Part shown: positions 1 through 64,000 of the stretch, piece by piece
Layout of the letters: every line of letters begins with the position of its first letter
How positions within the stretch are numbered: position 1 is the first letter of the stretch
Source of the DNA: Sclerodactyla briareus
Lineage: Eukaryota; Echinodermata; Holothuroidea; Dendrochirotida; Sclerodactylidae
Length of the DNA: 64,000 bases
Assembly (NCBI GenBank): GCA_026419785.1
Contig: JAODTK010002777.1
Location: forward strand, 496,001 to 560,000
Direction of reading: 5' to 3'
Notes under the pieces: model-generated
What the model was told of the DNA's origin: nothing
What the model saw: the letters and a program-made list of their open reading frames with translations, nothing else
Databases searched by the model: none
Program-made: the position numbers and the translations under genes

Positions 1-1611
1 TCTCTTTCCTTTCTTTCTTTTCTTTTCTGCCTTTCTTTTGGTGCTTTCTTCTTTCTCTCTTCTTTTTTTCTTTCTAGGTGCTTCTCTCTATTCTCTTCCT
101 CTTTCTTCTTCTTTTCTTTGCTTTTCTTTTCTCTTTCTCTTTCTTCTTTTTTTCTTCTTTCTCTTCTTTTTCTTTCTTTTTTTGTTCTTTTCTTTCTCTC
201 TCTTTCTCTTTTCTTTTCTCTTTTTTTTCTTTCATTTTTCTTTTTCTTCTTGTTCTTTCTTTTCTTTTCTCTTTTTTTCTTCTTTCTTTCTGGCTTTATC
301 TTTTTTATTTCTTTCTATTCTTTCTTTTTCTTCTTTTTCTCTTCCTTTCTCTCTTCTCTTTCTTTTGTCTTTTCCTTCTTCTTTTTCTTTCTGTTTTTTC
401 CTTATTTTTTCTTTCTCTCTTTTTCTTTTTTCCTTTTTCTTTCTTCTTTTACTCTTTCTCTTTTCTTTCTTTCTTCCTTTCTGTTCTTTTCTCTTCTTTT
501 ACTTTTCTCTTTCTTTTCTTTTCTTTTCTTTTTCTTTTTTTTCTTTTCTTTTTCTTCTTTCTTTCTCTTTTCTCTTTCTTTTCTTTCTTTTTTTTCTTTC
601 TTTTTCTTCTTCTTTCTTTTCTTCTTTCTCTTTTTTCTTCTTTCTTTCTTCCTTTTCCTCTTTCTCTCTTCTGCTCTTCTTGCTTTCTTTTTCTTCTTTC
701 TCTTTCTTCTGTTCTATCTTTTTTTTTCTTTCTTTTTTCTTTCTTCTTTTCTTTCTTTCTCTTTTCTTTCTTTCTTTTCTGTTTCCTCTTTGGCTTTCTT
801 TCTTTCCTGCTTTTACGTTTTCTTTCTTCTTTCTCTTTTCTTCTTTCCTTTCTTTTCTTTTCTGCTTTCTTTTTCTTTTCTTTTTCTTTTTTTTTCTTTT
901 TCTTTCTCTTTTTCTGTCTTCTTTTCTTTTTCTTTTTTCTTCTTTCTTTCTCGGCTTCTTTCTCTCTGTTCTTTTCTTCCTTTCTTCTTTTCTTTTTTCT
1001 TTTCTTTCTTCTTTTCTTTTTTGTTTCTTATTTTCTTGCTTTCTTTCTTTTCTTCTTCCTTTCTCTTTCTTTCTTCTTTTTTTATTGCTTTTCTGTTTTG
1101 TATTTTCTTTCTTTCTTTTCTCTTCTTTTTCTTATGTTTTCTCTTTCTTTTCTTTTCTGTTTCTCTTTCTCTTCTTTTCTTTTTTTCGTTTCTTTCTTCT
1201 TCTCTTTCCTTTCTTTCTTTCCTCTTTTTCTTCTTCTTTTTTTCTTTTTTTTCGTCTCTTTCTTCTTTCTTTTCTTTTCTTTCTTTCTTTCTTTTTCTCT
1301 TCTCTTTTCTCTTTCTTCCTTTTCCTTTCTTTTTTCTTTTGCTTCTCTTCTTTCTTTTTTTTTTTTTCTTTTTTTCTTTTTCTTCTGCTTCTTTTTCTCT
1401 TTTTCTTTTTTTTCTTTCTTTCTATCTTCTTTTTTTCTTTCTTTCTCTTTCTCTTTCTTTCTTTTCTTTTTTCTCTTCTTCTTTCTCTTCTTCTTTCTTT
1501 CTTTTTCTTCTGTTTTGTATTTTCTTTCTTTTTTCTTTTCTTTCTTTCTTCTTTTTTCTTTTTCTTTCTCTCGTTCTCTTCTTTTTCTCTTTTTCTTTTG
1601 TTCCTTCGGTG
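1..1611 (+). repeat. 1.6 kb polypyrimidine tract
   Basis: The plus strand is almost pure T and C for about 1.6 kb, in irregular TTTC, TTTTC and TTC blocks with only scattered G or A interruptions. All three plus frames stay open because the pyrimidine codons used encode only Phe, Leu, Ser and Pro, so the open frames are artefacts. Such a mirror-rich tract can form intramolecular triplex (H-DNA); that is known of the sequence class, not shown here. The tract reaches the left edge of the window, so its full length is unknown. Confidence 0.95.
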
Positions 1612-3440
1612 TTAAAGTTTACAAAAACAGATGATTTCTTAGAAACGAGAGATGGCAGCTGAAGACAATCCAGTCGTATCTCCTCTCCTAGATTGGTTTT
1701 TGTGACCGTCACAGTAGAAGGCCAGGCCCCTGCTTTAAGTGGTTTTTCTGTCCACAAGCACAGAGAATGACAAGACAAAGGGCGTGAAAAACTTCATGTC
1801 ATCTCCTCTTCGCCTGAGACCTCTGCGGCGGGAACACTTCCTACAGTCGCAGATACTTGGTATTTTCCCCTGATTTTCAGCTTGATATCCGAGTTTCACG
1901 TTTTCGAGATTTGTAAAAGATAGCAGAGCGATGATTTTTCAAATGCGTTTATCTCCCAGACGCGACGAGGGTGCTGTTTCCAGATACGAAATCACAGATC
2001 ATTTGCTTTAGGAGAGAATCAGCATAAAATTCATTACATCGAACCCGAGAGGTTACCTCCAAAAATGAATTTCAAGGGGTAACGTACCCCTTAAACCGAA
2101 AAAATATGAAAATGTTGAATCTCCCCGAATTCATGAATGGTACTCGGGTAACCCAGGTGTGCAGTGATTGTGAGGGGTTTGAAGCTTGGCACTGCCAAAC
2201 CCTGCTCAGTGACATGCCATTTCAAAGCGTCAGAGAGTGCTTAAGTCCAATTGCAAAATTCATTCATTCACATTCAATCCTCTTTCGATGTTGTGTCAGG
2301 CAGGTTCTTTCATTTGCTTATGTTACATTTTACAAGCGTTGATTTCTTAAAGCCAGAATGGCACCCACGCACAATCCAGTCATATTTCCTCTCTCTTTAC
2401 AAAAGTATTTTGTGACTAGTCACATAGAGACCAGGCCCCTGCTTTAAGTGGTATTTTTGTCCCACATTAATATGACTCTTTTATATCGACTGTAAGTGTG
2501 GGTAAATATTTTCTACTTAGGGACACTATCCAAATTATCTGGTGTTGGTTGTTCATATTTCTTCAGATGGGGGATTGTTATTCATCGGGGAAATTGTGGC
2601 TATCTCGTCTTCAACAAATGCTGATATCGTTCTGAACCTGTTCATAGAGGCAACAAAAGAGTTTGGCATCCCATCAAGGATACGCATAGCAAGGTGGTGA
2701 AGCACCAAGTATGGTAGTTTTATGGAGAGTACCATGGAGCCGGTCCGTAGAGCCACCATTAGAGGACGTTATGTTTCAATAATCGCGAATCGAAAGAAAC
2801 CTGGTTGAAGTGTGGAAAGTGATGTGAGTGTTTTTTATGACATTTTTCAATTTACATAGGGGGCCTGGCATGGAAGACTCAGCCATTCCTACACAATAAT
2901 TCAACTATCAGACTCGGCCCTACTGCAGGGAACAGCACTTTTTTTTGCAAGGAACTCACTTCAAATAGTAGCAACTCTGACCTTGCATTGTGTTTTACTT
3001 TACTGGGGGCTATGATATTATCCGAGAGTATCATTCAGTTTGATGTGCTGGTGTCTTACTTAACATCGAGGGGCCTACACTGAAGCTCAAGTCTAGGGAA
3101 AAGTAGCTTCTCTTCCGAGTATTTTGCCAGTCAAATTGCTACCGCCAAACGAAAGGAACTAGGCACCAATGGTGCTGTAGCTCGAACTGCCCAAATGTAC
3201 AATAAGTATGATTTTGGCAGAGAGCATCAAAGGTCAATGCAGATTTGAATAATATTTCACAACATTCACAAATTGCTTAACGTGTATCCCTTAAATTTTC
3301 GAACAAGCGAGGTACGACTAGTTGCAAAATTCAGAACAGTCCAGGCTTCTTGAATTCTCTGACCTTAAGCCTTCGAAGACTAGGCTCAGGGTCATCCATG
3401 AGTTAATGAACATTGTGTCAAATCACAGTGATCAACATCT
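1611..3440. other. Non-coding; contains a dispersed direct repeat
   Basis: No gene is recognised. Two stretches, about 1645-1765 and 2350-2470, share an approximately 115 bp direct repeat with the phrase CAATCCAGTC and, further on, GCCCCTGCTTTAAGTGGT. They lie about 710 bp apart in the same orientation, so this is either a local duplication or two copies of a short interspersed element. Confidence 0.5.
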
Positions 3441-3850
3441 GTCGAAGCCATATTTTACAACGGAAATGAACCCAAACACCCTCAATCCCCATAATCAAGG
3501 AACATTACATGTGAGTACCCATTTGTTTGTGTAAAATTACTAGAATGGCCTCTCGAAAACAAATTCTTGAACACCCCCAGAGGTACAGCTGTTAGCCAAT
3601 ATTATGACTGAATGTCCGCACTGTGCGCCAAATTTGTAGAAGCATTTGCCTCATTCCAGTTGATGATCTCCAGGGCCCACACTGGACCTTGGGGTCCTAA
3701 TTTCCTGAGCATCCTGAGGTATGACTGTTAGACAACAATGTAGGAGTAGAGAAATTTGAAGCGAATGATGACAAACTGGATAGATAGATGGATGACTGCA
3801 GATCCGACAAGTCAACCAGCATAGCTGGTTTGAGCTAAAAATGTAGAAGT
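3440..3850 (+). mobile_element. Degenerate family A tandem-module element, 3' end intact
   Basis: Phrases such as CCCACACTGGACCTTGG and GAGGTACAGCTGTTAG match the 143 bp modules of the larger copy at 39.4-41.0 kb. They are followed by a short GATAGATAGATGGAT microsatellite and a perfect 7 bp hairpin at 3814-3830 (AACCAGC, loop ATA, GCTGGTT). The order modules, microsatellite, hairpin is the hallmark of the family in this window. The 5' boundary is uncertain. Confidence 0.6.
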
Positions 3851-4279
3851 AACCCACCCTCCATTGAGCTGATTCAGAAAATTCAGGAAACAAACTCTCT
3901 TGAATAATCTTGCAGTTGGAGGCCCATACACAGTCCCTGAAGACCCGAAATATTCAAATGGTCATGCCAAGGCGATTAAAAATCGGTTTTGAGAGTCCTC
4001 TAAATGATGCCCCAATATCTAAAGCGGTTTTGGACAAAGTTCCATTCTCACATAGAGTCACTGATGCCCTTGCATTGGTGGGTCCTCTAACATACATATG
4101 GATTTTCTCTGGCATGCAATGATCCAACCGGACCTCAAGGCTGAATACAAAACTCTTTTGAGCAGAACCATGAAATTGCTACAGTACACACTGAAGACAA
4201 ATCATTAAAATATCTACGCACACTACTGTAATTTACCCCTTTGCAAAATTTTAAATTTCTTTCACACTTTTTCTTCTCA

Positions 4280-4800
4280 GTTTCCTATGTCAAGCGAGAC
4301 TTGAAGCCTGCATACCCAGTTCAGTAAGGCATGCATTTTGGCACACCCCCAGAGTGGTCGTGCTGCACTTTCCAGGCAGAAAACTGGAAACTTTGAAAGA
4401 GAGGATACTGGAGATGCTCTCATTCCTAGAGCGGTTTATGTCAAGCCCTCCTAGTTCCGCATATATGGGGAATATGAATCACCAGTATAACTGCGAGAGT
4501 GCAAAATCATTCATAGAGATTACCTACAAAGCGGATACCTCGCTCGTGGCACGACAGACATTGGTTCCCCATAAGAAAAAACGCCGTGAATATCCCACCG
4601 GAGCTCAGGCTGAATACAAAAGCTGTGTTGACAAACTGGTCCACAATCCTGAATTTGCGTTTTGGGGGATGATATCTTGCGTCAGATGAAAGCGATTGCA
4701 GATAGCCCATTCCGTACTGTACGTAGGACTCTTTTGGTTTAATCCCCATAAGGAAAACATCAGGCTACAGAGGGCTACCATAGAGCAGGGTACGAGCAAC
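4280..4800 (+). repeat. Unclassified interspersed repeat with coding-like stretch, copy 1
   Basis: A 111-codon open frame (4354-4689) contains LSFLERF. A diverged second copy lies at 12515-12830, sharing GAAGCCTGC, CCCCCAGAGTGG, GTGCTGCACTTTC and CCTNGAGCG in the same order. Two copies conserved mainly over the coding-like part suggest a fragment of a transposon protein, but I do not recognise the family. A truncated LINE ORF1 or a gag-like fragment are possible alternatives. Confidence 0.4.
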
Positions 4801-5650
4801 TACCTCAGGTAAGCTAAGTTTGTCCAAGGTTTCTACAGTACGTCCTGCTCTGTTGCAAGCCGATCGAGCCCTGTAGCTCAATTCGCAAGAATTTTAGGAT
4901 GACGCGGATCTGACTCCCTGTATGTCTGGGACAAGGCCTGTGGTTACAGACAATGGTAACAGGAGTACATACAAGCGCACGAACTTTACCTTCTAGGATT
5001 CACTTCATTTGGCTGACTATTTGATTTTGTTGGTGAATGTGGCTCTGATGGTTTCCTTCTCTCTTGTTTTATCATGGATTCTCTTGAAGTTCATGTCAAT
5101 CAGATTGATACTGTCCGTGGGCATAGGTCAGGTGTACTACTAAATATATAATAATAATAACGCATTTGTCACGCTCATGCAGAGCCTCTGGAACCCAAAG
5201 GTTACAGCTGTCCGACCCATCCATCTGACTGAGTCAGTTCATGCTGAAGTTGGTCATCAAATTTTTGAGAAATTATTGCCTCCATAAGATGTGGATTAGC
5301 TGTATGTTGCAATTACAACACATAGGAACGGGAAACCAGGGTAGGTGACCTGATTAGACCGTTCAGGCCAAGAATTATGCCTCAGACTCTGATTTATGCC
5401 AGTTTTTAAAGTTTTGTCGATTTTGAAGACTTCGAGGACTGGACAATAGGTTAATGTTTGCAATTGTTGTTTCGGCCAACAAATGTCATTCTTTCTATAT
5501 ATTGTTTACATTACTTCCGAAACCCCTCCACGAAGGTCTGTGTGAGATTGGGGGGTGTGTTCATGGATTTTATCTTAGAACATGTTACCTTCATCGTTTG
5601 ACGTACATGGCGAGTTTTATACATCTATGTTTACCTATGATGCTGACACT
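4800..5650. other. No gene seen; possible LINE 5' region
   Basis: No domain or RNA gene is recognised. It lies directly before the N-terminal coding remnant of the LINE and could contain its 5' untranslated region, though nothing in the sequence proves this. Confidence 0.3.
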
Positions 5651-8298
5651 CATCGCTATCTCAAGGCCTGTACATGACTTCCAACCCTCTGGAGTTGGAT
5701 ACACAGTTGAACACTGGAGTGAGATCTGGAACTTCTATTCCCCCTTTGCCACAACTTGTACAACAGAAACATGATGGATGTAATCGTCGGTCAAGACGAG
5801 CACTAGCAGCAGCAACTAGCCAAATTCTGGCCGATATCTGGAACGTCCTGTTCAATTCACAACTGCCATTATTTTGCTTGCTATTTAGTGCAGGTGACAT
5901 TCATGAAAATCCGGCCCAGTCTAGAGCATCCCCAGGTGGTGTCTGTTGCAAACCTGTCCGTATTAATCAACCTGGCATTCCAATGCGACCCTTGTGACAT
6001 TGGTTCCTGCCAATGCTCTGAGTATTGCCTGACCTCTATACACACTCTCCTCAATCCGACGACGAGTGGATGTGTAACACATGCCAAGTGCCCTTTCCAT
6101 TTACTGACCCATTTCCTTACCTGATACTTCATCCAAGTTATACTGACCCCCGGCCTTGATGACTACCTGAGGACATGCGCATCAACGTCAACCCCTTTGA
6201 TATCATGTTACCACGGACTTAAAGTTTGCCATTTGAACAAAGGATTAACGTTCTTCCTACGATATGCAGGTTTGAGCATTGCCCCGTCGGCCATTTGCGT
6301 TATCATGCTGTCAGAGTCCACTTAATGACAGTGTTCCAGATGGTGTGTTACCGACCATTACCGGGTTTACGCATGCAACTGAAAGTGGTGTCACCCCCTC
6401 AAACTCATGGTGTTTTAACGTTTAATTTCTTGATGCCCTGGTGGGACTAAGATGTGTGGATCTTGAGGTAGACCACCTTTATTGTTTATGGACAGAAATT
6501 GCTCTGCCAAAGACTAGACCAATCCCTGATAGGTTCTGTGTATCGTCTCCTAACACTGACTCTGGACATTTGGATGATATCTTGGACAATATCTCTAATG
6601 CATTGGACTGAACCTTGAAACTCTAATTTTGGTTGATTGTACTCACTACCGTAAATTGTACCTTACAAAGAACAGATTGACTAGCCGTCGTAAGGAGCTT
6701 AGCCAGATAATTCCGACCCACTCGTGTTACCCGTCACTCACAAACCCTTATGAATCATATCTTGCAAATCGTAAGGACTTTGTTGTTCAATCGGGAGTGA
6801 TGTCAACTGGCCTCAGTGATCACCAGGCTTGTGTGTTGGCTGTGACGGTCCAACAACCCAAACTCACCCCAGGAAAATCAAACCAGATCCTTTAAACTGT
6901 TTTGATCAGGAAGCCTTATTAATGATATTTCCAATGGTCCTTGGTCCTGTATTGAACTGGTTTGTGAGTAGACTTTATGTGGTATACATGAAAAACTCTG
7001 TTTTAATAAGTGTCAGATATTCATGCCCCTTTGAAAGATTGAACAGCAAGGGTGCAATACCCCCTGGGTCACTGGGAAATTTATCCTCGATGACTTTGGA
7101 GAGGGATCGCTAAAAAGAATTGCTGAGCAGCACAAGTCAGAGGTAAATTGGTCAAAGTACAAAAAAATAAATGTAGAAATAGACTCATCACCTGGCTGAA
7201 AATCTAAAATGTGCCTATTTCAAAACCAAGATTTAGACTCCAAGCGTGCCTCTGTAACTATGTGCACCTTAAAGGGAGCATGCCTAATCACAACGGCATG
7301 GTGTCTCGCTCATTGTTAAAGATGGCACTGGCATTATTTACGAATGCAAATTGCAAACACCTTATCCTTCTTTGCCAACATTGTAGTAAGCCTAGCTGAT
7401 AAATGTTAATCATTCTCCCTACTTACTATTCCTGCCAAATCACTTTTTTTGGTAAGTTCAGATTTCATGCCGTTGATACTGTCTCAATTGAGAAGCAATT
7501 ACGTGTACTGTCACCTGGACAAGCCCCTGATAACATAAGTGCGTGTCTACTGAAAGTTGCTGCTGTTCATATTGCCCCCTCCCTTCTCCATTTCAACTAT
7601 TCTCTCGCCCCTGGATTTTTTTCCCTCAGATGAAAACGACACTGCGGGTTTTCCCGGTTTTCAAAGAAGTTTCCCATGTCAGGTGACACAACTAGACCTA
7701 CTCCTTTTCGCCAGTTGTGTCTGAAATCTTGGAAAGGGTAGTTCATGAGCACTGTATCAATACCGTACCAGTAATAAGCTTAAGCTTCTGAACAGTGGCA
7801 ATCAAGGCTTCAAACCTGGATCTCCTACTATACCTGCTTTAAGTTATGTGTTGATGATATTTTATCAATATGGATGGTGGCCTGGGGAAAGAAAAAGTAC
7901 ACCGGCATTCTTTCCTTGATTTCAAGAGGGCTTTTGATACAGTTGATCATAAATCCTGCTTAGAAGAAACTGTCTCTGTGTGGAGTTACTGCCCCAAACA
8001 TTGGATGGTTTAGTTCATACCTATCCGATTGTAGCAAGTTTTGTTCGATGACGAAAAAATCTGATGTGTTGGTTATTGGAGTTGGATGTTCCACAGGCTC
8101 CATTATGGACGCCTGCTTTTTTTTTCATATTATAATTATACTTGCCTCTGCTGCAATAACAAGACAGCCAATACTTATGCAAGATGATACAGCCCTCATT
8201 TTTAATGGTTTAGGATGTGAATGATGTACAAAGTTATTTCTTGTGATTTACTTGGGAATGTTGATCGAAAACAGATTGACCCTAAATGTGCAACAAGG
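5650..8298 (+). mobile_element. CR1/L2-like LINE, 5' part: N-terminal region, AP endonuclease, reverse transcriptase to YADD
   Basis: The order of domains is that of a CR1/L2-type non-LTR retrotransposon, decayed and spread over several frames. At 5893-5916 the peptide GDIHENPA, after a hydrophobic run, resembles a 2A-like motif. A PHD-like finger end, DDEWMCNTCQVPFPF, lies near 6059-6103. Endonuclease pieces include LPKTRPIPDRF (about 6507) and SGVMSTGLSDHQA (about 6797-6835). The reverse transcriptase begins with APDNISACLLKVAA (about 7522), continues through motif A FLDFKRAFDTVDH (about 7915-7955) and reaches a YADDTAL site at about 8176-8200, where one extra base shifts the frame. The element is interrupted at about 8298 and resumes at about 11504. 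Confidence 0.85.
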
Positions 8299-9038
8299 TG
8301 CCAATGGCACAGTAGTCACCCTGCCAATATCTCCGTACCACTAGTATGCTATCCAAGTAAATTGTGTGTTTTTTTAGGGGTCTTTCACTGTGCATCAGAC
8401 TGGTTTTGTATGCCATGTCATACTCTCTGGTGGAAGGATTATTTTTTCCCTCAAACTGCTGAACACCCCATATTTACTGGGGCTTCAATAATCATACTGA
8501 CCAACTTCAATGCTCATCTTCTGTCCCAAGCAAAGCCGCTTGAAACCGTTTTCGAAACAACATCCAAATTGACCCCTAGATGACTTTGACCTCATTCCTG
8601 ACCATTCCCTATTCTCACTGGTCCAATATGACACTGACCAACTTTCATGATCATCCAATCTATTCTGTAGGAAAGAAAGCAGCTTGACCATTTGAACAAA
8701 ATGGCCAAAATTGACCCCTAGATGACCTTTGACCTCAAATTCCTGAACACCCCATAAGTACCACTGGTCAATGACTATACTGACCAACTTTCTTGGTAGT
8801 CTGATCTGTCCCATAGGAGAAGCCACTTGACCATTTGAACCAAAAGCCAAAATTGACCCCTAGATGACCTTTGGCCTCAAATTCCTGAACACTCCATATG
8901 TATCACTGGTTAATGATTACACTGACCAACTTTCATGATCATCCAATCTATTCTGTAGGAAAGAGAGCAGCTTGACCATTTGAACAAAATGGCCAAAATT
9001 GACCCCTAGATGACTTTGACCTCAAATTCCTGAACACC
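8299..9038 (+). mobile_element. Family A-like tandem-module insertion in the LINE, left part
   Basis: The insertion opens with GTGCCAATGGCACAGTAGTC, matching the 5' palindrome GTGCCATGGCACAGTAG of the family A element at 39.4 kb. From about 8470 it consists of ~142 bp modules containing CCTGAACACCCCAT, ACTGACCAACTTTC and GACCCCTAGATGAC; successive CCTGAACAC sites lie near 8743, 8884 and 9030. The array is cut at 9038 by a hAT-type element and resumes at 10850. Confidence 0.7.
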
Positions 9039-10849
9039 CAGGGTCCGAAATACTTTTCAATTTCGGGGGCTATTTTGAAAAAGAAATCGCCCCCCTAAAA
9101 CTATTTTCGGGGGCTACTTGAGAGATTTCGGGGGCTACTTGAATAAACATTAATTTGTCAAATAACCCTCAAAATGGCTATGAAACTTCATGAATTGTAT
9201 AATGCCACTGTGGTGAGTCACTTAGAATGAGCCCTTCAGTAAGGAGGGGGTAGGAAATTTGTTTCTTACCCAGAGGCTGGGTGATTGGATGCGGAGCCTG
9301 CGGAGGGTGGACAATGGCTTCCAGGCATCATGTGGTCCTTTCGTTAGGCTGCAACCTGCAATGTTACACTAAACAATGGAATATATTGTTTCTTGTCAGG
9401 GTTCGAAATACTTTCTCGATTTTGGGTATTATTTTTCAGAAAAAAATTGCCCCTTTCAATCATTTTGGGTGCTATTTCAGAGGGATAAAATTATGGTAAT
9501 GATAAAAAACAGGGTGACTCTGCCTACAGTGTTTAGTTTGTAGCTCTGCATTGGTGGCAATCCTGGAGAACAAAGAAAATGCCCTCCCATTTGATTTCTC
9601 AACTTTTGGGAGACTAGGCCTAGCATGCCCCCCCCCCCCCCACCATATAGAGCAAGATGCCTCTCGTGCGTAGCTGAGCTAGTACAGGCTGCAAATGGTT
9701 TTTTTGCTGCAAGTTTTAATCATGATGTTAGCAGTGCTCACCTGTGGAGTGGGGCCGAGAGGAATAAGGCACTGCTGCTTGTTGTGTTATTTAAGGATAC
9801 TGCAGCCTAGGCACTCCCAAACCTAGATACTCCCAAATCTAACTAATTAATTCTCAGGTCTCTGTGAGATTTTCACTCAAAATCGATATATTCTAGTTTC
9901 TGAAGTGCCAGTAACACGTCCATGTGCTAATCCTGTCATATTGTACATGTCTTGGAGGTGACGATCACAAAATCAAGTTTGAAAAACGTGTATCCTAACT
10001 ACTGCAGGATACTGCAGCTAGACACCCCAAACCCGATACTCCCAAAGCTAGATACTCCCAAATCTAACTAATAATAATAATATTGTACATGTCTTGAGGT
10101 GACCAAGTGAGGGAATAGATAGCTACGATCACAAAATCAAGTTTGAAAAACGTGTATCCTAACTACACACTGTAGCCTAGGCAAATTTAACATTAGGCCA
10201 CCCAAGCAATCTTCCGAAATTGTGGTCATAATTTCATTTAATTTGGGTGTTTTTAGGTTTGATTTGGCACAAATCAGCTGTATCCTGCTCTCATACCTTT
10301 TTTGCAAGGAATTGTAACAATTTCACATGTTTCGGCAGTGTTACTATTAAATAATTAAGGCTAAGAAATCCCAACTAAACTTGAGAATTTTCCTGCAAAA
10401 CATTTTTGTTTCTGGTGAATTGGTATTTAATGACTCGACTGCACTGTACTGTCGATCGCGATCGATCCTGAGCGGCCACCGCAGCGTCGCTTGCGAGTGT
10501 ACCTACGTACGTGTATATATATGGGTGGGTGCAGTGGAGGTTCAATGCAGTACCCAATGTGTGTGACTCACTGGAATATTTTAATCGATGTACATGATTT
10601 ATAATGAAACAGTGGTCTTACTAAACGATCGTGATTCAAAGAAATCATAAAACATTTTCGATCGGTATTTGGCGCGAAATCAGAATCGCTTTTTGCTTGT
10701 GCATACCAATGCCAAATGAAGAATTTTCCAGGGGCGATTTTCCCAAATTTTGATATTTTTCGCCCCCCTTAATGTGATTTCGAGAGCTCTTTTAATTGAA
10801 CTTTTTCGGAGGCGAATTCGCCCTCCGCCCCCGTGTTTTTCGGACGCTG
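9039..10849. mobile_element. Non-autonomous hAT-type DNA transposon (1.81 kb) with 8 bp TSD
   Basis: The left end reads CAGGGTCCGAAATAC and the right end, read on the minus strand, CAGCGTCCGAAAAAC, giving imperfect terminal inverted repeats that start CAG. Both sides are flanked by the 8 bp sequence TGAACACC (9031-9038 and 10850-10857), as expected for hAT insertion, and the flanks rejoin into one family A-like module. Near both ends are G- or C-rich phrases such as TTTCGGGGGCTA and CGCCCCCC. No transposase is recognisable inside. The interior holds an imperfect ~205 bp tandem duplication (about 9797-10005 and 10006-10175) with shared ACTCCCAAATCTAACTAAT and CAAAATCAAGTTTGAAAAAC. Confidence 0.75.
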
Positions 10850-11503
10850 TGAACACCCCATAAGTACCACTGGTCAATGATTATACTGACCAACTTTCTT
10901 GGTAGTCTGATCTGTCCCATGGGAGAAGAAGCCGCTTGACCGTTTGAACGAAATGAGCAAAATTTACCCCTAGATGACCTTTGATCCCAAATTTTTGAAC
11001 ATCCCGAATGTAACATTGGTCAATGATAATACTGACCAACTATCATGGGAGGAGAAGCGTTTTGTTTGTTTGACCAAAAAATGAGCTTTTTGGCCAAAAA
11101 TGGCCCTAGATGACCTTTGACCTCAAATTCCTGAACATCCGTATGTAATATTAGTCACTGATAATACTGACCAAGTTTCATGAGCATCCGATTTGAACTG
11201 TAGGAGAAGAAGCCGCTTGACCGTTTGAACGAAATGAGCAAAATTTACCCCTAGATGACCTTTGATCCTAAATTACTGAACACCCTTTATGTACCATCTG
11301 ACCAACTATCTTCCACGATCATATCCACTACATCTGTGGGAGAATGAAGCATTTTGTTTGTTTTACCACAAAAATCACCTTTTTCGGTCAAAATGACCCC
11401 TAGATGACCTTTGACCTCAAATTCCTGAACACCCGTATGAAACACTGGTCACCGAGAATACTGACAAAAGTTCCATATAAAAAAATCCGATTTGAACTGT
11501 AGG
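10850..11503 (+). mobile_element. Family A-like tandem-module insertion in the LINE, right part
   Basis: The ~142 bp modules resume directly after the hAT element with TGAACACCCCATAAGTACC. Further units are recognisable near 11000, 11135 and 11275 by CCCTAGATGACCTTTGA and CTGTAGGAG. The array ends at about 11503, where LINE coding sequence continues (GCTAAAAACAAAATTCATGC, encoding KTKFM). I see no clear target-site duplication around the whole 3.2 kb insertion, which fits Helitron-group insertion but is weak evidence. Confidence 0.65.
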
Positions 11504-12420
11504 AGGCTAAAAACAAAATTCATGCTTTTTGGAACACCTATGCTTAAGAGAGCTGGTCCACTCAAACTTCAAACTGATTGCATAATGGTGAAACAGGTAA
11601 TGTTTTTAGGTACCTTGGAGTTTTGTTGATAGTACCTTGGCCGTAATGGCAATTATTTCTATGGTTTGCAAGAAAATCTCTTGCAGACTTGGGATTCTTG
11701 GAAGGGTAAAGAATATACATCCACACACTAGAATATTTTTTATTAATAGCATAATTAGCCCCCATTTTGATTATGCCAGCTGTATCTGGTCCAACACTTA
11801 CAATAAGTACAAAAAGTGTTTGATCTCTCTACAAGGTAGAGCTGGCAGGATCATTCTAGATTTTACAAGGACTACCCCACATCTGATGTGCTTCCAGCAT
11901 TGTCATGGTTTTCTATGGAGCAAAGGTGGAATTACCATCGTCAGGTTTTTATGCATAAGATTAATTTGGCCACTGCTCTGATTACCCTTTTGTGATAAGT
12001 ATGTTATGTCTCCATGAGAGAGCATGCTCAGAGCTTCCCGTTCTGGTTGTTTTACCTTCCACGTTCGGCACACTAATTGGGGGGGGGACGTTTATCAGCC
12101 ATGGCGTTAAATCAATGGAATGCTTGCCTCAAGAATTAGGTTAGAAAGTAGGATGGGCAAATAACAAATACTTTCAAATCTGAACTGAAACGTCCAAGAA
12201 GAAGTGATTGGAGAGTGCTGGCCACTGTAATTGGATTGGCTTTGAGTATCTTAGGGTGTTTGAGTTAGATGATTAATTATATATATATTTATGTATTGTT
12301 ATTGTCTCTCTATGTTTGTGCAGGGACCCCTCCTAGGGAGAAACACTGGCGTGTTGCCAGTGACAGGGGCCCCCTGGTTATAAATGATGCAAATAAAAAA
12401 TTTTTTAAAAAATCTTTCCA
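11504..12420 (+). mobile_element. CR1/L2-like LINE, 3' part: RT C-terminus and 3' UTR
   Basis: This continues the LINE interrupted at 8298. The peptide FMLFGTP (about 11515-11545) is the usual segment after the YADD box. It is followed by the thumb region: CKKISCRLGILGRV (about 11668-11710), then PHFDYASCIWSNTYNKYKK (about 11760-11816), then LQGRAGRIILDFTR. The weak C-terminal piece near 12000-12200 includes FKSELK. The 3' UTR at about 12300-12400 carries a hairpin and ends in an A/T-rich tail (AATAAAAAATTTTTTAAAAA). Confidence 0.85.
12344..12362 (+). other. Hairpin in LINE 3' UTR
   Basis: CACTGGC, loop GTGTT, GCCAGTG gives a perfect 7 bp stem, flanked by CCCCT and AGGGG that can extend the structure. 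In L2-clade LINEs a conserved 3' stem-loop is known to be recognised by the reverse transcriptase. This one is in the right place for that role. Confidence 0.55.
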
Positions 12421-12514
12421 GTAATCTGTGGTCAGGACTAGTGATTTCACATATTCACAATAGAGGTGTTAAGGAAACGTTAGCAGACACGAATAACTAA
12501 TAAAAACTGATGAA

Positions 12515-12830
12515 GCTCCTCCGTGGCCTATGCCAAGACGAGAATTGAAGCCTGCGAATGCAGACAGTATGACAGCATTATGCACCACCCCCAGAGTGGC
12601 AGTGCTGCACTTTCAGGCAGAAGAAAACTGGGAAATCTGAAGAGCGATACGGAGGTGCTCTCCTTCCTGGAGCGATTTTGTCCAGCAGCTAGTGTCGCAA
12701 CTGATGGCGGGTGTTGAGGACAGTATGAAACTGCAAGTGCAGGAATCATTCAATAGAGATCCCTACAAAAGTGGATACTTCGCTTTGTGAACACGGGCAG
12801 ATATGGGGTTCCCCCGAAAAAAAAAAATTC
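12515..12830 (+). repeat. Unclassified interspersed repeat, copy 2
   Basis: This is a diverged copy of the repeat at 4280-4800, in the same orientation and sharing the LSFLERF-coding stretch (about 12658-12678). It starts about 100 bp after the LINE tail. No known family is recognised. Confidence 0.4.
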
Positions 12831-14080
12831 ACCTGGACAGGAAGGTGTGTGGAAGTCAAGTATAATGGGTATAATTTGCCTAATGTAGGCAATTTCAGCC
12901 ACCTTTCCACAAAACTATTATTCTTTCCGATAGACATGGTCAACATTCAGTCCTAATTGAATTTTGGGTGAATCGGCTCATGATTACGATAAGGTCCTAT
13001 TATGAGTGGCACAAATCGAGGATGGCCCCCAACTGTACACCTCGAATGCTTTTGGATCTCTTGATATTTGCACTTCGACCTCTAAGATGTCAGGTTGGGT
13101 CGAAAACTACTAAGGCCCAAAACAAAGAACCACTGATCGCAAAGAAAAAAGGGGAGATAGCAAGTTCATGACACCACTGTACATACATCTGCCCCAGTCT
13201 GCAGCTCTGCACATACAAGTGGACCCCACATCAGCGTGCATTTGGGCAGGCACAGCAAGGCCTCTCACAGTGTTCAAAGTGATGTGCCAGCGATGGGTGG
13301 GGAGTGTATCATGTCATCCTGCTATGAGACTGCCCGCATCAACACTGTTGAAGTATTGAGAGAAGGAATTAATCCTAAAGTGCCTTGCCACCCGTTGACT
13401 GTAGCATTACGGCGATCAGACTGTCGTGCTGGTTGGCAAAGTTCCCTGTCAAAATTTTGTTCCCAAAAACCCAACTACCTCTGCTGAATCCTATGGCTCT
13501 CACAGTCCTCAATGTCAGCGCATCCTGTATAGGAGACTGGTGCTTCCGTTCTTCCAATTGTGTGGAGTGACCAAAGTAGCCATTACAACTGCATCCATTT
13601 TGTTCAGGGGGGTTGCTATTGCTATGGGCTTGAGAAAATCTGGTGAGACCGTGGCAGCAGCCAGGATTCCCCGTGATGGGGGCCTCTCCTGTCGGAGTGT
13701 GTGAATTTTAGCGTACCCACTCCCCAACTAAATGAGGGACAAATTCCCCAATGGGGAGGGGGAGCAGGCTTTCCGACGGGAGGGGCATGGCTCCTTTGCA
13801 CCCCCCCCCCCTGCTGGCGCCACCTTTGGTTTGAGAGGATGCCAAAAGCATTCTCTACACATCGGCATGCCCTACACAATCTGTAATTATATACCCGCTG
13901 CCTTTAGTCAAATTGCGGCCAGGGTAGGGCTTCAGCAGATAATGCTTCAGCGGAATGCATCATCGGCCACCATAGAGAATGGCATGGCCTCAGAACCTTG
14001 CACACCAGGGGAAAGCACTGGTTCTGGGTGATCCAATTGTGTTATCATCCAGTGGCCTCCCTTAACATGGTTTCACCTAC
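12830..14080. other. No gene recognised
   Basis: Several frames of 60-92 codons are open near 13240-13700 on both strands, but none shows a familiar domain. The open stretches overlap in different frames, as expected of moderately GC-rich non-coding DNA or an old, unrecognised transposon. A C-rich run lies near 13800. Confidence 0.3.
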
Positions 14081-15190
14081 AAGGCGATCGCCCCAAGTGT
14101 CTCGCCGGTTGCGCGATCAGTGGTTTCTTCTATTAGTCACCATGCAACACATTCGATATGTTGCCCTAAGATTTTGGTATTAAGCATTTAACAGAACAGC
14201 CTACTAATCAGTGACCAATTTCAAATTCATAAGGCCGATCATTAACCATGTTACTAACGAAGCATGAGTTTTGTGGAAATGTGACTGGAATCGTGACTGA
14301 AATGTGACTAAATTATACACAACATTCAAGTTCCATTGACCAATTTTCTCATTTTTGACTTGAGTCAATGTTAACATTTTGGGGACTAAAGGTTGACCAT
14401 ACCCATCAAGATTTCATGACAATCAAACAAAACTTTGGAATTGGAAATCTGGATAAACCTGCAAAATATACATATGAATGACCTCCAGTCTATGTTGAAA
14501 ATGTTGGAGAGTAAAGGTTAGCCATATCTACCAAGTTTCATGAAAATCCGGCGAACTTTAAAATTACGAATGAATTATGCAAATCAGAAACGTTGATTGA
14601 CCTCCAGTGACCTGACTCCATGATAAACAATTTTGGAACTCAAGGTAAACACTACCCCCCAGGTTCCATGGAATCCAAGCAACTTCAAAATTTTGCATGA
14701 ATTATGCCAATTAGGTATGTTGAATGACCTCCATTGACCCTGAATCTCTGTTAAAAAGTTCTGAGACTGAAGGTAAACCATAATCACCAAGTTTTCTGAC
14801 AATCCGACAAACTTTTAAATTTTGCATGAATTATGCAAATTACTACTTAATTAGCATATTTCACGCTGAAAATCTGATCAGTTCATCTAGCTTATCTCCT
14901 GCATCTCTGTGCCAAACTAAGTGACCATAGCATCCATAATCTTGCTAACAGCCTAAACATAAATTACGTACAATAGGCTGTTTCCATACTTGATTCGGGA
15001 CTTTTGTGCCCAAAATCTAATCAGTCATATTCACCCAACCCTGATATTACATAAAAAAATACATCAAAATCGGTCTTACCAGTACGGAGAAATTACTGCT
15101 AACGAGGAAGTGGGACACACACACACCCACATACACATGACAAAGTGATCGCTAAGTCTCTTCCTGAACTTTGTTCAGGCTAGACAAAAA
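14080..15190 (+). mobile_element. Family B tandem-module element with 3' hairpin (copy B1)
   Basis: The 5' part reads GGCGATCGCCCCAAGTGTCT, then GCGATCAGTG, and is shared with the copy at about 57.98 kb. The body has ~128 bp modules; the phrase CCAAGTTTCATG or a variant recurs at about 14529, 14657 and 14786 with GAATTATGCAAATTA between. After AGGAAGTGGGAC comes a CA-rich microsatellite (ACACACACACCCACA), then AGTGATCGCTAAGTCTC and a perfect hairpin at 15163-15179 (CCTGAAC, loop TTT, GTTCAGG). No coding sequence is present. Module, microsatellite and terminal hairpin together fit a non-autonomous Helentron-type element; the link is structural inference. Confidence 0.7.
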
Positions 15191-16060
15191 GTGTGGAAGG
15201 ACACTGACTGTTGTCACCTTCAATTTTTAGCTGCGGGTAAAACAGGTCATGCTAGGGATCGACAGGAGTTACTGAAGATCATTGCTGTTTCCAATCAAAA
15301 TCCTGAAAGCTAGCAACACATAGACAGTGACTGAAACATGGAAGGCCAAATCACATATGAAACTTGTTGGCCCAACAGCTAATTTTTGACAACCATTTGC
15401 GCATTCTGAACCATGCTGGTTCTTTCCAGCCTCCCATTAGACCTCACCCTCGGGCCATTTAGAATTTCAGGTGAGAACTATAACTTGCCTGAAGATACTG
15501 GAGCAGAGATAGGAAATATAGATTTCCAATTGAAATTTAAATCTGACCTGTATTTACCACTCCAGCAGCCACCAGAAATTTTGCAGACATGGGCATACGT
15601 TGTCAACTGGCTCCTCTACCACCGTTTGAACTACTTGGGGAAAATGCAACAACGTCAGAAGATTCTGATCCGGACTACTCACCTTCTTCCGATGACGAGG
15701 ATGACTGATCCTAATGATGCAATCTTGACAACCATGACAATAATGGGTAAACTAAAGTACTAAACCTGTAGAACTGCGTGTTAGGTGTCAAAGCCTTGCC
15801 AACTCAATAGTATAATAATATGATAATTATCATATCATGTGTTAAAGTGGCAACATGCTAAAATAATTCACTTACCTCTCAATCGGGTAAGGACAATAAA
15901 TCCAGCAGAAACAGGAATTCAACATGCCAATTATATTTTTAGGCCTACCAAATATTTTCTCCCACACTTCCCAAATAAAAAAATATGTGAAACATGTCCC
16001 ATGGGACAATGAATGGGTCAAGGTTTGGTACATCCCTCACAGAATGACCATTTTGGGGCC
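15190..16060 (+). other. Unassigned; short acidic C-terminal reading frame at 15590-15709
   Basis: One short plus frame of about 40 codons ends with an acidic tail, SEDSDPDYSPSSDDEDD, then a stop at about 15709. Tails of this type are common at the ends of nuclear or transposon-associated proteins. A different, longer open frame (15413-15763) overlaps it and shows no domain. I cannot name the protein; it could be the last part of a transposon gene or chance. Confidence 0.25.
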
Positions 16061-16145
16061 AAAGCTCATTGTTTGACACACTGGATAGATAGATACAGTG
16101 ACATGCAGATTCCAATAGCTCAACCAGCATAGCTGGCCCAGGGCG
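16060..16145 (+). mobile_element. Family A 3' terminus
   Basis: GGATAGATAGATACA is followed by GACATGCAGATTCCAATAGC and the perfect hairpin CCAGCATAGCTGG at 16124-16136, as at the end of the copy at 3.8 kb. Only the 3' end is clear; traces of the body may lie upstream. Confidence 0.55.
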
Positions 16146-16154
16146 GCGCCACGA

Positions 16155-16290
16155 AAAGACTTGAACAAAATATCTGACTCAACTTTATTTTTGTCCTGAC
16201 TTGACTTGGGTATCGTAGTGAATGACTTGACTTGAGACTTTGTCGAAATTGACTTGACTTGAGACTTGCCTCAAGGGAGACTTGTTACAA
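16155..16290. repeat. GACTTGA-rich simple repeat
   Basis: GACTTGACTTG and TTGACTTGAGACTTG recur several times over about 130 bp between the family A terminus and the Helentron coding remnant. It is low-complexity sequence with no evident function. Confidence 0.6.
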
Positions 16291-18000
16291 CACTGCCTTT
16301 TGTGTGCCTGGGAACAAACTCCTGACTGGAGAGGTGCCACAACATTTGACAGAACTCAGTGCTCTGGAGAGATTTCTGTAACACGCTCATCCATTTTATG
16401 AAGATAGAAAATCTTCCCAGTGGGTTCCCCCCCCCCCCTCCCGAAGGGAATACATGGTCCTGTAGTATGCATACCATCCAATATGGAACAGGTAGTGACA
16501 ACTCTACCCAGACCTATCAACGACACCAGTCTACTGAAGTAAAATTAAAGAGGAAGCTGAACTACACAGAGGTCACCATTTGTATCGGCAAGTCAGCATA
16601 GTCAAAGTTTTGAGGTGTACTGGGAGGTACTGAACAACGAGGAAAATGTCAAGAAAACCACTGCTGAAATTCTGGCACACGGCACCATGATGGTATATCG
16701 AGAACAGATGCACACAAAATAATGAGATGCATGTGGTGAAGGCACTGGAATAGGAGGCTAATTTTTTTTTTTTGGAGAAGTACTAGTGATACGCCTGATA
16801 TAACAGTGCTGAAGGTGGCATACATTGGTACTGCTGTGTTCAACATCACCGGGCAGACAATACACTTGGCACTATGTATCTGGGTAAACACCAGCCATTC
16901 CTATGGGTCATACAATCAAGCTGGAATGGGCATGTACAATTCACAAGACACAGCGCATGACACTTGAAACAAACTGCAGCAGTATCTCTGCGACATTCTC
17001 CAAAGCAGACAGTTTGGATCTGATTATGAAACTTAACCCACATGGAACTATATGCAACCCACCCTAATTCCACATTGAGCCTCTGGCAATTACACATTCT
17101 TGGGGTTTGGCCACCCCATCGCCCTTCACTTTCTGCCATGCAAGTTTTTGGCTCTGGAGATTTCTGCTTCAGAATAATTCTTTACAGGGTTTTTCTGGCT
17201 TCCACTCATCCGTTCTTGCTTTTGCTGGAAATTACCAACGTTTACTACACCTTTCACTCAAGTATCCTTTGGTCTGCAACATATTTTCCTCCCTGGAATG
17301 GCATATGTAGCTCTTAGCAGAATAAGCAGCTTACATGGTCTCTATCTGTTGGACTGTGATGAAAAGTTCATCTACTGTGAGCCCCAGGTGGAACAATCTA
17401 TGCAGAGAATGGGAACCTTCCAATGCATGAAGTGTCACTACTGGATGACAGTGATGAAGATGGACATTTTTCACTTGTCGTCCTGAATGTTCATTCACTG
17501 TTTTTACACACTGATGACATTCACCAAGACCCAGAGCTGCTCTTCGCAGAAGTCCTGGGATTCTGCAAGACATGGCTATCTCCTCACACAAACTCTAGTC
17601 AGATTACCATCGCAGGTTTCCATCCACCTATCAGATGTGACCGAATGACAGAGGAACAGGGCGTGGCGGAGTTGCATTGTACCTGGGAGGGCTGAAGTAC
17701 AGTAGCCCAGAAATGTCACTCAAGGACATGGAAGCCTCAGTCATGACAATCAAAGACGTCCGTGTTGCTCTACTGTACCAACCACCATCCTTTCCACTGA
17801 GCAGAATAAGCGAAGGAATGCTGTCACTGATTGACAGAATCCCACCGGGGGTAAGTGTCATTTGTGATCACTGGGACCACCTATTATGATGGGAGAATGC
17901 GAACTAGTCTGCTGGATCATATATACATTAAGGACTGTACTCTTCATGGTGCTGGAGTCATCTCTACCTACTATTGTGACCATGATGTAACATTTGTGTG
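16290..18000 (+). mobile_element. Decayed Helentron: Helitron N-region, PIF1-type helicase pieces and AP endonuclease
   Basis: The coding pieces follow the Helentron order. The pre-Rep region is seen as VPQHLTELSALERF (about 16330-16375), FMKIENLPSG (about 16395-16425), LPRPINDTSLLK (about 16507-16542) and VKLKRKLNYTE (about 16541-16573). The Rep catalytic part is missing. The helicase resumes with VAYIGTAVFNITGQTIHLAL (about 16817-16876), which corresponds to the TGTAAFNIGG-TIHSAL segment of PIF1-type helicases, and ends with MAYVALSRISSLHGLYLLD (17298-17354), helicase motif VI. An endonuclease domain follows at once: VVLNVHSLFLHTDDIHQDPE, FCKTWLSP, VALLYQPPSFPLSR, then LLDHIYIKD and STYYCDHD at about 17910-17990. 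A PIF1 helicase followed by an AP endonuclease distinguishes Helentrons from ordinary animal Helitrons. Several frame changes and stops show it is inactive. Confidence 0.8.
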
Positions 18001-18400
18001 AGGGTGGTCAGTGATTTCTGGATCATTTCGTTTGGATCAATGCATAATGGCAGTTTGTTGACATACATGTCCACTTTTATACTTGTTGAATCCATAGTGT
18101 GCCGGATTTAACCTGACAAGATGTGTCAAAAAAGCGCCCAGCTATCATCCCTCTTGCTCTGTGAACCTATCTGGACATATCATACTGCCGTCACGGTTTA
18201 CAAATGCAGACTGCAAAAATTTACGGCAAAGTCACCTGTGGCTTGATGAATAATTTTGGCCTTGGGATTTACGTATAGCACCAGTGTTGTTAGAACTGTT
18301 GAGAGGAACCATTAATGGGGAAAGTGATTTGCAACTTCAGAAAATTTAATTCTTAAATACAATCTACGGAAAGATTTGAACGGTTTAGATTACCAGCCAC
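18000..18400. other. Flank of Helentron; short direct repeat
   Basis: No coding sequence. A ~55 bp direct repeat (about 18010-18060 and 18466-18517) shares ACTGGATCATTTC, GCATAATGGCAGT and neighbouring bases. It may mark the edge of the Helentron or be part of the reversed family D element that follows. Confidence 0.35.
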
Positions 18401-18826
18401 TGTTAGGTAACTGTTGTGATCTGTAGTGTGAAAAACAGCATCCCCATCACCAGCCATTCGAGGGTGATTTGTGATTACTGGATCATTTCATTTGGAACAA
18501 TGCATAATGGCAGTATGTTAAAATACAAATCACTGTTATTTTCTCGAAACCAACTTTTGTCCCCACCCACCAAGCTCAGTGTCAATCGGATAAACTCAGT
18601 ATTTTTGTGTAAAACCTGCAAAATAGAGGGCAGCAGACATACAGTAATACACACCCACTGACCTCATCCGAGATTTCACAACAAGGGGGGGCCATGAGTA
18701 CCAAGTTTTAGATCAATCAATTGTTGAAGAGTTATTGTGCTAACGGCTAGAGTTTCCGGAGGCTGAGGCGGCTACACCCCCAAAACCATTATATCCCAAG
18801 ACACTTCCAGTGTCGCAGGGATATAA
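18400..18826 (-). mobile_element. Family D element end, reverse orientation, with terminal hairpin
   Basis: Read on the minus strand this starts with a long hairpin at 18824-18791 (ATATCCC, GACACT, loop, AGTGTC, GGGATAT), then a GC-rich arm GGTGTAGCCGCCTCAGCC, then GTTAGCACAATAACTC and ACTTGGTACTCATGG. The same order is found on the plus strand at 53418 and 44300, and on the minus strand at 61835. Downstream modules include GCAGCAGACATACAGTAATA, also found near 61555. Confidence 0.6.
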
Positions 18827-19390
18827 TGTACAGGTTGCTTCCACCCCATTACCAGTGAACAAGTTGCTGCTACCCACATAACCAATTAACAGGCTGCTTC
18901 CAACCTCGTCACCAATGTACAGTCTACTACCCAATACCAAATTGTGATCTAGTGAACATGATGTGATCACCTTCATTGTTTGTGAACAGGTTAAAAGCCC
19001 TTCCTCTATTGCTAATGGACAGGTTGCTACCACATCCAGTAAACCAGGGTTGAGGCCTATAAATTGTTCATCAGAACTCAATGTTGCTCGAAAAAAATGT
19101 TGACCTAATGGAGTCAGCGTGAAAACTTGCAGCACCGTCCATCACCATCAGTACTGAACTATACAGCTCACTGGTCCTGGTATTGCTGCTCGATGACTAG
19201 TTCCTTGAACAACAGGGAGACTCCTTGTTGCTGCCTGTAGGTAATTTCCTACAGTATCCAATCGTGACACAAACGTCCAGGCGCCTACCTTCTCAATGAA
19301 TAAAGATTGCTGCGAAACCCAAGTCCATTGCCAAATGAACAGGTTGCTACTAGTAGTTATTATTAATGAACCGATGCTACTGTTTCACTA
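18826..19390. repeat. Degenerate ~33 bp minisatellite
   Basis: Variants of AACAGGTTGCTACCACC and CATTACCAATGAACAGG recur about every 33 bp (for example near 18830, 18860, 18892, 19015 and 19335). The period is a multiple of three, which keeps a 131-codon minus frame open across it; that frame is an artefact of the period. Confidence 0.7.
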
Positions 19391-22290
19391 ACGAAGTGAA
19401 TTCATTACCATTGTTACAGCGGCAGATACACAGGACAACCGGCTATTGCAAGGGCAGAGTTATTCAAAAGGATGCCCAATATATTTTCCTGTGAGGCAAT
19501 AGTATTTACCAAATGCCTTTCCACTCTGCTTATCAACTCAACATTTTTCTGCTTCACAGGCTGTTTCATAAAGATTTAAGCCAGCACTTTGGGGGATGGC
19601 CATGGACATATGATCTGTAACTTTCCTTGAACAAAGATGAGAGATTTCAATGAGGAGAGGGTGAGGTCCTGCATAAAGATGGAGATGATACTGAGAACAG
19701 AGAGAAGTGATGCGATCCGCCACCACTGAGGAGAGGGTACGTCCCAAGTGAACATCAAGCAAGGAATGGTCTTTGTGGAGTCTTCAGGTTACATGGACCG
19801 CCAGGGTTATAGAGTTTTCCTGTTCTTAACCCACCGGGAGTCCTGCTGGGGCTCTGCCACTTGGTTTGGTAAATCACATCATCATAGTCGCAGTCAACCC
19901 TCACTGCTGCCGCCTTCCACCTCTCCACTCTTTTTGCCCCAAGATGCATTCTTTGGAAGCATTAGTGGCCTGACATTTTCTTGACTGTGACAGCACGGTT
20001 CTCGTATGGCCCTAAATACAGTTTATCCCAGGTCTGTCTTGCTGCTCTGCATGTACCCCCCCCCCCCCCACCACCAACACCACCTACGCAGTCCTCTGTA
20101 GGGGGCTGTGGACAACAAGAACAAGGTTGAGAGAAAGACAGGCCACATCTCGCTCAACCAGCTCAAAGACATGGTCATGCTCCGTCCCAAAGAAGATCAG
20201 CAGTCCTAGTACCAGAGAATGGACCTGCCAGAGTATTCAAATTATAACCCAGCCCATTGCTGCAGTGTTTGAATAGAAGGCTTCATGGTGGCTGGCAGCG
20301 AGCAAGATCTCAAGATTGGAGTACCAACACAACGGCCTACTGCGAGGCTTCTGAAAGACAAAATCCTCATGGCCCTAGGCATATAACATCTGCATTTCAC
20401 TCTCACATGCCTAGAGGATTACGAGACCCGAAAGCTGGACAGCACTTGGCGCAGTCTTCTGTGTCCATTTTTATCCCTGTGTAGGATGTTGGATTCCTGC
20501 CGTAGACCAGGTGGGTTCAAGAGATTACACATCGAAAGTCATAAGGAATATGTGACCTATGATGGACATGCAAGTAGGGCATCTGCTCTTGCACCAAGGG
20601 TAAGAGCCCCATGCAAACGCCAGGTCTGCAGTAATGTAGGAATTCAGATTGGACTCCAGTAATTTTCCTCTCTGTTCAGTCTCTGTAATGAGGAGCCTTT
20701 ACCACATTTGGCCACGGAACGTGCACTGTGGAGGACAGCTGGTTCCAGCCTTTGCACAGTGATGTTCTGGAACCAACCAGACGAGGCAGATGGGCCATCT
20801 CTGGACTGAGGGAAGTACTGATCTTACCTACAGAGTGGGCAACGTTCTCTTGCCCAATTGGGGAGGCAAGACTCTCATTGCCTCTGTAATAGAACGTTCA
20901 ATACAGGCAAGATCTTCTCAATGAGAACGCACATCGGCCAAGATAGGAACCAGAACAGAGGAGCAACCGATAGACATTTTCCAGTCTTTGGTAGATGGAA
21001 TGAAAATGAGATGGGAATGAACTGAAAGAGGCGCAAGAAGTTTGTCAGTGATTACAATTAGATTACAACAGTAACAACACACAGCCATCTGATCAGTGCA
21101 CTGGACACTTCTGGAAAATACAGTGGAGCATCTTCCTCTCTGATCAGAAGTTCAAGTCTGGAGGATTGCAGACATCTACTATCACAGGTGTGCAGCTTAC
21201 AGCTGTTGCTATTGCGGAAGATGCCCCATTGGGGTGGAAGGAACGATTGATGGCCGGTAGACCACTGAGTTTTTGAATTTACGCCAGAGCCCCAACAAAA
21301 TGGATATTCCTATCGGTCAGCTTCCATCAACGAGGTCTGTTCTTCCTCTGGGAAGCGGTGAGCTTTTCACTCATAATAATTTTCATGTTGTAACAGATAC
21401 TTTTTTTATTTTTTTATTTTTTTATTTTTTTTAGATCCTGGTTTTTAATGTATTTTGATTAAAACATTTCAAGGACAAACCAGTATCCTGGTGTGAGGTA
21501 ATGTAATCATGCACATTTACCTGCATTATATCAGTAAACCCCACCTCGGGCGAAATGTCTTAGTCTATGAGATCATGACGCATAGTCGGGCCGGGTTTGA
21601 GCTTAAAAATGAGACGCATCCTTGAGGGGTGTATGTCTCACTATAGGAATGGAAGAAGAGTATTTTGTGAGACAACATAATTGTAAGTCCATCCCACCAT
21701 TAACCTGGTTCATTCGCCAACAACCTCTTGAACTTGGTACTTTCCCATGTTTAACAGTAGGCGGGAACACAATTAGGAATTGTCCCTTTGTTGTCCTTTT
21801 AAAGATGAATAGAGTGAAGAATTGTGACATGAAGAATTGGTTCATCGATGTGACACTTTTCATGTTTAAGACCCTAAGAACACATTATATCTATATATAT
21901 CAAATGGTTATCTAATATTGCAAATTGGTGAGAATGTTTACATGTCCCCATCGATAGAGAAAGTTATCCTTCCCAAAAATGTAATGGGTTCCCTATCTTT
22001 TGTACAATCAGAATGAATTATGTTTGTGCTTTTTTTAATGTCTATGATATTAGTGGAAACACCTAATATGCGTGCCTAATAAATTATGGCCATAAAAGTT
22101 TATTTTCCACTGTATATATTGAATATATGTGTAATACAATAGGGAGGAGGTGGCTATCAGGCCTCTCAGGAAGGTGCTGTAGTACCATACTCCCACAAGC
22201 ATGACTGGAGTGGGTGGGAGAAAAAAAAAAAAAAAAAACAAAAAAAATATTTTACATCTTGCCGATTCAGAATATAAATGAGGGTATTGG
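19390..22290. other. No gene recognised; several simple repeats
   Basis: No protein domain is recognised on either strand. A C-rich run lies at about 20047-20061, an (ATTTTTTT)n stretch at about 21400-21435 and a poly-A run at about 22217-22242. Short open frames near 20257-20484 and 19538-19762 have no family resemblance. Confidence 0.35.
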
Positions 22291-22957
22291 CGGCATGTTC
22301 AGCATAAGCAGTGCATGGATGGCAGATATTTTATACCACTTCCGCTAAAAACTAACAAAACTAACAAAAATAACAGCAACCAATGTGGGCCCAAGGAGAG
22401 TGGGGGCCCATCGTATCACATGAACAGGGACTGGATGGCAGGATATTTACCACCTTGCAATCTCACAGGGAAAACAAAAACAATGTGGGCCCAAAAAGAT
22501 GGGCCCAATCATATTCCTGAAGCATTTCCCTGGATGTCAGAATATATAAACCATCTTGCATCTTCCGGGTTCCCTGCCGATTCTGGGAATCGATTTGCAT
22601 ACATTTCCATGACTTTTTTCGTGAACCAAATAAGGATTCCATGACCTTCTCTATGCAATCTCGCACAGAATTCTCACTGAACATCCAAACAAGACCAAGC
22701 AACAGAGTCACACAGCTGTGAGTGAGTGACAACATCACTTCATGAAATTTCCATGACTTTCCACAACTTTTCACTGAATTTTAAAACCTTATCCAGGCCT
22801 GGATTTTTATTGATGAAATTCCATGACGTTTCCATGACCGCGGAACCTAAACAAACACGGGCCCAGAGAGAGGAAAGGGCCCCTCGTATCACATGAGCAA
22901 TGCCTAGATGTCAGGATTTCACCATCTCGCATCTAACGGAATAAAACAGATGAGGGC
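22290..22957. repeat. ~105 bp tandem repeat, interrupted by a dispersed repeat
   Basis: Units with ATGTGGGCCCAA, GGGCCC, TCGTATCACATGA, CTGGATGGCAGGATATTTAC and CATCTTGCA recur near 22310, 22380, 22485 and 22855. Between about 22580 and 22855 lies a different sequence with TTCCATGACTTTCC and ATCCAGGCCTGG that recurs at about 49290-49590, so it is an interspersed element inside the array. Confidence 0.6.
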
Positions 22958-24400
22958 CAGGCAACGGTTCTACGGGGGGGCTTCAGCCCCCCAAATCCTC
23001 CTAGCCCCCCCAAAATTTCCTCGATTGATCTATCGTAATTTTCATTATAATAAATATCCAACACATTAAGTACTATTAGCACTGGCCAACTCAAAATATT
23101 TCGTTCAATTGGTTGTTTTATCGGTCCCAGTTGAGTCCCATAGATAAACGCTTGCCGCAAGTGCCCGAAATGTCAGTTTATACCCCATCAATCAATTTAA
23201 TGATAACACAGAAGGGGACTCTTGTGCGCGATTTTTTCCACATGGTACAATATAACCTAGCGTCCCGCGGCACACAACGAGTTCACATAACCTGGTATGA
23301 GGCCTTAAGTGAGAAGAGCGAGTTTTTGCAAGAAAAATAATGGCTTCGGCCAAGAAGCAGAGAAAGTTAACTTTTTTTCATAAGAAATCAGAAACATATA
23401 GGGAGAAGAACTTCAGACCAAACATCATCTTCGCCGTTGAAGCACAAGAGCAGAGAGCTGAAGTTCCAGAAGAGGTAGTAAGATGTGTTATGTTGTGAAA
23501 TGTAAATAGTTGTTCAATTCAAGTAACTGTCATTCTATCCACATCTAGGCCTATGCCGCTGTGGCCGATGGGGGTATAAGCGTGTAGGCTGATTTAGCTG
23601 TCCACGCAGGTGGTCGACATTTCACTTTTTGACATGAGGCGTTCGAGAAAATTATGCAGGTCTCAAAAGTTATGGCAGAAAGCGCTGATATTGATGTTAG
23701 AGATGAGCCTGTTAGACGAAGACCCAAGACACACCCCCGTCGTCTTGACGACTTCTTGCTGACCGAGGCCGTTGGGGAAGCACAAATGGCCAGGGATGCA
23801 GATCATACAGCATCATTACACAGAGGCATGTATGAATTAATCGACAAGATGGTGGCTGAGATTGAAATGAGATGAAACGGAGGTTTGTCCCGAACAAAGA
23901 TATAATATGGCTTGCATCGCAACATGTGACCAGCCAATCCAGAATCAGATAGTTTTCTCCGGCTTGCTGATATGACACCACTTGCCTGCAAAGTTCCCCA
24001 GACCTCACAACATCGAACAGATAACCTAGCGCACCAGGTGGCTGAGAACTCAAATGTTCTCAGCCGACATGCCAAATTCGACAGAGGCAGCATGAGCAGC
24101 CTTCATCGCTTACGGACTGCGTTTCCAGATCTTCTTCGGTTTTCCAATTGGTCTGCACCATTCGCATCTCCTCCGCTACAGCAGAGAAAAGAAGTTTGGT
24201 CACCATGAAGCGAAGGAAGACCTAATTATGTGCTACTATGGGCAACAGCGGCCTATCTCATTATGTGGATTGGCAATGAATGGAGCAACACCAACGAGAT
24301 GGTTCAAGACCCCGAGGAGTTGTCAACGAGTTCGCCAGAAAAGACGCCGTCTTTCATTAATGCTTTAAACCTAGTTGGTGGCGCCGCATCTGTGCAGTTT
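22958..24400 (+). mobile_element. hAT transposon remnant (ZMYM/DUF4371-type transposase)
   Basis: The probable left terminus is CAGGCAACGGTTCTACGGGG at 22958, followed by GGGGCTTCAGCCCCCC, an end style common in this hAT group. A plausible N-terminus starts at 23340 (MASAKKQRKLTFFHKK). Central pieces read LHRGMYELIDKMVAEIEMR (about 23817-23873) and SFLRLADMTPLACKVPQTSQ (about 23952-24010). The C-terminal dimerisation domain is recognisable as SATAEKRSLVTMKRRKT, then CATMGNSGLS (about 24170-24255), then a frame-shifted VVNEFARKDAVF (about 24318-24355). The spacing is far too short for a complete transposase, so a large internal part has been lost. No matching right terminus was found. Confidence 0.7.
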
Positions 24401-26000
24401 GACATGGTAGATCGACTGGCCTATACAAGTCAGCAAGATGTTTATTAAGAGCTGATAGTCTATACCGTAAAGGGCCCCCTTCCCCCAATTAAAACCTTTG
24501 CAATGAGTTTGCATTTATATGTTACGTGTTCAGGAAAAGATATAATATAGGTCTATGTGGAGCTGAATGTGCTGATCTACACATTATTCTGTGATATACT
24601 GTAATGTATAGACTAGTTACTCAAATACGGGTGTACCGTAGGTATAAGTATGGTTGTTACGGGAAACTGCAAAGCAAGTGGTGCTATACCAGTGCACGCG
24701 TCGAGTGTGCCTGTACAATAAGCGTCATCGTCATCTCCATTCTTTCCATCACGCTTCAGGTTTCCATACATCAGTTTGAAGCTTACCTCCAGTGAGGTAT
24801 TTCCTGATTGGTTCTTAGTGATTGGTATAAGCCCACCCGCCTTTTTTTTTGATTGTGTTTCAGTGAGAGTAGTGGGGTTCGGTTAGGGGTAAGAAGGGAT
24901 TAGAGATTATATATCAAAGAGCTTACACAGTTGTAGTGTGTGTCTTCCCGATTAGACCTTTGCATGTTCACGCAGAGAATGCGGTATTACTACGGCATGA
25001 CAAATTTATGCGGTCCGTCGTCTGGTGTAGTTTTTATATTCTATATCGGTGTCAGCTGACATGGAATCATTTTGGTCTAAGCTGTCATCCCAACTCATAA
25101 CGGTTGTGATTTGTGAAATTTGAATCCGTTGCTAACCTACTCATATCCCCAGGGATGGAGGGGTGGATAAAGATCTATTATATAGATATATATGATATTA
25201 ATTGTTACTTCGACAGTATTTTCTTGAAGAGAAATGGTTTCCCGCGGCAAATGAGGACAGAAAACGAACTCATTTTCATTCGAATAGCGCTCTCCCGATA
25301 TCTTAGGAGAATTAACAGGATTTTTTTCGTATTCAGATAATATTGACTGCATGTGAACTTGAACTAGTACTTGAAGGCCATTACAAAGCCAACACCTTAC
25401 CTATAATTCAGAGCAAATTTCACTTCCCTGCCTGGCCGGCCCCTGGGCGGTCAGTACTAGCTATGTTACGTATTTCAGAGCAACAGTGGGTAGTAATTGA
25501 TTGTCTGGCTTACAAGTTGGGTTCATATGCTTAGGGTGTAAAAAGTTCGAGTCTCCGATGAAAGCGTGTTTACAAGTGCTTCCTGTCATGCTTAGTACCC
25601 AGACGTTATACCTCTCTCTCTCTCACTGGGGTGAAGTTTCACTGTCACAAATTCACTGTTTGTTGTATATGTTATTATGATTACACGTAACTTTCAACTT
25701 CGGAATATGAAACTGTAGTATAGGGTGGACATGTTGCCTGTGCTGATGTTTTTTTTTTTTTTTTCAATGTTAGCATGTGCTAAGGTGATTAATTCGAGTC
25801 CCTCCTGATTTGATTGGATGCCATCCTTACTTGTCTGTACTGAAAAACATGCAGTCTGATTGACGACAGTTGTTACAGGACATTCGTTGTTGTGAATGCT
25901 TGCCGAGAAATTGCATATCAGGAGGGATCGTCAGGAAGTTACGGTCAGGATATTATTCAGTTATTACGCCATGTATATACCTAACTAGAGAGATGTTCAT

Positions 26001-26106
26001 CAGCATATTATTCGTAGTTGAAGACATTTTCATCATGAAGTCTAGGCATTATTATTCAGCATATTATTCGTAGTTGAAGACATTTTCATCATGAAGTCTA
26101 GGCATT
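26001..26106. repeat. Perfect 56 bp tandem duplication
   Basis: The 50 bases starting CAGCATATTATTCGTAGTTG at 26001 recur without change at 26057-26106, a period of 56 bp. Perfect identity in a window full of diverged repeats means a very recent duplication or an assembly artefact. Confidence 0.85.
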
Positions 26107-27515
26107 CTGCACAGAAACTTGCAAGCCTAAATGAGGTCATAACTGGGCGACCCCAGTGGGTCATTCCATACAGTGGGTCAATCTTTTAAATAAAAAATCT
26201 ACTGTGGAACAGGAAACTTCAGGCGGAGATGCTCTTTCGGTTGCAGGTTCGGGGTTACGTGTGGTCTTCTGTATGCCAGGACGTGCAAATTTAGCTGCCA
26301 TATTGTTGCGAAAATTGATAATAGACTATTCTGTAAAGTAAAATAAGTTCAACCAAAATTTGAACCGTAGCAGAATGAGAACTGACACACATCAATGTCA
26401 TGCTACAGAAAACACTATTAATAGCCAATCAAACCTCTTCAAGAAACTTCCTAATCTGCTTGACCACAGGCCAGACAGCGATCCCACACTCATGGATTCC
26501 CTTCAATAATGTCGCTACTCTAAAAACTTTTTGTCAACCAGAACCTGATCATTGCTCTAAATGGGAGGATTATCCAACACCCAGATGGAATCGAGAGAGG
26601 CTGTTCCGGGGGGGGGGGTGGGGGGGGGTATCTGGCAGTCTGAGATTTCAAAAATTTCTTGTACGCTACGCGCCAACCTATGGTGGCGCTCTGCTTAGAT
26701 TCTACAAAACTATTAGCCCCCACAAAATATTTCCTCTAGAACCACACTGATGAGGCCCACAGGGAAGAAGGTTGGCCTGTAGTATTGTATGCCTAATAAA
26801 GTCATGACTGAAAGACGATATTCACCAATTATCACAGACTATGAACAAATAAGTAGATGAAAGCAAGTTCTGTGATTCTCAATACAATAGACCTTCACTT
26901 TTTCATAGCTAAAATGTAATGTACCTGTGGTGCTGCTACTTATAACGTCATTTTCATTTCAGAATTTGCAACTTAAAAATAATATGTTTACAATTCACCA
27001 TAGGTCATAATTGTGTTAGTAATACTTGTTAGTCATAGCCCAATTAGCAGGGGAAAAACATCTGGGCAGAAAGTTAAACGGTGTTACATAAACAGTGTTA
27101 CGAAAACAAAAACAAGCTGCAGATCATACGCCATGGAGAACATCACAGAATCACATGGTCAACACTTCTTCCTAGGTTATTAACGAAACACTTTTCCTGG
27201 AAACACCACATTCTTTCTCATTTCATTTCACATTAACCCATAGTGCAAGTCTCTTACTCCTCAAGCAATTGGAGAGATAACATATTCTTCTGAATACTGC
27301 CCCTCTTCCAAAAATGACCCCAAGGTGTGGAAGCACTATTCTGAACATCGACATGATCAAAAAATGAGGCAAACATTACGTTAACGTTAACAGTGGTCCT
27401 GTTTTAGCTCACAACTGCACAAAGTCGGCAATATCCATTGCAGATAAATGATTAATATCGCAATGTATGGGTAGAGAGTAACTGTTGGCAGTGAAGTTTA
27501 GGTGATACAGCATTG

Positions 27516-27521
27516 TTTATT
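27516..27521 (-). promoter_or_regulatory. Candidate polyadenylation signal for ATG7
   Basis: AATAAA on the minus strand lies about 850 bp past the ATG7 stop codon. It is one candidate only; no transcript evidence can be seen from the sequence. Confidence 0.25.
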
Positions 27522-28366
27522 CAGTCAACAATGCATGGTAAACAATGCCAATGGAGGCGATTAAGATTAGGCCTGATGTTTATAGCCTACTGTGTATTCA
27601 TATTAATAACACTAGGGTAAATGCGTTTGTGTCTCGGCTTATTTTCATCAGTGCCGCCCGGCAGCATTTGTAATGACTATGTATTAATCGGTGCTCAATA
27701 TCAGGAATTTAACAGATGCGTAACCATGATAATGTGGCGCATACTAGAATGAATTCTGAAATGAACAACATAATGACTGTTCATAATAGTAATCCCATTC
27801 CATCTCAGCAAATGGGATGGGAATAAAAGTTACGCAAGCCCACCGATTCATGCTCTTCACCTACTCGATAGGCATTATGCAACTGGTGAATATTGGAAGG
27901 TGCCTTTTGCATGACATCACAATCAAGTTCCAATCGGATGTGATCCTATAAATAAACAATCATAAACATATTGTAGTGCCGATATAGTGTAGTCGATGCC
28001 GAATGGCACTGGGCAATTTTTGTTCTGACGCCATGAAAATGCTTCATGACACCACAACGAATAGTCCCCAAATATATTGCCTCCCCAATGGAAAATATCT
28101 AGATAATAACATTTTTACAATGGAGCATGCTATAAAATAGAACGCAATAATACTGGCGTGAACTGTAAACATCAATCAATTCCCCAATCGCCTTGAGACT
28201 TTCGATAAATAATTGTTCTCTGGCAATGCAACCATTTACAATTGAATGTAATGTCTATACAACCCTGAGAATTGTGACTAATCATACATGAACTCTGCAC
28301 CCCTGATACCTGACACATCAATTAATGGTTTCTTGCAGTAGGTCTGTCACCACAGTTGGACATCCT

Positions 28367-28411
28367 TCAATCTGTAGACTTCATGCTGTCATCGTCGCTG
28401 AAGGCAATAAT
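28367..28411 (-). CDS. ATG7: ATG7 last coding exon with stop
   Basis: After the acceptor CTGTTTTTACAG the frame reads [14 protein letters not shown] and then TGA (28369-28367). It matches the acidic end of human ATG7 (IWDMSDDETI). Phase 0 agrees with the preceding exon. Confidence 0.9.
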   Translation of the reverse strand: MIAFSDDDSMKSTD

Positions 28412-31400
28412 CTGTAAAAACAGGATTCATCATTGATTTGTGTCAGTTATTTGAGGTCAGTACTCGTATAGTCGGTAATCCATTGGTTGCAACCTCTCAT
28501 CTGACCATCACCCCCACCTGTCATCTCTGAGTAGCTGCTGTTCCAATTTGTCAAACTGAACCTACATGGGCTAAAAATATGAGGAAACTTGTACAAAACT
28601 CATTTAGGCATTTCTCATCTGGATGCTTCAAGATCTATCAACATTATTTTCGAGGTGATTTTTGTGGTCATCCAGCTTAGTGAAAACGGCAGATTACGAG
28701 GGACGTGGAGGGCCTTTGATCAGAGAGTTCTATTTATTGGTGACTGAGCACACAAGTGGCTATTCCCTAGGCTGGTTATAGGGTAAGAAGTGCCATCCAT
28801 CGGTCAGGTTAACCCGTGCTTAGGACACTCTTAGACAGAATTGTAATCTCGATGCATTGGAATGCTCAAATGAATGCGATGGCACTATTGGGCTCGCATA
28901 TGACTGCATCTGAAATTTCAAACAATTCTGGAGTTTGTAAAAGGTCCTAAATGTAAAGAAAATGATAGAAGCGGCAAATATAAAATGGAAGCAGAATGAC
29001 AAGAAACCCACCAAAATGGATGTATAAGGTTGAACAATGATACTTCAGTGTGTGCGGTGTTTGCAAAAGGTGAACAACAAGACTCACAGGGCAAAACTAA
29101 TGGAAAGAATATGTAGCCAATGATAACCATGTGATAATCTTGCTTGTCCCAGGAAAGAGGAGGGTGGGGGTGTAATAACTGTTGTATGCCCTTTTCGCCT
29201 GATCCCTCTTTCCAGCAGCTTCCTACACAGTCCACCGAGAAAGCTTCACTGAAAACCTGTATGGAAACTTGCCATGCAAACCGACTCCTCCAAGAACCCC
29301 TCTAGTACCTCAGTTATTTAAAAGATGACTGTAGGTTGGCTTTGACAACAGTAATATTGTCCCTGGTCCAAACCATAGAGCTATTAACTGGAAAGGTCGC
29401 CAGCCAGTGTTTCATGGTTCAATTTAGAGATTGTTAGTGAACACACAACAGAAGTTGGTGCTGTACTATATAATGTACATTCACTGAGCAGTATATTTTG
29501 CGTCCCCATGGAAACGAGCATTGTGTGAACCATTTTTACGCCAAACTGTGACCACGATTTTGCAAGGCGAACAACCACATAGATTCATAGTATGGAAATG
29601 GCATATTTGTGCACACAGTTGGGATACCACTGCGAGAAGTGTTTCCCTGACTGGTAATTTGAAAACAGCATTAGGGAAGATAAAAGGATAGTGCAGAGAA
29701 CAATACAAGCCAATATTACAAATCGATTACGTCCGAATAAACATCACCAAGACTGAAATACAACTTAACGGAGTGAGGAAAAAGCTAATCAACAAGGAGC
29801 TTCAATTGGAGTCAAGTGAAACTTATTTTTCAATCACATAAGGAGATCATTGTATATTTCTATTTTCCGTTGGTGAACATGCAAGAAACTTGAACTACTG
29901 AGTTAATGAATCACAAATGGCTCTTGTTCGTATTATACGTTTTCTGGGTCCCGTGCTGGTAAGCTAGCAATTTGTGATGTATGCTAGGAATCGACTGATG
30001 TGCTAGGGAAAATGCCTCCGTCACAGACCAGCATATTGCATCAACGTACACCACAAGTTCCCTGCATTTTGTAGGTATCTATTCAATCACCCTTTTCTTG
30101 ATGCCCATTGTTCACTGGTTTCTGGGCAATGGATAGCTAGGAACTCAATTTGCCATCGTCCCATTAACATGCAGAGACATGGGACAGAGCCTTCGTAGAA
30201 AGCTCCATATACAATAGCAGTATTTCCTATTTTCCAGTCTTTAGTATGGCCCGACCAGGTCAAAGTGCAAATCTCTAATGGTAGGTTATGCCCAATGACA
30301 CATCAACGCAGTATATGAAGGGGCCAACATAGTTCATGTCCTCTCCTCTGATCACCGTTCATGACAGGTGGGAAATACCAGGAGCATATTCTTTGGGCCC
30401 ACAAGGGTTCTTGGTGGGCAGGTGATTTATCGTCCTCGTCCCATCAGTCTCATTCCTGCTACTAGAATAGTCGATCCGTGATCTCTCTAGACAGTTTGAG
30501 GTTTGTTAAGATATCTGCAGAGGGACCATGCAGATCCCCCTCCTTGCCCCCGCCCCAATCCACTTTTGACCGAAGAGCAATTGTTCCATGTACTGCCTCA
30601 ACCCATCTCTAAAGGATTTTATTGTACTGGATTGTTTTCTGACCCACATATTATAACTCCTAAAATAATTTACTTATGAACAAGCAGTACTTTCTAAAGG
30701 CAAATGGTCATGTAACAGATTTGCTTTAAACTAGCACAGGTGGAAAGAGGAAATACCAAACCCTCACACCCCATAGATCTCATCTATGGTTAGTTTGGTA
30801 CAAGATTTTCAAGAATGTTTAACATTGACTTGTATTAAAGGGAATTTTGCAGTTCCTCCTGTTGCAGATTGTGCCTCATCAGCTGAAATTCGGTCTGGGG
30901 TTTCAGCTGTCAATGAAATAAATGGAAACTAGTCATTATCACATGGCTATTATCCTTGAACAACCAGGTAGCCAGCCCCATATGGTTATCTAGAAATGAT
31001 ACTTGTGAGCACATTAGCCCTGCCCATCCACACAGACATGAACTCATCAAACTGGGCCTCTCACCTCAGAGTAATCTATATCTTGGTGCAGAGCAGTCAG
31101 CCCAGTATGGTCCTCTAGAATGAAGGTTGGTTGAAGACTTGCAGAAGGAACTTGAACCCTTGGCTCTTGTATGCAGATGTACAGACTCAGAGCAAGCAGT
31201 ACACTTGTTGAAGGCTAGCGACGCTGGCAGGATGGTATGGAAGCGAGACAGAACCCACGGATCTGCCAGGAGGATTCATCAGCAAATGAACGTGAGATAT
31301 TTGGGGGAGCTGAGGTAACTCCTTTACAAGCAGTTTAGGACTATGAAATATTAAATGCAAATGCAAATGAGACCTTCCACTCTACACAGTACAATACATA

Positions 31401-34400
31401 CTTTTCCATACTCTACTTACCTTGTTCATTGGCATCTGAAACATGACATTATAACTGGTTACTCAGGGGTCGTTAACATCTCGAGAATTGCCACCACCCA
31501 CACAGAGCAATCAAAGGAGAATCAATGGCATTCCGAAGTGTCTATGGTCAATGAGAAAATTAAAATTGGAATTGTTTTTTAGAACTTGGGTAATTGAAGC
31601 AGTGCTCAATGGTTTTGATTTGGTCGCCCATGAGCAACCATCTTGAGGAACCAATAGAGCAATCTTTGATGATCAGCCAGACATTCCTTGCATGGTTCAT
31701 CATGGTGCAGGACGGGTGTCATACCTGGTGTGGGACCAGTCCAAGTGGTGATATCAAGGAAGCATTGAGGTGGTCATCCTTAGCACTGGTATCCGCAGCT
31801 GCTGCACCCCTAAAGAGAGGAAAAGAGTATTTGAAGAAAAGTTTTTTTTAAGAGGATTCTTAAATATATTCAAGTCATCATCAACATATTCGTTTTAAAA
31901 CGTCTGTTATCCATGTTGACATTGGTTGGACGGACACATGTGACTCTTCCAAACACATCTGTCTCTAGCAAGACCACAACTAATACCCTTCTGTAAATTT
32001 TTCTGGACAACCCTCATTCCAAGTCTTCCTGGGTCTCCTATGACCTCTGAACAAGTGATCTATAAATATCTGCACCTACTACCCCATTATCCTCCTTCAT
32101 CCTCTCTATGCGACCAAAACATTTCAATCATTCCCTCTGCACATAATCACTAACCTTACAGAGCCTAAGCCTCTTCTGACTATGAACAACCCTATGATAC
32201 ACATTGCAGATTCCTCTCTAGTTTTCGGAGATCATCAGCCCTGACTGCCCAGGTATCACTACCGTACAGACGTACCCTCCTACCACAGCCTCAATCAACC
32301 TACCCTTAGTGGACACACATTTGAAATAGTTGTAAACAGTAATTGTCGAAAATCAATAGTTGCAAACTGAGATTGTTCAAAGGTGGGCTACAAAATTAGT
32401 TCACTATCTGCGAGATTTGCTGTAATGATGAAAGACTGCAGCATTGGTATCTCTCAATGGAGCTGGGGCAGATTTGGGGCGATTCGATTCAGGTTTTCCA
32501 AATTGTCCATGGCTTTTGTGACCTTTCTTTCAACTACTCATTTTAATTCTCTGATTTTATCACTAATAGGGGCCATTGTCTCAAGCTTTGTGGTGAACGT
32601 TGCAGATTAGACATTCAGCAGTATTTCTTTTTGCAAAGAGTGATTAATGAGTGGAATAGCCTCCCTGCAGATGTTGTTTGGTCTAAGAGTGTTAATGCAG
32701 ATGCCTTCAATAACGTCTTTGACTTGATTTCAAGGAATTGTGGGAGAATTCTTTTCCTGGTTGTTGTTTCAGGTCATTCATGAGGACTTTTCCTACTAAA
32801 CTAAACCCTCAAATCACCAGGAGTTTTCCCTCTGAATTTGTCTGAAAGGCATCTCGGTGAAAACACTTAAAACTCATCTGTTTCCTTTTGTTCGTCACGC
32901 CAGGGTCAGGACACCCATGTCACCCAAGCATGTAGTTCACTTCTCCTCAGGCTCAAACTGGCTGAAAGACACTGTCATAAGCCGGTGTACCCGGTAAAGA
33001 AATTTCTACCTTTTCCTCCCAAGGTGGTTCATTCAGTGCCTCACACTTGTGTGGTATTTGTCTTTTGTGTTAAGTTTGCAGTTGAGTTCTGTTGTATTGT
33101 TGGCCCTTGGAGTGCCCTGAGAGATGGGGATCTGTTGAGGAACTGCCTCAACAGTCACTCAACTGGGGCCATGACAGTGGCCTCATTGTATACAGAATGT
33201 GACCTTCCTCATTCCCCGCTAATACCCATGAGGATCCTCACAAAAATTTTAATTTTTGTGTCAAGGTTATAAAACACATCAACACATGTAAATTGTATTG
33301 TCAGACGAGCGCTTTTGATGATCGTTGCCTTTATTGCGAGTTGTATTTAGCGCTATATAAATGCTTTATTTATTTATTTATCATTATTACATGTTTTAAA
33401 GTGCCTGGTTCTGACATGGCCCAAGGTCTCTCCTTTTCTTTAGTCCCCTCCCTACACAGACAGAAAATACCATGGCCACAATTCACAATCCTCAGCTGAC
33501 AGGAGCACCAAGTAGACAGAGAGAAAATATTATTGATACACACGAACATTTTGTGGACAGACGATAACAATGCAGTAAACAGCACAGGTTCTCAAGGAAC
33601 AACCTGTGAGCCAATTGCAAAGTGCTATTCAGTGGCCAGCAAGGATTCAAATGATGGTGGCCTATGCCCATGAATGTGGCAGGCCATTTTCATGAATTTT
33701 GGCTACTAGAGTTACAAACTCCACAGAGGCGGCCCTCGGCCAGAAAACCTTGGGATCCCTTGTCATACAGTGTCATAAAAAAGTTGTTAATCCACATTGT
33801 TATTACACGGATTGGATTAGTTCACATTCCAAATGTGAGTAGCTTTGAAAAATCTTGGGTTACAGAATAATATTTCCATAGACCATACTCAAAAATACAT
33901 ACAGAGGGCGTTTACGAGCAACTTCATTCAAAAGTTAAACACACTAAATTTGCACTCTGTGAACACATGAGATGACAAGTTTAAAAAAAAAAAAACATTT
34001 TTTTCTTTTTTTTTGTTTTTTTTCATGAAACTGAGTTCTGTGTAATCAAGCAACAAAGTGTACTGCTGCACAAAAGGCAATGTAAAATTGGTACAGAGAA
34101 CAAAAATATATTGACAACGGCTCCTTTACAGAATATCATTCCTGCATAAAACTGACAAATGTTGTCGACATTATAAACATCTTGCTCTCTGGAGGTTTCA
34201 ACTTAAAGCGCTTTCACACCAGGCGCGACGCGACGCGACGCGACGCGATAAAAAGGTGGCAGGACCTTTCACACTGGCGGGCGATGTTTTTATCGCTCAG
34301 CGATGTTTTTGTGGCGCGCGCGGGAGATATTTTGTCATGTGATCGTAGAACATTTATAGCAGTCTTTGAATCATCTATATAATCACAATACCCACTTTTC

Positions 34401-37400
34401 AGTTTTTGGGAGACTGGATTCCAATAGAAGAACTATTCAAGTATTGTTAATCACAGTTTTTCTTTCATTCACAGAAGGTTGGAAGGAAAAATAGGTGTTC
34501 ATCAGTTCATGATGGATGAACACCTATCTAGTGGTGGCGATGAAAAAAAATAAGAGAGGGGTGAAGGATGTGTCACCCGCTACCTCCCCCCCTACCTCAA
34601 TGTTTTTCAAGTGTTCCAAAAAGCGAGGTGAATTTTGAAACAAGGCTGAACTCTTCTTGCTTAAAACACTCGGGAAGTGCCGTTTTCCGGTCATCTGGGG
34701 GGTTGAAAAATCACAAGTTTACTTGTACGCTCCGTGCCAACCGATGGTGGCGCTCCCCTTAGATAGTCGACGAACTTCCCCCTGGGTAAAAGCTGGCTAC
34801 AGAACTGGCATGAGCGCAGTAATGCTGCTTCCATTTTTCTGCCGAAGCTGATGGGCAAGGATGGAGAAAGGACATGCACCCAGGCCCCCTGTAAATACGC
34901 CGCTGCATCTATCCCTATCTGCTCAACCTTTCACTTTAATTGTACCTTTTTCTTCTTCAGCTTCCCACTCTCGCTCCTTCTATACTATAGTGACAATCAC
35001 CATAATTTTCTTTATCAGCCTCCATTCCCAACCGGGTAATAACCATCCGGTTCCTTCTCCTATACATCCATGATATCCACTTTTCTAGAACGATATCATG
35101 GAACATTTCCCTAACCGATCATGGATATACAGAGCGCGCTGATTGGTCACCGAAAAATATCGCTCGCAACACTCAGCGACAAGCGACAAAAAGTTGAAAT
35201 TATTTCAACTCGAAAATATCGCGTCGCGTTGCGCGCCGGTGTGAAAGGTCCTAACTAATCTTATTGTTTTCAACTTTTTATCGCGTCGTATCGCGTCGCG
35301 TCGCGTCGCGCGCCAGTGTGAAAGGGCCTTTACCGTGCGATTCCAGCACAGAAACATTTGATAATGTAGAAAGTACCTTACAGTAAGGCGATGGCGCTGT
35401 TTCACTTGATGCTGACACTTCTACCCATAATGCTGTGGGCGGCAGCGTCTGCGATGAGGTCTATGAACTTCTTACCCATTAGGATGTTGCAGTAGAGTGA
35501 CTAGGAGCTCTACAGCCAGGGCTCCAGCTACCATGGACAGACCTGGTCGGGACACGGTGCACTGCTGGTCCAAAGTACGGTCTTTGGTAGACTGAGAGAG
35601 AGAGAAAATATGAGAAATAAATGGAGGGTGGGGGGTTGGGGGGGGGGGTGGAAAACAGAGCAAAGAGACTGAGCAACCACAAAAATAGTAATTCAGAAAC
35701 TAGTCGGTTTTCATTTTCAGTTGAAGGTAATTAACACTGGTTGTGCAGTGGGGGTCAAAATATAGCCCAATTACCTACACGGCCTGACTGGATGATTCAC
35801 CAACACCATGCAATTCAGGCGTCCTTTTTTTCACTGAAAGAACTAGGGTTATATGGCTGAAATTTCCAACCATCTGTTGGACCCAAAAGAGTATGGCCAG
35901 CTTAAAGATGTAGGATAAAGGACTTTCCCAACTCAAGAGATTTTGCATAATGGCATTAAGTTGCTCCATTGTATTGGATGACTCAAAACAGAAATGAACC
36001 CCAGTCCTTCATATGTAGACATATGCACCTTAGTCAATATCATAACATTAAAATGCAGGCGTGAACTGGTTCACAAGGTTCTCGTGGCAACTTGCACAGA
36101 CTTCTAGTGGCATGAAAAAAAGTAGAGATTTATCAATCAGTAGTTGTAAATGGGAAGACCACATTTCCTTGACAAGCCTTATCCCTTATCAACTGTCTGA
36201 TATGGACTACCATTACCAGACACTATGGATATCAGTACTTACATTGCCAGGGGCCACCACATCATTACAGAAGTAGCACCCCAACCTGTCTCCTGGTATT
36301 GCTGACAGGTTGACTGGTTCAGGGGGTGGGCTACTGCTGGAAGCACTCTTCAAACCATGTCTGAGGACCAGATAGGTGTCAAACCCCAGGGCTGCATTGA
36401 TTACCAGCTGAAGAAAGAAGAAAACATTTCTTCCAGTATTATAAGACGAGTGCTTCAAGAACTGATCAGCCATGTCATTTTTCAGTGGTTGTTTTATTTT
36501 GCCTTTAGTATGTTTCGACCAACCTGATCTTAGAGGCCGAAGGAGAGCAAAATGCCAGTTAACAGATAATAACGGCAAAATCTGAAAGCATATATAGAGG
36601 TGACTGGAGTTTACCAGCTCTAAGTGCGCTACCTATAAATTACACTAATCAGTGACCAATCTCAACTTCAGTAGGAACCATGTCTATTGAGTTGTTCAGA
36701 AATGTGACTGGAATTGCCTAAATTATGCAATTTAGACATAATACTGACATCACTTAATACATTTTATGGAAAATTCAACTAACTCAAAAGTGTTGCAAAA
36801 ATTAGGGAAATTAATAGATACATTGAATAACCCCAAACACTCAAATACAATAAAATTTGGGGACTAAAGGTGGGCCATACCCATCAGATTTCATGAAAAT
36901 GGAATGAAGTTCGCATAAATTATGCAAATTTGAAACATAGAATGACTTCCAAAGACCTCAACTCTATGTTGAAAATTTGGGGGATAAAGGTGAACCATAC
37001 CCACCATGTTCCATGGAAATCCAGCAAAGGCTTCGCATAAATTATGCGAATCAGACACAATGAATGACCTTAAGTGACAGCAATCATTGTTTAGAGACAG
37101 AAAGTAGCTATATTCACTAAGTTTTGTGACAAATAATTATACAATGCTTTCCTCATGTGATTGAAAAATTTAAAGTGTCACTTGACAGCCCCTCCAATTG
37201 AAGCTCCGTGTTAATTGGCTTTTTGATTCCTTGACAAATTAAAATATTTTACGCTGAAAATCTAATGAGCTCATCTTATGTCTGTACCTACGTGCCACCC
37301 CAAATCACCATAGCACCTACGGTCCATCAGTCATTTTGTTAACAAGCCTAAACAATAAATTTAATGGAGAAAAGGTTAATTGCCCCACTAATCAGTAAGT

Positions 37401-38157
37401 TTTTGTACTCCCCACCTAATCAGATCATGTTCATGTGTTCACTACATAAAAAATTTCATAAGAGTTGGTCTCACCGTTTTGGAGAAATCCTGCTAACAAG
37501 AAAGTGTGACACACGCTCACTACAACACACACACACAAGCCACAAGGTATCGCTAAGTATCTTTCTGAACTTTCTGAAGAGAGAGGTTATAACTGCGACT
37601 GGTAAATGATTCTCTCCAACAACAATGTATGCCATCTATTAACAGACTCAATTATAAAATAAAGATGATAATCACTAACTACATAGACCAACTGTGATGC
37701 AGCCACAAGTGAAAACCCCGAAGGAATGTCATGCTAAATTGCAGTATCATGAAACATAAATTTATTTATTGAGTGGCATCCTGGGCATATTATGAATAAT
37801 GAGCTTCATGGCATCACTCTGGAATCTTACCTTCCTCTTGCTGGAGGCTATGACCGTAGGAAGCCACCGGCTCTCTCTGGTGTCCATCAATAGGAAGACG
37901 ACATCGTGTGATTCTATGAGCTCCTCCAGTTTACTGACAGCCTCTTTCACTTGCTTTACTGCAGCGTCTGAATGAGGAGCATGAAAAACTAATATCATAT
38001 ACCAAATAGGTTCTTAACCATTTCAAGAGTGATTTGAAGACCTACTTTTCCCTTTTAGAGCTGTTTTCACTGTATTTGTACTGTGTTTTATTAGCCTCTT
38101 TGAATTGTAACTCTTGTAGCTGGTTCATCGTCTTATTCTCGTGGTAAACTTGCATTA

Positions 38158-38189
<32 letters not shown>

Positions 38190-40921
38190 ACCGTCAAAAA
38201 ACAGGGTTCTTCAAGATTCCTGGGAAGAGCACTATAAAAAGTTGATTATTTATATTAATTATTATTATTAATATCAAGTGAAAAGCTTTGCTATGGCCAT
38301 AAGAGTGCATGCTCACCACTAGATATACACTAGTATAGATTATATTCTCCCCATAGCTCTATCAATATGTCCTATTATCAACTGTCACCACTCTTCGAGA
38401 ACACAACCATTTCATGCCGTCTTTTCAGATGTTGTTGTTGTTGATAAGTATGGGGGGTGGGGAATCTGTAAAGGTTTGGGCTGGTAGGATGTGTAGTTTT
38501 CGTCAGGGGAATTTCGGAGATTGGTCTGCACGCTGTACTTGCAATGTCAAGTGGCTAGTGTACCCCTCTGCCCTCCGACAGACAGACAGACATACAGACA
38601 CATTAGCATCTCATTAACTGTAACCTTGAACAGGATTATACCAACTGCATCTGGCTTGCAGAATGAGCTCTAATTAATATGCACTTTTGTAATTGTAATC
38701 CCAGCTATGAAAAGGATTAGAGGGTGTAGGGGGTCTCTGCAATAGGTGTGCAGAAAACGTGATACCACTATGTTAGGAAGTTGCGCCAACTTAGCGGCAA
38801 TTTCATGAATGCTATGCATTACACATAGCTGGGAACCAGCTGAGACATTCGCTATATTGTTGCGCCATCATATGAGGGCTCAACCGAGAATTCCAGGAAC
38901 TTTACACAAGTGATTTGGGGTAATTCCCAGAAAATTCTATATTAATATGACACATCTATCCACGGGTCACCCAAGGCTGGGAATGAAACTACATTACGAT
39001 GTTTGTTTGAAGCATTGGACATTTTTGTCATCACTGGGATGACCAGATTGGCCACCAGACTGACACCCAGTCAGAACCATAATTTTGGTGAATAATACCG
39101 ATGTAACATTGACAACTTGAATAGGAAATCATTCCTGGCATCAGGCAATCTACATAATATCCCTACATGGGTTGACATAAGCCTGGCAAATTTAGCACTC
39201 TAGATGTAATCTGCCTTCATTTTCTACTCACCACTCTTGCCAACGGAATGACCTGCATCGGATGGAGAACTGGTGACCTGCCGATTTCTGGAATCAAAAC
39301 CGCAACCAGAAGATCAAATATGTGTGGAATATTTTAATCAATCACAGTAACAATAATGAAGGTGTTTGTTTTTGTTTTGCAAAACAAAACAAGAGTGCCA
39401 TGGCACAGTAGCTCACCTGTACTTGTGATATCAGTAGGCCTACTGGCATTTTTCTATCAGGAATAGATGTGATGATTGAAATGTGTAGATGCTACATGTA
39501 CATGTTATCACAATGAGCAAGAGGATGTAGTGGCTATTCGCAATGTGACTATCCAGGTATTACTATAACCCACTATCGACACTATGCAACAAAACTGCAG
39601 AAAAAAATACATTCTGCATGATTTATGTAATGGACCCTAGGGCCCACACTGGCCAAAAATTAAAAAACACCCCAAATAGCCCATTACACAAGGACCACTG
39701 CTCCCAGTTTACAGAAAAACAAGCTTGTTAAGAGGATATGCAATTCCACCACCATTGTGTTATTTCCATACAATGGGCCTAGGGCCCAATGGCACCTTGT
39801 CCAAAATCCTGAACCCCCGAGGTACAGCATAGAGCATCATTATGACCGAACATGAGGACTGTGCACCAAAATTTGTAGGAGGAGAAGCATTTTGCGTGAT
39901 TTCACATGATGGGCCCTAGGGCCCACACTGGGCCTTGAGCCAAAAATTCCCGAACATCCCCAATGGCCCACTACCCAAAGACCATTACATGTAACTTCAA
40001 AGAAATCAATTGAAGCTTGTAAGAGGAGATGCATTTCAACCACCATTGTGTAATTTCATAAATGGCCATAGGGCCCAAATGGCACCTTGGACCAAAAATT
40101 CCTGAACACCCCGAAGGTACGGCTATTAGACCATCATTATGACCGAACATCAGCACTGTGCATCAAAATTTGTATGAGGAGAAGCATTTTGCGTGATTTC
40201 ACATGATGGGCCCTAGAGCCCAAGTGGGACGTGGACCAAAATTTCCTGAACACCCTGAAGGTACGGCTATTAGATCTTCATTATGACTGAACATAAGCAC
40301 TGTGCATCAAAATTTGTAGAGGAGAAGCATTTTGCGTGATTTCACATGATGGCCCTAGGGCCCAAGTGGGACGTGGACCAAAATTTCCTGAACACCCCGA
40401 AGGTACGGCTATTAGACCATCATTATGACCGAACATCAGCACTGTGCATCAAAATTTGTAGGAGGAGAAGCATTTTGCGTGATTTCACATGATGGCCCTA
40501 GGGCCCAAGTGGGACGTGGACCAAAATTTCCTGAACACCCTGAAGGTACGGCTATTAGACCATCATTATGACCGAACATCAGCACTGTGCATCAAAATTT
40601 GTAGGAGGAGAAGCAATTTTGCGTGATTTCACATGATGGCCCTAGGGCCCAAGTGGAACCTTGGACCAAAATTCATGAACACCCCAGATGCCCCTTCACT
40701 TGGCCATCATTGTGACCAAGTTACACCATGATCCATCAAACACTGTAGGAGGAGTAGCAATTTGAATCAATTGTGGATGGATGGATGGTTGGATGGATGG
40801 ATGATGGATGGATGGATGGATGGATAGATAGATAGATAGATATATAGATAGATAGATAGATAGATATATAGATAGATAGATATATAGATAGATAGATAGA
40901 TATATAGATAGATAGATAGAT

Positions 40922-40984
<63 letters not shown>

Positions 40985-43900
40985 GATAGACATGCAGGAT
41001 CACAATAGCTCACCCAGCCCATTACAATTCTGTGCCTAATTTGGAGTAGAGAAAAAATGACCACATGGAAGTTTCACAGGAGTCACACTGCTGCTGCTTG
41101 GATTGTTTCTTGCCACAATAGTCTCTCAAAGTCTCATTCCTTCTGTTAAGTTTTGATGTGATATCTTCACTGCTGTGCTGTTTATGTGTGTTTCTTTTTA
41201 ATACAATTTCAAATATGTTAAGTCTATTCCCTATAGTCAAGGGGTGTGCTCATATATTCACATTCCCACTGATGTCTACAATGAATAGGACTAGCATCAC
41301 GAATGGTATCACTGAGGCTTTTGCAGCAAACAATCCCAGTTTGAATTCCAGCAGCCAAAGGACATTCCTCTAGGTGGTCAGGTTCTAGAGTTCACTGATC
41401 ATCCTTTCGGAAAGGGACGTAAAATGGCGGTCCCGGGTGAGTGTATGTCAGACCTGGATGCCACACAGGAGCTGCATATTCAAATGCTAGTGAACATATG
41501 ACATAGACTGCCAGCAAGTCAATGTGGGGCATAATCACAAGGAATCCAGAAACCGAGAACCTCAAAGTGGGGTCAAGTAATCATGTTCACAAGCCAAAAT
41601 CGGCCAAAATATAAATTTTTCATGATTTACCAACTCTCCACCAAGTAAACCCAATCTAAATATGAAAAACAACAGGGTTCTCAAACTTCCCATAAGAAAG
41701 CTGTATACCAGCTTTAGCTTGACTGGATTAAACATTCAAGACTTATCATGTTCACAAGGTTTTCAGACTATGACCTCAGATGACCTTTGACCTGACTCCA
41801 CATCACCAGGGATCATGAACTAATTATGGGGAACCCACAGTATTAGCTTGATCCATCCAGGTGGGATCAAGTTATTGCAATCACAGATCAGAATCGTCCA
41901 AACTTTCAATGTTTCGTAATTCCCCCATCTTTACCAAAATCACCCCCTGTTTACACCAAAAACAATAGGGTTTTTGTACCCCCTGTATGTAAGCTGTATA
42001 CTAAACTCCAGCTTGACAGACCAAGCATTCCGGACTAATCATGTTCACAGAGTTCTTAGACTGACCTTGCTGGCCCCAGATGACCTTCCACCTGACCCAA
42101 AACAATAGGAATCATGGACTCCTTACAAAAAAATCTTAATATTGCCCAAAATACAGCTATTCCTTCAATCCTAGTATTTCCTGTCTCAAGGTGAAACACC
42201 AATCTACACCAAAAACATTAGGCTTCCTGCACTCCTCGTGAAGTTACAGCCCATAAATTTTACAGGCTGTAATTTCAATTATATATTGAAATTATAGCTT
42301 GATCAGACCAAGCATTTTGGACTCATCGAGTTCACAAGGTTCTAAGACTTTGACCCAAGATGACCTTCGACCTCACTCCAAAACCATAGGGATCATGAAC
42401 TCAATATGGGGAGCCTACATATCAATTAATAGCTTGATCCATCCAGTGGGGTTAGTTCTCATGTTCACAAGCCAGACATCACAGACATACATACACAAAC
42501 ACGCAACTGGCATGACTGCATAGATTACTAGACTGAGAGTGCTGAGGGTTTGAGTTAGAACTTGCAAACCGCAATGCTTCTGTGTTGTACTCGTTGACAC
42601 CCCTCTCAGGTGTCAGAAGGAGGTGTGTTGGTGTGCAGTGCAGTGCTGCTAGCAACAATGGGCAACACCTCAAGGTTAGGGTTATCTCTAATGTTGAGAG
42701 AAAGATCAATCCAGGCAGAAAAAGTCCTGGAATAGGAACTATATGGAGAACCTTGAAAACTCGATGGGCATTTTTGGTCTGGGTATAAGCTTTTCTGATG
42801 AACTGGTCTATCATTTTGAGTGATTTTCAAGATACTGCAGAGTAAGGAGGGCCATGCTGTTGGAGGATTGGGACTTTCCCTAATCACCAGCCTACACATC
42901 ATTATACAAGCCCTATCTACAGTTACCTATGTTTTTTCCACCATTCAAGGCATTACAGTTCCACACATAAGACTTACCACGCCAGGGAATATCTTTGACA
43001 GCTTCTCCGCGGCAGTTTCAGCCTTTGGTCGGCCGCCATTTCTGCGAGTCTTCAAATTCAAACAACGACTGCCGGACAGGATTTGAGTATGATATGCTGG
43101 AATTATCAACAAAAGTGACAGTCCTGACACCCCAACCCTGGGAAGGAAACACAGGAAACTGTCAAACAAGTCAGAAATTCCACATATTGGAATCATTACC
43201 CTGCTGAACTGAAAGCATTGTTATTTGTAACAGCTATAGCATTCACCTTATTAGTCATCAGTTCAGCAGGATGGAGTTCCTACATCAGTAGCATTCCTAA
43301 CGAAACCTGCATATAGGTTTTACTATCTGCCTGGCTGTATGGATACCGTTTTGACTGTTTTACGCTCTGAATTCCTACTCTCAGGTCTGAGTATTGGTTC
43401 CCTAAGCCTCTTCGTATAGTGCTTAATGAGGTGATAGGTTGTTGTTTCTACTCTGATGCTTATCTGGAGCAATATGCACAACATCCACCTTCAGCATGAT
43501 CTGGCCAGGAAATGAACCTGGTCTCAAACAACTCGACCAGACTGTCTCTCTGACATGTTCTCAAGTGAGCCATGAAACGGTCATCTGGCACAAAATGAAA
43601 TACCCTCAAACGCTGGTGAGAATGACTGGTATACTCACTATAAGGCACCTTGCAACATTACAGCCGAGGGTCCCAGCCCCCAGGAGCAGACCCTTTGTTC
43701 AGATACTTTATCTAGATCGAGCTCTGGTAACAGCCTCCATCTCATGAGCTTCAGGTCAGGTCAACTGATGATTTCTGGGGCTAACCTAGGATGAAGGATG
43801 GAACAACAAAGTCATGTTTTAAAGCACTGGATACTGGACATGGATGAATCCTTTCAAGGGAGTTTGTGAAATCACATTTGTGTATGGAGCCCTACAAAAA

Positions 43901-46900
43901 TGACACAACACCTCTGTGCAAATTGTTCGTTAACAGGCCCTCTTTGCAAATGCTTGGGAAAGGATAGGGAAATACTTTTCAAATTTAAAATGTTATTGGC
44001 ACAATATAGATTCCTAACCTGTTTGGGTCCATGCTTTCACTCAGGTCCACCATCCTTGGTCCAAGCTTGTTCTTCTGATTCCTCTCCCAACCGACACACT
44101 TTGGACATCTACGGCATTCAAAATAAGTATGATGAGAAAAGAGTACTTCATTGACTGATTCAACAGTCAATTAAAAAGGGGGAGAAAACATTACAGGCAG
44201 ATAAATTCCTAGACAGAAGAGATAAACAGGCATCACTTGATGTATACATCTTAGAAGAGAGAATAATATCTGCGAATCACTACTATAAATGTTCGAAGAT
44301 AATATGGTTTTGGGGCTGTGTCTGCTGCCGTCTCCGCTGGGAAACGTTAGGTGTTAGTAAATAACTCTAATACTTTGTCTGATTGATCTGAAACTTGGTA
44401 CACATGTATGCACGAGTGGAATGTGAAATGGGTTTAGAGAGTGGGGATTGTTGCATGTCGGCTTCCCTCTATTTTGCAGGTTTTAGGCAAAAAAACATCG
44501 TTTTGGTTTGATTTACACAAAACTATAATGTGGATTACAGTTGGCCCTGAACAACAGGTGGGTCATTTCTGAATGAGCTTTTCCACCGGGTTAATAATCC
44601 CCTAGTGGCCACTTGGGCATCCACCACTAATGAGGGGGCAGGTGAAAAAATACTGCAACTGTTCTCTCAATAACACATACATAGATGAGTAACGCAGGAT
44701 TTTTCTGAATATCCATAGTTTTGGCCTACCTTTAACATCTTTCAGGACGGACATGAAACGTGTAGTACTATACTGTGATCACAGCTCCGACTGCCCTCCA
44801 ATAGTTTCTATCTCTGAAGCCTATCACCGACCACCGGCTCCTCACAGGGCCTGCAAGGAAACCCACACAAACATGTGAAAGAAACAGAGTTCTGGGAGCA
44901 AAAGTTTAAACCTGTCGTCCAGCAAAAAATATTACAATTGCTAAAACATTGTGCATGAAAACCATGCCAATGATTACTTGGTTAGAAGTTCGTAGATTTG
45001 AAATGATGTATGAATTTTCAAAGATAGGTAATTTATACAACTAAGTGGCAATTCGGCAAATGTGCAACATGTGATGATGTCATTTCCTACCAATTACAGA
45101 GTTAAGTTGAGAAAATATTCTTCAATTTTATTTTATGGTTTGGTTTTAGAAATGACGACATCAAACGACTGCCATTTGCCAAAATCGGGCAGATTTATTT
45201 TAATTTTAGAAAAACCATATCTCCTAAACGGACCCTGCATGAAGTTGGAAACAAGGTGAATCCCAGTTTTCAGATATCTATAAACATTAAAAAATTTAAG
45301 ACAGTAATATTTTAGCTGGAATATTCTTTTAAGTTCCAGCCTGAATAACGTCCCCATATTGCGGGACGCTAACATGCGGCAACAAGAAGTGACACTCTCA
45401 CCGGTACGACCCAACAATTTTCTTCAAAAATTGGATATTAATATTCCTTGAAGAATCAATCGGTTTCTTGCAAGTCTCTATGGTGGTTGATATGTTGTGC
45501 CATTTTTACCATTAAGAAAAGGACATTGCAAGAACTTGAATGCAATTTTTCTAAACATAATAGACACCAGATACACAAGTAAAATATTAAGGTTGTCTAG
45601 CACATTTGCCATAAAGTTTTGAAAATTTGACACAATAGGAGACTTGACATGCAAAATTTCGCAGAGATGCCCCCAATTCCCAAGTTTGAATTACATATAA
45701 ACTTGTACGCAATGAACGGTACCAAAATGGGTTTGGACAATAAATCAGTTTGCTTCTGTTTTCATAATATGTAATGATCCGTAATTTTCTAAGATCTCAG
45801 TTCATGCGGAGAGCATGTTTACATGCATTTTACAAATATCTCCTCTGGCCAATCCCGTAACCCTCAGGATCACTTTGGTTTGCTGGTGACAGCTGGGTTC
45901 ATATGTAGATAGAAACCTCAATTATATCCTCCTATTATCCTTTAGAGTTCATTCTTAAATATTTTAAGTAGTTAATTCTCTATTAGAACCCCAATTGTTT
46001 GATCTCACACTGACTTTATTAGTAGTGCCTGCGCGCGTGGCTTTGTAGTGCGGCGCAAAATGATCTTATTGGCTGTAATTTTGCGGCAATTGTATTCATA
46101 AGTTGTTATGACACGAGTTTGCGATTCATTGGACAGTCAGATGCAGATGGAGAATTACAACATCTATGTATTGAGGATCAATTTGAATAGCAGGTATCGG
46201 AAATAGGCAGTGGCAGTCACCTTTTACGACAGACAGACCGTTTTATACTAGAGTCAAATATTATTCTTAGGACAGGATAATTGTAAGTTGTTTTAAAGTC
46301 CTTTAGTCTTAAGAAAGTACAGGAAAGACTCTTGTAAATTGTCGTTGGAGAGCGATGAGGCGTTTATTGTTAAATATAAGTTGAAGGAAAGGAGAGTGGT
46401 TTTTCGATTTGGTCTCCGTTTTATGTTACTTACCTGGCTAATCAATATTACGTAATCTTGGGCCAAGGACCTCGCTGGCGCTACCGAAAATCGACACGGA
46501 GCTATGCAAGTCTCAATAAATCGCAAGTGAAATAACAGCGTTACAAAGCATTTATACACTAATCTGGAAAACCCTGTTAATTCACACTAATTCAATATCC
46601 TTATCGGAACAAATAACAACCCTGCAGCGTTCAGTTAAGCACATCCATAAATCTGGCCAGCTACAGCCAATCACATTCCAGCAGTTTCATGAAGGTGGAT
46701 GAATGTTGAACCTACCATTTGTATGCTCTGAGAGTGAGGTAGTTCTCAGAGGCCAACCAGATGTACCCCAGGGTACATGGGTCACCAAACGCAGAGTGAA
46801 TATGCAATATAAAAATATCAACATTTAAGGAAGTTGTAAATACCCCAAGATTCAGGAGGTTTTTTTTTTTTTTTTAATTTAGTATCAATATCCCCAGGGT

Positions 46901-48715
46901 GAATACCCTATCTTGGTAAATTGCCACATGAAGTTACTTGAAGACTTACTGCCGAGCCCAGGTTTGAATCCTGGTTACGAACCATTGTAAGCAACAGGAG
47001 CTACTGGACAGACTATGAAGTTTACTTAAGCAATCACCTAAGTGCCATAGGCATGGAGAGGGGGGTGGGAGGGGGATTGCAGTCATACCCCAAGTGACCC
47101 AAGTGCTCAATACATTTTTAACACAAAACCTGAGTTTGTCAGTCCAAGTAGAAGTTTGCAGCGATTATTTAGCAGATATTGCAGCAGCATGGGACTAGGG
47201 CCCCATAAATTGTACTTATTTTGCCAATAGGAGGTGGGCCATTCATAAGGGCCACTTCTCTGGGTTCCGCCGTCAAAACCCCCCCCCCCATGACAAATCT
47301 CTGCTGACGCTACGATCAACTCACTCACCAACTGTGGCCCAGGGTTCAAAACCTAGTCAGTTATTTTAGAAAACAGAAGTTACGGTCATTGACCATACTC
47401 TCGCTTTCTCTATTACCTGGGCATTCTTGGGCACTTTATCAGCTTTGTCCACGGTCCTGCAGGTTGATCAAGTTTCGTCTTGGATTACGAGGAAGAATGC
47501 TAATGGTGTTGTCTTCTTAGCTAGTGATTCATACTCCCTTCTGTAATGACTTGGACCTGAGAAATGAAACGAGTTCTGATTGTTTTTGTTAGGCAATTCG
47601 TATGTTTTGAACCAACCCCATCTTACGGTTGAAAGAGATCAACTGACGTTAGCAGCTAATAACATCAGAATCCGAAATTGTCTAGTGGTGGATATTTGGC
47701 TAGCCTTTTGCTTCACCTTGAGCCCCTATTCATGACCAAGTTACAATTCCTTGGAAAGGATAGTTGACCATGAACTGTGTCTCATGAAAATGTGAAATGA
47801 ATCAAAAATAGGCTAACTTATGCCAATTCAACACTTCACCCTTTTCTAATTCCACTAGCTCAGGACCAACAGTGGACCGCACTGAATATAATTTAATGGA
47901 ACTCCACCGAACTTTATTTATTTGTATAAATTATCCGAGTAAACACACCCTGGGTGGCCCTCCATTGGCAGGATTTTTTTTTTGTGACATATGGCAACTA
48001 TATCACTAGAGTTCGTAAAATCTTCAAACCTCATAATTTTACCCATAATCTCACTAACAAGCTTGAACAAAAATCATGGAGTAGATTAAGTGACTTCCGT
48101 GCTCAAATCTAATCATATACTGTCAACACCCAGATACTACATCCAACCCGAAACTTCCGGGTCATAGAAGGTCGGTCTTACCGGTTCGGAGAAATCCTGC
48201 CAACAAGAAATGTGACCCCACATAATACACACACGCTGAAAGGATCATTGAGTCTCTTTCTTAACTTTGTTCAAGTAGACCAAAATGATATTACCTGCCC
48301 AGTGGTGAATACAGACACTGTGATTGAAAGGATACAACTTCGCCAAATAGACCTCAAATAGTCAGGTAAAACCAAGCTTTATAACGGAACCCATTTGGCT
48401 CCGATAACTAATTATTTTACTGGATAATTAGTCAGAGAGAGGACAAAGTCCAGTTGTCCATGCTTCCGTTGGAATTATGCAGCCATGCAATGATGTTGTG
48501 GAAGATCAAGGCGGAATGAATAAGATCATAGGAGCAAGAAAACTGAGACATCCATTCATGTATGCATGAATGGTTCTGGACAATGCCGCGCACCTGACTA
48601 TTGGTGAAGACCTCCTTCAAGCTTCTCACTGGTTTGTGTAGTTGAGCCTGATTGGTTCAGGGCTACCAGGGCTGGAAACGCAAAACCAGTAGTGTAGTAG
48701 GTACTCTTCAAAATC
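28367..48715 (-). CDS. ATG7: ATG7, E1-like ubiquitin-like modifier-activating enzyme (gene span, 5' end missing)
   Basis: ATG7 activates ATG12 and the ATG8/LC3 family in the cytoplasm: it adenylates their C-terminal glycine, holds them as a thioester on a cysteine, and passes them to ATG10 and ATG3. Fourteen exons on the minus strand align in order with human ATG7 (703 residues) from about residue 130 to the end. Key parts seen are the ATP-binding loop [14 protein letters not shown], the adenylation-domain run [19 protein letters not shown], the catalytic-cysteine segment [10 protein letters not shown] (human Cys572), and two CxxC pairs ([15 protein letters not shown]) of the kind that bind structural zinc in E1 enzymes. 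Thirteen exons have GT-AG borders with matching phases. The ~130 N-terminal residues were not located. Single-base indels occur in about eight exons and are best read as assembly noise. Introns up to ~4 kb are filled with repeats. Confidence 0.95.
31065..31262 (-). CDS. ATG7: ATG7 exon: IRGF...[15 protein letters not shown]...[10 protein letters not shown]
   Basis: The exon runs from acceptor CTGGCAG to donor GAG/GTGAGA. It carries [33 protein letters not shown] and [15 protein letters not shown], matching human IRGFLSRF to LTLLHQETQAAE. The CTAC pair is the second zinc-type CxxC. The pieces fall in three frames; about three lost bases explain this, and restoring them gives 67 codons and phase 0 at both ends. 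Confidence 0.93.
31725..31809 (-). CDS. ATG7: ATG7 exon: [11 protein letters not shown]...SPLGLVPHQ
   Basis: Acceptor CTCTTTAG and donor CAG/GTATGA bound 85 bases in one clean frame. The exon completes the Gly codon split by the previous intron and ends SPLGLVPHQ, matching human TSLGLVPHQ. No indel is needed. Confidence 0.95.
31930..32290 (-). mobile_element. LINE fragment (RT C-terminal region) in ATG7 intron
   Basis: On the minus strand the frame reads [18 protein letters not shown] (about 32270-32205), then, nearer 32040, [10 protein letters not shown]. The pair W..R.DD..KLERN and GRPRKTW is typical of the post-RT region of several non-LTR retrotransposon clades. Frames are broken. The clade (RTE-like or L1/Tx1-like) cannot be settled from this piece. 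Confidence 0.65.
32370..32770 (+). mobile_element. LINE fragment (RT thumb and C-terminus) in ATG7 intron
   Basis: The plus strand reads KLVHYLRDL (about 32390), MELGQIWGD (about 32458) and, in one long clean frame, [20 protein letters not shown] followed by [19 protein letters not shown] (about 32566-32690). This is the classic RGH...WNSLP end of CR1/Jockey-group reverse transcriptases. Only the last part of the element is present. Confidence 0.8.
32800..33390 (+). mobile_element. Second LINE 3' end with GCGCTATATAAATG tail
   Basis: [14 protein letters not shown] (about 32854-32895) matches the FK..LKTHLF end of many LINE ORFs. The 3' end at about 33348-33390 reads TTTAGCGCTATATAAATGC followed by TTTATTTATTTATT, a tail common in invertebrate LINEs and derived SINEs. 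The two tandem LINE ends in this intron are separate insertions. Confidence 0.6.
33400..34200. other. ATG7 intron, no feature recognised
   Basis: AT-rich intron sequence with poly-A and poly-T runs at about 33980-34025. No exon or transposon family is seen. Confidence 0.4.
34206..35329. mobile_element. Foldback/MITE-like element with doubled, GACGC-expanded terminal repeats (PIF/Harbinger-like)
   Basis: The left end AGCGCTTTCACACCAGGCGC and the right end on the minus strand AGGCCCTTTCACACTGGCGC form inverted repeats, each followed by (GACGC)n and GATAAAAAG. Inside, both ends carry a second copy: GGACCTTTCACACTGGCGGG near 34261 and, inverted, GGACCTTTCACACCGGCGCG near 35252. TTA flanks both sides (34203-34205 and 35330-35332), matching the TWA target duplication of PIF/Harbinger elements. 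No transposase is visible. The core holds C-rich runs and the ~80 bp repeat shared with 26.64-26.72 kb. Confidence 0.7.
35337..35455. repeat. Short repeat shared with 50.63-50.74 kb
   Basis: TTCCAGCACAGAAACATTTG and, later, ACCCATAATGCTGTG recur at 50628-50735 in the same order. It lies between the foldback element and the catalytic exon of ATG7. The family is unknown. Confidence 0.45.
35476..35591 (-). CDS. ATG7: ATG7 exon with catalytic cysteine
   Basis: Acceptor CTCTCTCAG and donor GG/GTAAGA bound 116 bases. The exon reads [17 protein letters not shown] and then [19 protein letters not shown]. The cysteine of QQCTVSRPG aligns with the thioester-forming Cys572 of human ATG7. The frame is intact. 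Confidence 0.97.
36243..36407 (-). CDS. ATG7: ATG7 exon: [19 protein letters not shown]...[14 protein letters not shown]
   Basis: The exon has 165 bases, phase 0 at both ends, acceptor CTTTCTTCAG and donor AAT/GTAAGT. It encodes the end of the adenylation domain and the first CxxC pair (GCYFCNDV), followed by the start of the crossover region. A family B element lies about 80 bp upstream of its acceptor. Confidence 0.97.
36485..37590 (+). mobile_element. Family B tandem-module element (copy B2) in ATG7 intron
   Basis: The 5' block (about 36485-36590, TATGTTTCGACCAACC, AACAGATAATAACGG) is shared with copy B3 at 47.58 kb. Then come CTAATCAGTGACCAATCTCA and modules with CATACCCACCATGTTCCATG and ATAAATTATGCAAATT. 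The 3' end has CAAGAAAGTGTGACACAC, a CA microsatellite, and GTATCGCTAAGTATCTTTCT before a degraded hairpin (GAACTTTCTG). Confidence 0.65.
37831..37967 (-). CDS. ATG7: ATG7 exon: [19 protein letters not shown]
   Basis: Acceptor CTCATTCAG and donor AAG/GTAAGA bound 137 bases in one frame. It opens by completing the Asp codon begun in the previous exon and continues [17 protein letters not shown], then the E1-family adenylation core [12 protein letters not shown], ending SSKRK as in human ATG7. Confidence 0.97.
38159..38189. repeat. 31-base poly-C run
   Basis: An uninterrupted run of 31 C lies in an ATG7 intron between exons at 37.97 and 39.23 kb. The true length is uncertain, since homopolymers are unreliable in this assembly. 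Confidence 0.9.
39232..39287 (-). CDS. ATG7: ATG7 short exon around SIPMPGH
   Basis: A 56-base exon lies between acceptor GATTCCAG and donor GTGAGT. It reads KSAGHQFSI, then GHSVGKS. The human segment is NARGFNMSIPMPGH. The middle is out of frame because two bases appear to be missing within CC runs. With them the exon has 58 bases and its phase fits both neighbours. A family A element starts ~90 bp away. Confidence 0.85.
39370..41015 (+). mobile_element. Family A tandem-module element, most complete copy, in ATG7 intron
   Basis: The 5' end has two palindromes, TTTGTTTTGCAAAACAAA (39371-39388) and GTGCCATGGCAC (39395-39406), then AGTAGCTCACCTG. The body has at least seven modules of 142-144 bp; GAAGGTACGGCTATTAG recurs at 40113, 40257, 40399 and 40542. 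Each module holds GGCCCTAGGGCCC, itself palindromic, and CATCAAAATTTGTAGGAGG. A GGAT/GATA microsatellite (40771-40985) follows, then GACATGCAGGATCACAATAG and the damaged terminal hairpin. No coding sequence. The layout fits non-autonomous Helentron-type (HINE, pearl, Tsp) elements. Confidence 0.8.
40771..40985. repeat. GGAT/GATA tetranucleotide microsatellite
   Basis: GGATGGATGG grades into GATAGATAGATA with TATAGATA variants over about 215 bp. The minus frames over it stay open, giving Tyr-Leu-Ser-Ile repeats that are not a gene. It occupies the microsatellite slot of the family A element. Confidence 0.95.
41015..41560. other. ATG7 intron, no feature recognised
   Basis: Between the family A and family C elements. 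No exon, domain or repeat family is seen. Confidence 0.35.
41560..42485 (+). mobile_element. Family C array, ~275 bp dimeric modules, in ATG7 intron
   Basis: Modules of about 275 bp alternate two related half-units. One holds ATGACCTTTGACCTGACTCC and GATCATGAACT; the other holds ACCAAAAACAATAGGG and AAGCTGTATAC. AAGCTGTATAC recurs at about 41697 and 41991. The same dimer is found at 62440-63340. The array ends at CAAGCCAGACATCACAGACA and a short CATACATACACA microsatellite. No clear terminal hairpin was found. Confidence 0.65.
42978..43137 (-). CDS. ATG7: ATG7 exon: [11 protein letters not shown]...NPVRQ...KLSKIFPGV
   Basis: Acceptor TTCCCAG and donor GTG/GTAAGT bound 160 bases. It carries [29 protein letters not shown] and [20 protein letters not shown], matching human [22 protein letters not shown] onward. 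The two halves differ by one frame at an AAA run; without the extra A the exon has 159 bases and phase 0 at both ends. Confidence 0.95.
43639..43774 (-). CDS. ATG7: ATG7 exon with ATP-binding glycine loop
   Basis: The exon carries [18 protein letters not shown] and [19 protein letters not shown] in shifted frames, matching human SSVDLNLKLM, WRLVPTLDLDKV and [17 protein letters not shown]. The GAGTLG glycine loop binds ATP. The donor is ATA/GTGAGT and the likely acceptor is GCCCCAG. At least two single-base losses are needed; the exact 5' end is less sure. Confidence 0.92.
44019..44108 (-). CDS. ATG7: ATG7 exon: [16 protein letters not shown]...SESMDPN
   Basis: The exon has 90 bases in one clean frame, reading [19 protein letters not shown] and then [10 protein letters not shown]. 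Human ATG7 has CPKAVGWEKNQKGGMGPRM and VNLSECMDPKR. The donor is AG/GTTAGG and the acceptor GCCGTAG. Confidence 0.96.
44295..44490 (+). mobile_element. Family D 5' fragment in ATG7 intron
   Basis: AATATGGTTTTGGGGCTGTG is followed by TCTGCTGCCGTCTCCGCTGG, GTTAGGTGTTAGTAAATAAC and CTGAAACTTGGTACACATG. This matches the family D start at 53.43 kb without the first arm of its hairpin. Confidence 0.55.
44730..44850 (-). CDS. ATG7: ATG7 exon: GFRDR...CDHSIVLHV
   Basis: Between acceptor CCTTGCAG and donor AAG/GTAGGC lie [21 protein letters not shown] and a short tail ending next to CPKCVGWE of the following exon. The human segment is VEVVCFRDR, AHSIIFEVKL. The pieces lie in three frames, so two or more indels are present, and the call rests partly on order and position. 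Confidence 0.75.
44860..46715. other. ATG7 intron, no feature recognised
   Basis: Mostly single-copy AT-rich DNA. Minus frames of 88-94 codons near 45133 and 46293 show no domain and do not align with ATG7. Confidence 0.4.
46716..46790 (-). CDS. ATG7: ATG7 exon: [19 protein letters not shown]
   Basis: One open frame reads [18 protein letters not shown] and then TLRAYKW, aligning with human YDPCNLAQYPGWPLRNFL and VLAAHRW. The donor is TG/GTAGGT, whose phase fits the next exon. No AG acceptor is visible at the expected place (the sequence reads CTCTGCG before TTTGG), perhaps because of a lost base. Confidence 0.85.
46795..47415. other. ATG7 intron, simple repeats only
   Basis: Holds a poly-T run (about 46860-46876) and a C-rich run (about 47279-47290). 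No exon was found here other than the flanking ones. Confidence 0.35.
47417..47556 (-). CDS. ATG7: ATG7 exon: [21 protein letters not shown]
   Basis: Acceptor ATTTCTCAG and donor CAG/GTAATA bound 140 bases. The best frame reads [19 protein letters not shown] and then DET, matching human [20 protein letters not shown] and YDEN. The first residues (VQVITE) and the last ones ([12 protein letters not shown]) are in other frames, so two indels are likely. A family B element lies only ~25 bp upstream of the acceptor. Confidence 0.88.
47578..48290 (+). mobile_element. Family B element (copy B3) in ATG7 intron
   Basis: It starts with the block shared with B2 (TTCGTATGTTTTGAACCAAC, AGCAGCTAATAACATCAGAA). 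The body is short, with CATAATTTTACCCATAATCT and CCGGTTCGGAGAAATCC. It ends CAAGAAATGTGACCC, a few ACAC units, and TCTTTCTTAACTTTGTTCAAG, which can form the imperfect family B hairpin. It lies ~25 bp from an ATG7 acceptor. Confidence 0.6.
48594..48715 (-). CDS. ATG7: ATG7 exon: [18 protein letters not shown]
   Basis: From acceptor TCTGATTTTAG the frame reads [10 protein letters not shown]. After a TTTT run, one base out of frame, it continues [10 protein letters not shown], and then in another frame VFTNSQ up to donor CAG/GTGCGC. The human counterpart is DLKKYHFYYWFCYPAL and RFSLKQ. This is the most 5' exon found; it corresponds to about human residue 130. Confidence 0.88.
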
Positions 48716-49290
48716 CTAAAATCAGAATAGAAGGGAATACCATGGACAATTCTAATTTCTGGACATGTTCATATCGGTAATACTGGCAACTTGAACGCCC
48801 GACTTTGCACTGTAACCACTGTCCATTGATTATAGCAGTGCTGAATCTAATAATTGAGTCTCATTACAAATGCTGATAATTTTATTTAAGGTTGCATACG
48901 ACCGTGTTTGGTACCTTCAGTCCCTTGAGATGATGTCCTAATAACCACTCATCTTGGACAACGTTCATTCTACAAAACTTAAATTTTAAACATCCGGGGA
49001 AACGAGTTTACTCGACCTGATTGACATCAATCAATGGGGGGAATTTGATACCCAACTCCCTGCCAATTCTAGCCAACGTAGCCCCGACAATTGATGCAGC
49101 TAGGTAGAACGAATTCTATAGTGAAGATGATCACTTACTTCAAGGCTCAGTCACACTAACGGTTGAGTAAATATAGCGTGCACACACAAAACCCAAATAG
49201 CACAAGTCACACCAATGATCAACAACAATTTAAAATGTGAATCAATCCATGAGCCATAATCCATTCGTCAACTTGAAAGGTGGAACCAGG
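48716..49290. other. No feature recognised; ATG7 N-terminal exons expected upstream of here
   Basis: I looked for the missing ATG7 N-terminal segments (such as FWHELTQKKLN or LLLTFA) on the minus strand here and further right and found none I could support. Confidence 0.3.
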
Positions 49291-49590
49291 GTTCCTGCGT
49301 TCTGGGACAACAATCTCATAACTTCCCATGACCATATGACCAAATGAAGGGATTTCCATGAAATCCTCTCTATGACATTTATCATAGAACTGAGATCCAA
49401 AAAGGGGCCAAAGCAAAAACAGCAAAAGGGTGAGAGAGTAATAACATCCCACTTCATGCGAAGATTTCCAATGACTTCCCATGACTCAACAACTTTTCAC
49501 TGAATTGAAAAAAATTATCCAGGCCCTGGGATTTCATTGAGGAAGTCAGGAACTTTTCCCAGGTTTTCGATGACGTAGGACCCGTGTAAA
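49290..49590. repeat. Dispersed TTCCATGACTT-type repeat
   Basis: CCATGACTCAACAACTTTTC, ACTGAATTG and TTATCCAGGCCCTGGGATTT match 22735-22830 in order and orientation. It is a short interspersed element of unknown class. Confidence 0.55.
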
Positions 49591-51190
49591 CCTGCTCTGA
49601 CCAAAAAGGGAGACCCAGCTGCTGTTACGTTAGTGTTCAAATATTATGGTATCATCCGATTATACCGATTTCCAATTATTAATATCATAATATGACCGAT
49701 TACGTACTGATCCGATATCTGTGTCTACATTCCTAGCATTTTGACTTCAATACCTCACTATTTATTTCTAGATATCAGCACACCCCAGGGGGGGGGATTG
49801 ACTTTTTTTTTGCCCTCTTCGATTGTGGAATTTATAGCTACAGTGGACCGGACCCAATCCTATCGTTTGTTAGTGTGTGACCGGGGATCATGCTCCGTGG
49901 TAGGGGCAAGAATCCTGGCGGAAGGCAAAAAGAGAGGGAGGGTGGAAACCGATTTAGTTCAGCTAGAAACGCAGGAGAAAGTGAGAGCAGAGGAACAAAG
50001 TTGGTACAGACGCAGGGAGGGAAAGGGAAATTACCCGAGGAGAGCGCTCATTTCCAGGTCCGGAACTAATCTCACCAGCAAAGGCACACACGTGTGGCCA
50101 CCTAGAAGGCCGGAAGAAAGAGAACAAAGTGAGTAGGAAGTCAAGAAGAGCTGTAACAACGCAGAGCGGAATATTCAAGCTCCAACATAGTCGGAAGATA
50201 ACTGGTGTACTACATACTGCTCCACTGGTGAGCATCAGAAGGTCAAGAGGACATTTGTAAAGTGGGCTGGTGTAGCACACCGGAATGCTCCCTCACGTCG
50301 AAAGCGGGACGTAGGACAAGAGCAAGATTGCCCTAGCACCAAGGGACTTTCATAGTGAATAGGCAGTCAGTTTTCTATACACAAATACCTGCAGGAACGA
50401 GCATAAGGGCAGGTAGAAAAGAGCTTGTCCTAAAAAAGCCTTCAACCCCTTAAATGCTACATAAGTGTCCGCGAGGCAAAGTACAATGTGAAAAAAAAAA
50501 AAATTCTTGGTACAGGTTGCAAAAAAGTGTTTTGACAGCTTGCTTAGTCACAGGGAATATCAATCTCACCTCAATTGGATTATGTTGTAGAGATCATATT
50601 CTGCTCTCTGGGAACTCTCAAGTGACCTGCGTTCCAGCACAGAAATATTTGATAAAATTGGAGAGAAGGAGCCACACAGGAAATATGGGGCTGCGACTTC
50701 ATCAGGACTATTCCCACCCATAATGCAGTGCACAACAGGTGTTCGTGATAAGGTCGATTTGAGTGAAGTCGTCTTAAGAGAATTATAGACAGAGTATATG
50801 TATGAGATATTCTAGGTGAGATTAGTTTGTTGTAGCTCCACGTAAACGGCACTGTCTATTATTGCCAGCTGTTGATGCTATTGCCTCTTCAAGTACTCGA
50901 ATTGTGAGCTTTCACAGTTGTAGGAATTTCACCTACATGGTTCATTGGATTACTATTCTCTTTCACTCTATTTAGACCATGAACAATACATTCCACAACT
51001 CCTACCTGACTACCACTCATGCCTTACTTTCAATACATACCCCAGTCGAGGGTGTTTTTAGAGTTTGACACATCCCACACAGAGGATAAAAGTTTGGCAG
51101 GCAAACACTGTTTCCTGATGGGGTTCTATGGCCAAGGCGATGTCATGTAAGGCTAGTCTCAGACTGCAGCAAATTTAACTATGTTCGGGC
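49590..51190. other. No gene recognised
   Basis: An Arg/Glu-rich frame of 131 codons (49741-50136) is the longest here, but it has no recognisable domain. The segment 50628-50735 repeats that at 35337-35455. The remainder shows no family. Confidence 0.3.
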
Positions 51191-51445
51191 GTGTCATAAA
51201 AAAAACTCTATGGTGCTAGGGGTTTTTTTGAGGTGACAGTAGCTGAGGTGTGGATTCGCTTCCCACAGCAAATCCTCTCTGCTAGCAACCTTAAGCTCTT
51301 TCAAGAGTAGAGTTAAACGTATTCTATAAATGTATTGCCCATAACTTTGTTTTTATTTTGCCGTTCGTGAAGCGCTCAGAGGCGTCTTTAACTGATTAGG
51401 GCGCTATATAAATAGTGTATATAAGTATTATGTACAGCAGATTAA
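51190..51445 (+). mobile_element. LINE 3' end
   Basis: FFEVTVAEVW (about 51217-51246), then QQILSASNLKLF (about 51258-51293), then in the next frame FKSRVKRIL match the WNSLP..IR..SNL..FK..LK end of a CR1/L2-type ORF. It is followed by GAAGCGCTCAGAGGCG and GGCGCTATATAAATAGTG, the same style of tail as at 33.35 kb. Confidence 0.65.
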
Positions 51446-53157
51446 CAGCATACGGCTGTGAAGCTGGATCTAGTGCAGCCTTCTTGTCACAGTCTCTAAA
51501 CGCATCAACCGTGTGTGGAAGTTCATCAAGGTACCGGGCGAGACAAAGAGGTGGGAGGGAAATGGGGGGACAGCCTTGGTGAAGAGAGGTTTGAATATGT
51601 TAGGATCTACATCCTGAACACACTGCATGTACCAAGGAAAGAAAGCTTTATACCATTGGACATAAGGACTTGAGAGGCTGGGCGTGGTGTTCTAGTTACC
51701 GGCAGTAGATTGTCACCTTGATTGCCACGTAGTGGCAGCGAATGGGATGAGGTTATGTGAATTTGGTTCCCCTGTACGCCCAAATGTATCTAGAATGTAA
51801 AATTTGTTTTCTGCGCTGTAAAATGACCACAAGCTATCAACAAATGAGAGTGCCGCGGTTAAACCGGCAATCACTCCCCTGCTAGTACCTTGTCTTCCTC
51901 ATATGATTCCGCCAGCGCCCCTCTTGATCAGGCACGTCAGTAGGGTGCGCGGTTTATTTTATTTATTTACGGTTTATACCGGTACTCATGGCACGGTTTT
52001 TCGCAGTACCAATGCCGTATGCACAGGTACTATTACGTACTGGCTAAAATTACTGGTACTGGCTAAAACTGGGCTTGTAGTAAGTGTCAACTTCGGCGGC
52101 TGCACACATCATGGTTTCAGCATTAAAGTTCACCCATTAACAAAATGTCTTTTCATAAAAATAAATTTTAGTACTAAATAACCATTTTTGCTTCAATGTC
52201 AGTACTAAAGTGACCAATTCAAAGGGACTGCGTGAGGATTCCCGTTTTTTAGTTAATTAAGAGTGGTGGGACCAACGGACCAAGGTAGTTTAAGTGGCTT
52301 GTTTGCATTACAGAAAGTTTTCCATTTCAATAAAAAATAAAAATTCCTTTACATTAACACTGGGAAAATTGCTAAGGAACAAAAAACTTGAATGGAATTC
52401 CCCTCATCAGCCTGAGGAACGCTAAAATCAGTCAAATTGCCGTAACTATTTTCCGAAATTTGAGGGCAAAAAACTAAAAAACAACTGTATTTTCTATCAC
52501 TTCTCATGGGAATATCCAACGTTCAGCGGCGCGATCAATGCTCGGCAGGTAGCGCGGGTTGTCATTGGTTAGTTTAAACGTGATGTGAAATTACAGTGCT
52601 CTGATTAGTCGGCGGTCAAATTTCTAGCATCACAATGCGGTACAACAACCAGTACCAGTCGAGAAATAGAGGCTTTTTAATACAGACCTGCAGAACGCGG
52701 TAATTGCGTTGCGTATATAAGATGTGGTTGCGGGATATAGCGGTAAAACAGAGATACTTATTCAGTGACTCTGTGACACTGTAAAATGAGACCATATTTG
52801 ACACTGAAAAGTGATTTCAGCCAGAATATGGGTATATAGCAACAACAGAGCAAAAAGGGAGGATGTACAAGGGAGAGCTTGAAGTTGGAATTAAACTGCG
52901 ATGATACAAGTGTGTGTTGTACAGTATATATAAACAAGGAACAATAACGATCGCTGATGTTTTTCTAGACAAATGTGAATACCACGTACCAGCACCCATA
53001 TAAGCTGGGTGCCAAGGCATCGGTACTACCAGTTCCGCAAAATCTTAGACCCGCGCAACCCTTAGGCGTAGCCATGCAGCCTTCCGAGCATTTCCTATTT
53101 TCAGCTTCGCTTTCCCGATGGCCCTTTCAATCGCCTCCTGTCAGGACGGGCAACCTC

Positions 53158-53158
<1 letters not shown>
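51445..53158. other. No gene recognised
   Basis: AT-rich; short open frames on both strands have no domain. No RNA gene or repeat family is recognised. Confidence 0.35.

Positions 53159-53220
<62 letters not shown>
53159..53220. repeat. 62-base poly-C run
   Basis: An uninterrupted C run of about 62 bases. The plus frames over it give poly-proline frames that are artefacts. Such runs can form i-motif or, on the other strand, G-quadruplex; the assembled length may be unreliable. Confidence 0.93.
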
Positions 53221-53224
<4 letters not shown>

Positions 53225-53417
53225 CTACGTCACTGATCTTGGCCTTGTATATCTAACTCCCCATCGGGAATTGGTTACTCACCCGTCGAAATCGAATGCA
53301 TGATACTCAAGACAAAGTCTGTAGGGCACACCTGCTGATCACCCTGAATACAAAAAAAAAAATGGTTTCAAAAAAAGGGTTTTAAAAAAAATGGTTTAAA
53401 TGCGCTGTGGTTTTTTT

Positions 53418-54560
53418 ATATCCCCGCGACACTGAAAGTGTCTGGGAATATTAGGGGTTTGGGCGTGTAGCCGCCGCAGTCCCAGGCTCCGCGGCCGCTG
53501 GAAAACTTTAGGCGTTAGCGCAGTATGTAACTTTTGAAGGACAAACTGCAGGCTTTGGATACAAAGAGGATATTGTGGAGCGAATTGGACAAACTGTCTA
53601 TAGCGTCAAAACCCACCATTTCAAGCCGATGTTCCTATGTGGGAGTTATTGCCCTTAAAGTTTTGGCCATTATGAAGAGAAACTGGGGGGAATCCAATTG
53701 ACCAGCAATTAACGCATGAAGTCACACCTGGACAACACAGAAATTATGTTACGTATTCGATTGTTTCATCTTGTTTAATAAGTCAACAATTAGAGGAGGT
53801 CGGTTGTCTCTCTCACAACGTAACTATAAACACCGACCAAACCAACTACAGCAACCTCTCCATGGACTAAAAGTTTTGAAGTGACAATTACAGGTTTGAA
53901 TTCAATAAGAAAAACATGGAATGTTTGCAGGGTTGTGCAAATATTGACATCATGATCATGCATGATGGTGATGCATTTCGATCTAGCGCAATACACATGC
54001 TTCACATTAACAAACTTCAAGTTATAACTCCATAACGGGAAGTCCTATGAACTTTGGACTGAGCATTCAGTTTTTATCCAGCTATTAATTAGCCCTTGTA
54101 TAAAACATCCTGCAGTTGCCCTTTATCCTTTATCCGATTGACCCGAAACTTGGAACACAGTCGAAAAGTGGGACTCCATGCAATGCTGGGGGTGATTTAA
54201 TTTGCATAATTTAAACGAAATTTTCAAGTTAGTAGGATGTGAACGAAACTTGGGGGGTAGGGACTAGGGGAACTATAGTGATCCTGAATAACGTGGCGGT
54301 GTTTTCAAGGTCACGGAGGTCAAATTTGGATAATTTCTGTGATTTTCCAAACTGTCAGATTTGAACGGAAACATGGTGGATGGGGGATACATTGGTTCCT
54401 AACAACGGTAAAGGCTCATGTCAAGGCCCATCAGATTGCCATGTTTATGTTACTTTTTTTGTAAATGCCATGGATTACAACAAAACTGGTGCTGAAAGGC
54501 TATCTGGTTTTCTGACGAAATGAAGGTATTTATGGGGTGTTAAAGTACTTCTTCCCAATG
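53418..54560 (+). mobile_element. Family D element with 5' hairpin
   Basis: The start is the hairpin at 53418-53451 (ATATCCCC, GACACT, loop GAA, AGTGTC, GGGAATAT), then GGCGTGTAGCCGCCGCAGTC, GCGGCCGCTGG and TTTAGGCGTTAGCGCAG. The body contains CCGATTGACCCGAAACTTGG, GTGAACGAAACTTGG and CAAGGTCACGGAGGTCAAAT. The GC-rich arm stands out against its AT-rich surroundings. Confidence 0.65.
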
Positions 54561-56840
54561 ATGGCTCGAAAGTGGGGATAGAAACGTGGCGGTTTACGTG
54601 CTACACATGTCTAGTTCACAAATGGATCACACTGGCTTTATATTTTGGAGTTTGAAGGCTATAACACCGAAAATATACATGACAGTAGACAATGAGAAAG
54701 CTATACATGAGCTTAATGTAGCCTCAGCTAAGTAGGTTTTGGAGAGTTGGACACTGTATGTAGTTGTAAATTGTACATTTCACGTTGACACGTGAGGTAT
54801 GTGATTAAAAATTGATTGTTCAGTCTAGAGTATTGGCATGGGGAAACGTCTTACTTAGTGAGAGACCGGTGTTGAACGGTTCGCAAAAATGGGTTTAATG
54901 AGTCTTTTACAAGACATGTCACAAGATAGTCTGATTTTAAAAAAATAAAATGATGTATAATAGCCCGAGCAAAGGATTGACATATTCAAGGCCCAGCAAG
55001 AACGGTGCAGTCCTGGATACCGCCCTCATTGTAGCTGGCAAATCCCAACAAGGCACACAGTTACAAGGATATCTCTTTGGTGTACCTTAATGTGAGGGTA
55101 GGGATCACACACGCAGACAGCAATTCAAACCTCTCCTTAGTCCCTGCCCAATCCTTGTGCTGAGCCTCCCAGCCACCAGCGAAAAGGCAACAGGCTACCT
55201 CTTTGTAGTCTTTGGTATGACCCGACCGGTTGAACCCAGTCTCCCAGGGGTTGTGAAAGGTCGATGCTCTACAAATGTTACTAACCACTCGTGAGACTGC
55301 TAGGAGGTCAGAAAACGGATTGCTTCACATCGCTGACCACCTTTGGTCATCAAGTGTAGTTTTGCTGGGAGACAGACAATCCTTGTCGTTGGAGGGTTTG
55401 GTTGATAATATCAGTTCTTGGTCAGACTGTTATTGTGAATCTGCGAAGTGCTGAATAGACTGCGAAGAATGTTCAGTACGCTTGCTGGGCTCAGTAGATA
55501 AATCGCCCCCCCCGTCATTACTTGACCCTGCACTAGGCCCAAAGTGACTGCACTTACTTAAAAGCCTCGGTGATGCTTCCACCCGAAGTGCTTCGGGCTG
55601 ATCTGAGGAAATCCTGTCAGGAATTGTAGAGGCTCCAATATTGGCCGTATGGAAGGACAAATCTTATCTACTCCTTTTGAAAAGTGCCCTGTGTGACACG
55701 GCAGGGTGAGAATTCATGCTCACGGGATCGCCATTGAAGTCCCATTCGACAGACGAGAGGGTAGCTTCACTCTTGCGCTACTTCATACACAACACCAGGG
55801 TTTGAAACCAGAGACCCTCAGGCATTGCAGGGGGCACTCTACGTTCCTGTATCCTGCCACCACACAGCACTTTCCAACACCGCCAGGCACTTGTGGCAGT
55901 AGAGACCCTCTTCAAAACATTGGAAACACAAACCACTGACGAACCAGGTCTGAATGAAGTGATAAAGACACCACATTTGACTTTCCAACGGATACAAGAA
56001 ATGGATTTTCAAGGTTTTGGTACATTATTTTAGTGTTTCTGGCAACCACAAGTGACCTTCAATATCAGACTAAAGACATTATGGGAAACCATGAACATCC
56101 TATATAAAGGTAATTCATCACTGACTGAACATGTGGGTTCAGCCACCTAACTTTCATGAATGCAAAGACACTGTGGAGGGGAATGCGAGAAATGCCCAGA
56201 AGCAACAAGCGCATGGTAGATCTTCTCACAAGAATTGAGAAAGCACAGCAGTTCTCCATTCGAATTGTTTGTAAGTGAATAACAGTGTTATGTAGAATAA
56301 TCTAACTACAATGATGATTCTTCTTAGCAATACATCCATAATACAACCATTATAGTAATAGCATGGAGATCTCTTGGATTTGTCGTCAGATTTGTACTCA
56401 TAAAGCTTCTTCTTGCTCAAGGTTGAGGCCAGAAACAGCGTCTAAGGCGCTACTGAACGGAGCGAACTGGAGTTGACCAGAAATGTCAGAGGTTGCCATA
56501 TCTTGGTGAATCATTAACAATGAATATCTACTGTTATACTACAAAAAGTCTATACGGAAGCTCTCTACAACCGAGAAACAAGCCCATGAAGGCAATGCGA
56601 TATGTGCACAATTCAAATTTAGTCCTAAATGTTTTTAACAACATTGAAGCTTCTTCAAAAAAAGTTTCAGACAATTTCATGCTTTGATCAGGAAATAGAG
56701 CCAAGAGACTCAAATCACAGGAAGGGAGTTCCATAAGCGGGGAAATAGTTTAACTAGACATGTGTAGCTGGTCAACCGTCCCATGTGTATAATCCCCGCT
56801 TTTTGATCAATCATTGGAAAGAAGTATTTAACACCTAAGA
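54560..56840. other. No gene recognised
   Basis: Short open frames near 55061-55288 and 55430-55660 (minus) and 55706-55939 (plus) have no domain. TCTTTGGTATGACCCGACCG (55207) resembles TCTTTAGTATGGCCCGACCA at 30238, hinting at an unclassified dispersed repeat. Confidence 0.3.
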
Positions 56841-57300
56841 CCCCCAATTTGTCAAAATCAGATAAACTTCATCCACCAAGTTTTGATGTAATCCATGGAA
56901 GTTAATAGGCCCATGAATTGCAAGTTGACCCACGATGGCTTTGGAACTGATTCTAACTTTGTGAAGGAACAAATTTAGCTCCCTCCACCAAGTTTCCATC
57001 AAATCTGACAAAGTTGAATTGCATTGATTTCTGTCCATTTGACCTCCGATTACCTCGAAATGACCTCCACAATTTTTCGGGATCACTGTAGGTCTTTCAA
57101 CCACCAAGTTTCGTTCAAATCTGACAATGTTTGAAAATGGTCATAATCTTCCCGCAAATTTGACCTTCGATGACCTTGAAATGACTCCTCCACATTTTCG
57201 GAATCAACTGTAATCCCTACCCACCAAGTTCCGTTCACATCCGACTAACTTGAAAATTTCTCATAATTATGCACATAAGCGGGTGTTAACCCCAGGAGCA
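56840..57300 (+). mobile_element. Family D modules (~115 bp period)
   Basis: CCACCAAGTTTCC or a variant recurs at about 56990, 57102 and 57221, with TCAAATCTGACAA and GACCTCCGATTACC or GACCTTCGATGACC between. The same module is found in reverse company at 61.37-61.62 kb. Confidence 0.55.
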
Positions 57301-57960
57301 TTGCGTGATGCCCAACGTTTGGCAAACTCATCCAATGGATTTACCGACTAGGCGGGGGACATGTGTAGGGGCCGGAAATATTTCAATACCAATCGGGTGA
57401 GTGGGAAAGTGGGGCATGTTGAGTAAATATAGTCCGGGCTAAAAGAAAAGTGGGGACGTGGGAGCCTAAAGTTTCCTCCTCCTGAACAGCTACGCGGGAA
57501 CGAAATAAAAGGAAGGGCAAAGAGGGTGGGTCAGGACAAGAGGACAAACAAACACTAGAGGGGGTGTGACGCATAGCTTTGATTCTGAAATCGAGACTAA
57601 AACAACATCCCCTCGCACACAAAACTGAAGAGCGATGACACCGGACACGGTTCGTGTGTCGATTGGAGATTTATAAGCTATGGTCACATATGTTTTTGTT
57701 CAAACCCTGGGACATGAATTTTGATGTTGGAAGATGTAGCGACAGGTCTGGTTACTCTGTTTGGTAGCAACTTTTGTTAAATAGGCTGAATAAACAGATC
57801 ACATAGGAGCCTACTCATTAAGCAGAAAGCAGTAATTTACTAAGTATGAGCTTAATCTATTCACCAGGTCTCATTGCATACAGTAGGCATACAGTGTCTT
57901 TACAATTTGTCCAAGACAAACCAGTGCACTAATCCGCCAAATGACACACTATTTTGTTTT
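57300..57960. other. No gene recognised
   Basis: Between family D modules and a family B start. No domain or repeat family is seen. Confidence 0.3.
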
Positions 57961-57964
57961 TTTT

Positions 57965-60190
57965 TCGGGCATTTGATGAACAAGGCGACCACCCCCAATG
58001 TCTCGCCTGGTTACGCGATCAGTGTATTTCAATCTATAATTCCCCAGGCGAACATATACAAGGCAGTTAATGAGTTGCTTTAAGGTTCTGGTATTAGCAT
58101 TTGACCAAACGCCCTACTAATCAGTGACCATTTCAAATCTGTAGGAACTGCTTATTGACAATTGTCTACCATATAAGTTTTGTGAAAATGTGACAAGATT
58201 GTCCTCAATAATGCAAATTAGTCCAATAATCAACTTTCTGTTGACCCTTTTTTCTCACTTCACTTATCTCAGGACCAATTGTGAACCACACTTAATACAT
58301 TCCAATCGGAACTCCAACAAACATTCAACAAACATTCGTATGAATCAAGCAATTTATCCACACTGAATAACCCTATGACCTTATTCATGTAACATTTTGG
58401 CCGAGACTAAAGGTACAAAGAAAAACCGACAGCTCATATGGAAGCTAGTCCTATCTATTAAAGTTTGTCGTATATCCTCAGTGTCCACCCATAAGATTCC
58501 ATTTCATACTAGCCCTCCCCCCCCATCTCACACACCATAGCTACTGCAGGTGTAACCTGACCCCCTTCATTTTTGAATAGGTTGCCTGGGAGTAAGTGAA
58601 CAAATGACTGATGTTTACACTTTATAATGGTCAGTGTAGGGGGCCTAAGAGGCCGGAGTGAACCTCAAGGTAAAAGCATGTTTTTGACATATATGAATCT
58701 CTGTCTGTCACCAGGATAGGAAAACTAGTTAACATGAATGGATTAACATCCTAGGGGTTGAAATGAGTAAAAACTCTGCCAACAATTTTGTTATTGATAG
58801 CACGCTGTAATAATAGTGTGATTTCCGCATCATGCTGGTCAGCTGGGGTGCCCCAAGACTACCCATTCTTAAAAAGGTAGCGGACAGTCTCTGGAGGTTG
58901 TTGCAGGACATGTTATTATTTACAGTTTTTGGCCTTAATTGACCTTGAATGACGTTTGATGACAAACGGTTTTTTATATGAAAAATGTTACCCTTGTTCA
59001 TATTCAGCAGTCCCCAAATTTCAGCCATAGCACACACAGTCACTAGAAATTGATTGCAAAAAATGTTATAATTGTGAGTTTTCTTGACCTCGATGACCTT
59101 TTATGACATGACGGTGTTTTGAAATGCTTGCCTCGATGTGTCACAAGCCCCAAAGCATTATGTTTATCAGGTACGCATGCCTCTATGTATCGCGCAAAAG
59201 GTATAAATGCAACCTTTGGCCCCCTTTTAATTAAACCAGGTGTCTATGAAGCGGGAGTTTGTTTCGTTTGTAGCAGACAGAGAACTATCACATATCCAAA
59301 ATCGCACAGTTTTTATTTCTTTGGCCTGTAACTCATAAAATAAGCACATTATCTAAACTTGACCTTTGACCTTTTGACCTTGTCTTTAGATGTTGTTTGA
59401 TTGCTGAACCCAAAAAGTACCATGACAAAATCTCCACGAATACCCTAAATGCATTCATTCCAATTGTACTGGCCATTTACCAAAATTCGAAACAATTGAC
59501 CTAATTTATGCAAATTATTCACCATTAAATGACCTTAAGGACCTTTACACGTTGGTAAATTTATCAGGATCAAAGGTGTACCATCTCCACCACCAGTTTC
59601 ATGAGGATTAACCAACTTTAAAAATATGCATAAAGTATGCAAATAGGACTAGGTGAATGTGGATTAGATAACATTAAATGACCTTCGGTGCCCTCGTCCC
59701 CACTGTAAAATTCATTGGGTTAGTATAGATAACCATCTCCACCGAGTTTCGTCGAAATCCAACGACTTCAAAAATACACAGAAATTCTGCAAGTTAGACT
59801 ACTTAATTAGCATACTTCATGCAAGGAATCTAATCAATTGGTGTACTCTTCATAGATGTATATGGACTCGAACGGCATCACCAATGCATCTACCTGATCA
59901 AGAGATATCTTGTACACAAGCGCCCGCGCGCCCAATTTTCATCAACTATGCAAATTTTATGCGGCAAATGAGTTATGGTCTTTCGGGTCGAGAAGTGGAT
60001 GCAATCGGCAACTCTTCAGCGCGCCACCTCCACAAAAAGGTCCCAGCATGATGGATTTCACGGTTCATGAGATATAAACCGCATATACAGACAGACAGAC
60101 GGACAGACAGACAGACAGACAGATAAGAGAGACAACACAAACACAACAAGTGACCACTATGTCTCCCGTGAACCAAAGTTTCAGAAAAAT
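57965..60190 (+). mobile_element. Family B element (copy B4), possibly composite
   Basis: The 5' part AAGGCGACCACCCCCAATGT, CTCGCCTGGTTACGCGATCA matches B1, then ACTAATCAGTGACCATTTC. Modules with CACCAGTTTCATGAGGATTA and ATAAAGTATGCAAATAGG lie at 59.5-59.8 kb. A CAGA microsatellite (about 60088-60122) and ACAAGTGACCACTATGTCTC close it. The span 58.5-59.35 kb belongs to another array, so this may be one element inserted by another. Confidence 0.55.
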
Positions 60191-61330
60191 TTTCAAGTTC
60201 TCAGAAAATAGTCTAGAGGTAGCCTTTTCTGGCCTCCGCCTTCATATGCCAATGTTGATCGGGTTATCATGAACTAGACACTGCCTGGCGGTAGACCGCC
60301 AAATGTAGATCCCCACTTTGCCAATAAACCTCCAGTTTCTATTTTTTTTGCCCGTTCACTCCTTAAATAAGCAATTTATTCAAGGACTCAAACCACATGC
60401 CACCCGACAGAGGTCAAATTGAGGTCAGAGTCACACCCATGCAGGTCAACAATTATATCACAAAGGTGAACTTACAGCCATTCACAGATATTCAATTCTC
60501 CAATTACGGCCAGAAAACAGTTTTTGACCCCTAAGTGACCTTGAATGAACTTAATGACCTGGGCAGTGTTTATGAAAATTGTAATCTCCATGTGATACAT
60601 CCAACTCATAAGAGCATTTTGCATTCTGATAACACGCCCAGTGCTAGTGCAAAAAAGCGATTTAAAATCAGTTTTTGACCCTGTGACCTTTAATGACCTT
60701 CAATGGAATGGACGGTTTTTATAAAAATGTACTCTCATGTAATGCATCCACTCTTAGAAAATTTGCATCCAATGAACACGCCTAAGTGATTGCGAAAAAG
60801 CCCATTAAAATAAACTTGGACCCCTTGTAACTACTAAGTATGGGTCCGATCGAAGAGGGAGTTGGTTTCGTCATGAGCACACAACGGTATATCACATATT
60901 CCAAAAATAACCAGTTCTAATTTTTTTTGCCCGTGACTCCTTAAATAAGCACATTTATTCAAGACTCAACCTGCAACCCATGACCACTTTGACAAGGTCA
61001 AATTGAGGTCAGAGGTCACACACATGCAGAGTCAACAATTAGATTCACAATGGTGACCTTTCTGGCACAGCCTTCACAGCATATTCAATTCTCCGATTAT
61101 GGCCGCAAACAGTTTTTGACCCCTTAGTGACCTTGAATGACCTTCATGACATGACAGTTTTATGAAAATTATAACTCTCCATGTGATACATCCACTCCTA
61201 GCCTAGGAGCATTTTGCATTCTGATGAACACGCCCCGTGCTATTACCGAAAAAAGTACCAAAATCAGTTTTTGACCCCTAAGTGACCACTAATGAACTTC
61301 AAGCAAAATATAGCAAATTGCCTCGGATGA
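58730..61330. repeat. Higher-order array with ~580 bp period
   Basis: The string TTTTTTTTGCCCG lies at about 60342 and 60922. Each is followed by CTCCTTAAATAAGCA, GGTCAAATTGAGGTCAGAG, ACAATTA, ATTCAATTCTCC and CAGTTTTTGACCC (60519, 60679, 61101, 61262). An older copy is seen at about 59300-59400. Inner subunits of about 160 bp (TGTGATACATCCACTC, TTTTGCATTCTGAT) lie inside the 580 bp unit. Confidence 0.6.
60195..60300 (+). repeat. Partial copy of the right-edge 1.6 kb repeat
   Basis: CTAGAGGTAGCCTTTTCTGG, CCTCCGCC and CATATGCCAATGTTGATCGG recur at 63392-63450. It is the first of three traces of the large repeat unit at the right end. Confidence 0.55.
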
Positions 61331-61840
61331 CCTTGAAAATGCCGCCATGTTTCAGGGACCAACTGTTACCCTAATAACCAAGTTTCGCCAAAATCGACAT
61401 GTTGCAAAAAAATCGCATGAATTACACAAAGTTGACCTCGGGTGACCCTGAAATGCGACCATGTTTTTCGGGACCAATTGTAACCCTGAGATACCAAGTT
61501 GCGTGTAGATCGACAAACTTGAAAATTTTGCGTAAAATCACCAAAGCAGCAGGCAGCAGACTTACGGTAATACCCGTTTTCGAAGCCATCCGAGATTTCA
61601 AGGGGCCAACCGTGTACCAAGTTTCAGCTAAAGCGCAGTAAAGCGCTGGAGGTTATGCGCTAATGGAAAATCTTCCGGGGCGGGGGACGCCGGCGGCTGA
61701 TGCGGCGGCTGATGCGGCGGCTGATGCGGCGGCGGCGGACGCGGCGGCCTGGCGGACGCAGCGGCGGCGACGCGGCGGCGGCAGATGCGGCGGACACGAC
61801 GAAGGTTTAAACCCATAATATCCGAAGGGGGATATAATTA
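61330..61840 (-). mobile_element. Family D element, reverse orientation, with GC-rich arm and hairpin
   Basis: Modules of about 118 bp (ACCAAGTTTCGCC at 61378, ACCAAGTTGCGTG at 61494, ACCAAGTTTCAGC at 61616) lead to TTATGCGCTAATGG and a GC-rich arm. The terminal hairpin lies at 61818-61835 (ATATCC, loop, GGATAT). The order mirrors the copy at 18.4-18.83 kb. Confidence 0.6.
61676..61798. repeat. GGCGGCTGATGC / GCGGCGGAC repeat
   Basis: GGCGGCTGATGC repeats four times, then diverged GGCGGCGGACGC units, about 120 bp at very high GC. It is an expansion inside the GC-rich arm of the family D element; both minus frames over it are open and are artefacts. Confidence 0.85.
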
Positions 61841-62440
61841 CACTCACACACTGTCACGATTATGCTGATAGAGTCATGATACACGCAAACCCGAGGTCAG
61901 AAATTCTTCTGATTTTCAGTTAGAATGAAAAAAAAAAAATCTACATGGCTTTATATTAAAAAAAAACATCAGTTATTCCCAATATGCCTTGGTAATTAGA
62001 ATTAGAAATAGTGAAAACACAAGGTGGGTTGCCGAATTAGTTTCTCATAGCCAAAACTTCTGTTGGATTCTGGCTATCATGTAGAGGTGGGGGTATCCCG
62101 GACAGCAGGGACCGCCAAATGTTCATAAGACCTTTTATTCATATATAAGGCCGTTTGGTCACAGGTTATTAACATTTCACCATGTACAAGAAAAAAGAAG
62201 GTCGGCTATTCATAAATGACCCCAAAAAGCACGATAATTCATATTAAACCGGAGAAGCCAAAAGGCTTTTTTAGTGATTCCTGACTCTTTCTGACAAACC
62301 TATAGCCAGAACAAGGACAAATGGGAGATGGCCACCAGGTCGTAATGGGCAACATAACGTCCGACAAGTTTCCCATTTTCCCAACCAACCAATAGGGGCC
62401 TATACTCTTAGAAGGAAGCTTCACACTAAATTTCAAGGTT
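61841..62440. repeat. Right-edge 1.6 kb repeat unit, copy 1
   Basis: ACACTCACACACTGTCACG, GATACACGCAAACCCGAGGT, TCTACATGG, CATATATAAGGCCGTTTGGT and AACATAACGTCCGACAAG recur in the same order from about 63457 to the window end. The two copies are offset by about 1620 bp and differ by many small indels. Confidence 0.75.
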
Positions 62441-63345
62441 TTCAGACTCTGAATCTGGTTGACTTCAAATGAACTTGACTGAACCCAAAAAATAGGGTTC
62501 AGGTACTCATCATTGGAACCACATTCCAAGTATGAGCTTCATCCACCAGGTGGGTCTGTCGAGTATTGTGTGTCAAGCAAAAATTGGGCAAAAATAAGAC
62601 TTTTGACATTTTATATTTTTGACCGAAGATAAACCCCCGACCGAAACAAATCAATAGAGTTCCTGTACTCCCCTAAGACGCCACGCAACACACCAAAATC
62701 CCAACCTGATCAGGCCAACATTCGGGACTTATCAGTGTACAAGAGTTATAATTTACTTTGACCTCTGTTGACCTATGATCGACCCCAAAACATAGGGGTT
62801 CCTGACTCACATGGGGAACACACAGACCAAGTCTGAGCTTAATCATTCCAGGGGGGTGAGTTATCGTGGGTTTGTTTACAACCTAAAATTGGCCAAAATA
62901 ATTGACTTTCACAAATTTTTTCCACAACTTTTCGACCAAATTCACCCCAACCTGAACGAAAAACAATAGGGTTCGTACTCCCCATAAGGCAGCTACACAC
63001 CAATTATCAACTTGATTCACAACCATTCTGGACTTATCATGTGTACAAAGGGGTTCAGGCTTTGGCCTCTGTTGACCTCAAATGACCTCTGACCTGACCC
63101 CAAAACATAGGGTTCATGTACTCATCATGGGGAACACACATACCAAGTATGAGCTTCATCTATTCCGGTGGGGTAGAGTTATCGTGTTTACAAGCCAAAA
63201 GCCAGAATATCGACTTTTCCACAAATTTTCTATTTTGACGAAAATTCACCTCTGACATGAACAAAAACAATAGGTTCACTGTACTCCCATAAGCAAGCTA
63301 TACACCAGATTTCAACTTGATCAGACCAACCATTTGCGCCAAAAG
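62440..63345 (+). mobile_element. Family C array, dimeric modules
   Basis: Half-units with CCAAAACATAGGG, ACATGGGGAACACACAGACC or TACCAAGTATGAGCTTCATC alternate with ACAAAAACAATAGG and AAGCTATACACCAGA, as in the array at 41.6-42.5 kb. It forms the middle of the large repeat unit at the right edge. Confidence 0.65.
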
Positions 63346-64000
63346 AATTTTGACGGATTTGATGAAAATGGGGTTCTTCAGAAAATAGGTCCTAGAGGTA
63401 GCCTTTTTCTGGCCTCCGCCCCTCATATGCCAAGTGTTGATCGGCTTATCATGAAGTACACTCACCACTGTCACATGTATGCCTTTCATCGAGTCATTGA
63501 TACACGCAAAACCCGAGGTCATAAATTCTTCTGATTTCAGGTGAATGAAAAAAAAAAATCTACATGGATTGCATAGTAAAAAAAAAAAAAAGTTATCCCA
63601 ATAACGCCTTGGTTAGACATAGTGATAAAACAACGTGGTGCCGATTAGTTTCTCATAGCCAAATACTTCTGTATGGATGCTGGCTATAGAAGGTGGGGGT
63701 ATCCCGGACAGAGACCGCCGATGTTCATGAGGGGTTTTATTCATATATAAGGCCTTTTGTCATCAGGTCATAACATGCACATTACAAAAAAAAAAGGGTC
63801 TGCTATTCTTAATGACCAAAAAGCACCGATATTCATAATTAAAACAGAAAGCCAAAAGGCTAGGATCCTCGATTCTTCTGACAACATATAGCCAGACACA
63901 AGGACAAATGAGGATAGTGCCACCACCTCATAATGGGCAACATAACGTCTGACAATGTCCCATTTTTTCCCATCCAACCAATAGGGCCCCTATTCTCTTG
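63346..64000. repeat. Right-edge 1.6 kb repeat unit, copy 2 (runs off the window)
   Basis: Starting with CCTAGAGGTAGCCTTTTTCT (63391) it repeats the unit seen at 61841-62440, including the poly-A runs, CATATATAAGGCCTTTTGTC and CAACATAACGTCTGACAATG. It continues beyond the right edge. Confidence 0.75.

Follow-up and report, generated by a model that had tools for sequence, protein, structure and literature searches.

What gene lies on the minus strand of this Sclerodactyla briareus contig, and what do the breaks in its reading frame mean? The window, meaning the whole 64,000-nucleotide stretch of DNA that was analysed, had been given an initial annotation that placed an ATG7 gene at 28367 to 48715. 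The ATG7 family comprises E1-like enzymes that activate ATG8/LC3-type proteins and ATG12. Our analysis indicates that the locus is very probably an ATG7 gene of about 17 exons, which occupies the minus strand between about 56499 and 28367, and that its frame breaks are most likely insertion and deletion errors in the assembly.

Identity of the minus-strand gene

The query was the human ATG7 protein, and the human residue numbers used throughout follow its sequence. A tblastn search, the check proposed in the initial annotation, returned 16 matches above 24 bits in the window, 15 of which are collinear on the minus strand between 56475 and 31062. The other, a weak match (35439-35338; E 0.085), breaks this order and was taken as chance. 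The same query was placed with a custom-written spliced alignment that tolerates frame shifts and introns of any phase, in one version with a cheap and in another with a stricter frame-shift penalty. With the cheap penalty the alignment scored 1484, as against 406-475 in 13 controls. Nine of these controls altered the DNA (plus strand, 421; reversed DNA, 406; positions 1-28000 on both strands, 461 and 451; five shuffled DNAs, 427-456) and four altered the query (reversed, 453; three shuffled, 444-475). Donor scores are positive in 15 of the 16 introns of the cheap-penalty alignment and acceptor scores likewise in 15 of 16, values to be read with the fact that the alignment itself favours such sites.

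How specific is this likeness to ATG7? The exons were joined into a query of 575 letters with X placed at frame breaks, and this query scored 583.9 bits with TIGR01381, the equivalog model of ATG7, above the cut-off of 571.35, which bears out the earlier assignment to a minus-strand ATG7. It also passed the Pfam families ThiF (PF00899; 129.7 bits, cut-off 28.1) and ATG7_N (PF16420; 101.4 bits, cut-off 27), the best ATG7_N stretch covering profile positions 220-309 of 309. The best matches in the PDB are ATG7 chains, which we take to be those of yeast ATG7, at E 1.5e-103, and the PDB match was also found with a query joined from parts of the exons starting at 35591, 36407 and 37967. One hypothesis is that a different E1-like gene has been taken for ATG7, since the adenylation fold common to these enzymes produces weak matches to other E1 enzymes, and ThiF/MoeB models matched with scores under their cut-offs. 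However, among the best 60 of 69 rows the E1 enzymes other than ATG7 match over at most 94 residues with E 3.8e-7 or worse, the ATG7_N domain is present, and TIGR01381 was passed. For these reasons the locus is assigned to ATG7 and not to another E1, the alternative that the initial annotation had asked to have checked and that we regard as extremely improbable.

The functional motifs named in the initial annotation are all present in the aligned exons. The stretch DRTLDQxCTVxRPG, whose Cys is the catalytic Cys of ATG7, lies at 35591-35476 and aligns to the same stretch of a solved ATG7. The 11-residue ATP loop is present in exon 43785-43639, and the pairs CYFC and CTAC, which correspond to the zinc site of ATG7, both align to CxxC of the solved protein. 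Because the catalytic Cys, ATP loop and CxxC pairs are kept, we propose from the sequence that the encoded protein would activate ATG8/LC3-type proteins and ATG12 as an E1-like enzyme. Human and yeast ATG7 share with the window copy the domain order and all of these motifs. Aligned from human residue 297 onward, the copy has 261 of 383 residues identical to human ATG7 and 178 of 337 identical to yeast ATG7. The greater likeness to human suggests that the gene is that of an animal. Unlike the human protein, the window copy is without part of the loop before CYFC and has a tail past the human C-terminal end, and it differs from both human and yeast ATG7 by the frame breaks in the given sequence. 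This is an ordinary ATG7 gene, and as biology its annotation is routine.

Exon structure

Spliced alignment puts 14 exons within 48715-28382, one of which (46437-46434) is a one-residue filler. The final exon list is a composite of the stricter alignment, the cheap-penalty alignment and local alignments, in which this filler is replaced by 46783-46716. All exons lie on the minus strand and are written here from high to low coordinate. The composite has 14 exons between 48715 and the TGA stop at 28367. The 14 exons that had been traced by eye were given without a coordinate list, and the agreement with them is one of number, range and order only. Twelve of these are well placed, two of them (starting at 31809 and 28411) being short and resting mainly on the chain, and the remaining two (47556-47417 and 39287-39232) do no better on their own than shuffled DNA. 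The earlier extent of the gene, 28367 to 48715, proved too short at the 5' end: about 8 kb of the gene lie upstream of it, with exons 56499-56348, 53343-53283 and probably 51565-51459.

Exon 1 (56499-56348) runs from the start codon to YYYN and covers human residues 1-54, as placed by tblastn, spliced alignment and the sequence itself; it carries two frame shifts and a weak donor (score -9.2). The same three lines of evidence place exon 2 (53343-53283), which reads SAGVPYRLCLEYHAFD, covers human residues 54-74 and starts with an in-frame TGA. The probable exon 3 (51565-51459) was found by local alignment within human residues 72-112, with a broken frame and uncertain ends. Its local score was 49 in one comparison, where 6 shuffles reached at most 35, and 43 in another, where 20 shuffles reached at most 33, whereas the whole-gene alignments picked 51125-51006 or 51125-51028 instead.

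The next exon (48715-48594) has a clear start at human residue 138, identified by tblastn, the spliced alignments and the sequence, and its local score of 57 exceeds the maximum of 38 in 20 shuffles. Its 3' end is uncertain, being 48594 in the stricter alignment and 48630 with the cheap penalty. The following exon, 47556-47417, begins at about human residue 176 and contains three frame shifts; it is weakly supported, coming from the cheap-penalty alignment and the sequence, with a local score of 30 that 5 of 20 shuffles reached, and the stricter alignment picked 47129-47089. When human residues 158-200 were searched for locally, no match exceeded those in shuffled DNA. Exon 46783-46716 extends to human residue 256 and holds DPCTLG and GWPLR in alternating frames, its 5' end being uncertain. 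It lies inside exon 46907-46716 of the stricter alignment and was skipped by the cheap-penalty alignment, and its local score is 67, the best of 6 shuffles being 37. Both spliced alignments contain exon 44850-44730, which extends to human residue 296, includes VIGFRDRN and three frame shifts, and scores 53 locally, where none of 6 shuffles exceeded 38. Human residues of about 75-83, 110-137 and 210-235 have no confident placement in the window.

Downstream, tblastn and spliced alignment agree on exon 44108-44019 (human 297-327), which is clean with the cheap penalty and matches the end of Pfam ATG7_N. Together with the sequence they also place exon 43785-43639 (human 327-375), where the ATP loop lies and three frame shifts occur, and exon 43137-42978 (human 376-428), which has one frame shift. 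Exon 39287-39232 (human 429-447, GHSVGKS) is the second weakly supported exon, with two frame shifts. It derives from spliced alignment and the sequence, is reduced to 39252-39232 in the stricter alignment, and has a local score of 20 that all 20 of 20 shuffles reached; moreover, a local search with human residues 425-450 preferred 42786-42754 over it (33 vs 29). The initial annotation had joined this exon to the next through a D codon split between 39232 and 37967. This junction does occur in the best spliced alignment, but it depends on an exon that lacks local support.

Three clean exons placed by tblastn and spliced alignment follow: 37967-37831 (human 448-493), which carries the other part of the split D codon; 36407-36243 (human 494-561), with the first CxxC as CYFC; and 35591-35476 (human 562-600), with the catalytic Cys. 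A G codon is split between 35476 and 31809, as had been claimed, in the best spliced alignment. Exon 31809-31725 (human 600-625) is clean, and its tblastn match, weak on its own (E 0.43), is complemented by spliced alignment. Exon 31262-31065 (human 626-693) contains the second CxxC as CTAC and three frame shifts and was placed by tblastn, spliced alignment and the sequence. The spliced alignments and the sequence place the last exon (28411-28367), which is short and clean and whose TGA stop ends at 28367.

Frame breaks: assembly error or decay

In the given sequence, the window ATG7 does not form a single open reading frame after splicing, and the initial annotation did not mention that several of its exons contain frame shifts. 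The breaks concern whether this copy works and not its family membership. Nineteen frame shifts are needed with the cheap penalty and 13 with the stricter one. The 19 comprise 11 cases of one missing base, 4 of one extra base and 4 of two extra bases; two of them fall in exon 51125-51028, which has poor support, and five in the weak exons starting at 47556 and 39287, and the exon ending at 46716 has further shifts beyond the 19. Six exons (starting at 44108, 37967, 36407, 35591, 31809 and 28411) are without breaks under the cheap penalty. To the eye the breaks seemed to go with runs of identical bases, an impression that is given no weight here.

A fundamental question is whether these breaks belong to the organism or to the assembly. 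One hypothesis is that the locus is a decaying ATG7 pseudogene, either an intron-keeping duplicate or a lost gene, and the 19 or 13 frame shifts, the in-frame TGA and the three protein stretches without placement are what this hypothesis would explain. However, decay old enough to have left so many indels should also show in substitutions, given the usual proportion of indels to substitutions in neutral DNA. From human residue 297, identity to yeast is 178/337 for the window and 185/345 for human, and the positions where yeast matches one only number 18 for human and 16 for the window (p 0.86). The corresponding counts are 10 and 11 in five frame-clean exons taken alone, which needed no choice of frame by eye. 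Of the 185 positions at which human equals yeast, 180 are readable in the window and 162 of those 180 are unchanged. Simulated random change of 10% per base altered about 21% of codons. Over the part from human residue 297, substitutions in the window ATG7 show no decay relative to human. Nonsense codons number 0 of 292, which is a weak test, as random change of 10% per base also gives none in 6.5% of trials. The catalytic motifs are retained, and the residues flanking many breaks match human, though the frames were chosen to match.

Because the substitutions show no decay, indel errors in the assembly are favoured over a pseudogene as the most likely explanation, and the latter seems to us unlikely. 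We infer that bases were inserted or deleted in error and were most likely left so in the assembly. A paper on small genomes, in which a human example is also cited, describes how indel errors in long-read assemblies disrupt genes through frame shifts (PMC12007338). Some features count against assembly error: the breaks are unevenly spread with six exons clean, exon 2 has its TGA and exon 1 its weak donor. Uneven indel content within the window speaks for errors, yet the excess lies at 57-64 kb, outside the part with ATG7. Repeat pairs inside 57-64 kb have 144 gap openings to 282 mismatches (0.51; 7 pairs), as against ratios of 0.19 at 1.7-28 kb (15 pairs) and 0.21 at 28-57 kb, the ATG7 part (11 pairs). 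These come from 44 repeat pairs in total, 11 of which span two parts; where several pairs derive from the same array, they overlap and so do not count as independent.

A stronger claim would be that the frame breaks are real and that the sole ATG7 of this organism is lost or on its way to being lost, in which case conjugation of ATG8 and ATG12 would not take place or would proceed by another route. We consider this very improbable. No title on ATG7 loss or pseudogenes occurs among the literature matches listed. The locus has value as an example: gene finders that need open frames could miss ATG7 here or label it a pseudogene, and frameshift-tolerant spliced alignment recovers most of it despite the broken frame.

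Remainder of the window

Does the window hold other genes? When the three minus-strand frames of 44000-53400 were read through and scanned with Pfam and NCBIfam, ATG7 was matched only at exon 44108-44019, and the scans gave one weak, unrelated NCBIfam match below cut-off. Pfam scans of 1700-28002 and 56400-64000 in six frames each detected no other gene above family cut-off. Rfam at the gathering threshold and ARAGORN gave no match. On the plus strand at about 2545-2850 there is a weak integrase core match (PF24764; 24.9 bits, cut-off 26) that is perhaps a transposon remnant.

Simple and tandem repeats occur both inside and outside ATG7. An ATG7 intron contains a 143-base tandem array of 6.3 copies (39773-40685), three copies of which show mutual differences of 1-6 mismatches and 1-3 single-base gaps. 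Two other arrays, one of 142 and one of 127 bases, are located at 8566 and 14530, respectively. Unbroken runs of C occur in ATG7 introns at 53159-53220 (62 bases) and 38159-38189 (31 bases). At the start of the window, positions 3-1598 form a 1.6-kb, almost pure T/C tract (1154 T, 383 C, 42 G and 17 A of 1596) that corresponds to an imperfect TCTT array (matches 66%, indels 16%); numerous errors in the reading of a cleaner array could account for it.
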